Virus record (IMG/VR): IMGVR_UViG_3300033150_000822 | Span: 1-32,630 of that record | Strand: one strand, 5' to 3' | Length of the DNA stretch: 32,630 nucleotides | Source: a virus | Part shown: positions 1 to 32,630 of the stretch, piece by piece | How the letters are laid out: each line of letters begins with the position of its first letter | Numbering within the stretch: position 1 is the first letter of the stretch | Position numbers and translations under genes: made by a program | Notes under the pieces: generated by a model | The model's input: only the letters and a program-made list of their open reading frames with translations | What the model was told of the DNA's origin: nothing | Database searches by the model: none

Positions 1-23
1 AATCCTATATATATTTTAGACAT
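1..23 (-). CDS. Start of an unidentified gene running off the left edge
   Basis: Only the first seven codons (MSKIYIG) are inside the window. The start is convincing because, read on the minus strand, GAGGTGAT lies four bases upstream of the ATG at 21-23, the same arrangement used by the other minus-strand genes here. An A/T-rich stretch around 45-75 upstream could hold its TATA box. The product cannot be identified from seven residues. Confidence 0.6.
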
Positions 24-199
24 ATCTATCACCTCACATACTTTTTACTATTTCTTAATAATATAATTATAAAATAATAAATAACTTTCATTGGAATTTC
101 CAGCTCATATATACGTTTATATTAAAAATAAAGACAGAATTAATTCTAAAAACGAGGCACGCTCATTTTTGGAAAAATTCTGCTTTCAGGAAAACAAAT
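24..199. other. Intergenic gap with promoter-like A/T-rich sequence
   Basis: This gap lies between two minus-strand genes. Bases 45-80 are almost pure A/T and contain TATA-like runs suited to driving the gene at 1-23. On the minus strand, T-runs around 140-170 follow the end of the gene at 200-406 and could end its transcript. Neither element is strong enough to place exactly. Confidence 0.35.
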
Positions 200-406
200 T
201 TATATGTCCGTCAGTTCTCTTATCATTTCTTTTCTCAAAGCTGTGTGCGCATTGTCTATGCCTTCTTTTACTTCTGGCGGTAGAATCAAATCGTTTTCTA
301 TTAACACTATACTTGCGTAAGTCAAGGCAAACAATATGTCAAGCTCTTTATGTAGTTTTGCGAATCTTTCCTCTTCGCTTTCTAACATTACTTTTTCATC
401 TGTCAT
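200..406 (-). CDS. Small acidic alpha-helical protein, unknown function
   Basis: This is a 68-residue protein with no recognised family. It looks helical and charged (MLESEEERFAKLHKELDILF at residues 7-26). It has a hydrophobic stretch near residues 26-41 (ALTYASIVLIENDLIL) that is interrupted by charge and is too short for a confident membrane helix. The ATG at 404-406 is preceded by GGTGAT at optimal spacing on the minus strand, which is the main reason to believe the gene. It is the last member of the leftward cluster that begins at 1343, separated from its upstream neighbour by about 40 bases containing a TATA-like run. Confidence 0.65.
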   Translation of the reverse strand: MTDEKVMLESEEERFAKLHKELDILFALTYASIVLIENDLILPPEVKEGIDNAHTALRKEMIRELTDI

Positions 407-448
407 TTTATCACCGTATATATAAATACTTTGCTATGATGGTGATGC

Positions 449-655
449 TTATCCCTCTATCTTCTCAAGTCTATTTAAATCATACTTTTGTCCTTTGCCT
501 GGACCAAGACCCTCACCAAGTATTGCGTGACACCTCTCACACATGATAGCCCATGGCCCAAGCTTTATTTTCCCATCTATGAAAACATCTTTTAAGGGGT
601 TTCCACAGATTTCACAGGTTACTGGTTTTGTACTCATCCATTTCTTCTTCCCCAT
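449..655 (-). CDS. Zinc-ribbon protein
   Basis: This 68-residue protein has two CxxC pairs, CEIC near residues 14-17 and CERC near 39-42, separated by about 21 residues. That is the geometry of a zinc ribbon. Such small zinc ribbons in archaeal viruses usually bind nucleic acid or act as protein adaptors, but nothing here fixes a partner. The ATG at 653-655 follows GAGGCGAT on the minus strand. The upstream gene's stop codon (657-659) sits one base away, so the two are almost certainly co-translated. The lysine-rich N terminus (MGKKKW) would suit nucleic-acid contact. Confidence 0.75.
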   Translation of the reverse strand: MGKKKWMSTKPVTCEICGNPLKDVFIDGKIKLGPWAIMCERCHAILGEGLGPGKGQKYDLNRLEKIEG

Positions 656-656
656 T

Positions 657-788
657 TTATCGCCTCACGTACACATAACCTCTTCCGCCACAGTTCTGAC
701 ACGGCTCTGTTTCTGGAGCATATGGCCATCGTATTATTCCTGTTCCTCCACAATATTCACAGGCCATCCTTTTAAACTTACGCTTCAT
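657..788 (-). CDS. Tiny DnaJ-type zinc-finger protein
   Basis: This 43-residue protein has two half-sites, CEYCGGTG (residues 10-17) and CQNCGGRG (residues 31-38). They match the CxxCxGxG repeat of the DnaJ cysteine-rich domain and of many stand-alone archaeal zinc fingers. Two half-sites would make one zinc site. The N terminus is strongly basic (MKRKFKR), which suggests nucleic-acid binding. The start at 786-788 is inside the upstream gene (11-base overlap), with GGTG about ten bases upstream on the minus strand. The stop is one base before the next gene's ATG. It was found by reading the sequence because it is very short. Confidence 0.7.
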   Translation of the reverse strand: MKRKFKRMACEYCGGTGIIRWPYAPETEPCQNCGGRGYVYVRR

Positions 789-939
789 AATTCATACACC
801 AATCTTCAAAGTCATCTATGAGTTTTGAGTCACCATATTTATCTCTCAACTTTCGTACTTCTTTTTGACCAAAGTTCTCACGGATACCTTGTCTGATTAA
901 TTTCCTCTTACAATATTCTATATCCTTTTCAAGAGACAT
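778..939 (-). CDS. Small charged protein, unknown function
   Basis: This 53-residue protein begins MSLEKDIEYCKRKLIRQGIR and ends ...DDFEDWCMNYEA. No family is recognised; it appears helical and mixed-charge. The start is strongly supported, because GAGGTGAT lies four bases before the ATG at 937-939 on the minus strand. It overlaps the downstream 43-residue zinc-finger gene by 11 bases and follows the upstream gene's stop by nine bases, so it sits inside a tightly coupled operon. Confidence 0.7.
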   Translation of the reverse strand: MSLEKDIEYCKRKLIRQGIRENFGQKEVRKLRDKYGDSKLIDDFEDWCMNYEA

Positions 940-948
940 TGTATCACC

Positions 949-1080
949 TCATATCTCTTCATTAAGTAACTCTATTGCTCTTCTTATCGCTTCTGAGTAT
1001 GTCATGTTTATGTCTTTCTTTATTACGATAACTTCAGTGTCCTTGCTTCCTTTTACTAAACATCTATATTTCCTTAGCAT
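949..1080 (-). CDS. Small basic protein, unknown function
   Basis: This 43-residue protein has an N-terminal strand-like half (MLRKYRCLVKGSKDTEVIVI) followed by an amphipathic helix (SEAIRRAIELLNEEI). The beta-then-helix order resembles a small ribbon-helix-helix or a DUF-type regulator, but this is only an impression. The ATG at 1078-1080 follows GTGATAGGT on the minus strand, and the upstream gene's stop is five bases away. The gene is too short to assign by eye. Confidence 0.6.
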   Translation of the reverse strand: MLRKYRCLVKGSKDTEVIVIKKDINMTYSEAIRRAIELLNEEI

Positions 1081-1085
1081 ACCTA

Positions 1086-1343
1086 TCACAATGCCAAAAT
1101 TCTCAAGACCGTTTTCCCATCTCTTACATAGGTGTACGCCAAGCAGAAAGATGGCATTCTGTCAAATAGTTCTTTCAAACAATGTAACGTTTCACCTTTT
1201 ATTTTCACGCCAGACTCATCGTATTCTACTTTACACTTTGTTCTCATAAATTCCTGGTATTCTTTCGCCAGCATATATGTCGCTCTCACTTTGTCTCTCT
1301 TACACAGTTCTCTATACATTTTATTTTTTGTTTTCTCTTTCAT
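1086..1343 (-). CDS. Small basic protein, first gene of the leftward cluster
   Basis: This 85-residue protein starts MKEKTKNKMYRELCKRDKVR and is rich in lysine and arginine. Three cysteines are scattered through it without a CxxC pair. No family is recognised. The start at 1341-1343 is preceded by GAGGTGAGG on the minus strand. Upstream lie an A-run and the A/T-rich segment 1385-1410, which could supply a TATA box for the whole six-gene leftward cluster (1343 down to 200). Its stop is five bases from the next start, so these genes form one operon. Confidence 0.7.
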   Translation of the reverse strand: MKEKTKNKMYRELCKRDKVRATYMLAKEYQEFMRTKCKVEYDESGVKIKGETLHCLKELFDRMPSFCLAYTYVRDGKTVLRILAL

Positions 1344-1625
1344 ATATACCTCACCTCATACATACATATTCTTTTTTTTTTTTGAGTACTAATAAATAAA
1401 ATATATGTTTATATGTTACGCACTCTTATAGAGTCAATACATACATATACGACACATAGATATAATTGATATACGTATAATTCTTATGTTTCCAGATGTT
1501 TTAGATGTTTTTAAAGTCAGTTCTCAATAAAAAATTAACTGGTGTGTTGGTTCGGGTAGAAATCGCATGTTTGGAATCGCTTAATCCATTAATTCTATCT
1601 ATTTTTTACGTTTAACACTGTAAAT

Positions 1626-1650
1626 ACCCCGTTATTCGCTGATTCGGGGT
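1626..1650. terminator. Short G/C-rich hairpin, possible terminator
   Basis: ACCCCG at 1626-1631 pairs with CGGGGT at 1645-1650 around a 13-base loop, followed on the plus strand by TTGAATTTT. It is one of the few G/C clusters in the gap. Whether it ends transcription or has another role cannot be told from sequence. Confidence 0.3.
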
Positions 1651-1659
1651 TTGAATTTT

Positions 1660-2336
1660 GGAGTTAATATATTAAGTGATTATATAAGCTTTATTTTTCG
1701 TTTACAGACCATTTTTTATTGTTCTGTTTACCGATATTGTGAATTTATTATATATTTCTTGCGCACACCAAGTATATCTTAACAGCCTTTAAATGGAGTT
1801 AATCGGGATTATTTTTTTATAACACATAAAATCTCTTTTAAAGAAGCCAGTTTTTGTCTTGCTATTACAAGCTCCTTTTAAAGAGACTGTCCGAGTTAAT
1901 TGAAAAAGGACTGGATTTATCAGTTTATACGTTAATCGGAACAATATTAATATGTGCTTTTGTGTTTTTTATTTATAAAGGAAAGGAGGTCATTTTAAGC
2001 TTCTTTCTGTTTATAAAAAATAAATCCCAGATTTGGGCTATGTTGAAATCGGGAAATCAGCTGAACACGTTATCCATTTTTAATATATATTAGATTAATT
2101 TTTTATTTCCCATATTTCCGCTTCTTTTTAAAATTAATCATGTTTTACTCAGAGTTAATATATTAATATTTTAGCATGGCACATATTTCTATATATACTA
2201 TAAGCTTTATTTATATATCTTAAAAATACTTTCAGATTCTCAGCTTTCCAGGGAAAAGTTTTCATCAAATTAATTTCCTCTTAAAATCTCGCTTTAAATC
2301 TTCTTAAAGCTTCATTTTTGGAGTTAATTTTTATAA
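1660..2336. repeat. Dispersed GGAGTTAAT direct repeats
   Basis: GGAGTTAATATATTAA starts at 1660, GGAGTTAATCGGG at 1795, AGAGTTAATATATTAA at about 2151, and GGAGTTAATTTTTATAA at 2320. All four are in the same orientation, and two share the extended 15-base form GAGTTAATATATTAA. A fifth weaker copy (CGAGTTAATT) lies near 1892. They may be operator sites or a shared promoter element; the extended copies contain the partial palindrome TTAATATATTAA. Confidence 0.5.
1854..2093 (+). CDS. Doubtful frame with one membrane helix
   Basis: A plus-strand frame of 79 residues would begin at TTG and contains a hydrophobic run (residues about 26-41, TLIGTILICAFVFFIY) followed by KGKE and a second hydrophobic patch, as in a small membrane protein. 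No Shine-Dalgarno sequence precedes the start, a good one (AAAGGAGG) lies inside the frame, and the surrounding region is otherwise non-coding. It could be a remnant or chance. Confidence 0.2.
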   Translation: MSCYYKLLLKRLSELIEKGLDLSVYTLIGTILICAFVFFIYKGKEVILSFFLFIKNKSQIWAMLKSGNQLNTLSIFNIY

Positions 2337-2355
2337 ACATGTTAGAATTTTCAGC

Positions 2356-2904
2356 TCAGACATCTGTTTCAAGCAGGTCATCCCATGGAAGTTCTCGCAA
2401 ATCACGCTTCTTTCTGGGTTTTCTCATGGGTTCATAGTGTTTTCTCGGTGTTTCTCTTATCCCGCCACGTCTTCCATCTTCTTCCATAACCCATAACACA
2501 CGTTTTGCTTTAGATAATTCAGTGATTATGTCACCGCATAACCATATTCCAATGCCTGTTCTCTGAATAAAATCTTCGAATATTCTGTCTTTTATCAGAC
2601 TCTCCCAACTCTCAGGTACTACAACATAATACTCATCCACAAAACTCAGATTGAAGTGCGCATTATTTATCCCTGTTTTTAGATTCTTCCACGCTTTCAT
2701 TGTAGAATCACCTCTACATTCAAAGCCTATCGTGTGTAGTTCAGATTCTTTTCTCATAAAGCTTCTTTCCTCTTCTTTAACAAGTATGTCAACGTACACT
2801 CCACCCAATATGTTCGGAAACCTCATGTAAATGTTCTTTTTGGGATAATATCCACGTGTCTGAAGATGTCTTATAGTCCTTCTTATAACTTCATCTCGTC
2901 TCAT
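2356..2904 (-). CDS. Probable PD-(D/E)XK nuclease-like protein
   Basis: This is a 182-residue protein. The central part fits the PD-(D/E)XK fold: a strand with an acidic residue (GGVYVDILVKEE, residues 34-45), then GFECRGD (residues about 60-66), which would supply the E-x-(K) position with Arg instead of Lys. After that come a helix (MKAWKNLKTGINNAHFNL) and the strand YYVVVPES. Helix-then-YxVVP is typical of restriction-type nucleases and their relatives. The C terminus (from about residue 140) is a basic tail with GRRGG and RKPRKKR, suited to DNA contact. The Lys-to-Arg change at the catalytic position leaves activity uncertain. It could serve recombination, host DNA attack or be a catalytically dead binder. 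It is four bases downstream of its operon neighbour at 2909. Confidence 0.5.
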   Translation of the reverse strand: MRRDEVIRRTIRHLQTRGYYPKKNIYMRFPNILGGVYVDILVKEEERSFMRKESELHTIGFECRGDSTMKAWKNLKTGINNAHFNLSFVDEYYVVVPESWESLIKDRIFEDFIQRTGIGIWLCGDIITELSKAKRVLWVMEEDGRRGGIRETPRKHYEPMRKPRKKRDLRELPWDDLLETDV

Positions 2905-2908
2905 CTTC

Positions 2909-3421
2909 TCACTCTTTCAGCTGTTTGGGTATTCTAACATCTTCTATCCATTCAACTACTACTCCTTCACCGATTATCTTCCACAGATATTCATATACTG
3001 CTTCCACAGCATTAGTCATATCCATGTTTAAGTTGTCTCCTTTCTCATTAGTCAGGTCGTTCCATCGTACTCTTATCATCGAGTGATATGAGCCACCTCG
3101 TAGACATACAATTAACATCTCGTTGTCTACCTCATCTTTTCCTTCTACCACATACTCATATCCTGTTCCTTTACAGTAGCCACAGTCTTCTTCTCTCTCC
3201 TCATCTCCTTTATACCAGACTGTTCTACCTGAACCTCCGCAATGTTCGCATGTTCTCTTTGTTATTCCTCTATCTTCATCCTCTACCTTAACAACTTCAG
3301 AAGTATCGAGTCCCAGGTTGTCTTCAATCCATTCAGGAATAGTTTTGTTCTTCAGTTTTACGTCAGCTTTCTCCAATACTTTAGAGATTAAACCATATTC
3401 TCTCATAGACAGTTTTCTCAC
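2909..3421 (-). CDS. DnaJ-type zinc-finger domain protein
   Basis: This is a 170-residue protein. CEHCGGSG (about residues 58-65) and CGYCKGTG (about residues 80-87) form a complete two-half-site CxxCxGxG zinc finger like that of DnaJ, inserted between an N-terminal helical part and a C-terminal alpha/beta part. There is no J domain, so it is not a DnaJ co-chaperone. The finger probably mediates nucleic-acid or protein binding. The start is GTG at 3419-3421, chosen because GGAGGTGA lies at ideal spacing upstream on the minus strand. It is the second zinc protein type in this leftward block. Confidence 0.7.
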   Translation of the reverse strand: MRKLSMREYGLISKVLEKADVKLKNKTIPEWIEDNLGLDTSEVVKVEDEDRGITKRTCEHCGGSGRTVWYKGDEEREEDCGYCKGTGYEYVVEGKDEVDNEMLIVCLRGGSYHSMIRVRWNDLTNEKGDNLNMDMTNAVEAVYEYLWKIIGEGVVVEWIEDVRIPKQLKE

Positions 3422-3425
3422 GGTG

Positions 3426-3512
3426 TCACCTCCTTCTTCTTTTATCTACTTTCGTGGGATTTAATATTAATATATAATTACTAAACATTTCTTCATTCTT
3501 TTTCCTCTTCAT
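3426..3512 (-). CDS. Very small basic peptide, overlapping gene
   Basis: This is a 28-residue reading frame beginning MKRKKNEEMF and ending in VDKRRRR. Its ATG overlaps the upstream gene's stop in an ATGA arrangement, GGAGAG precedes the start, and its stop falls inside the spacer before the next gene's GTG. These are the marks of a translationally coupled small gene. The alternative is that it is only a spacer. No function can be given. Confidence 0.4.
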   Translation of the reverse strand: MKRKKNEEMFSNYILILNPTKVDKRRRR

Positions 3513-3646
3513 TTTACTACTCTCCTCAAATCAAACTCCGCATCTTCTCTCCCAATTTTTACTAACACTTTTTCCACAGCATTTATAATCATATCTATAT
3601 CCTTTGCGCAAAAACCGCAATCACTTATCGTATATGTCCCCTTCAT
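3509..3646 (-). CDS. Small protein with a CxxC pair, unknown function
   Basis: This 45-residue protein begins MKGTYTISDCGFCAKDIDMI. A single CxxC pair (CGFC, residues 10-13) near the N terminus is followed by a likely amphipathic helix (INAVEKVLVKIG). One CxxC could bind metal only as a dimer, or could be redox-active. GAGTGAT lies before the ATG at 3644-3646 on the minus strand and overlaps the upstream gene's end. It belongs to the leftward operon running from 4594 to 2356. Confidence 0.6.
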   Translation of the reverse strand: MKGTYTISDCGFCAKDIDMIINAVEKVLVKIGREDAEFDLRRVVK

Positions 3647-3650
3647 TTTA

Positions 3651-3836
3651 TCACTCTACAATTGTTTTCTCCAAATCACGACATATCTTAGCAAGTAAGT
3701 CATTCATATCGACATATTCTCTTCCTCTGTATATCACAGTATACAGTGTATATTCCCTTCCATCTACTTCAATATACTCTTCCTCTACTTTCGCACTTCT
3801 TAAATCTTTTAAGAGTTTATATTCTTTACCAAACAA
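3651..3836 (-). CDS. Small protein, unknown function
   Basis: This is a 61-residue protein. A beta-rich middle (EEEYIEVDGREYTLYTVIYR) is followed by VDMNDLLAKICRDLEKTIV, which looks like a helix. It resembles small viral regulators in size and shape, but no family is recognised. The start is TTG at 3834-3836, chosen because GGAGGTG sits at good spacing upstream on the minus strand and no ATG is available nearby. It is a member of the leftward operon. Confidence 0.6.
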   Translation of the reverse strand: MFGKEYKLLKDLRSAKVEEEYIEVDGREYTLYTVIYRGREYVDMNDLLAKICRDLEKTIVE

Positions 3837-3850
3837 CTTTACACCTCCAT

Positions 3851-4108
3851 TTAATTCTCAAGTTCCCAGACTATGTACACCTCATTCTTACTAACTATTA
3901 TTAAATCTTCTATGTCAGCAAATGCGTTGTACATACCCTTCTCTCTGAAAACAGGGAACTTTTCTTTTAAATAATCCTGTTCCACTACATAAATCAATGT
4001 CGATCCATATACAAAACTCATCTTCTTCTTCTTATCGAGTTCATCCAGCTCACTGTCACTTATTTTTCCTATCTTTATTAAACTTAAGCCAACTTCTTTA
4101 ATTTTCAA
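3851..4108 (-). CDS. Small protein, unknown function
   Basis: This is an 85-residue protein starting MKIKEVGLSLIKIGKIS from a TTG codon at 4106-4108, with GGAGGTG just upstream on the minus strand. A lysine-rich segment (DELDKKKKM) is followed by alternating hydrophobic strands (SFVYGSTLIYVV and DLIIVSKNEVYIVWEL). It shares the TTG start and the same leader form (ATTTAAATGGAGGTGTAAAG-like) with its neighbour at 3651-3836. No function can be assigned. Confidence 0.6.
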   Translation of the reverse strand: MKIKEVGLSLIKIGKISDSELDELDKKKKMSFVYGSTLIYVVEQDYLKEKFPVFREKGMYNAFADIEDLIIVSKNEVYIVWELEN

Positions 4109-4135
4109 CTTAACACCTCCATTTAAATTAGTTTC

Positions 4136-4594
4136 TCATCTTATTTCCCTTATATCTCTTATAAAAGGTTTATTATCAGGATTCCACGCATAATTATTTA
4201 AGAAATCAGGTATTCTCTTCTCTTTCTCCTTAAATGTTTCACGATTTCTCTTATACACCCTCTTTCCTCTTCTATATTTTATTTTCGCAAGCTTTACACA
4301 TAGATAGTAAGTTTTCCCTTGTCTAACAACCATTCCTCTCACTCTCTTCGCATATTTCTCCTTATTCTTTTTAAACTCTTCTTCTTTTACAGCTATCAGA
4401 GTTACAGGCTTTAATTTCTCCTTCTTCTTCTTCTTAAACACACCCTCTTCTTTCCTCTCTCTCTTATAGTCACTCATTATCTCTTTCAGCCGTTTTAAGT
4501 CTTTCTTTTTGTTTTCGATGGTTTTCTCTCTCTTTAATACGTTAATTATCTCTTTATTTAATTCTTTCCTCCGCTCACGGTTATTTTTTATCAC
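4136..4594 (-). CDS. Highly basic protein, possible nucleic-acid binder
   Basis: This is a 152-residue protein dominated by lysine and arginine. It includes an N-terminal coiled-coil-like helix (residues 1-48), a KKKKKEK run near residue 55, and a C-terminal part with RRGKRVYKRNRETFKEKEKR. The middle (KPVTLIAVKEEEF) looks like an alpha/beta core. Such composition suits DNA or RNA binding, but no family is recognised. The start is GTG at 4592-4594. GGAGGTGATAAG directly precedes it on the minus strand, a strong ribosome-binding site. It is the first gene of the operon that runs left to 2356. Confidence 0.6.
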   Translation of the reverse strand: MIKNNRERRKELNKEIINVLKREKTIENKKKDLKRLKEIMSDYKRERKEEGVFKKKKKEKLKPVTLIAVKEEEFKKNKEKYAKRVRGMVVRQGKTYYLCVKLAKIKYRRGKRVYKRNRETFKEKEKRIPDFLNNYAWNPDNKPFIRDIREIR

Positions 4595-4670
4595 CTTATC
4601 ACCTCCTTTTTATCTTATTATTATCACATAAATATAATTAATTACTTATATACGCATCTAAAAAAAAATA

Positions 4671-4710
4671 GATAAAAGAAAACTGTTTTTTTTTTAAGTT
4701 TTCTCTTATC
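4671..4710 (-). terminator. Intrinsic-type terminator hairpin for the minus strand
   Basis: Bases 4671-4684 (GATAAAAGAAAACT) pair with 4697-4710 (AGTTTTCTCTTATC), a 14-bp stem with one G-U type mismatch and a 12-base loop that is mostly T on the plus strand. Read leftward, the stem is followed at once by a run of U (plus-strand A-run near 4661-4668). It overlaps the stop codon of the gene at 4706-5050 and separates it from the operon starting at 4594. Confidence 0.6.
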
Positions 4711-5050
4711 TAACAAACGAGTAAGCCACCATATACTTATTTTTGTCAGGATTGAAGGCAGAGAATTTAATAACTCCTGTTTCCGCACCTTTTTCCGCAA
4801 ATTTATTAAGGTTTCCTCGAATCGTTGCGTCATTAACGTTAAATTGTTCTTTTAAGTCATCTGGGAAGACTATTTCGTTTTTCCTCTCCTTTAAGAATTC
4901 ATACATAGCCTCAACTTGTGTCTCTCTCTCTGTTATTTTTCTAACATCTACCTTCTGTCCTTTTCTCGACAGTTTCGCCACTATCTCCTCCGTTAAGCCA
5001 ATTATTTCGACCTTCGGGGCATCCTCTGGGTTTTTCTTCTTCTTGGACAT
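4706..5050 (-). CDS. Winged-helix-like DNA-binding protein, probable regulator
   Basis: This is a 114-residue protein. After a basic N terminus (MSKKKKNPEDAPK), residues about 48-88 look like a winged helix-turn-helix: helix EAMYEFLKERKNEIV, then DDLKEQFNVNDATIRGNLNKFAEKG as turn plus recognition helix. The following strands (GVIKFSAFN..KYMVAYSFV) form the wing. It is a single-gene transcription unit with its own terminator. GGAGGAG precedes the ATG at 5048-5050. Its leader contains an eleven-unit GAA run, and its promoter lies inside the left edge of the CA/TG-free tract, so it is a natural candidate to regulate that tract or itself. This is inferred from position only. Confidence 0.6.
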   Translation of the reverse strand: MSKKKKNPEDAPKVEIIGLTEEIVAKLSRKGQKVDVRKITERETQVEAMYEFLKERKNEIVFPDDLKEQFNVNDATIRGNLNKFAEKGAETGVIKFSAFNPDKNKYMVAYSFVR

Positions 5051-5084
5051 ATATATCTCCTCCGTTTCATTTTTTCAGCTTAAA

Positions 5085-5117
5085 TTCTTCTTCTTCTTCT
5101 TCTTCTTCTTCTTCTTC
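5085..5117. repeat. (TTC)11 triplet repeat
   Basis: Eleven uninterrupted TTC units (GAA on the minus strand) lie in the probable leader of the gene at 4706-5050, 35-67 bases upstream of its ATG. Homopurine-homopyrimidine triplet runs can form triplex DNA and change in copy number. The repeat also sits at the left edge of the CA/TG-free tract, whose last normal CA is at 5076-5077. Confidence 0.9.
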
Positions 5118-5287
5118 TTTATACCTCTTAATTCTTTTTATAAGCTTTTATATAAGATTTAAACCTTATATTTAAGCTTATCTTAAAGTAAGGTATATAA
5201 GAAGCTTAAAGAAGAGAATTTAAGCCTATATACCGTATTTCCTTATCTCTTATAAGGAATTACTCGTTTTTATCGGTTTCCTTCCGC

Positions 5288-5367
5288 ATAGGGGGTTTTA
5301 AACGCCCCTATTTTCGAAAGGGTCGGTATTTTCGGGGTTTTCCCGAAAACGAAACCTTTAAAAGGTT
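5288..5367. repeat. Three consecutive hairpins in a G/C-rich patch
   Basis: Three stems occur in 80 bases of an otherwise A/T-rich region. They are ATAGGGG (5288-5294) with CCCCTAT (5305-5311), TTTTCGGG (5329-5336) with CCCGAAAA (5342-5349), and AACCTTT (5353-5359) with AAAGGTT (5361-5367). Loops are 10, 5 and 1 bases. The spacing suggests a structured RNA or a DNA structure bound by a replication or regulatory protein. Confidence 0.6.
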
Positions 5368-5851
5368 ATAGGGGTATAAGTATTTATAAGTAATTCTCTT
5401 TTAACTTATATAAATATATCTTAAAATTAAAAAAGACAAAACCCTCCCTTATTTCCCGATTTCTCTTAAAAATACTCTTTAAATCATATTTTAAGCTTAA
5501 ATCTTTCTCTATTCTCGATTTAAAGGAAATTTCCTTAAATTTTAAGTCTATAAACGAAACTTAATTCGATAATAACCGTAATTTTAAATATTAAGAGGTA
5601 TATAAATATACCTTAAACTAAAAGAAGCAAGAATATAGCTTAAAATTAGATTTAAAGCTTTAATTTCCTTTCTTTTTCTAAAATATTCTTTGTAGGAATA
5701 ATTTTAAGTTAAGAATATTCCTATATATCCTTTTAGATAAGAGATAAATAATATAAGTATATTCTAATCCGAAGATTTTTAGGATAAGTTTATAAATATA
5801 TAAGTACATTCTAATATAAGAGCTCTTAACTACTATAAGAAACCTTACTTA

Positions 5852-5927
5852 CTTATATAAGAATCCTTATAAAAGTAAGATCTTACTTTTATAAGCTTTA
5901 TTATAATCCTATATAAGAAATCTTATA
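5852..5927. repeat. Palindrome cluster with a perfect 30-bp palindrome
   Basis: Bases 5866-5895 are perfectly self-complementary over 15 pairs, with outer end CTTATAAAAG and centre TAAGATCTTA. It is flanked by the 10-bp palindrome CTTATATAAG at 5852-5861 and by TATAAGA-AA-TCTTATA at 5912-5927. A spacerless 30-bp palindrome can extrude a cruciform or bind a symmetric dimer. It lies inside the CA/TG-free tract. Confidence 0.85.
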
Positions 5928-6450
5928 AAGCTTTTAAGAAGCGATTTAAGGGTATTTTTTCCGATTAAGGTATAACTCCCTTAACCGTATAAGAAAACGC
6001 CGAGAATCGTTTAAAATAAGCTTAAAATTTAATTTTAAGACTACTCCTTATATAGTAATAATATAACTTACTAAACCGAAAGTAAGCCTAAAATTCTCTC
6101 CTATCTATTTTTAAAGCTTAATTTTCCGAGTAATCGAGGGAAGGAGATTAAATTTAACTCCGAATTATTACTACTATTATACGTAAAACTAATTTTTCGT
6201 TAATCGTACCTTAAGCTTACGTTAATAGACTTAATTTTAAGATATATTAATAAAATACTTATAATTTAAATAACTAAAAGTTATCTCTTTTTAAATTTAA
6301 AGGGAGAAATTACTTTTAAATTTAATTTAAAGGCTAAATTTAAGTCTATTTCCGATTTAAAGGAAAAAACTTAAAATTAACGAAAGCTTTATAAATAGTT
6401 AACTCTTAATTCTATTAGAATAGGTTAAATCCTATTCGGAGGAGATAAAA

Positions 6451-7080
6451 ACGAAAGCGAAAAAAACGGAGCGAGAAAACGGGATTAATCCCGAAATAAC
6501 GAACGAAAATACCCCTAAAGAGATTTTAGGAGGTATAAAAGACGTTAAATCCGTAAAAGAGGCTAAAAAGTTTCTTTTAGAGGATTTATACGATAAATTC
6601 TACCCCGATTTCGAAAATAGAGACTATTTTCGAGATAGAGCGGATTTACTCGGGGGAGACGTATTAGAAGAGGTTTTCCTTTTCTTAAGTAAGTCTAAAA
6701 TACCGATAGAGGAATTAGATTACTTTATAGGGAATTTAAGCGAGAGGATACACGCCGATTCGATATACGAGTACGAAAACCTCGTTAAAATCCTTTCGAG
6801 AGCTATAAAGGGGTTCGTTTTTAAAAAGGAGAGAAAATATCTCCTTTTAAACTCTTTAGAAAATAAATTAATAAAGAATTACGGAAAGAACCCCGAAACG
6901 GGAGTTTATAAGCTTATAACTCCCGAAGAAGCTTTAGAAACGGTTAAGGAGGCTTTAGAAAGGTTAGATTACGAGGAGATAGCTATTAAGGAGTTTATAG
7001 TAAGAATAACTCCCGAAATAGCCTCCTATAAGAGATTAGACGTCTATAAGGTTTTAAAAGTAGTAAAGGAGGCGATTTAA
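6451..7080 (+). CDS. Unknown protein with a predicted ACG start, gene 1 of the CA/TG-free operon
   Basis: This is a 209-residue frame with no stop codon. GGAGGAG (6438-6444) lies six bases before ACG at 6451, exactly where ATG would be expected. The frame is open only from 6424 and contains no ATG, GTG or TTG at all, so initiation must use a non-NTG codon; ACG is the best placed. The protein is normal-looking and charged (for example DLYDKFYPDFENRDYF, then EALERLDYEEIAIKEFIVRI near the C terminus), probably helical. It has no Met, Cys, Gln or Trp and one His (codon at 6751, one of the few CA steps). Arginine is mostly AGA or AGG (8 of 10). No family is recognised. It is followed without gap by the gene at 7081. 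Confidence 0.7.
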   Translation, partial: TKAKKTERENGINPEITNENTPKEILGGIKDVKSVKEAKKFLLEDLYDKFYPDFENRDYFRDRADLLGGDVLEEVFLFLSKSKIPIEELDYFIGNLSERIHADSIYEYENLVKILSRAIKGFVFKKERKYLLLNSLENKLIKNYGKNPETGVYKLITPEEALETVKEALERLDYEEIAIKEFIVRITPEIASYKRLDVYKVLKVVKEAI

Positions 7081-7275
7081 ACGTTTAAACTTTCTTTAGA
7101 AGAAAAAGAACGATTAGATAGGCTAAGGAGGGTAAAACTACCCTCTATTTCTATTTCGGAGGAAGAATTTTTCCTTATTTCCGAAATAGAGGAAGAAATC
7201 GAGCTTAAAAGGATATACGAAGATACCCCTATCCTTAATATAGATATAGAGGATAGGTATAGGAGGAATAGATAA
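7081..7275 (+). CDS. Unknown small acidic protein with a predicted ACG start, gene 2 of the CA/TG-free operon
   Basis: This is a 64-residue frame that starts immediately after the TAA of the previous gene. GGAGG (7068-7072) lies eight bases before ACG at 7081, the same arrangement as gene 1. No NTG codon exists in the frame. The product is mixed-charge, with a run of acidic residues in the middle (SEEEFFLISEIEEEIELKR) and an arginine-rich end (EDRYRRNR), likely helical. It contains no Met, Cys, His, Gln or Trp. It ends 15 bases before the ATG of gene 3. Function is unknown; the tight spacing points to a shared complex or pathway with its neighbours. Confidence 0.6.
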   Translation, partial: TFKLSLEEKERLDRLRRVKLPSISISEEEFFLISEIEEEIELKRIYEDTPILNIDIEDRYRRNR

Positions 7276-7290
7276 ACGGAGGCGAAAAAT

Positions 7291-7695
7291 ATGTTTAAAG
7301 AGACCGAAAAACTTAATATAGAGAATTTAAGAAGATTAGAGGAAATTAAATCCGAGTTAAGAGAATTTAACGAGGAAAACGAGGTTAATTTCCTTATACT
7401 CGGATTAAATATCGGGAAAGAGGGAAAGACTAACGTTATAAGTCTCTCTTCCGATATAGAGAAACTTTTTATTCCTAAAAAGGGAATAGGAAGCGAAAAC
7501 GAGAGATCGGAGGAGTTCGATAGATTAGAGCGTGCCGTTTTCGATTTTAACGAAAAATTCGGGTCGGATTACGTTTTAATCTCCGAATTTTTTATTAAAG
7601 AGGAAGATAAGGTTTTTAAAACCTTAAAGGAGGAAATAAAAGACTTAAATAAGAGATTAAGGGAATATAGTAACTTATTTAAGTCTAAACCTTAA
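7291..7695 (+). CDS. Unknown coiled-coil-like protein, gene 3 of the CA/TG-free operon
   Basis: This is a 134-residue protein beginning MFKETEKLNIENLRRLEEIK. Unlike its two upstream neighbours it has a regular ATG at 7291, preceded by GGAGG at 7278-7282. That ATG supplies one of only four TG steps in the whole tract. The N-terminal and C-terminal thirds look like long charged helices (LRRLEEIKSELREFNEE and KTLKEEIKDLNKRLREYS), consistent with coiled coil. The middle has strand-like segments (NFLILGLNIG, TNVISLSS). It contains no Cys, His, Gln or Trp and no internal Met. No family is recognised. Confidence 0.75.
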   Translation: MFKETEKLNIENLRRLEEIKSELREFNEENEVNFLILGLNIGKEGKTNVISLSSDIEKLFIPKKGIGSENERSEEFDRLERAVFDFNEKFGSDYVLISEFFIKEEDKVFKTLKEEIKDLNKRLREYSNLFKSKP

Positions 7696-8363
7696 TTTCT
7701 CTTTATTTTTCCTTTCTTTTCTTATTTAAACCCGAATTTTAATATTTTTCTATTAAAAATCTAAAATTCTCCCTTTTAAGATATATAAATCCCTCTAAAG
7801 AAGCTTGAAATATATATTAACGTATATTTAAGCTCCTAAACCTAAAAGAAGCCTAAATATCCGAGATTTATATATCTTAACGCAAATTAGAGGCTATTTT
7901 CCCCTCCTTTTCTCTATATCTAACTAAAATCTCCCTTATTCCTTTTTTAAAGCCTATTCCTACCTTTATTTTCTATTTAAAGGCTATTCTTCCCTTTATA
8001 GAATAAATAAAAGGGGTATAGCTCTTCTATGCTAGCCTGTCCTCCGTAAAAATGTCAGCTTTCAAAATCTTAATATAAGTAACCACTAATATACTAATAC
8101 GTTATATCAATATACACAACCCCTTTTTAATATTATAGTTATATATAAGAACTAACTAATATACTAATATACTAATACCCTAGAATATCAATATACTCGA
8201 AATCCTCCAAAAAAGAGTTCCCTCTTAAGTAAATACTAATATACTAATATGTCGAGGAGAAAAAAGGAAAACCAGCAATTTGTATAAGTCCAAAGATTGT
8301 CTAACAAAGCCTCTCCTATGAGAATTTGTAACGAATCAATTTATCAGGATGTTAGAAGTTCCT
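7696..8363. other. Intergenic region: end of the CA/TG-free tract, then iteron-like repeats
   Basis: Bases 7696-8029 continue the CA/TG-free composition, are pyrimidine-rich just after the operon stop (CTTTATTTTTCCTTTC near 7701) and could end its transcript. Normal composition resumes abruptly at 8030. Bases 8085-8250 hold three blocks of ACTAATAT repeats. No gene is visible on either strand. Confidence 0.5.
8085..8250. repeat. Iteron-like ACTAATAT repeat blocks
   Basis: Three blocks of tandem ACTAATAT octamers start at 8085 (2 units), 8155 (3 units) and 8235 (2 units), spaced 70 and 80 bases apart. The first two blocks end in ACTAATAC and are each followed within ten bases by the same 12-mer, ATATCAATATAC (8104-8115 and 8185-8196). 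Regularly spaced iterons next to a structured A/T-rich region are typical of replication origins or of operators for a multimeric repressor. No encoded initiator is recognised here. Confidence 0.7.
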
Positions 8364-8507
8364 TTATCTATGTAGAAGCGTGAAGGAAACTTCTCCACCT
8401 TCAACATTCAGCGTAAACTTTATGTTATCGAGGTAGAAGTCATCGTGTGCACTCTCCACTTGTTTTATAGTCTCCTCGACGAAACTACTCACATCTTTTA
8501 ATTTCAT
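8364..8507 (-). CDS. Small acidic protein, unknown function
   Basis: This is a 47-residue protein (MKLKDVSSFVEETIKQVESA...). The frame is open further upstream, but GGAGGCGAAC lies directly before the ATG at 8505-8507, so this is the start. An N-terminal helix is followed by two strands (LDNIKFTLNVEG and GEVSFTLLH). The size and alpha-beta-beta order are reminiscent of small trypsin-co-occurring-type domains, but I cannot name it. It is translated from the same leftward message as the zinc protein at 8521, whose stop is 13 bases upstream. Confidence 0.65.
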   Translation of the reverse strand: MKLKDVSSFVEETIKQVESAHDDFYLDNIKFTLNVEGGEVSFTLLHR

Positions 8508-8520
8508 ATGTTCGCCTCCT

Positions 8521-8730
8521 TTAACCAAACGTTTTGACATTTTCATTAGTAGTAAGATGCTGAAGGGTTTTTTTACAAATATCTGGTCGGACAAAATTAG
8601 ACACATTAACGTTGAACACTTTACAATGATACACGCCATCCTTTTCCTCTAAATTAGGACAACCCTTACATGAGTTGTTCTCTCTCACTACTACTTGTGT
8701 CCTCACAATTTCTTCAGCCATACGTTTCAT
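8521..8730 (-). CDS. Small cysteine-rich, probably zinc-binding protein
   Basis: This is a 69-residue protein. CKGC (about residues 21-24), a cysteine in YHCKVF (about 36) and a final one in DICKK (about 52) could form a four-cysteine metal site. Start choice is uncertain: ATG at 8728-8730 (MKRMAEE) or four codons later; neither has a strong ribosome-binding site. A TATA-like run (TATATTTTTT on the minus strand near 8772-8783) upstream would drive this two-gene leftward unit, divergent from the late operon. Confidence 0.6.
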   Translation of the reverse strand: MKRMAEEIVRTQVVVRENNSCKGCPNLEEKDGVYHCKVFNVNVSNFVRPDICKKTLQHLTTNENVKTFG

Positions 8731-8809
8731 CTCAAAACCAAATTCCAGATGAACACTGCCTACATATTTTCTAAAAAATATACGGGCAAGTTAAAAATCA
8801 CACCTGAGA

Positions 8810-8873
8810 GGAGAGCAGAGAAGAAGACGCTGGCAACAGATGGGAGGTGAATAGATGATGCCCTCTGCTCTCC
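8810..8873. repeat. 11-bp inverted repeat with long loop, possible small RNA or operator
   Basis: GGAGAGCAGAG (8810-8820) is exactly complementary to CTCTGCTCTCC (8863-8873) around a 42-base loop. The loop includes GGGAGGTGAATAGATGATG, which holds a ribosome-binding-like GGAGGTGA and a C-box-like ATGATG. It may be an operator bound by a dimer, a small structured RNA, or the leader of a very short peptide. Confidence 0.5.
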
Positions 8874-8994
8874 ATAAAACATGAACCATTTTCTTTGAAA
8901 TTCCTATATAATATATACTTCTCTCTCTTCGTTTAAATAATTTGCTGTTATTTAAAATTATTATTTTTATAAAAAATTAAGTGAAGTTCATCGC

Positions 8995-9010
8995 AAAGCT
9001 TATATATAGG
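8995..9010 (+). promoter_or_regulatory. Archaeal-type promoter of the virion operon
   Basis: AAAGCTTATATATAGG combines a purine-rich BRE-like CGCAAAG with a strong TATA box. A start site about 25 bases downstream (near 9030) gives a leader of about 45 bases before the small terminase ATG. Confidence 0.6.
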
Positions 9011-9074
9011 TTGTTTCTAAAATATAGTAAATGTTTCACATCGGAAGTTTCATCATTAATAAAAGTGGGTCGTC

Positions 9075-9617
9075 ATGACATTAGAAGGCTCTTGTAAAGT
9101 CTGTAGATTATCGAAAAAAGATAGAACTGACGTAGAGCAACTCATCGAAAACGGGGTGTCTTTGAAGGCTGTGGCAGCAGAGTATAATATACCGGTGAGA
9201 GAGTTAAAAAGACACATGAAGCTCCATACAAAGAAAGCTATGGGGAAAGTTGAAACCTCCACAGGTATAGAATATGATGAACATTATAGATTAGCAAACT
9301 TAGAAAAATTTAAGAGCATGTCAGGAGAACAAATACTAGAATCCATGGTTCCTAAGATTGCTGAGCGTATTGAAGTTCTATTAACAGGAGACCCAGATAG
9401 TGCAACAATTAATAAACAAATCACTCTTCTTATCGAGGCTCTTCGTAAGGCGTGTATGTCTATTGCTGAACTCAAAAGAGAGCTTGCGTCAGAGACCCAT
9501 ATCACATTAATACAGTTTAACACACTCCGCTCATTAGTTCTTGAGGAATTGCCACCAGAATATAGAAAGAAAATAATCGATAAATTAGGTGATGTTATTG
9601 ACGCAGACTCTCTCTGA
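9075..9617 (+). CDS. Probable small terminase subunit
   Basis: This is a 180-residue protein just upstream of, and overlapping, the large terminase, the usual place for the DNA-recognition subunit. Residues about 8-47 contain a CxxC (CKVC) and then a helix-turn-helix (VEQLIENGVSLKAVAAEYNI, PVRELKRHMKLH), as in small terminases that bind the packaging site. The C-terminal two thirds are helical and could oligomerise. The start is the first ATG after the late promoter; the ribosome-binding site is weak (GTGGGT). Its stop lies 20 bases inside the large-terminase frame, so the two are translationally coupled. Role is inferred from position and the HTH, not from a family match. Confidence 0.7.
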   Translation: MTLEGSCKVCRLSKKDRTDVEQLIENGVSLKAVAAEYNIPVRELKRHMKLHTKKAMGKVETSTGIEYDEHYRLANLEKFKSMSGEQILESMVPKIAERIEVLLTGDPDSATINKQITLLIEALRKACMSIAELKRELASETHITLIQFNTLRSLVLEELPPEYRKKIIDKLGDVIDADSL

Positions 9618-11013
9618 AAGACTTCTTGGTGAATTGAAGGCATACGAAGACCCAACATACTTCTGTAAACATGTGTTAGGCATTAAGCAATTCCCCATAC
9701 AAGAAGAACTCATGAAACTTTTCTACTTATCGCCACAGAAATATCGTGAACTCATACTTATTGCTGGAAGACGTGCTGGTAAGACAGAACTAGCATCTCA
9801 GTTCTCCACATATGAAGCATTTAAACTTATCTGTTTAAAGGATCCAGCTAAACATTTTGGATTAGCAAAAGGACAGGAAATCTTCATAATCAACGTAGCT
9901 AGCAGCAAGGAGCAAGCTCTTGACACAGTATTTGCGGCAATATCAAATAAGATATACAACTCCGACTGGTTTCAATCACAAAACTACAAAGAACGGTACA
10001 ATGAATTTCGTTTTACGGAGTGTAATGTAACAATCAGATCAGATCATTCTAACTCATCGTCGTTAGTTGGAAGAACAATTAAGTGTGCCATCCTCGACGA
10101 ACTTGCCAGATTCACTGATAGATCGAAGAAATCATCTGCGCAAGCAGTGTACGCAGCAATAACATACTCTACAGCATCCTTCGGAGATCAGGGAGTTGTT
10201 ATATCAATCACATCTCCAATCTACGCTAATGATTTCTCAATGCAGCTGTACCATAAATCTAAGAAAATCCCCAATATGCTCGGAAGGCTGTATCCCACTT
10301 GGGTAATGAATCCAAACATAAGTAGGAAATCACTTCAATCTGAATTTGATAAAAACCCCGAACTAGCAGAGAGAGACTTTGGAGCAAACCCGTCATCTGA
10401 ATTAGAATCATACTATAAGGAAAAATGGAGAATCCGACTCGAAGACAACATTCATGACGACACAGCACTGTACGATGGAAAACTCATAAACACTGGTAGG
10501 GAAAACACCACATACGTTCTTGCTGGAGACCCCGCATACAAAAATGATGCATTCGGCTTAGCACTAGGGCACGTAGAAATCGGTGGGAACATAGTCATTG
10601 ACATCATTCATAGATTCAAACCTCAAGGTGAGGGTAGAGAAGTCTCATCCAGAGAAGTAAAAACACTGATTATGGACATCATTAAAAACTACAACGTCAC
10701 TCTTTTCCTCACAGACATATGGTCTTACACAGAGATCATAGATGAACTTAAAGAGGCTGGTGTTCGTGTTGAAAGACATACAGTCAAGAAAGAAGATCAT
10801 GATCGATTGAAAGAAAAAATTTACACACAAACTATCAAATATCCTAGAGATGAAGTGTTCTTTAAGGAACTTGAATCTCTCGAACTTATAAGAGGCAAGA
10901 AAGTTGACCATCCAAGAGAAGGCTCTAAAGATGTGGCCGATGCAGTAGCGAATGTTGTATACGGACTCACTGAAGTTGGAGCTTATCAGCCTCCCATATT
11001 TATGCAGGTGTGA
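9598..11013 (+). CDS. terL: Large terminase subunit (packaging ATPase and nuclease)
   Basis: About 471 residues, normal for the family. The N-terminal ATPase has Walker A GRRAGKT (residues 57-63 from this start) and Walker B CAILDE (163-168). The C-terminal RNase H-like nuclease shows its acidic residues in GDPAYKND (near 310), in LTDIW (near 374) and in DVADAVANVVYG (near 450). It pumps DNA into the capsid through the portal and cuts it at the end. The frame is open from GTG 9589 and ATG 9592, but GGTGAT at 9588-9593 with four bases of spacing points to TTG at 9598. It overlaps the small terminase by 20 bases and reaches the start of the portal gene. Confidence 0.95.
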   Translation: MTQTLSERLLGELKAYEDPTYFCKHVLGIKQFPIQEELMKLFYLSPQKYRELILIAGRRAGKTELASQFSTYEAFKLICLKDPAKHFGLAKGQEIFIINVASSKEQALDTVFAAISNKIYNSDWFQSQNYKERYNEFRFTECNVTIRSDHSNSSSLVGRTIKCAILDELARFTDRSKKSSAQAVYAAITYSTASFGDQGVVISITSPIYANDFSMQLYHKSKKIPNMLGRLYPTWVMNPNISRKSLQSEFDKNPELAERDFGANPSSELESYYKEKWRIRLEDNIHDDTALYDGKLINTGRENTTYVLAGDPAYKNDAFGLALGHVEIGGNIVIDIIHRFKPQGEGREVSSREVKTLIMDIIKNYNVTLFLTDIWSYTEIIDELKEAGVRVERHTVKKEDHDRLKEKIYTQTIKYPRDEVFFKELESLELIRGKKVDHPREGSKDVADAVANVVYGLTEVGAYQPPIFMQV

Positions 11014-11015
11014 AT

Positions 11016-12359
11016 ATGAAATTAAGTTTAGAATTAAGGAAACGAAATGAACAGATCATACAGAAGTTGAAAGCTGTGAAGAAGATAAATGTAAATTTAA
11101 GAAGGCCTAGAACTCCTAGAATCCCACATATGTCTATTCCTAAAGTTGACATACCAGATTTCAATATATCAATGCCCTCAGCTTCCCCTGAACTCTATGA
11201 CGTAAAACTCACTGATGATTACAATCCTAAAACAGTATCTGATGCCTTTGATATTGCCTGGGAAAGAACAGATAAGTTCTCTACATGGTACAATATATAC
11301 GAGCAAGAGGCTTTGGTTAGAGCTTGTATTGATACACTTGCGTATTTCGCAACATGTAAGGGATATTTCGTAACAACTGACAACCCCATTAAACAAGAAG
11401 CACTCGATGAGATAAATATGATGAATTATAAAATCAACATTGAGACATCTATGGGAATCGGGGTCAGAAGAATGTACATATATGGAGTATCCCCATTTGA
11501 GAAAGCTAGGAATAAGAAGGGGAACATCAGGAAGCTTATACCTCTTGATCCAGCAAAGCTCGAACCCACAATTGGTAAAAAACATAACATCGAGAAGTAT
11601 GTGTACAACAGCAATATAGAGTTGAGGCCAGAAGACGTTCTCTTACTGGTCAACAATCCATTAGAGAAACCATATGAGGGCTTCTCTAAAATACATCCAA
11701 TTGAAAATGCTGTGTTACTTAAGCGTCATCTCGAACATGACATCAAAGAAGCTGCACTCCGTCTTTGGGCTCCAGCAGCACATATTCAGCTTGATACAAC
11801 TGGTCTAACTCCCACACAGGAAAGACTTGCTATACAAAAGTTTATAAACAATCTAATCCCTGGGAAGTCTCTGGTCACAAATAAAAGTGTAGACTACAGT
11901 AAAATTGATGTCCGACCCGATATGGTTGCATTGGTCAAAACATGGGAAGCAACAAATGAAGAAATAATTGGAAACTTCGGTGTACCAAAAGCACTTCTTG
12001 CGAGAGAAAAAACAATGAATAGAGCCACTCTCGAATACAGCATAAAAGCAATGTATGAGGGTGTAATCAGAGGCTTACAGACATACTTAGGTAGAGAAAT
12101 TGAAAGTCAACTTTATCAAGACGTCCTAGAGAGATACGGGATTAAAGATGAAATCGTCACACATAATTGGAAACCATTTGAGAAGGAAGACTTAGCGAGA
12201 CTCGCAAACGCTGTTTGTGCTCTGTATGAAGATGAGATAATTGATAAGTTCAAATCATGGGAGCTTTTAGCTCTCGGTTCTTATAGTCCTCATAAAATCA
12301 AAGAGGCAGACGATAAGAAATATGAAGAGTCTGATTCAATAAGAGAAGTGATTAAATGA
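11016..12359 (+). CDS. Portal protein
   Basis: About 447 residues, directly after the large terminase. The N-terminal 60 residues are basic and proline-rich (RRPRTPRIPHMSIPK). The core follows the usual portal pattern: an ACIDTLAYFATCKGYFV helix, LIPLDPAKLEP, and late in the protein FGVPKALLAREKTMNRATLE, a motif found in many portals just before the C-terminal wing. Twelve copies would form the ring through which DNA is packaged and to which the neck attaches. The start is ATG 11016 with GGTGTGA in front; GTG 11010 is also in frame. The stop overlaps the next gene in an ATGA arrangement. Confidence 0.85.
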   Translation: MKLSLELRKRNEQIIQKLKAVKKINVNLRRPRTPRIPHMSIPKVDIPDFNISMPSASPELYDVKLTDDYNPKTVSDAFDIAWERTDKFSTWYNIYEQEALVRACIDTLAYFATCKGYFVTTDNPIKQEALDEINMMNYKINIETSMGIGVRRMYIYGVSPFEKARNKKGNIRKLIPLDPAKLEPTIGKKHNIEKYVYNSNIELRPEDVLLLVNNPLEKPYEGFSKIHPIENAVLLKRHLEHDIKEAALRLWAPAAHIQLDTTGLTPTQERLAIQKFINNLIPGKSLVTNKSVDYSKIDVRPDMVALVKTWEATNEEIIGNFGVPKALLAREKTMNRATLEYSIKAMYEGVIRGLQTYLGREIESQLYQDVLERYGIKDEIVTHNWKPFEKEDLARLANAVCALYEDEIIDKFKSWELLALGSYSPHKIKEADDKKYEESDSIREVIK

Positions 12360-15300
12360 AGAGTGAGAATGTTATAGAAATTAAGAATGTAGAAGATTTT
12401 GAGAAACTCCGAGTGTACAATCTCCATAAAGATGATAATATAAAAGAACTAGATGATAAAAGGCTCATTGCAGCCCACTTTGAAGTACATAGAGCATGGA
12501 CTCTCTTCAAAAAGTTTGGGAAATTTGGAGATTGGACAAAGAAGGAACTTATAGAATACCACAATAAGGTTGTGAAGGAAATGGCTTCCAGGAACATGAA
12601 ACATGAAAGTCCTCTCCTAGCAGAAAAGATAGCTATCATCAAAGACACAAGATTCGCTAGATGTTCAGAATTTGAGATAAATGGTCAAATATTCGAGAAT
12701 CCCTGTAAAGACGAGGGAGCAAATGCTGCAGCATGCTTCGTTAATTTCCTGAAGACAAAAGGCGTCACGAAGGTCAAAGCTCCAAATATTGGTCCAAATG
12801 CTCAAAGATTTCTAGAAGAGGGAAACATTACAATCGAACATCTCTCTTATGCTCCTGTGAAATCTAAGGGGGAACAAAACCTCCCAAAGATAACTCTTGA
12901 GGATTTCTTATCTAAAATTCAATCATTCTGTATTTCCAACCCCTCAGTTATCCTCACAGGCTCTATTGTCAATGAGGGATATACGACAGGGGACATTGAT
13001 ATACTGATAAGGGGAAAAGAGAATGATCCTACAGTTCAGAAGACTATGTTTAGAATAATCAGAATGTTCGATAAGGACACACAGAAGAGGCTCCACTTCT
13101 TATTTGTAGATGATTTGTCTGGTCCATTCACTTCATTTGTTCCGCTCTACAAACAAGTTGTCGAGAAAACAGACTTAGAAAAGGTCGAGATGTCCGATTT
13201 CTCATTCATTCCTCCTCTAAAGGCTGGGAGAAGATCAGAGAGGGAGCTTTTCAAGACTGATGAAATTCAAAAAGACATACCAGAAGACAAATTCCCTCTC
13301 ATAGTCCAGCTCAAATATGATGGATTACGTGGCCAAATACATAAACAGAACAGCAAAGTCACAATTTACTCTGATGATGGGAAAAACATAACAGACTCTC
13401 TTCGAAAAATAGCAGAAGAGGTCAGAAACCTCAATGAAGACAATTTCATTCTAGACTGTGAAATAGAGCAATGGAAAGATGGTAGGCATATTGGTCGTGA
13501 GGTAATTGCTGGTAGGACACATCAGAAAACTCCATTCGACGATACAGGTACAGTAGCATCTCTTTTCGATGTTATGGTTTGGAAAGGAAAGTACATACTG
13601 AAAGAACCATATGAACAAAGATTTAATCATCTCTATGAATTAAATATCAAACAATCTGAAATGTATTTCTCTAAGACTCCGGAGAAATCTCTCAACATAG
13701 CACCTAGTATAAAAGTGAACAATTACTCTGATCTCAGGAAAGCTATAGTCAAGTGTTTCTCTCAAAAATACTCTGAAGGTGCTATGATCAAACAAGCAAG
13801 TTCCATTTATGAGAAAGATGGAATCACAATGAATTGGTGGAAGGTTAAAAAATATGCGGAAGTCCATGCTATAGTTACCAAGCGTGTCGAAACGAAAACA
13901 CCTAATGTCTACACTTATCATCTTGGTCTCTCAATTCCAACTAAGTTTGAGAAAGAAATTAAGGAGAAAGTATCTATAAATAATAAAGAATATATAGAAA
14001 CTGGGAAATGCTTCAATTCGAAAAAGAAACTCAAGATCGGAGACATTGTTACAGTCAAATTCCATACCTTATTCACATACTCTAATGGGACGTTTTCCCT
14101 CAAATTATACGAGCCTAAAATCATGGAGCATAGACCTCTAGAGAAAGAGCCAGACGACATATACGAGGCTGTCCTTATCGCTAAAAAAGCTGGGCTCCTA
14201 CAAACTAAGGAACGTCTGACCGAAGAGGACATACAATCCTTATCTTCAGCCGTCCAGACACTAATATTTGATAAGAAGAAATTTACGAAACAGAAAGCCA
14301 TCGCCTGGGCAAAGTCTCATAACTTCAAATTCAATAATGTCGAAGAAACCCCTAATTTCTGGAGGCTCAGACAATTTGAACCAGACTTATGTAAGAGGGC
14401 TGGTGGACTCAAAGAATTTGACGATGGAGTAAGAGCGTACATTTGTGTTACACAGCTTTCTTCCGAAGAAGAGAAACAATTGTATGATTTAAAAGTATCT
14501 GATTTATCTGAAGATAAAAAATGGGGAGCGTATCTAGGCTCACATTATCGTGGAAAATCTGGTCATCTTGATCTCAGACTAGAACGGGAAGACGATTGCT
14601 GTGGCTGGACTCTCTTTGCATTCCCTGAGGGTGCAATAAAAGAAGATGTTACAACAGTTAAGCAAGCAAAAGAATTAGATAAGAAGATCGACATAAAGTT
14701 CAAGCCCACATACACTGAAACGAAGACACAATGTACACCCAAAGCCCCCGAACCTAAAGAGTGGATGGGATATGAAAAAGCAGTTCCTCCTGGTGAAGTG
14801 GGTGCTACGAAACATGAATGGGGTGTCTTCACAGACTTCGATCACGGGACAGTCGAATATCTCTGCTCCAAACCATATTTCTACGAATACTATTTCCATA
14901 TGAAACGATATAAGGGAATCTTCTATTTCAGACAGCTTGAAAATGTTTGGAAAGAGAAAACACAACCAGGGAGATTCGTCTGGTTTGCCTGGAAAGCTAA
15001 GACTGATGAACCTTATGTTCTCACGAAACGTTCAATCACTTCTAATTACCATACTCATAAGGGACAATCCGAACTACCAAGGCATGTCAGAAAACAGATT
15101 CCCGAGCAATACAGATATTGGGAGAAACCCAATTCTTTTGAAGTCAGGAAAGCTTTGATCGAAGCAATCAAAAAGAAGGAAGTAAAGATAAGATTTGAGC
15201 TCTCTGAAGAAGAAGAGTCTACACATAGCGAACTTACCAAAGGCAAATATGCCCTTGTACATCACTGGTGGAAAGGACAGACTGTCGTCCGTGAGGGTCC

Positions 15301-16084
15301 AACAACAGAACATTATGATTTGTATATCAAGACTCCAGATAGAGAAAAACTCCTACACTATATATTAGTTAAGAATCCTCTTAAAACTCACGTCTCCTCA
15401 GCTCTCATTGCCGAACCTGTAGGAGATAAGTATTTGACAATTGGCAAGGGTAAGCCAGTCGAGATAGCTCCAGGACAACCAGATAATCCCACAAAGAACA
15501 CACCAGCTTATTTAGAGCAGGTCGCTTCTGGAGAAGTCACGATTTTTGAAGATAAAGAACTCTTCAAGAAATTTAAGTTCGAAAAACTCGGAACATGGAT
15601 CTTTGTAAGAGAACAGAAGACAAATATGTGGACAGCATCAAAAGCGGAGAATCTATCGGAGGAAAAAAAAGTAGAATTATCAGAAGTCAATGCAGCACAT
15701 GTTTTACTTTCTTTCGGCAAAGATGTAGCTCTCTCCCCAGGTGTTTGGAACGGATTCTATTATCCTCCAGAAGTTATCCATAAGGTTGCAAATCTTGTCG
15801 ATGGTTGTCCTATTGACGTCGAACACAATGGGCGAAAAGTAGGGAAAGTTCTGTCTCATAAAATGTCTGGGGATGATTTAATAATAAATCCGCTCATAAC
15901 AGAAGAAAAGATTAAAGAGGATTACGATAAAGGAAAATATTGTTGGTCAATGGATTTCACATTAATGGTCGATAAAATCAGGAGGATAGTCAAAGATGTT
16001 AAGAAGGTATTCTTTGCCTCTCTAGTTGAGAACCCAGCATGTAAGGTTTGTACAACAGCTACTAAAAAATGTGAGCACGTATGA
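12356..16084 (+). CDS. Giant multidomain protein: nucleotidyltransferase-like, ATP-dependent ligase, LigD phosphoesterase-like and prohead-protease-like parts
   Basis: 1242 residues in one frame. In order: 201-218 TGSIVNEGYTTGDIDILI, the GS..DxD signature of polymerase-beta-type nucleotidyltransferases; 320-325 KYDGLR, ligase motif I with the adenylated Lys, then LDCE (366-369), LFDVMVW (403-409), EGAMIK (474-479) and WWKVKK (494-499), a complete ATP-dependent ligase set; an OB-like part to about 595; a segment at 640-700 with FWRLRQFEPDLC and FDDGVRAY; 729-742 SHYRGKSGHLDLRL and 966-991 with TEHYDLYIK, two LigD 3'-phosphoesterase-like units; and from 1124 an XkdF or S78-like protease part with His in DVEHNG (1157) and Ser in YCWSMDF (1198). 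Its place between portal and scaffold is where the prohead protease belongs. Whether the ligase works in DNA repair, end processing or only structurally is unknown. Confidence 0.8.
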   Translation: MKSENVIEIKNVEDFEKLRVYNLHKDDNIKELDDKRLIAAHFEVHRAWTLFKKFGKFGDWTKKELIEYHNKVVKEMASRNMKHESPLLAEKIAIIKDTRFARCSEFEINGQIFENPCKDEGANAAACFVNFLKTKGVTKVKAPNIGPNAQRFLEEGNITIEHLSYAPVKSKGEQNLPKITLEDFLSKIQSFCISNPSVILTGSIVNEGYTTGDIDILIRGKENDPTVQKTMFRIIRMFDKDTQKRLHFLFVDDLSGPFTSFVPLYKQVVEKTDLEKVEMSDFSFIPPLKAGRRSERELFKTDEIQKDIPEDKFPLIVQLKYDGLRGQIHKQNSKVTIYSDDGKNITDSLRKIAEEVRNLNEDNFILDCEIEQWKDGRHIGREVIAGRTHQKTPFDDTGTVASLFDVMVWKGKYILKEPYEQRFNHLYELNIKQSEMYFSKTPEKSLNIAPSIKVNNYSDLRKAIVKCFSQKYSEGAMIKQASSIYEKDGITMNWWKVKKYAEVHAIVTKRVETKTPNVYTYHLGLSIPTKFEKEIKEKVSINNKEYIETGKCFNSKKKLKIGDIVTVKFHTLFTYSNGTFSLKLYEPKIMEHRPLEKEPDDIYEAVLIAKKAGLLQTKERLTEEDIQSLSSAVQTLIFDKKKFTKQKAIAWAKSHNFKFNNVEETPNFWRLRQFEPDLCKRAGGLKEFDDGVRAYICVTQLSSEEEKQLYDLKVSDLSEDKKWGAYLGSHYRGKSGHLDLRLEREDDCCGWTLFAFPEGAIKEDVTTVKQAKELDKKIDIKFKPTYTETKTQCTPKAPEPKEWMGYEKAVPPGEVGATKHEWGVFTDFDHGTVEYLCSKPYFYEYYFHMKRYKGIFYFRQLENVWKEKTQPGRFVWFAWKAKTDEPYVLTKRSITSNYHTHKGQSELPRHVRKQIPEQYRYWEKPNSFEVRKALIEAIKKKEVKIRFELSEEEESTHSELTKGKYALVHHWWKGQTVVREGPTTEHYDLYIKTPDREKLLHYILVKNPLKTHVSSALIAEPVGDKYLTIGKGKPVEIAPGQPDNPTKNTPAYLEQVASGEVTIFEDKELFKKFKFEKLGTWIFVREQKTNMWTASKAENLSEEKKVELSEVNAAHVLLSFGKDVALSPGVWNGFYYPPEVIHKVANLVDGCPIDVEHNGRKVGKVLSHKMSGDDLIINPLITEEKIKEDYDKGKYCWSMDFTLMVDKIRRIVKDVKKVFFASLVENPACKVCTTATKKCEHV

Positions 16085-16764
16085 AAGACTACATAGGCGG
16101 AGTGTTAGACGCACAATTTAAAGTGTTTGAAAAAAGAGGAAATTTCAAACTTAAAATTTGGTCTAAAAACCCTGACTACATGTTCTGGTTACACTCTCAG
16201 CTTAAGTCTGGCGAGTTTAATAAGAAAGAGAACACGAACACAGCTTCTATACATTGGGAAGACAAGCGGATTGAGAAATTAGAAAAGTTCACTCCTAACC
16301 TTCATGTGTTTGATAAGATCATCTCTTCTATCATTAAGTTTCAAAACACAGAATTTCCAGACGTCTACTCTAGGAGATACGCACTTCTGACAATAAGGGA
16401 CACACTTGATTCGCCACTTACATTTCATGGCTCACCAAATGTCGAATATATCGCAGGTTTTTTTGATGTCTCATCGGTAGTTACGTTTGTTAAACATACT
16501 CCTAGAATATATATAGAGTTTAGGAGCAGAGAAGTTTTGGAGGCACTTAGGGATTTCTTAGGAGCAGGACGTATATACAAGATGGGAAATATTTACGCAA
16601 TTGTGTTCATGAAATGGGAGACTGAGTTCCAAGTTGTTCAACTTCTGTATCCTCATATTAGACGAAAGAAGAAACATTTCACAGTTTTATACGATCTTTT
16701 CTCAGAACATATTAGTTTGAAGGATGCTGAAAGAACAATCGTCTTCCTCAACAAACGTAAGTGA
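16081..16764 (+). CDS. LAGLIDADG-family protein
   Basis: 227 residues with two LAGLIDADG-type motifs, DYIGGVLDA (residues 3-11) and EYIAGFFDV (122-130). Each keeps the acidic residue (D10 and D129) that binds metal in homing endonucleases. After the second motif come IYIEFRSREVLEALRDFLG and GRIYK, and near the end LLYPHIRRKKKHF, all matching the monomeric two-repeat endonuclease pattern. It is joined by an ATGA overlap to the giant gene and shares the late operon. It may be a free-standing homing endonuclease or a domesticated DNA-binding relative. The usual flanking GxG residues are altered (IGGVLDA), so activity is uncertain. Confidence 0.7.
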   Translation: MKDYIGGVLDAQFKVFEKRGNFKLKIWSKNPDYMFWLHSQLKSGEFNKKENTNTASIHWEDKRIEKLEKFTPNLHVFDKIISSIIKFQNTEFPDVYSRRYALLTIRDTLDSPLTFHGSPNVEYIAGFFDVSSVVTFVKHTPRIYIEFRSREVLEALRDFLGAGRIYKMGNIYAIVFMKWETEFQVVQLLYPHIRRKKKHFTVLYDLFSEHISLKDAERTIVFLNKRK

Positions 16765-16796
16765 AACTCTCGTTTCATCAGCTCTCTTTCAGAAAT

Positions 16797-16809
16797 GTTA
16801 TAAATATAT
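16797..16809 (+). promoter_or_regulatory. Internal promoter for the capsid genes
   Basis: GTTATAAATATAT is a good archaeal TATA box. A start 25 bases downstream falls just before GGTGAT (16829-16834) and the ATG at 16838, giving a very short leader. This would allow extra expression of scaffold, decoration and major capsid genes, which are needed in high amounts. It overlies the end and the space after the LAGLIDADG gene. Confidence 0.5.
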
Positions 16810-16837
16810 TACATTACTTATATTATTTGGTGATACA

Positions 16838-17353
16838 ATGTCGGATGAGAGCGAGACCCTAAAGTATCCGCTCCCAGATAGCAAGAAACCATTGAAAGTA
16901 GATGGATCTGCTATAGAATATATTGTTCTTTTTCCAAAAGGATACAAAGAATATCCTGAAAAGGAGATAGAGCAAGAAGAAATAGACAGACTGCAAGATG
17001 AAATAAGCAGGCTGAAGAAAGAGCTTGAAGCTCTTACTGAGGAGAGAGATACTTTAAGTCAAAAACTTTCTGAAATAGAAAAAAGAGAAAAAGAAGAATT
17101 GATACAAGACGTCTCAGCAATTAAAGAGAAGCTCGGTATCACGGAAGAGGGAGAAAATCCCCTAAGTGATCTGCCTCTAGAGACTCTTAGAGCCATCATA
17201 GCAACTCTTTCTAAAATTCCTATACCGGATGAAGAAAGAGAAGATGAAGCCGAACCTAAAGTACCACCTGAAAAACCAGTTCCAGAAGAGAAGAAACTTT
17301 CCGCAGAGGAAAAGTTTAGACTAGAACTCTATGGACATAAGGAGGAGATTTAA
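16838..17353 (+). CDS. Probable capsid scaffolding protein
   Basis: 171 residues from ATG 16838, chosen over an upstream in-frame start because GGTGAT sits four bases before it and a TATA box is suitably placed. Residues about 40-90 form a clear coiled coil (EEIDRLQDEISRLKKELEAL, TEERDTLSQKLSEIEKRE). The protein is very acidic, and a proline- and charge-rich linker (EPKVPPEKPVPEEKK) leads to a short C-terminal helix (AEEKFRLELYGHKEEI). This is the typical build of a scaffold that guides procapsid assembly and contacts the capsid by its C terminus. It lies directly before the decoration and major capsid genes. Confidence 0.7.
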   Translation: MSDESETLKYPLPDSKKPLKVDGSAIEYIVLFPKGYKEYPEKEIEQEEIDRLQDEISRLKKELEALTEERDTLSQKLSEIEKREKEELIQDVSAIKEKLGITEEGENPLSDLPLETLRAIIATLSKIPIPDEEREDEAEPKVPPEKPVPEEKKLSAEEKFRLELYGHKEEI

Positions 17354-17785
17354 ATGACAAGTGCAGGAGATATAGTAAAAGAACACACTCTCTGTGTCAT
17401 ACCTTTTGCAGCTGACTCATCTGTTTCCGCCTCCCCCTCTGATATAGCAGTCGGAGATGTTGTCTGTGTCCTAGGAAATACTGGTGCTACAGATGGTATA
17501 TTCCCAGCACAATCTTCAGATACTGGACCATTTTTCGTTGCGATAGATTCAACAGAGTCCGCTTCGAGCACAGAAGTAAGATGTGTTGTAGATGGTTTCG
17601 TGTATGTTAGACACAATAAAGCTTCTGCCATAGCTCCAGGAGCTTGGGTAGCAGCTGAAGATGATGGTATGGTTCAGCAAGCAACTGCACAGACTGATAT
17701 AGCTAAAGGGCTCATAGTTGGATGGGCTCCATACGGTGTAGAAGCAGATGAAAGTGAGTTTGTGCTAATAAAATTGGGTGTTTAA
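17354..17785 (+). CDS. Probable capsid decoration protein (DUF2190-like)
   Basis: 143 residues, small, alanine- and glycine-rich and beta-rich. It has the pattern GDVVCVLGNTGATDGIF, then VDGFVYVRHNKASAIAPGAW, then AKGLIVGWAPYG, like DUF2190-type proteins found next to major capsid genes. Such proteins bind the outside of the capsid or stabilise it. GGAGGAG precedes the ATG right after the scaffold stop, and the gene is immediately followed by the major capsid gene. Assignment rests on pattern and position. Confidence 0.6.
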   Translation: MTSAGDIVKEHTLCVIPFAADSSVSASPSDIAVGDVVCVLGNTGATDGIFPAQSSDTGPFFVAIDSTESASSTEVRCVVDGFVYVRHNKASAIAPGAWVAAEDDGMVQQATAQTDIAKGLIVGWAPYGVEADESEFVLIKLGV

Positions 17786-17786
17786 A

Positions 17787-18653
17787 ATGGCTGAAGAATT
17801 TAAAATGTCTGATGGATTCCTGGATATAAATAAGATTCAGGATATAAAAGCAAAAGTGATAGCAGGAGAGGTCATAGGTCTATCGAAAGCGAAATTGGAT
17901 CTTAGGGAACTTTGTGAAGTTATTCCCATGCCTAAACTTTTAGGTACAAGATACATTGCAACATCTCTATCTGCTAATGAAAATGTTAAAGTTCTTGAGG
18001 AAGCTGACATCGATAGCCACGATTATACTAAGGTTGACTTTGATTTGGCGTACAAAGGTAAAAACGTGGTCCATGTGGCAATACCGGATGAGAGTGAGAT
18101 GCAGGCTGATTTCTCTGTTATAAGGCTACATACGCAGGATGCTGCGGCAGCTTTAGCGAAAGTTGAGAATAAGCAGATAATAGAAGCTCTTAATGATGCC
18201 ACGCATTCAGTTACTGGTTCTAGCTGGTCTGGTGCAAATGATCCTTCTGACGATATAATGCAGGCTATCGCCGAGATTTCAGACTCTGATCAGTTGTTCT
18301 CCCCAGACACGCTTTTAATGCATCCTCTGGTATGGGCTAAGCTCAGTTCAAACGAGGAAATTAAAAAGTATATAGCTAGAGACACTGTAGCAAAGACTGG
18401 AAAGCTCCCACAAGTTTGTGGACTTAACGTTGTTTCTCACCCAGCAATGGCTTACTTTACTACAAATACATATACAGACACTGCGATAGTGCTCGATAGT
18501 AAAGCACCGGCTCTATGTTTGGGTGATGGACCAGTAAAAGTTAAGAAATACTACAACAACACGAAGTTCTACACAGGAATAGCTGTTGCGAAGTGGATAC
18601 AGCCAAAACTGTTGCTTGATGATGCTGTTAGATACATCACTGGTGTCAGTTAA
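17787..18653 (+). CDS. Major capsid protein, HK97 fold
   Basis: 288 residues from ATG 17787, with GGGTGTT just upstream; an in-frame start nine bases earlier is less likely. Features fitting an HK97-type capsid protein are a helical N terminus with LRELCEVIPMPKLLGTRY, a central block (QAIAEISDSDQLFSPDTLLM and HPLVWAKLSSNEEIKKYI) and the C-terminal pattern GLNVVSHPAMAYF...TAIVLDSKAPALCLGDG. About 290 residues is on the short side of the normal range. It forms the capsid shell after scaffold release. The next frame overlaps its end. Confidence 0.85.
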   Translation: MAEEFKMSDGFLDINKIQDIKAKVIAGEVIGLSKAKLDLRELCEVIPMPKLLGTRYIATSLSANENVKVLEEADIDSHDYTKVDFDLAYKGKNVVHVAIPDESEMQADFSVIRLHTQDAAAALAKVENKQIIEALNDATHSVTGSSWSGANDPSDDIMQAIAEISDSDQLFSPDTLLMHPLVWAKLSSNEEIKKYIARDTVAKTGKLPQVCGLNVVSHPAMAYFTTNTYTDTAIVLDSKAPALCLGDGPVKVKKYYNNTKFYTGIAVAKWIQPKLLLDDAVRYITGVS

Positions 18654-19062
18654 AGGTGAAACCTGGAACACGCAATGGAACGCTGGATCTATAGACCAAT
18701 ACTTTACAGTACAATTCAACAAGGCTGAGGTAGCGTCAGATGCAACAGCTTCTGACCTCCTTTTCATTGCACCATACGATCTTGAACTAACCGAAGCCAA
18801 GATTGCTTTTGGAGCTAGTGTGGATGTTGATGCATCAAATTACTTCACCTTGACCGTAGCAAACTTAACGTCTGCTGAAACCTTAACTGGTTTTACAAAT
18901 GCAACCACGTCTGTCGGTTGGTCACAAGCAGTTGATCTCACACTAACAGGTACAGATTTGGATGCTGGGGACGTAGTGGGAATCGGTAAAGCTAATGAAG
19001 GTGCTGGAGCGACTCTAGTACAACCCCCATATGTTTTGGTGCTAAGCTTCAAGAAGAGATAG
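18643..19062 (+). CDS. Beta-rich virion protein, possible head decoration or fibre
   Basis: About 139 residues from GTG 18643, overlapping the capsid stop; the frame is open further back but the earlier part reads as out-of-frame capsid sequence. The protein is strand-rich with Thr, Ala and Asp (LTEAKIAFGASVDVDASNYF, LTLTGTDLDAGDVVGIG), like a jelly-roll or Ig-type domain. Position right after the capsid gene suggests a surface protein of the head. No exact family is recognised, and the start is uncertain because no clear ribosome-binding site is visible. Confidence 0.6.
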   Translation: MSVKGETWNTQWNAGSIDQYFTVQFNKAEVASDATASDLLFIAPYDLELTEAKIAFGASVDVDASNYFTLTVANLTSAETLTGFTNATTSVGWSQAVDLTLTGTDLDAGDVVGIGKANEGAGATLVQPPYVLVLSFKKR

Positions 19063-19069
19063 TGTTACT

Positions 19070-19474
19070 ATGGGTGTAACTTTCTGGGGCAAACATACAG
19101 CGGTTGAAGCAGGAAACACATACTTAGAAGACATCGATTGTCCCGCAGTAAATGCGAATGGGACATTCTGGGTAGATCTATATAGTGCAGAACCTGATCA
19201 TGTTATTGAGTTTCAGAGCATAACATTCGCCGGATCTCCTTCAACATATCCAGGTGATTTCTCAGGATCAATTGTCTGGAGGCTCGTGGATAAAGATGGT
19301 AATGTTATGTACCCCAGAACAGGTTCTGCATCTATACCCACAACGGAGGAAGCTTTCTCAGAGACGATCAGAGCTTGCGATAATTTTACAATACAATTCA
19401 AATCAACTGCTTCTGATGAAACTGAGAGCATAATTATAAGCTCTCTGAAACAAAAAAGGTACAAGGTGTTGTGA
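19070..19474 (+). CDS. Beta-rich virion protein, unknown
   Basis: 134 residues beginning MGVTFWGKHTAVEAGNTYLE. It is predicted to be mostly beta strands (VIEFQSITFAG, FSGSIVWRLVDKDGNVMY, NFTIQFKSTASD), similar in style to its upstream neighbour, and it may be a paralogous head decoration or fibre module. It lies seven bases after that gene. The ribosome-binding site is weak (GTGTTAC). It is shorter than typical tail fibres, so a head location fits better. Confidence 0.55.
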   Translation: MGVTFWGKHTAVEAGNTYLEDIDCPAVNANGTFWVDLYSAEPDHVIEFQSITFAGSPSTYPGDFSGSIVWRLVDKDGNVMYPRTGSASIPTTEEAFSETIRACDNFTIQFKSTASDETESIIISSLKQKRYKVL

Positions 19475-19478
19475 AAAC

Positions 19479-19613
19479 ATGGTTAAGATAGAGGTTGATC
19501 TAGCGAAAAAACTAGATAACATTTACTCTGAAATCTCCTCTGTGAAATCTGATATCTCTGATGTTAAGGTCTGGACTTCGTTCAGAATTCAGAGCCATGA
19601 ACGGGAAAGTTAA
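19479..19613 (+). CDS. Short coiled-coil frame, possibly the first half of a frameshifted gene
   Basis: 44 residues (MVKIEVDLAKKLDNIYSEIS...). The first 30 look like a coiled coil with heptad hydrophobics. The ATG at 19479 is four bases after the preceding stop, with GTTGTGAAAAC in front. It stops at 19613. The +1-shifted frame continues from 19546 to 19785 with a helix and membrane segment that would complete a typical coiled-coil-plus-anchor protein. A single protein by frameshift, a broken gene, or two overlapping genes are all possible. Confidence 0.5.
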   Translation: MVKIEVDLAKKLDNIYSEISSVKSDISDVKVWTSFRIQSHERES

Positions 19614-19785
19614 TATGAACATCAAGAAAAATGCCGAACAAGACGCACTCATAGCAAAAAACACTAACTTTCGGATGGTATCTAATGCGATCAAGAGTGA
19701 GAGCGATAGAAAGACCGTACTTACCGCTACCATCATAGCTACTTTAGTCGCTTCCCTGGTCAATGTGTTTGTGAATCTTTTATGA
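19561..19785 (+). CDS. Frame with C-terminal membrane helix, possibly the second half of a frameshifted gene
   Basis: Up to 74 residues if started at ATG 19561, but no Shine-Dalgarno sequence precedes any of its ATGs (19561, 19597, 19615). Residues about 18-50 are a charged helix (MNIKKNAEQDALIAKNTNFR). The last 22 are a membrane helix ending the protein (VLTATIIATLVASLVNVFVN). Coiled coil plus terminal anchor resembles XhlA-type lysis-accessory proteins or a membrane-attached virion protein. Its frame is +1 relative to the frame at 19479. The stop overlaps the next gene (ATGA). Confidence 0.5.
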   Translation: MLRSGLRSEFRAMNGKVNMNIKKNAEQDALIAKNTNFRMVSNAIKSESDRKTVLTATIIATLVASLVNVFVNLL

Positions 19786-20162
19786 TAACAAATGAGGAAG
19801 TACAAAGACTGGTCAAAGAGTTAGACCTTTCAGACGAGGATACCGAAGCATTCATCAATGACGCCGAAGACTTTCTAGGAGTAGATGAGAAGACACAGAG
19901 TACACTTTGGGATAGGGCAGTAAAATATTATGCTGCCTATCTCGCATTTATTTCATCGGACTTATACAAAAGTGTAAGAGTTGGAGATATAGCAGTTACA
20001 CGAGCAGTTGAATTTAAAGCAAACAATCTAAAGAAACTAGCTGAAGATGCAATTAAAGAAATCGATCCCACATTCGGAGGCATCATAGTAGACAGTACAT
20101 ATATGATAGATAAGAGCAGACCAGACTTCGTCGAGGGTGGTGTGGAGGACTGGTACACATGA
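19782..20162 (+). CDS. Probable head-tail connector (head completion) protein
   Basis: 126 residues, acidic N terminus with short helices (NEEVQRLVKELDLSDEDTEA), then LWDRAVKYYAAYLAFISSDL. This fits the small helical connector proteins (gp6 or gp15-like) that bind the portal. It is followed by the gpG-like and head-closure-like genes, the usual order for neck components. Start ATG 19782 overlaps the upstream stop. No exact family call is possible by eye; the assignment is mainly by order and helical style. Confidence 0.55.
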   Translation: MITNEEVQRLVKELDLSDEDTEAFINDAEDFLGVDEKTQSTLWDRAVKYYAAYLAFISSDLYKSVRVGDIAVTRAVEFKANNLKKLAEDAIKEIDPTFGGIIVDSTYMIDKSRPDFVEGGVEDWYT

Positions 20163-20701
20163 CATACGCACAAGGGATCAACGTTACGATCATACGTAGA
20201 GATTACACTAAAGTTGCCGTTAAAGCTCTCGATGACGGTGCGAAAGATGCTATTAAGGGAATCACAGATTTCATGTACGAGAAGCTGAGGAGCTACTTTG
20301 AAGCAGGAGGAACAGAAGCTGGCCCATGGGAGAGGACAGTTTTACCAACTGGACAGCCCCCATTAGGTGGGATAACTGGATCAATCTTCAGGTCAATAGA
20401 AGTAAAGAAAGTTGGGGATAAATCTTACGAATTATCTGTTACACATCCATACGCTGCAGTTCATGAATATGGGTTCTTTATAAAAGTTCCGGGAGCAGGA
20501 GTTGAACACATCCCTCCTATGATTTACAAACTCTGGAAGCTCGGATATACGTTAACATCGCCATCAAAACCATTTGTGCGAATACCCGCTAGACCATTCT
20601 TTGAGCCGGCGGTTGCGGCCACGAGAGTAGCATTTCCACAAGTTGCTAGGAGTTATATAAGAAAAGAACTCATGAATAATCTTAGGACATGTAGTGTTTA
20701 A
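20159..20701 (+). CDS. Tail completion or neck protein (HK97 gp10 / Mu gpG-like)
   Basis: 180 residues. The signature is clear: an N-terminal helix (GAKDAIKGITDFMYEKLRSY), a central segment with GPWERTV and GGITGSIFRSI, then the conserved YAAVHEYGFFI and near the end FVRIPARPFFEPAV. These are the hallmark motifs of the gp10/gpG family that joins the tail to the head-completion complex. Start ATG 20159 overlaps the previous stop. The gene ends with TAA immediately before the next ATG. Confidence 0.75.
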   Translation: MTYAQGINVTIIRRDYTKVAVKALDDGAKDAIKGITDFMYEKLRSYFEAGGTEAGPWERTVLPTGQPPLGGITGSIFRSIEVKKVGDKSYELSVTHPYAAVHEYGFFIKVPGAGVEHIPPMIYKLWKLGYTLTSPSKPFVRIPARPFFEPAVAATRVAFPQVARSYIRKELMNNLRTCSV

Positions 20702-21034
20702 ATGAAAATCAATTTATGGGAAGCAATAAAAACATTCTCGAAAGAAATTACAATTCAGAATAAACTGGAGGGCTCTATAGTTGATGGTTATTATGAGCCA
20801 AAATACTCAGTGTTTAAAATAAAAGGAGTTATCGCACATAGAAATACAGACATTTGGTCTCCACAGATACCTGGTATACAGGATCTAGGTGAGATAAGAT
20901 TGTACACGAATCAAGATCTTGCTATTGGAGCCATTATAGATGAAAAATTGAAAGTTATTTTCAAGCAAGACTATCATGACTTGTTTGGAGTTTACATATA
21001 TCGATTGGAGGAAAGCAAAGCAAAAACTGCTTAG
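20702..21034 (+). CDS. Probable head-closure or neck protein
   Basis: 110 residues, mostly beta strands (YSVFKIKGVIAHRNTDIW, IRLYTNQDLAIG, LKVIFKQDYHDLFGVYIY). Small beta-barrel proteins at this place usually form the head-tail stopper or adaptor that closes the capsid after packaging. The ATG directly abuts the stop of the preceding gene. No sharp family motif is seen. Confidence 0.5.
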   Translation: MKINLWEAIKTFSKEITIQNKLEGSIVDGYYEPKYSVFKIKGVIAHRNTDIWSPQIPGIQDLGEIRLYTNQDLAIGAIIDEKLKVIFKQDYHDLFGVYIYRLEESKAKTA

Positions 21035-21080
21035 CAGGACAATCGTTTAGCCTTATGAGAGAACCTCAAGAGGTGTTACC

Positions 21081-21848
21081 ATGAGCCTATCTGAAGAACA
21101 GAAAAAATTAATAATACAAAATATTCCTTCTACTTTTACGATAGAGAATAAAACAATAAAAGCCTCCGTACTGTATGCTAACCAGATGACAGAAGCTCTA
21201 TATCCTTCTATTACTCTTCTCTACGATACAATAGGAGGAAAGATATATAGACCACCTCATAATAGATTAGCAAAGGATTACGAGTACTCTACAAACTCTT
21301 CTGAGACATTTACCGCCACATCCGATTATACGTATGAGAATCTCTTATCTACTGCGGATATTTCAGATGTCTCTATCGAAGGAATTGTGGGCGGATTACC
21401 GCATACGTTTGCCGAGTCCGAATACAGTATAGATCATTCGTCCATAACTTTCATAGGAGTCAAGCCTGATGAAGGAACAGATTTTACAGTCTCTTACACT
21501 GAATATAACCATCTATTAAGATTAGGAGCATTTGTTTATGATCTCATCATCATAGATGTTCATTGCGATAAAAGACATAATGGAGTCAATGGGAGTAAAG
21601 TGGCCTCACATATGGCTCAGAGAGTTCGTGATTGGTTTGCATACGAATTACAAGATTTATTTGAAGAAAATAATGAGAATCTCGTTGTTCTTGACGTGAG
21701 CGATGAGATAAAAAATTTAGACGAGCTCATTCAGTCATTTATGTACCCTAGAAGGAACTTTAGTGCTACGATAGCGAATCTAGAATATGTGGATGTTATC
21801 AAGCCGAGACTTCTAGAGACTGAATATGAGACAGAAGTTGCTATTTAG
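21081..21848 (+). CDS. Probable tail terminator or tail-completion protein
   Basis: 255 residues, upstream of the sheath gene as tail terminators usually are. The middle (residues about 70-145) is strand-rich and could be an inserted beta domain. The C-terminal half has RVRDWFAYELQDLFEENNEN, then LVVLDVSDEIKNLDELIQ and YPRRNFSATI, resembling the alpha/beta core of terminator proteins. GAGGTG precedes the ATG. It is longer than typical terminators, consistent with an insertion. Assignment is inferred from order and secondary-structure impression. Confidence 0.5.
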   Translation: MSLSEEQKKLIIQNIPSTFTIENKTIKASVLYANQMTEALYPSITLLYDTIGGKIYRPPHNRLAKDYEYSTNSSETFTATSDYTYENLLSTADISDVSIEGIVGGLPHTFAESEYSIDHSSITFIGVKPDEGTDFTVSYTEYNHLLRLGAFVYDLIIIDVHCDKRHNGVNGSKVASHMAQRVRDWFAYELQDLFEENNENLVVLDVSDEIKNLDELIQSFMYPRRNFSATIANLEYVDVIKPRLLETEYETEVAI

Positions 21849-21858
21849 CAACTAAGTG

Positions 21859-21868
21859 TATATATAAA
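21859..21868 (+). promoter_or_regulatory. Possible TATA box before the sheath gene
   Basis: TATATATAAA lies about 25 bases upstream of the sheath ATG, in the 41-base gap after the previous stop. GAGGTGA lies between them, so a start at that distance would remove the ribosome-binding site; the match may only reflect A/T-richness. Confidence 0.3.
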
Positions 21869-21889
21869 ATATAAAGAGGTGAAAAAGAA

Positions 21890-23443
21890 ATGCCAGTAGA
21901 AGCAGTAATAATTGATACCACCATAAGTGCGGTGGGAACTAGATTGAGAGAATATGGAAACCCTTGTATAGTGGCAAAAGACGGTTACGCAACAGAAACA
22001 TTCGACGCACCAGGAGCCAGCGGGAAGAAGACATTCGAGATGTCTCAAACATTTACTGATGTCAAGCAGGTGTACCTGGGGGACACAGAATACGTACTCG
22101 ACTCTTCAAACGACTATCCCGCAACACCAGATCCAGGAAAGTACAACTATAGCACTGCGGAACAAGAAATTGTATGTAATGTTGCTGACGGAGATAAAGC
22201 GAAGACACCTAACCTACAAACATACTGCTACAATAAAGTATTAGAGTTCTCGACCATAGCAGCCGTTGAGGATCAGTTTGGATCAGGCACAGACATAGCA
22301 GATGCTGCTGAGATGATCTTTACGCAACAAGTCAAGACACTCTGGATAGTAAGAGCGGAAATAAAGACCGTAACAGACGAAGCTGCAGCAGACGTAGATG
22401 ATGTAACAATGACTCTAGCACATGTACCCCCATGTGGCGAAACATTGCCTACAATAAAGGGAGACGGAGTATCAGCCACAGTAAAATGGGATCCACTATG
22501 TGCCTCAGATCATTTACCTTCAGCTGCATCAGGAGAAGCTTGGGTGAATCCAATAACGGGATATGTGGGAATAGATGCCAATATGATATCTGGAACCGGA
22601 GCAGGACTAGTAGTATCATCCTACACATACATCGATTGGGCTGCAGTAAATACCGCCATAAGCAACGAGGATATAAATATTGTTGTTTTGGCAGACACAC
22701 CAACTGCCGATGCGCATCTTGGTGATTTAGATAAACTTATAGGATATTGTGATAGCAATAATTGGATTATGCCTATCATGTCCAATGCTACAACAGCAGC
22801 AAATATTATAACGCAATTCAATTACTTGACAGATTCTAGAAATGTTATGGGAATAGCTACTACACAAACCGATGATGATATAGCAGCATGTGGAGCAGGA
22901 CTTCTTGCAAACCTTAAACCTTGGGATAATGTCATGTGGCAAAGACTACACGGTCTATCTATGCAGACATATTTCACAACAGAGGAAGTCGAGTCTACGC
23001 TTGAAGGTTCTGAAGCAAATCCCGTGAATGCTGTTATACGAAAAATCGACACTGATGTTATGTCCAATGGTTTAACAACAGTTGGAGGAGATTACAAATA
23101 CATAGATATAACTAGGACAAAATATTATCTCGAAGATTTGATACGGGATAGACTTACAACACTTCTCATGGGAACGAAGCTAACATATGAGAAGAAAGCA
23201 CTTGCTGTGGTCGCTTCAACAATCCGATCTGCTTGTGAAGAAGCTGTTCATGCTACAGCCCTAAGAGAGCCTTGGTACGATGAAGCTGGAGACCTCCATA
23301 CAGGATATATTGTGGAAATGCCAGCATTCGAAGACATACCCACAGCTGATAGAGTGAATAGGGTTCTTAGGAATGTCTTTGTCACTGCATATCTCGCAGG
23401 ACACATACAAGAGATCCGCCTGAACCTTCTGATTACAATCTGA
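21890..23443 (+). CDS. Tail sheath protein
   Basis: 517 residues, a usual sheath length. The C-terminal third carries the typical sheath pattern: ITRTKYYLEDLIRDRLTTLL, a long helix, then GYIVEMPAFEDIPTADRVN and RVLRNVFVTAYLAGHIQEIR leading to the final strand LNLLITI that links to the next subunit. The N-terminal half is beta-rich (VKQVYLGDTEYVLD). The sheath contracts around the tube to drive it through the cell envelope, and this gene is the main evidence that the virus is a myovirus. GAGGTGA precedes the ATG. The tube gene follows, as expected. Confidence 0.85.
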   Translation: MPVEAVIIDTTISAVGTRLREYGNPCIVAKDGYATETFDAPGASGKKTFEMSQTFTDVKQVYLGDTEYVLDSSNDYPATPDPGKYNYSTAEQEIVCNVADGDKAKTPNLQTYCYNKVLEFSTIAAVEDQFGSGTDIADAAEMIFTQQVKTLWIVRAEIKTVTDEAAADVDDVTMTLAHVPPCGETLPTIKGDGVSATVKWDPLCASDHLPSAASGEAWVNPITGYVGIDANMISGTGAGLVVSSYTYIDWAAVNTAISNEDINIVVLADTPTADAHLGDLDKLIGYCDSNNWIMPIMSNATTAANIITQFNYLTDSRNVMGIATTQTDDDIAACGAGLLANLKPWDNVMWQRLHGLSMQTYFTTEEVESTLEGSEANPVNAVIRKIDTDVMSNGLTTVGGDYKYIDITRTKYYLEDLIRDRLTTLLMGTKLTYEKKALAVVASTIRSACEEAVHATALREPWYDEAGDLHTGYIVEMPAFEDIPTADRVNRVLRNVFVTAYLAGHIQEIRLNLLITI

Positions 23444-23459
23444 AGGTTTCACAAAAGAT

Positions 23460-23468
23460 AAATATAAG
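23460..23468 (+). promoter_or_regulatory. Possible TATA box before the tail tube gene
   Basis: AAATATAAG lies in the 58-base gap, with an expected transcript start (about 23488) just before GGTGAT (23491-23496) and the ATG at 23502. This is the same short-leader design as the scaffold promoter at 16797. An extra promoter would suit a highly expressed tube protein. Confidence 0.4.
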
Positions 23469-23501
23469 AAGAAATAGATAGATATTAGAAGGTGATATGA
23501 A

Positions 23502-23930
23502 ATGGCAGTTACTGAACCAACAGTCTATGATATAAGAGATATAGATTGCTACGTAGGAGATAGATTACTGACACAATACGCTACTGGAGGAATTAGTGTT
23601 GCTCCATCAGCAGAAGATACCTTAATAAAAGGGCTTAAAGGTGAGGTTGGATTTAACATAGATCCATCATCCGCTGCAGAAATTACTATAGTCTTAAAGT
23701 CCACGTCTCCAGAAGTAGCTTATCTCAGTTCCCTATGGAGTGGACAAATGAACGCACATACTGTTACGAAAATCAGAATAGTGTCTGTATCTCCAGATGC
23801 TACAGGATTTTCTGAGATAGTCTTAGAATATGCTATGCTTGCTTCACCGCCTACAAAAGCTACAAACGAAAAAGAATCGCCTGATTACAGCTTTCGTTTC
23901 ATAGGGTATGGATACAGGGAAGAAAGTTGA
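23502..23930 (+). CDS. Tail tube protein
   Basis: 142 residues directly after the sheath. Mostly beta strands with few helices: YDIRDIDCYVGDRLLTQY, then a strand pair with VGFNIDPSSAAEITIVLKS and, near the end, SEIVLEYAMLASPP and YSFRFIGYGYRE, like the Mu gpM / DUF3277 class of tubes found in contractile tails. Hexamers stack to make the inner tube. GGTGAT precedes the ATG. Confidence 0.75.
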   Translation: MAVTEPTVYDIRDIDCYVGDRLLTQYATGGISVAPSAEDTLIKGLKGEVGFNIDPSSAAEITIVLKSTSPEVAYLSSLWSGQMNAHTVTKIRIVSVSPDATGFSEIVLEYAMLASPPTKATNEKESPDYSFRFIGYGYREES

Positions 23931-23964
23931 GTCTAGGCTAAATTAAAAGGAGGTGTTTTTATTT

Positions 23965-24276
23965 ATGTCGAAAGTAGAATACAATCCAGAAGAAACAAGA
24001 GAGATAGATGTCTTTGGAGAGAAACATGTAATTAAGTCTATGTGTGGTATGGATTACATGGATCTCATAGGCAAATGCTCGGATCTACAAGGAAAAGTCG
24101 ATAGGAGAAAATATACACAGCTACTATTTAGACAATGTATAGTTTCCCCTAAGAGAGACCCATCGAAGTACAGTGCACCAGCAGCTCTTCTTCTATTCTC
24201 TGAAATTGAGAACATGTTAGGAGTCGCTGAGCTGATGCAAAAAAACTTGCTGAAGATTCCAGGAGCGAAAGAATAA
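23965..24276 (+). CDS. Tail assembly chaperone, short form
   Basis: 103 residues from ATG 23965, with GGAGG 11 bases upstream; GTG 23953 is in frame but overlaps that site. It sits between the tube and tape-measure genes, where tail assembly chaperones lie. The protein starts with strands (REIDVFGEKHVIKSMCGMDY) followed by helices (RRKYTQLLFRQCIV). Near its end the in-frame codons CAA AAA AAC create A_AAA_AAC, and the -1 frame is open for another 73 codons. Short and long forms together coat the tape measure during tail assembly in lambda-like systems. Confidence 0.8.
   Translation: MSKVEYNPEETREIDVFGEKHVIKSMCGMDYMDLIGKCSDLQGKVDRRKYTQLLFRQCIVSPKRDPSKYSAPAALLLFSEIENMLGVAELMQKNLLKIPGAKE
24240..24246 (+). 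promoter_or_regulatory. Slippery heptamer A_AAA_AAC for -1 frameshifting
   Basis: The heptamer lies in the correct frame (CA[A AAA AAC]) 30 bases before the short-form stop. It is a classic X_XXY_YYZ site, at the place where dsDNA phages use frameshifting for tail chaperones. No strong downstream pseudoknot is obvious by eye. Confidence 0.85.
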
Positions 24277-24467
24277 TCTACGACATTGCAGCAGAATTTG
24301 GTTTAGACCCACGTTCTGTGGGTAAATGGGATATAAAAGACATCTGGAAAGCATCACATTATTTGATAGAAAAGTATAAGCCTATTAAGAGAAAAATCGA
24401 TGAGGCTGAGAGGGAGCTTCGGCAAGTTTCTCCTGGAAGACCTGTCCCCAAATACATATTCAGGTGA
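24246..24467 (+). CDS. Tail assembly chaperone, frameshift extension (long form C terminus)
   Basis: After a -1 shift at 24246 the frame reads LAEDSRSERIIYDIAAEFGL and continues without stop to TGA at 24465-24467, adding 73 residues for a product of about 167. The extension has no start codon or ribosome-binding site of its own but is clearly protein-like, with RSVGKWDIKDIWKASHYLIE and a helical tail. This matches the G/GT arrangement, in which the extension recruits the tail tube. Its stop overlaps the ribosome-binding site of the tape-measure gene. Confidence 0.85.
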   Translation, partial: LAEDSRSERIIYDIAAEFGLDPRSVGKWDIKDIWKASHYLIEKYKPIKRKIDEAERELRQVSPGRPVPKYIFR

Positions 24468-24473
24468 TACATT

Positions 24474-26696
24474 TTGGCTTTTGAAATAGCGTCTTTCATA
24501 GTTAGGTTTGGTCTAGAGGGATTAGAGAAATCTCTCCAGGGAGTGAATATGATAGGTAGCTCCATGGAGACTGCTGTTAAAGCTGGTCAGGGTTTGAGAT
24601 CAGCTGCGCTTTATACAGGTTTCGCACTCTGGACTGTCGGAGCTCAAGCGAAGAGAGTGGCAGGCATTATCAACAAAACCTGGATGGGGGCAATAAAGAC
24701 ATATGCGGAATTTGAATATGGGCAAAAGAGAGTAGCAATTATCTCTGGAGCTTCTGCTGCACAAACTAGACTTTTGGCTGAGGAAACTATAGCTCTCGGT
24801 AGAGCAACAGAATGGACAACAACACAAATTACTGCAGCGGAAAAAATTCTAGCCATGGCTGGATTCACTGTTAATGAAATCCTCACAGCCACCCCCGAAA
24901 TCCTATCTCTCGCTACAATCGGATTAATCAATACAGAAGAGGCAGCGAAGATTGCAGCAGAAGCATTGAAGGGATTTGGTCTAGAAGCTGAGTCCCTCAC
25001 CTTCGTTGTCTCGTCTATGGCTTATGCGATCACACATTCTCTAGCAACAATCCAATCTCTAGGAACAGCATTCCCATATGTGTCCGCAGTTGCTGAGGAA
25101 TTTAACTGGACTATACAATCTGTTACTGCTTCCCTCATGATCATGACGGATGCAGGTATAGAAGGTTCTAAAGCAGGAATGGCCATGAGGACTGGAGCAC
25201 TCAGGTTGGCGAAGGCTGTCGGTATCCTATCTGGAGAAGCCATGAGTGCGGAAAAAGTCATAAAGAAATATGGTTTCACATTTACTGATGCATATGGAAC
25301 TATGCTTCCAATTCCCGACATAATAGATGAACTTGTTGATAAACTAGGGCATCTATCAAATGCTGAGAGAATGGCTGCGCTTCAGGCTCTCTTCGGGACT
25401 AGATATGCTGCAGCCTGGTCTAAACTTATGGCAGAAGGTGGGGACGATCTGAGGAAGCAGGCTGAGAACATGGAAATGGTCGCTGTTCGACAACTCCTCA
25501 TAAACAAAGGATACACTGACACTACTAAAGCCTTGGATTTTCTTAGAAGACAAATGAAGGCTGGTATAGATGTTACGCAATACTTTATCAACACTTGGGG
25601 TGCTGCTCCAGAAGTCGCAGAAGCAATGAATAAAATTCTAACAGCAACCTCCGAGAAATACGAAGAGTATGTAAAAGCTGTTGAGAATGCTCAGACACAG
25701 ACTGAAATGCAAATAAAACAGATAAAGTCTCTAACTGGCTTCTTGAAGCTTATTAAGTCTGATTTAGAAGCCATAAATGTTCTTTTCGGGGAACAATTAG
25801 CACCGACACTTCAAACGCTTGCAAAAGCATTCAGAACTGTCTTTGGCTGGATAATAGGGATGCCACCTGGTTTGAAAAAGACCCTTATCATGATAGGTCT
25901 ACTCGCAGGGAGTCTTCTAGCTCTGATAGCTGCAGCCACTGCTCTCATAGCACCTGTATTTCTACTGATTTCGTCTCTCGCCATCTACACGATGCAAGCA
26001 GCTGGGGCAGCGGGTATCACTGTTTTGTTGGGTAAAAGTTGGATAATGTTAAAGTTGGTGTTTTGGCATCTCCTACCTGTCATGGCTGCCATTTCTGCTG
26101 CTCTCGTCGTAGCGATTGGCTTGTTTGTGTTTTGGACAACTGTTATTGATGAGATTAACAAAAGATTTGGAAAAGCTGCTGCGGCAATAACAGCTCTAAT
26201 TGCAGTTATTTCCAGTGCACTCATACTCGCAAAGATAATTACACTAGTGAAGGCTTTCACAGCAGCCCTCGTTGCAAACAAGATAGCAGCATTAGATTTA
26301 GCAATAGCTCATGAAGCACTTGCTGGTGCTGAAGCATTGTCTAGTGGTGCTGCGGCTACCGGTACAGCTGTTCGCTCTGGGGGATTGCTAGCAAGACTTG
26401 GTCTAGGCGGAGTGTCACTAGGAGGTTTAGCCTCCACTCTCGGAGCTATAGCAGCAGTGATCACAGTAGCAGTGCCTGTTGCGTATGGTCTAGCTAAATT
26501 AATGATTTGGGCCAAAGAGAAAATATTTGGTGGAGAAGGTGGATTTCGTGGGTATATGTTAAGGAGAGAATTTGAGAAGGCGGAGAGGATTAGGGAGGAG
26601 AGAGGTATCACGATAGACGTTCACAACAATGTAGTCAAGAGTGACAGAGACCTAGCAGACCTTATAAGGCGTGAGTTTGAGAGGTCGATTGGATGA
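24474..26696 (+). CDS. Tail tape measure protein
   Basis: 740 residues, the longest tail gene. The N-terminal 370 residues match the phage tape-measure core: EFEYGQKRVAIISGASAAQT, EETIALGRATEWTTTQITAA, ETLAMAGF-like repeats (KILAMAGFTVNEILTATPEI), SIQSVTASLMIMTDAGIEGS-like and ALFGTRYAAAWSKL. Hydrophobic segments at about 463-550 and 590-660 would insert into the host membrane during DNA delivery. By the usual scaling of about 1.5 angstrom per residue, the tail would be near 110 nm. The start is TTG 24474 with GGTGAT five bases upstream. The stop overlaps the next ATG. Confidence 0.9.
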   Translation: MAFEIASFIVRFGLEGLEKSLQGVNMIGSSMETAVKAGQGLRSAALYTGFALWTVGAQAKRVAGIINKTWMGAIKTYAEFEYGQKRVAIISGASAAQTRLLAEETIALGRATEWTTTQITAAEKILAMAGFTVNEILTATPEILSLATIGLINTEEAAKIAAEALKGFGLEAESLTFVVSSMAYAITHSLATIQSLGTAFPYVSAVAEEFNWTIQSVTASLMIMTDAGIEGSKAGMAMRTGALRLAKAVGILSGEAMSAEKVIKKYGFTFTDAYGTMLPIPDIIDELVDKLGHLSNAERMAALQALFGTRYAAAWSKLMAEGGDDLRKQAENMEMVAVRQLLINKGYTDTTKALDFLRRQMKAGIDVTQYFINTWGAAPEVAEAMNKILTATSEKYEEYVKAVENAQTQTEMQIKQIKSLTGFLKLIKSDLEAINVLFGEQLAPTLQTLAKAFRTVFGWIIGMPPGLKKTLIMIGLLAGSLLALIAAATALIAPVFLLISSLAIYTMQAAGAAGITVLLGKSWIMLKLVFWHLLPVMAAISAALVVAIGLFVFWTTVIDEINKRFGKAAAAITALIAVISSALILAKIITLVKAFTAALVANKIAALDLAIAHEALAGAEALSSGAAATGTAVRSGGLLARLGLGGVSLGGLASTLGAIAAVITVAVPVAYGLAKLMIWAKEKIFGGEGGFRGYMLRREFEKAERIREERGITIDVHNNVVKSDRDLADLIRREFERSIG

Positions 26697-27610
26697 CATA
26701 CAGAATAGAAGCTGAGAATGAAGACATCACGCTCGGTGGATACCCATTTGAAGCGGTGTCCATAGCAGAACATACCTTTCAGAATGTAGTCATTAAACAT
26801 CCTATGGAAGAAGGTTTTGAAATAGCCGATCATATATCCACTGTGAACAGAAAGTTTAGAGTAACTCTCACACTATTCACTGGACGGTCTAGAAAAGGTG
26901 AATACGCTTGGAGAGATCAACAATTATCTTATTTAAAATATCTATACGAAAATAAGTACGCTGTCCCGTTTGAGTCCACAGTAGTAGGCTATATAGACAA
27001 TGTAGTAATCTCCAACATGACTGTCTCCACATCTAACAAATCTGCTAACACATATGATGTGACGTTAGAATTGGAGCAGCTGAGAGTCGCCATTCCGCTT
27101 GAAGAAACACTGTATCTCATTACCGATAAGGATGGTACTGTATATAGTAATATTCCCAATGACTTGGGATCAAAACCAATACCAACAGATTTGGTCGCAC
27201 CTCCCTGGGAAGACGAGGATGATAAAAGTATATGGGACATACTTTTAGATGGCTTTAAATCTGTGGGAAGACTTCTTGGTCTAGGTGGAGAAGAAGCACC
27301 GTCTGTGTGGCGTAAGTTTCCCATTGATCCAGGGAACGAGCATGTTGTATTTGAAACTAACGTAGCCTATGTTGACTACATATGCGAACTTAGATATTCC
27401 GAAGACACCAAAATTCCACATTTAAAGATAACTAGGAAAAGCGATAAAAAGGTTGTCCTTAATTCGGAAATGATAAATAAGACAACATATGTAATTATGC
27501 ATGATGATATAGATAAGAGATGGGTTTTATACTGTAAGAGTAACAGCCCTGAATCTCCAGATTATAGAATAACCACAGCGTTAGAAGAAGCTGAGGTGGA
27601 AGAGGAATGA
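26693..27610 (+). CDS. Probable distal tail or baseplate hub protein
   Basis: 305 residues right after the tape measure. The N-terminal half is strand-rich and resembles Dit-like and gp53-like baseplate proteins (PFEAVSIAEHTFQNVVIKHP, VTLTLFTGRSRKGEYAWRDQ, ELEQLRVAIPLEE). A central low-complexity linker with PPWEDEDDKSIWDILLDGF and GLGGEEAP leads to a C-terminal beta domain (LRYSEDTKIPHLKITRKSDK). It would link tube, tape and hub. Start ATG 26693 overlaps the tape-measure stop. The exact family is uncertain. Confidence 0.6.
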   Translation: MTYRIEAENEDITLGGYPFEAVSIAEHTFQNVVIKHPMEEGFEIADHISTVNRKFRVTLTLFTGRSRKGEYAWRDQQLSYLKYLYENKYAVPFESTVVGYIDNVVISNMTVSTSNKSANTYDVTLELEQLRVAIPLEETLYLITDKDGTVYSNIPNDLGSKPIPTDLVAPPWEDEDDKSIWDILLDGFKSVGRLLGLGGEEAPSVWRKFPIDPGNEHVVFETNVAYVDYICELRYSEDTKIPHLKITRKSDKKVVLNSEMINKTTYVIMHDDIDKRWVLYCKSNSPESPDYRITTALEEAEVEEE

Positions 27611-28578
27611 TAGGGAGATTATACAAAAAATATGTACGATTGGATATAGGAATTGGTAAGAAATGGAAAGAGTACATATACCCTACTTTCGAAATCCACT
27701 TTACAATGGAGGGTTCAGATACGACTGATGCAGATGCGGCGGACATAACTATATACAATTTGAGTACAAACACAATACGAAACATAGAAGAGGGAACTCC
27801 CGTGAGACTATACGGTGGTTTCTATCAAGACCCTCCCTCCACAGCATCACCATCCACTTACGGTATGATCTTCAGTGGGACAGTCAGCGAGAAAGAAGTA
27901 ACATATGAACAAGCTGATGAAGCAGTAAAGTTACATTGTCTCACCGATATGAAACAATTACTATCAGTTCCCATTAATCACGAATTATACTGGACTGAAC
28001 CAACATACACGAATGAAATACTCGGAGAGATAGCGTGGCTCGCACATAAAAACGGGCTAATCCTAAGTTATGAGCTCCCGAAAGAAGAAGGACTCCTTTA
28101 CAAGAGCAAAGGATTTTACGGGGAGACATATTGGGGAGCAATACAACAAATCTGTAAAGACAACAAATATATATTTAGAGTAACACCACAATCTCGTTTA
28201 GTAATCAAATCACAAACTGGAGCATCAGCGAACAGTTATATAGAGGAAGTGGGGTATGTTCTAAACAAAAATACTGGTCTTATAGAAGCAATTCCCGATG
28301 GATCAGCGGATACCGAAAATGTCAATGAAAGAACACAATGGAAGATTACCGCCCTTCTCTTATGGAAGGTGGGAATTAGAAGTCTCGTTAAAGTTGAGGG
28401 AAAATATTTAAATTCCACATGCCTGGTTAACTCCTATAAAATGATAAGTGATGAGTCAACGAATACCATAGAGATGACCGTGACACCATATCCCGGAAAC
28501 ATTAAAGAAGTAGCTTATCCGTCTGGAAGAATTGGAGCACAAAGGAGGAAAATACTAACAACAGGTGAATTCTGGTGA
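27607..28578 (+). CDS. Baseplate hub protein (gpD / Mu gp44-like)
   Basis: 323 residues. The N-terminal part (FEIHFTMEGSDTTDADAADI, TIYNLSTNTIRNIEEGTPVR, then MIFSGTVSEKEVTYEQ) is the common start of baseplate hubs in which short strands alternate with N-x-S/T turns. The middle has a long domain (HKNGLILSYELPKEEG, WGAIQQICKDNKYIFRV), and the C-terminal part is beta (RSLVKVEGKYLNSTCLVNSY). These proteins trimerise at the tail tip and carry the spike. GAGGTGG and GAGG precede the ATG, which overlaps the upstream stop. The spike gene follows. Confidence 0.75.
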   Translation: MIGRLYKKYVRLDIGIGKKWKEYIYPTFEIHFTMEGSDTTDADAADITIYNLSTNTIRNIEEGTPVRLYGGFYQDPPSTASPSTYGMIFSGTVSEKEVTYEQADEAVKLHCLTDMKQLLSVPINHELYWTEPTYTNEILGEIAWLAHKNGLILSYELPKEEGLLYKSKGFYGETYWGAIQQICKDNKYIFRVTPQSRLVIKSQTGASANSYIEEVGYVLNKNTGLIEAIPDGSADTENVNERTQWKITALLLWKVGIRSLVKVEGKYLNSTCLVNSYKMISDESTNTIEMTVTPYPGNIKEVAYPSGRIGAQRRKILTTGEFW

Positions 28579-28582
28579 TAAC

Positions 28583-29215
28583 ATGACAAAGCCGATAGGA
28601 CAGAGGATAAGAGATATGATACAATACAGGTTACAGAGTCTATGGACAGCAGTTCCTGGAATTATAGTGGATATAGATCATTCGACACTGCGTTGTCAGG
28701 TAAAAATCAAATTAACCATGGAGTTCGATAACGGAGAAGTCAGAGAGACACCAGTTATAGCAGATGTCCCAATAGCCTTTCAGAAAGGGAAGGATGCAGT
28801 GGTTATACCTGATTACGCAGTAGGAGATGTGGTTTTATTGGTCTTCTCCAGATATGCATTAGACAAGCTTTTAATAGACAAAGATATAAGAGACCCAGTG
28901 TTTAGGAGGCAATTTACAGTTGACGATGCCATAATAGTCGGAGGCTTCTTTACAGAAGATGATACAATTCCTCAGAAAGATGAGGAGAGGGACTTTACTA
29001 TCCTTAGAAAGACGGATAATGGGATTTCACAGATAATATTAAAAGAAAATGGAGATATAGTTATTAAGATAGCTAGTGGAAATCTACAGATAGAAGGTAC
29101 GAAGATTTACCTAAATTGCGACGCAAGTACTGGTAAGGGAGTCTGTAGGGTAGGAGACAAAGACTCAGATGGAGACACGATGATCGAAGGCTCAAACACA
29201 GTGTATGTAGGGTGA
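28583..29215 (+). CDS. Baseplate spike protein (Gp138 / gpV-like)
   Basis: 210 residues from ATG 28583, with GGTGATAAC just upstream (an earlier in-frame ATG at 28565 is less likely). Residues about 25-130 form an OB-like N-terminal domain with DVPIAFQKGKDAVVIPDYAV and GDVVLLVFSRYALDKLL, typical of Gp138 or gpV. The C-terminal part is repetitive short strands (NGDIVIKIASGNLQIEGTKI, YLNCDASTGKG), the start of a beta-helical spike. A trimer would form the membrane-piercing tip. Confidence 0.75.
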   Translation: MTKPIGQRIRDMIQYRLQSLWTAVPGIIVDIDHSTLRCQVKIKLTMEFDNGEVRETPVIADVPIAFQKGKDAVVIPDYAVGDVVLLVFSRYALDKLLIDKDIRDPVFRRQFTVDDAIIVGGFFTEDDTIPQKDEERDFTILRKTDNGISQIILKENGDIVIKIASGNLQIEGTKIYLNCDASTGKGVCRVGDKDSDGDTMIEGSNTVYVG

Positions 29216-29220
29216 TGAAT

Positions 29221-29601
29221 ATGGAAACATATGGTAGGACATTTCAACTTTGGCGAGTAGAAGATATACCAGCCAACATAAGATTTGTCTCAGGAAGACT
29301 TCAAATGGAAATCGACAGCGGGGAGAAAGTTAGACAAGATTTATGTATACTAATCAGGACACAACTTGGTGAAGACATGTTCCATCCTAACACGGGATTT
29401 GATTCACTGAAAGTGGTTCAGGAGAGAGCAAGTAAAGCTATGTTGAAATACGAGCTCGAAAAATGTATAAACACTTACCCCTGGCTAGACACAATTAACA
29501 GTATTGAGATAGGTGACATAAACGCCTTTAGACAAATTCCAGTATCTATCAGCATAACAACTGTGAAAGGAGATGAAATACAGCTTAACATGGTGATATA
29601 A
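29221..29601 (+). CDS. Baseplate wedge protein, gp25-like
   Basis: 126 residues from ATG 29221 after GGTGATGA; in-frame GTG and ATG a few codons earlier overlap that site. The family features are visible: LQMEIDSGEKVRQDLCILIR, TQLGEDMFHPNTGFD, then VQERASKAMLKYELEKCINT and YPWLDTINSIEIGD. gp25/gpW proteins have lysozyme-like size but act structurally, starting sheath assembly at the baseplate. Placement between spike and baseplate J is canonical. Confidence 0.85.
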   Translation: METYGRTFQLWRVEDIPANIRFVSGRLQMEIDSGEKVRQDLCILIRTQLGEDMFHPNTGFDSLKVVQERASKAMLKYELEKCINTYPWLDTINSIEIGDINAFRQIPVSISITTVKGDEIQLNMVI

Positions 29602-30684
29602 ATGGCTTATGGAGTTTTACCAGAAGGATTTGTAATAAAAACATACAATGATATAATAGAAGAAAAGAAAGCCTATGCTAAGCAATTCTTTGGGACAGAT
29701 GTAGATTTAAATTCTACATCCCCACTTATGAAATTTATAGAAGTCATAACTTTCGAAGAGGCTCTTCTCTGGGAGAGTTTACAATCTGCATATTACTCAG
29801 CTTACATAGATACAGCAACAGGCTCTTCACTTGATTCGGTTGTTGCTGTCATGGGCATAACTAGAATACCTGCAACAAAAGCTACTGGGACATTAACAAT
29901 TACCGGTTCGCCAGGTACTGATGTACCAGAGGGTTGGACAGTACAAACAGAAGCTGGTACACAATTTGTCACTGATGAAGCATGTGAGATAGGAGCAGGC
30001 GGAACAGTGGATGTGAGTATTACGGCAGTTAAAGCAGGCTCTGATGGGAACGTCAACGCCACAACTATCAATACAATAATATCTGCTATAAGTGGGGTCA
30101 CCTCCATATCTAATGCTGCTGCAACAGAAGGAGGAATTGATGAAGAATCAGACGCTGCACTTAGATATAGGGCAAAAACTGCGTTGTCGGTAGCTGGTAG
30201 AGGAACAGTGGCTTCAATTGTCGCAGCAGTAAATTCCGTTTCTGGAGTAGAGAGCGTATCATATGATGAAGACCTCACTACACATACATTATCTCTCGTG
30301 GTGGCGGGGAACTTTGCTGCTGAGGATGTAGATAAGGCAATCCTCGATACCCGCCCAGCAGGTATAGAAGTTACATGGCAAGAGCCAAAAGTTATAGACA
30401 TATATGTGGATATTACAGTCAGTCTTACTGATGATCATCCGACTGATGTATTAGATACTATTGATTCAGAAATTGACAGTTATATAAATGCGCTCGGTGC
30501 CGGAGAAGATGTGCTATTCTACGGCATCATAGATGTTGTGATGGATATTGCTGGAGTGGAGGATGTTACAGACTTACAAGTCTCTACAAATCCACCCCCC
30601 GTGTTAGGTACTACAAATATATCAATTAGCACAGACGAGATAGCTAGTACCGACACAAATAAAATAAGTGTTGGAGGTGTTTAA
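29602..30684 (+). CDS. Baseplate J-like wedge protein
   Basis: 360 residues, normal for the Mu gp47 / P2 gpJ family. The N terminus (SPLMKFIEVITFEEALLWES, LQSAYYSAYIDTATGSSLDS) is diagnostic. Then come the beta domain (GTLTITGSPGTDVPEGWTVQ), the GGIDEESDAALRYRAKTALS segment typical of the middle, and AAVNSVSGVESVSYDEDLT before the C-terminal strands. It forms baseplate wedges that hold fibres and trigger contraction. GGTGATATAA precedes the ATG, which abuts the gp25 stop. Confidence 0.9.
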   Translation: MAYGVLPEGFVIKTYNDIIEEKKAYAKQFFGTDVDLNSTSPLMKFIEVITFEEALLWESLQSAYYSAYIDTATGSSLDSVVAVMGITRIPATKATGTLTITGSPGTDVPEGWTVQTEAGTQFVTDEACEIGAGGTVDVSITAVKAGSDGNVNATTINTIISAISGVTSISNAAATEGGIDEESDAALRYRAKTALSVAGRGTVASIVAAVNSVSGVESVSYDEDLTTHTLSLVVAGNFAAEDVDKAILDTRPAGIEVTWQEPKVIDIYVDITVSLTDDHPTDVLDTIDSEIDSYINALGAGEDVLFYGIIDVVMDIAGVEDVTDLQVSTNPPPVLGTTNISISTDEIASTDTNKISVGGV

Positions 30685-31131
30685 ATGGCTGCACCTACAG
30701 TGTATTGGAAGCTCATGACGGGAGACGGAACCACGTCGTCCTCAATAACGACATTAGATCATGGGACGATTGATGCCGGTACTTGGGGAGATGCACACGC
30801 AGTAGTTGCCCACTTTGATGGGAACGATGCTGAAGACTTGCGTTTTTGGGCAAACGACTTAGTGGCAAACCAAGGCAGTATGAACGCTGCATCTGGTTGG
30901 AGTCACCATTGGAGTCACTCGACGGGATTTACCTCGATGGCTGGAATCGCAGATGCTTCGAAAGCAGCTTGGGACTCATTGGATGAGTCAGAACCTGGTA
31001 GCTCAAACCTTAATGATGTAGGGTCTGGGTCTGATACAGAATTTATATATCTTGCGATCAAACCGCCAGCAGATGCAGCAGATGGTACGTGGGATAGTTT
31101 CTCCTACAGACTGAGCTACAAATACAGTTAA
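30685..31131 (+). CDS. Probable tail-tip or fibre-related structural protein
   Basis: 148 residues, last gene of the virion operon, adjacent to baseplate J. Composition is typical of a secreted or virion surface protein: rich in Ser, Thr, Asp, Ala, Trp and His, few Lys, with HAVVAHFDGNDAEDLRFWAN and SGWSHHWSHSTGFTSMAG. The C-terminal strands (IYLAIKPPADAADGTWDSFS, YRLSYKY) suggest a beta-sandwich. It may be a receptor-binding or fibre-attachment protein. GGAGGTG precedes the ATG. No known family is recognised. Confidence 0.55.
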   Translation: MAAPTVYWKLMTGDGTTSSSITTLDHGTIDAGTWGDAHAVVAHFDGNDAEDLRFWANDLVANQGSMNAASGWSHHWSHSTGFTSMAGIADASKAAWDSLDESEPGSSNLNDVGSGSDTEFIYLAIKPPADAADGTWDSFSYRLSYKYS

Positions 31132-31132
31132 A

Positions 31133-31146
31133 TTTTGTTTTTTTTT
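31133..31146 (+). terminator. T-run terminator at the end of the virion operon
   Basis: TTTTGTTTTTTTTTT follows the stop of the last virion gene by one base. Archaeal transcription commonly ends in such T-runs without a hairpin. The next gene begins about 90 bases later. Confidence 0.6.
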
Positions 31147-31154
31147 AAACCCAT

Positions 31155-31193
31155 ACATACATATACCGTGAATACAATCATAGGAATGTATGT
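31155..31193. repeat. Small inverted repeat in the gap before the last gene group
   Basis: ACATACAT (31155-31162) pairs with ATGTATGT (31186-31193) around a 23-base loop, between the terminator and the start at 31239. It may be an operator for the following genes. The A/T-rich ACATATACC on its left arm could be a TATA box. Confidence 0.35.
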
Positions 31194-31238
31194 TTTACTC
31201 AAGAGAGGCAATACAATGCTTCTCCGGAGGTGTTTTAA

Positions 31239-31838
31239 ATGAATGTAACGAATAAGGATATGAGAACAAGTCTCGCAGTCTATCCGTTTGAGATAGTTGC
31301 TAGAATTACTTTCAATCAGAAGTTTGTGAATAAGTATCTTAGACCAATTTGGAGAATGGAGATGGAAGATAACACTTTCGTCGATGAAATAGCGGAGGAT
31401 GGGTCTGAGTTAAATTGGAAGAAAGATTTAGATATAAATAAGATAAAAAGGATGCATATAGTTTCTAGAGGGTCAGTTCCGCTGTCTACACCATCATACA
31501 GCGTGATATTTTCTCAAAGGAAATTCGATTTTTGGTTAGATGTTTCTACTGGAGTTTTCTACATGGATCTAGAGGGTGTGAAGGACGCTAGAATCCTAGA
31601 ATGCTCCAATTTACCAGTAAAATATGATTTAATCTGTTTTAAAGAGGCTACGTCAGCCTTGGTACAGGGAGCAGTACCAACATTACAGTATGTGGCCATA
31701 GGGTACAAAGTTAACTGGAACGGCTTCCTATATAAAGCTATAGCGAAAGTTACAATGGACACTAAAGTCATATTTGAGGTTTCTAAAACAAACACTCTTA
31801 CTGGTGAGAAGATACAAATTCCTTGCGATCAGATGTGA
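31239..31838 (+). CDS. Unknown protein in the glycosylation-gene group
   Basis: 199 residues, no recognised family. The N-terminal half is mixed (FVNKYLRPIWRMEMEDNTFV). The C-terminal half is strand-rich (RKFDFWLDVSTGVFYMDLEG, YKVNWNGFLYKAIAKVTMDT, KVIFEVSKTNTLTG) and looks like a beta-sandwich. CGGAGGTG precedes the ATG. It is separated from the virion operon by a terminator but followed closely by the glycosyltransferase. It may be a further virion surface protein or the target of modification. Confidence 0.55.
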   Translation: MNVTNKDMRTSLAVYPFEIVARITFNQKFVNKYLRPIWRMEMEDNTFVDEIAEDGSELNWKKDLDINKIKRMHIVSRGSVPLSTPSYSVIFSQRKFDFWLDVSTGVFYMDLEGVKDARILECSNLPVKYDLICFKEATSALVQGAVPTLQYVAIGYKVNWNGFLYKAIAKVTMDTKVIFEVSKTNTLTGEKIQIPCDQM

Positions 31839-31843
31839 TACAA

Positions 31844-32539
31844 ATGTTAAATTATAAAACATCTATTGTCGTGGTAACATGGAACTTACCGCAGTATCTT
31901 GACTTATGTATACGATCTATTCGCATGCACACGAAAGAAGATACATACGAAATTATTGTTGTGAATAATGGACAGGATGAAGCAACAAAGGAACTATTGG
32001 AAAGAAATTCTGATATAGTAGCTATTAACAATCGAAAGAATCTGGGCTATTGTAAGGCTATTAATCAAGGAGTGAGGGAAGCAAGATACGACTTCGTTCT
32101 ACTTGGTTCAAATGATGTCATCACCACTCCCAACTGGTTAGACATTCTTCTCCAAGTGTATAAAGACAACAGAATACAGTTCCGCATAGGTCTCATTGGT
32201 ACCTGGGCTACATGGGCATCTGGGACACAAGATGTTTGTAGAAGAAACTTTGAAAACTCTGTACAACTTGTTAACAGATTAGCACTTGGCTGGACACTAA
32301 CAACAACAAACTCTTTCTGGGATGTAGGTGGAATGGATGAGAAGTTTCCAAATCTCGGAGGCAACTACGCAGATGATGATCTGTCTAGAAGGTACATAGA
32401 AGCTAGGTATGTTAACTTACTCGCACCAGTCCTAGTATTTCATTTCCCCTCCATGACATACAGGAGTGGACTATTAGATCATACAAAAGATTTAGATGAA
32501 GGAAAAAAATACTATAATAAAAAGTGGGGGATACGATGA
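31844..32539 (+). CDS. GT2-family glycosyltransferase
   Basis: 231 residues from ATG 31844, with GTGAT four bases in front; an earlier in-frame ATG (31823) lies in the previous gene. The GT-A fold is clear: SIVVVTWNLPQYLDLCIRSI (first strand and helix), EIIVVNNGQDEATKELL, NRKNLGYCKAINQGVREAR, and LLGSNDVITTPNWLDILL, in which the S-N-D stands in for the metal-binding DxD. Near the end, GGMDEKFPNLGGNYADDDLS gives the acceptor loop and catalytic acid. It transfers a sugar, possibly to a virion protein or to host surface glycans. It overlaps the epimerase start by four bases. Confidence 0.85.
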   Translation: MLNYKTSIVVVTWNLPQYLDLCIRSIRMHTKEDTYEIIVVNNGQDEATKELLERNSDIVAINNRKNLGYCKAINQGVREARYDFVLLGSNDVITTPNWLDILLQVYKDNRIQFRIGLIGTWATWASGTQDVCRRNFENSVQLVNRLALGWTLTTTNSFWDVGGMDEKFPNLGGNYADDDLSRRYIEARYVNLLAPVLVFHFPSMTYRSGLLDHTKDLDEGKKYYNKKWGIR

Positions 32540-32630
32540 AAACTTTAGTTGTTGGCGGAGCAGGATACATAGGCGGACTTACTGTTGACATTCTTCTCAA
32601 CAAAGGACACGATGTTACAGTGTATGATAA
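32536..32630 (+). CDS. NAD-dependent sugar-nucleotide epimerase, 5' part
   Basis: The first 31 residues are in the window: MKTLVVGGAGYIGG and then LTVDILLNKGHDVTVYD. GGAGYIG is the Rossmann dinucleotide-binding motif (GxxGxxG) of the extended short-chain family, and VYD ends the second strand. UDP-glucose 4-epimerase and dTDP-sugar dehydratases start in this way. The ATG overlaps the glycosyltransferase stop, so the pair probably supply and transfer one sugar. The gene continues past the right edge. Confidence 0.8.
   Translation, partial: MKTLVVGGAGYIGGLTVDILLNKGHDVTVYD

Follow-up and report, generated by a model that had tools for sequence, protein, structure and literature searches.

ACG starts of eukaryotes and their viruses, such as that of the Sendai virus P/C mRNA, place in the initiator position a codon which is one base off AUG and is expected to be weak, and this also appears to be the situation of two genes of the viral DNA described here. 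The difference is that here a prokaryotic-type Shine-Dalgarno (SD) sequence is present, two consecutive genes are concerned, and a ban on CA/TG at the DNA level would explain the ACG. In E. coli reporters, ACG works at roughly 0.1-1.5% of ATG (PMC6925171), and no natural case of a prokaryotic ACG start was found in the literature searched. Genomic ACG at the start is likewise seen in plastid start-codon C-to-U editing, where ACG-to-AUG conversion has been described for chloroplasts (PMC9845219). In contrast, no editing machinery is seen in the present window, for which blanket editing is excluded. As regards the ban itself, restriction-site avoidance is known in phage DNA, for instance in the first-entering segment of phage T5, and resembles our case in the local loss of sequence words from one segment of a virus genome, whereas our segment loses a whole dinucleotide instead of a 4-8 bp site, in its coding as well as its noncoding parts. 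Repeat-induced point mutation (RIP, CpA to TpA) also depletes CA/TG on both strands, but it is fungal and needs duplication, and our segment fails its GC and start-codon predictions. No precedent for a strict ban on one dinucleotide limited to one genome segment was found in the literature.

The window, that is, the whole stretch of DNA analysed, corresponds to one IMG/VR virus record, a contig of 32,630 bases (32.6 kb), and encodes a large terminase (TerL), portal, 1,242-aa ligase fusion, major head protein, tail sheath, tape measure and baseplate J. Judged by its encoded proteins, it comes from a tailed virus whose relatives include archaeal myoviruses (ANMV-1, haloarchaeal viruses) and whose host is presumably archaeal. 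The ligase is homologous to that of the ANMV-1 virus and its relatives, which are archaeal tailed viruses (about 30% identity), the sheath resembles a Halobacterium phage sheath, and the baseplate resembles those of haloarchaeal viruses, among others; TerL could be related to that of ANMV-1 by a forced alignment, at 20% only. Besides its ATP-dependent DNA ligase domain, the ligase fusion (12356-16084) has an N-terminus resembling pyrimidine-dimer glycosylases and a region that weakly matches nucleotidyltransferases. The closest contigs were G017 (IMGVR_UViG_3300005098_000006), which has TerL, portal, capsid, sheath (66% identical) and tail genes in common with the window and is syntenic with it from position 9075 rightwards, and G020 (IMGVR_UViG_3300033156_000289), which shares its right half (91.7% DNA identity over 19729-32630). 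Synteny of the terminase/structural module was strong with both G017 and contig G012. Since G020 also extends 31 kb further right, the window probably represents only part of a virus genome whose full length is some 63 kb or more. A minus-strand cluster in G020 (L108:5901-9966) carries RlaP-like nucleotidyltransferase, PylC-like ATP-grasp, epimerase, PHP and PIG-L deacetylase domains. The search for proviruses through TerL or sheath in genome contigs gave none.

The CA/TG-depleted segment of the window was delimited by a maximal-scoring segment and the dinucleotide profile at 5077-8030 (2,954 bp, no strand assigned), where only 4 TG and 7 CA remain, versus about 149 and about 153 expected from the composition of the tract. 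The depletion is strand-symmetric, and the tract borders, which are sharp at 100-bp resolution between normal flanks, fall in intergenic DNA with no evident join. The earlier proposal that TG is forbidden thus stands as a near-absolute CA/TG ban, but only over some 3 kb of the contig. In fact, the longest run free of both dinucleotides reaches 944 bp in the tract, whereas the other loci examined, 102 in number (1.35 Mb, relatives included), show no such run above 147 bp. The noncoding stretches 5077-6437 (5 CA and 1 TG) and 7696-8030 (one of each) are depleted, and so are the genes. Moreover, at the codon-codon junctions of the tract genes T|G occurs once versus 35 expected and C|A not at all versus 25.5 expected, while the other genes show 867 versus 787 and 493 versus 415, respectively. 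As the loss affects coding and noncoding DNA as well as codon junctions, it must act on DNA (or RNA) and not on protein composition. The local ban is a larger surprise than the ACG starts.

A CA/TG-free tract was seen in none of the examined sequences of ANMV-1 and the other relatives; since this segment lies outside the parts shared with G017 and G020, the tract rests on one contig. DNA similar to it was sought in phages and plasmids with chance matches only, the pattern GGAGGCGATNTAAACG gave 35 chance matches in viral contigs, none of them within a CA/TG-free tract, and the left-neighbour gene of the tract had no counterpart in viral contigs. Several other features of the region were recorded. 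At the left border lies a (TTC) x 11.7 tandem repeat (5085-5119), and just left of the tract, in 4001-4500, where the genes are on the minus strand, the plus strand is poor in TG (3 found) although not in CA. Just right of the tract, an iteron-like repeat around ACTAATATACTAATA occurs three times within 8076-8252. The noncoding part contains a 30-bp perfect palindrome, CTTATAAAAGTAAGATCTTACTTTTATAAG (5866-5895, no strand assigned), a length reached in 0 of 300 simulations, which is possibly an origin or regulator site; together with the cumulative GC-skew minimum at 6287, also within the tract, it would suit an origin or switch region, although the skew also follows gene direction.

Three plus-strand genes occupy the right part of the tract: ORF1 (6451-7080), ORF2 (7081-7275) and ORF3 (7291-7695, 134 aa from ATG). 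As the sequence-only reading had it, the frames of the first two contain no ATG, GTG or TTG, so that neither yields an ORF under those starts, and both are open for the lengths claimed, their translations from ACG comprising 209 and 64 aa (stop-to-stop frames 6424-7080 and 7081-7275). The three genes look real on the evidence of their open frames, periodicity, TATA box and SDs. A run of 209 stop-free codons arose in 0 of 400 simulations under each of four Markov models, built on the first- and second-order statistics of the tract itself or of the operon itself, and the tract DNA is very rich in TAA. Codon positions show G enriched at the first and A at the second, with normal R-N-Y periodicity, and the use of the permitted synonymous codons is fitted better by the virus left-arm genes than by the right arm or by uniform use. 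The 407 residues of the three proteins include no Cys, Gln or Trp, one His and one Met. A single-sequence AlphaFold2 model of the mostly helical ORF1 product had a mean pLDDT of 65, its C-terminal ~80 residues being helical and mostly at 78-93 without an alignment, whereas ORF3 was poorly predicted. Homologues of ORF1 and ORF3 were found neither in viral contigs nor in plasmids, nor those of ORF1 in phages; ORF1-3 gave no match in Pfam and PHROGs, and the fold search with ORF1 gave none below E 0.5. A marginal PDB sequence match of ORF1 to NEQ263 (E 0.006) was not accepted as homology.

Upstream of this operon, an exact match to a TATA-box-like element, TTTATAAAT (6388-6396, plus strand), which is a putative archaeal-type promoter element, lies about 26 bp 5' of the start of a perfect 7-bp inverted repeat, GAATAGG-TTAAAT-CCTATTC (6418-6437, plus strand; hairpin z about -2.1). 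This repeat, the only exact copy in the window, adjoins the SD of ORF1 and may be an operator or a 5'-UTR hairpin. The plus-strand SDs are GGAGGAG for ORF1 (6438-6444; GGAGG 6438-6442) and GGAGGCGA for both ORF2 (7068-7075; GGAGG 7068-7072) and ORF3 (7278-7285; GGAGG 7278-7282). The ACG codons at 6451 and 7081 each begin 8 nt past the end of GGAGG; the spacing of six and eight bases claimed earlier was right for ORF2, while for ORF1 six is obtained only when counted from GGAGGAG. The third gene does keep a normal ATG, at 7291 and at the same 8 nt, and this codon carries one of the four TG left in the tract; where a TG is important, it thus seems to be allowed to stay. Among the 10 plus-strand GGAGG of the tract, the triplet 8 nt on is ACG for those at 6438, 7068 and 6529 and ATG for that at 7278; the ACG following 6529 is out of frame and presumably due to chance. 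ACG makes up 1.2% of the triplets of the tract, so that its occurrence at a given position in both genes has a chance probability of ~1.4e-4, a post hoc figure. In ORF2, nothing separates the ACG from the preceding stop codon, and ATA, ATT and ATC are all lacking nearby. A further plus-strand ACG (7276-7278), directly 3' of the ORF2 stop, in the ORF3 frame and 9 nt past GGAGG 7262-7266, is a possible second start of ORF3. The SDs themselves appear altered: GGAGGCGA in two of the three tract SDs stands against GGAGGTGA elsewhere in the contig, where the other genes have GGAGGTG. Comparison of the ORF2 SD-start region, GGAGGCGATTTAAACG, with those of other contig genes (GGAGGTGTTTAAATG, GGAGGTGATAAGGTG, GGAGGAGATTTAAATG) indicates that CG has taken the place of TG, as it seems, in the SD extension as well as in the start codon.

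The reading we favour, with moderate confidence, is that ORF1 and ORF2 would be real virus genes started at ACG, imposed by the local CA/TG ban. A force on the 3-kb segment would strip it of almost all CA/TG, the TG within ATG among them, leaving ACG at the first two genes of a three-gene operon. A strong SD at the standard distance would then position the ribosome so that initiator Met-tRNA is weakly accepted on ACG despite the middle-base mismatch, and, since the ORF2 ACG touches the ORF1 stop codon, termination-reinitiation may also feed ORF2. Output would be low for ORF1 and ORF2 and highest for ORF3 with its ATG. That the two frames are translated, start at ACG, are weakly expressed and once had ATG is what we infer from the DNA. 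No virus-encoded tRNA able to read ACG was found in the window or its relatives. The idea that start codons were reshaped by a dinucleotide ban is partly supported, by the ban, the coding-like frames, the ACG at the canonical position and the TG-to-CG look of two of the three SDs; its weak side is the ancestry from ATG, as the searches brought up no ORF1 or ORF3 homologue in which ATG/ACG variation could be compared across relatives. The description of ACG as the simplest non-NTG start is half true, as single changes removing TG from ATG also give ATA, ATT, ATC, AAG and AGG. Against the ACG starts speak their poor performance in E. coli reporters (PMC6925171) and the fact that ATA and similar codons are equally easy escapes. 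Moreover, the ATG kept in ORF3 means that the ban can be overridden, so ORF1 and ORF2 could be little needed or started otherwise.

That ORF1 and ORF2 are translated from another codon (ATA 6445 for ORF1, TTT 7084 or other for ORF2), or only via coupling or frameshift, is the alternative which best withstands the data, although we regard it as unlikely. ATA starts outdo ACG in some bacterial reporters, and the TAA-ACG junction of ORF1 and ORF2 suits reinitiation; nevertheless, ATA 6445 abuts the SD with zero spacing, ORF2 offers no other near-cognate codon at a workable distance, and the spacing of both ACG equals that of the ORF3 ATG. It is quite improbable that the segment is decaying, with ORF1 and ORF2 having lost their starts and being no longer translated: two of the three starts are missing, homologues are lacking and ORF3 has kept its ATG, but frames of 209 and 64 codons have stayed open with codon periodicity in very TAA-rich DNA, and the SDs and their spacing are kept.

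The origin of the ban, as distinct from the start site, could be a RIP- or deaminase-like one-way CA-to-TA hypermutation, for which the CA/TG loss, a hallmark of RIP, and the frequent TA would speak; we give this little credence. Converting CA/TG to TA in the neighbouring noncoding DNA predicts a GC of 0.18, versus 0.25 observed in the noncoding tract, and in genes (left-arm proxy) 0.25, versus 0.34 in the coding tract, these proxies being imperfect as they are neighbouring regions and not ancestors. Such conversion would also give ATA starts and GGAGGTAA, not ACG and GGAGGCGA; there is no duplicated partner in the record, 6438-7700 having no second copy, and the likelihood is poorer than for simple CA/TG removal. 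A RIP-like origin was rejected on this GC and likelihood mismatch. In the noncoding part, the neighbour Markov chain minus CA/TG fits better than C-to-T or A-to-G conversion, and an A-to-T rule somewhat better than plain removal, while in the coding part removal and an equal mix of the two transitions perform about equally well. The tract therefore resembles the virus's own neighbouring DNA with CA/TG struck out, which speaks for an ongoing purge, through selection or through mutations that lead away from CA/TG in more than one direction, rather than for one-way base conversion. Our guess is that purging occurs because the segment sits in a special state, being first to enter the cell or an origin region, exposed to a CA/TG-reading enzyme.

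Site-specific C-to-U editing of the mRNA, restoring AUG so that the ribosome uses a normal start, has a slender probability: the change converts exactly ACG into AUG, but no editing factor is seen here and we know of none for such a case. Blanket CG-to-UG editing is excluded, because three in-frame CGA of the tract genes would turn into UGA. The faintest of the alternatives, that a chemically changed base or an assembly or sequencing artefact removed TG/CA so that the sequence misreports the native DNA, draws on the tract being on a single contig, no other contig spanning it having been found, and is opposed by the long open frames, the composition, which differs from the neighbourhood after C-to-T or A-to-G conversion, the codon use and SDs matching the virus, and the intergenic borders without evident join. 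A reading of all CG as misread TG was rejected, since in-frame CGA codons would be TGA.

Returning to starts imposed by the ban, a broader interpretation can be put forward tentatively, and with some doubt. The virus may keep a 3-kb segment nearly free of one dinucleotide on both strands, by a force that strips Met, Gln, His, Cys and Trp almost entirely from three proteins and forces ACG starts and altered SDs upon two genes; this would represent an undescribed defence or replication constraint recognising CA/TG, together with natural prokaryotic ACG initiation, which is not established in the literature searched. Tracing the ban to its cause would lead to an enzyme, a defence or a replication step that reads CA/TG and is as yet undescribed, and the ban with its ACG starts would constitute a natural experiment on how far a forbidden two-letter word can bend start codons, SD sites and the use of amino acids.

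Follow-up and report, generated by a model that had tools for sequence, protein, structure and literature searches.

A head-maturation protease fused to a LigD-like nucleotidyltransferase–ligase–phosphoesterase module in a group of uncultured tailed viruses

In bacterial and archaeal non-homologous end joining (NHEJ), LigD unites an ATP-dependent ligase, a 3'-phosphoesterase (PE) and an NTP-using partner, the archaeo-eukaryotic primase-type POL domain, in one chain. Mycobacteriophages with Ku bring this protein themselves and borrow the LigD of the host. Their pairing of phage Ku with host LigD serves genome circularisation (Pitcher et al. 2006, as cited in PMC7719229). Of 243 archaea surveyed, only 10 combined Ku with a LigD-type ligase domain (PMC7719229). 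The PE of LigD holds a manganese triad, H42/H48/D50, accompanied by R52, and the phosphate-binding residues H84 and Y88, which are essential in Pseudomonas aeruginosa (PMC8656161).

Polyvalent proteins are very large multidomain phage proteins with a structural-gene context and mosaic DNA-acting domains, for which packaging and injection are presumed (Iyer et al. 2017, PMC5512222). In that survey, few are reported from archaea, those above 1000 aa are almost exclusively bacterial, the passages found on ligases concern RNA ligases, and processing is ascribed to zincin metallopeptidases. Head-maturation proteases of the XkdF/Peptidase_S78_2 family (PF14550) are encoded in the slot after the portal gene and are normally small, as in Pseudomonas phage Roomu-2 (154 aa). 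A relative of the protein described below is encoded by the virus ANMV-1 (KP703175), which has an archaeal host (PMC4372165). This protein, AJP62006, is annotated as 'ATP-dependent DNA ligase' and has a nucleotidyltransferase (NTase), a ligase and two PE domains, in the same order as in the protein below, within 866 aa. Its gene comes right behind a portal-like gene; the core is unfused, and the gene annotated as 'prohead protease' lies at another place in the genome. The text of the ANMV-1 paper (PMC4372165) makes no mention of a ligase.

The window analyzed here, a stretch of 32,630 nucleotides from the IMG/VR virus record IMGVR_UViG_3300033150_000822, encodes on its plus strand a 1242-aa protein (12356..16084) in which such a core is joined to a protease. 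The ORF runs intact for 1242 codons from an ATG at 12356 to a stop codon at 16082-16084, and 4-bp ATGA overlaps link it to the portal stop and to the start of the next ORF. From the N-terminus, it comprises a pyrimidine-dimer-glycosylase-like (PF03013) domain, a NifX-like domain, a Pol-beta-type NTase, a ligase with its OB domain, two PE-like domains and a head-maturation protease. The earlier note, made from the sequence alone, had proposed a fusion in a single frame and a single chain; its coordinates proved exact, and the domains were recovered by profile and structure. A chance ORF was rejected, given the probability of about 10^-39 for a random frame of this length at 38.6% GC and the conservation in relatives. 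A one-off assembly chimera was likewise rejected, as the same fusion occurs in another IMG/VR locus, L001 (54% identity), and in 24 further loci.

The ORF lies within a block of head genes, all on the plus strand. Upstream are an HTH protein that may be the small terminase subunit (9075..9617; weak HTH matches and position), the terminase large subunit TerL (9589..11013; phrog_17415, 2.3e-28) and the portal protein (11010..12359; PF04860, 2.4e-15). Downstream, a 227-aa ORF is followed by a coiled-coil, scaffold-like protein (16724..17353; weak phrog_206 scaffold match and position), a decoration/cement-like protein (17354..17785; weak PF09956 match, 0.0078), the major capsid protein (MCP; 17778..18653; phrog_1650, 3e-16), and then tail and baseplate genes. 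This order places the fusion ORF in the slot of the prohead protease, as the earlier note had supposed. Roomu-2 shares the order TerL–portal–protease–(scaffold)–decoration–MCP, and its protease slot holds the 154-aa XkdF. The label 'DNA methyltransferase' on XkdF matches from Pseudomonas phages was considered as a precedent for the fusion and rejected, the Roomu-2 protein being a stand-alone protease. Scanning the window for Rfam families and tRNAs gave no match.

Two domains at the N-terminus had been missed in the earlier note; the domains that it did name were confirmed. A helical domain (aa 19-86, 12410..12613, plus strand) matches PF03013 above the cut-off (3.1e-7), a match shared by three of 34 family members. 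Endonuclease V relies on an N-terminal Thr, which an internal domain cannot use, and catalysis by this domain is therefore unlikely. The NifX/Nitro_FeMo-Co-like domain that follows (aa 98-160, 12647..12835, plus strand; 0.0013, below the cut-off) is absent from L001 and ANMV-1.

The Pol-beta-superfamily NTase (aa 178-293, 12887..13234, plus strand) carries G202, D213, D215 and D253. The first three form the signature hG[GS]...D-h-D, noticed previously as GS-DxD, and are invariant in 38 relatives. PF01909 (NTP_transf_2) matched the window below its cut-off (E 0.019, aa 195-249) and reached 2.6e-5 in one relative. When the NTase profile was searched against the PDB, the best matches were Pol beta, TdT and Pol X, all weak (E 0.05 at best), and the fold-search list for the NTase–ligase model was filled by ligase matches. 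Its activity may be that of a transferase and not of a polymerase. The domain stands directly in front of the ligase adenylation domain, a position that a DNA-binding domain takes in the ligases of archaea and eukaryotes.

The ATP-dependent DNA ligase consists of an adenylation domain with the KxDG lysine, K320, and an OB domain (aa 302-612, 13259..14191, plus strand), identified by profile and structure. PF01068 matched aa 302-498 above the cut-off (E 3.6e-28). All the core motifs that had been read in the one frame are present: K320, D322, G323, E369, F404/D405, S473-E474-G475-x3-K479 and K496/K498. Across 30 relatives, K320, R381, R422, S473-E474-G475, Y485 and K496 are invariant. The PDB relatives are DNA ligases of archaea and eukaryotes, DNA ligase I and the T4 enzyme. 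Over the adenylation and OB domains, an AlphaFold model of aa 173-617 (pLDDT 89.8) superimposed on human Lig1 with a Z score of 25.5 (3.1 A over 304 residues).

Two PE-like domains follow, the first at aa 720-884 (14513..15007) and the second at aa 957-1096 (15224..15643), both on the plus strand. PF13298 found no match in the window at E values up to 1 and thus never reached the curated Pfam score, and in the relatives L001 (E 0.04) and L006 (2e-6) it stayed below the cut-off. Because PF13298 alone misses the window, the PE identity rests on family profiles, PDB searches and structure. A profile built from 38 first PEs was searched against the PDB, and its top five matches were five known LigD-type 3'-phosphoesterases, from Korarchaeum (6.8e-5), M. 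barkeri, Methanocella and, twice, P. aeruginosa; the first-PE profile also retrieved ordinary cellular PEs from sampled archaeal genomes. With hhalign against 11 cellular PEs, the first and second PE reached probabilities of 98.7% and 97.4%, respectively. In a model of aa 713-1242 (pLDDT 83.5), the first PE aligned with the archaeal PE 3P4H over 116 of 118 residues (Z 15.2, 1.9 A).

The segment H730-x6-H737-x-D739-x-R741, previously read as LigD-like, thus belongs to a genuine homologue of the LigD PE. Its four named residues correspond to the LigD metal triad and R52 and are invariant or at least 90% conserved in 38 relatives. LigD H84 and Y88, however, align with E799 and W803; the family has E or Q and W at these sites, W803 without exception, and K796 is a nearly invariant lysine. 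We therefore place the first PE in a branch of the PE superfamily with an altered phosphate pocket, and judging from these substitutions, its chemistry may differ from that of LigD. The second PE, noticed earlier through H986-Y-D988, is also a homologue by profile and retains the fold; its residues, however, are variable, and these catalytic-looking ones have been lost in most relatives. Conservation of catalytic residues in relatives, on which the earlier note had staked its reading, thus holds for the ligase, the NTase and the first PE, with the exception of the replaced H84 and Y88.

The C-terminal part (aa 1108-1242, 15677..16081, plus strand) is a head-maturation protease with the gp21/assemblin fold. 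Its His1157 and Ser1198 are invariant in 22 sequences, which bears out the His/Ser protease-like end seen in the earlier note. In the model of aa 713-1242, the domain matched T4 gp21 with a Z score of 10.0 (2.6 A, 114 residues) and herpesvirus assemblins with Z scores of 6-8 (8.3 for pseudorabies virus pUL26N). The PF14550 model does not recognize the protease of the window, which has diverged too far; the C-termini of relatives match the model with E values down to 1e-36, mostly in the same ORF as the ligase and PE. Profile searches and structure prediction thus recovered the ligase, PE and protease folds independently of one another.

To delimit the family, IMG/VR was scanned with profiles; L001 was the first locus to emerge, and dozens more followed. 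Home-made profiles were iterated over all ORFs and duplicates removed, leaving 61 loci. About 60 distinct loci from viruses thus contain the NTase–ligase–PE–PE core; of the 61, 56 have the NTase, 58 the ligase and 59 the PE. This order is the usual one, and in some cases the core is split over two or three ORFs; in one clade (L044, L048, L049, L058, L061, L062), PE–PE precedes the ligase. The protease is fused in 26 loci, encoded by a separate ORF in 21, and was not found in 14, several of which end at a contig edge and six of which fell outside the PF14550 search. On the ligase tree, the fused or separate state changes about six times, and strongly supported branches require at least three of these changes; the association with the protease therefore outlasts both loss and renewed gain of the fusion.

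A portal gene (PF04860) was detected in 25 of 50 virus records, on the same strand as the ligase and upstream of it, in nearly all cases less than 10 kb away; in G008 it is upstream only if the record is circular. PHROG scans of the adjoining ORFs returned mostly portal and terminase upstream and mostly major head proteins downstream. In several relatives, Dam and Dcm methylase domains have been added, and MBL-fold domains also occur. L001 carries a RaSEA-like archaeosine radical-SAM domain, and L004 carries 2H phosphoesterase domains; a putative TGT-like N-terminus and FolE-, QueD- and QueE-like neighbours of L004 are names given from our own reading of the sequences.

A tblastn search against GenBank phages yielded one core relative among the matches listed, AJP62006 of ANMV-1, and searches with three other divergent members added no further ligase–PE phage among the matches listed. 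A scan of genome contigs found two loci, which are archaeal by binning, one in an Archaeoglobales MAG and one in a Thermoprotei MAG. When genomes sampled from the two archaeal phyla of these MAGs were searched with the PE profile, further strong matches appeared in one phylum. The matches of the window's terminase are spread over bacterial phages, and PCNA, used as an archaeal marker, gave one sub-threshold match in 50 records. By association with ANMV-1, the RaSEA-like domain of L001 and the two MAG loci, the host of the window is likely archaeal. The viruses that carry this family form a large uncultured assemblage of tailed viruses, archaeal at least in part.

Compared with LigD, the fusion protein has a Pol-beta-like NTase in place of the POL domain, and no POL-domain family gave a match. 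It further differs in its doubled PE, the replacement of H84 and Y88, the fused protease and the lack of a detected Ku: none was found in the 50 virus records, most of which are fragments, and Ku may come from the host. NHEJ-like double-strand joining would therefore need another end-holder. Like the Ku mycobacteriophages, these viruses would direct end-joining chemistry at their own genome; there Ku is viral, here the ligase and PE. With two or more enzyme or effector domains combined in a single phage protein of structural context, the fusion also shares the hallmark of polyvalent proteins, with a head protease where the survey describes zincins. It is a variation on the polyvalent-protein theme with LigD-like chemistry.

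Proteases of the gp21/XkdF type work inside the prohead, as in T4 and HK97, and a passenger fused to one should therefore be enclosed. We hypothesize, with a probability of roughly 55%, that the fusion represents a protease-borne, Ku-free, LigD-like end-healing and sealing module that is carried into the prohead, freed, and acts on packaged DNA. In this model, the module would be an N-terminal passenger of the protease: the NTase would add or trim nucleotides at ends, the first PE would restore ligatable 3'-OH ends, the second would be an inactive copy, probably for DNA binding, and the ligase would seal. The protease part would take the module into the prohead together with the inner scaffold and cut it free, so that it would stay with the packaged DNA. 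During packaging and/or after injection, it would seal nicks and gaps, repair nuclease damage and possibly join the genome ends into a circle. Encapsidation, cleavage, DNA rather than RNA as the substrate, and the timing are what we infer here. The accretions in relatives (Dam, Dcm, RaSEA-like, MBL, 2H and TGT-like) would be in keeping with a packaged set of enzymes, similar in type to polyvalent proteins, that protects and repairs DNA. Further-reaching is the idea that this group possesses an in-particle, Ku-free, LigD-like end-joining machine, delivered and released by the protease, which closes or repairs the injected genome before viral gene expression; we offer it tentatively, at less than even odds.

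Part of the evidence would also fit an ordinary viral DNA ligase or repair enzyme working in the cytoplasm on late replication intermediates and concatemers, the fusion serving co-expression and stoichiometric release. The ligase was found in 47 of the 50 mostly fragmentary records, and it is usually the sole ATP-dependent ligase detected, a second clear one occurring in a single record even with records of 60-156 kb included; moreover, the module is unfused in ANMV-1 and some others. What makes this explanation rather unlikely in our view is that the module of the relatives lies between portal and MCP, away from replication genes, that the protease link persists across many splits and fusions, and that a PE-bearing module is atypical of replicative ligases.

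A virion-borne RNA repair or modification kit, with NTase, ligase and PE rebuilding tRNAs cut by host defence, would account for the 2H domains and TGT-like N-terminus of L004, the RaSEA-like domain of L001, and the weak matches of some relatives' ligases to RNA_ligase and capping-enzyme models. Yet the ligase and OB domains are best matched by DNA ligase I and the T4 and archaeal DNA ligases, 7-deazaguanine enzymes modify viral DNA too, and the Dam and Dcm domains act on DNA; we regard an RNA role as improbable. The decay of the second PE and the lack of H84 and Y88 in the first could even suggest that the N-terminal domains are inert ballast, a filler for DNA binding or the internal scaffold whose enzymatic function is gone. 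The catalytic residues of the ligase and the NTase and the metal triad of the first PE, however, vary little or not at all among 30-38 highly divergent sequences, which leaves ballast the least probable explanation of all.

To our knowledge, the fusion of a head protease with NTase, ligase and PE is new, no earlier description having been found in the open-access journal literature searched. If the packaged-module hypothesis is correct, the cargo that tailed viruses pack with their genomes would include DNA end repair alongside lysozymes, RNA polymerases and ADP-ribosyltransferases, and the maturation protease would serve both to carry it in and to release it. This would account for how incoming genomes could be sealed or circularised in hosts that mostly lack NHEJ, and would point to a source of unusual ligase and phosphoesterase enzymes, some from viruses of hydrothermal archaea. 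The correct reading would also be established for proteins whose current labels are 'ATP-dependent DNA ligase' or 'hypothetical'.

Between the ligase and the first PE, the window protein contains a putative small mobile domain without a database match (VQTLIFDKKKFT...RLRQF...GVRAYIC; aa 627-700, 14234..14455, plus strand), recognized by inspection of the sequence. In L001, this domain is found elsewhere in the protein, at aa 235-300.

Several homologues of the window fusion carry additional domains. The 1719-aa homologue at locus L001 (2531-7690) contains inserted RaSEA-like archaeosine radical-SAM and DUF6884 domains, the former matched at 8.4e-37, and the homologues from Guaymas MAG loci L006 (4599-8237) and L007 (7973-13615) each have an N-terminal metallo-beta-lactamase-fold domain (1e-14). 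At locus L004 the homologue is split (2839-10724); it starts with a TGT/DpdA-like domain, and interspersed among its pieces are genes that, judging from sequence, read as QueD, QueE and FolE. L004 thus reads as a putative coupling of the ligase, LigD-3'-phosphoesterase-like (PE) and protease functions with 7-deazaguanine DNA modification.

A second locus within the same Archaeoglobales MAG bin (L074/L086) encodes a 1013-aa PE protein in which the GW motif, conserved in the first PE domain, is directly followed by an insertion that reads as an intein. Since the intein-like insertion lies precisely there, the region around this motif may be functionally important.

The 154-aa stand-alone XkdF head-maturation protease of Pseudomonas phage Roomu-2 (PP496417) is labeled 'DNA methyltransferase', as in similar records, a label apparently transferred from fused relatives. 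In the archaeal virus ANMV-1 (KP703175), the ligase gene adjoins one for a very cysteine-rich 1166-aa protein (5868-9368), whose C-terminus reads as MuF-like.

Between the fusion and the scaffold, the window encodes a 227-aa ORF (16081-16764) that shares 39% identity with the correspondingly placed ORF of L001; a search for a family match returned none. Its two repeats, DYIGGVLDAQF and EYIAGFFDVSS, look by eye like a degenerate LAGLIDADG pair, despite which the ORF is retained within the capsid operon. Further upstream, an AT-rich stretch of ~2.1 kb nearly devoid of ORFs (5163-7290), possibly an origin or control region, marks the point where minus-strand genes give way to plus-strand genes.
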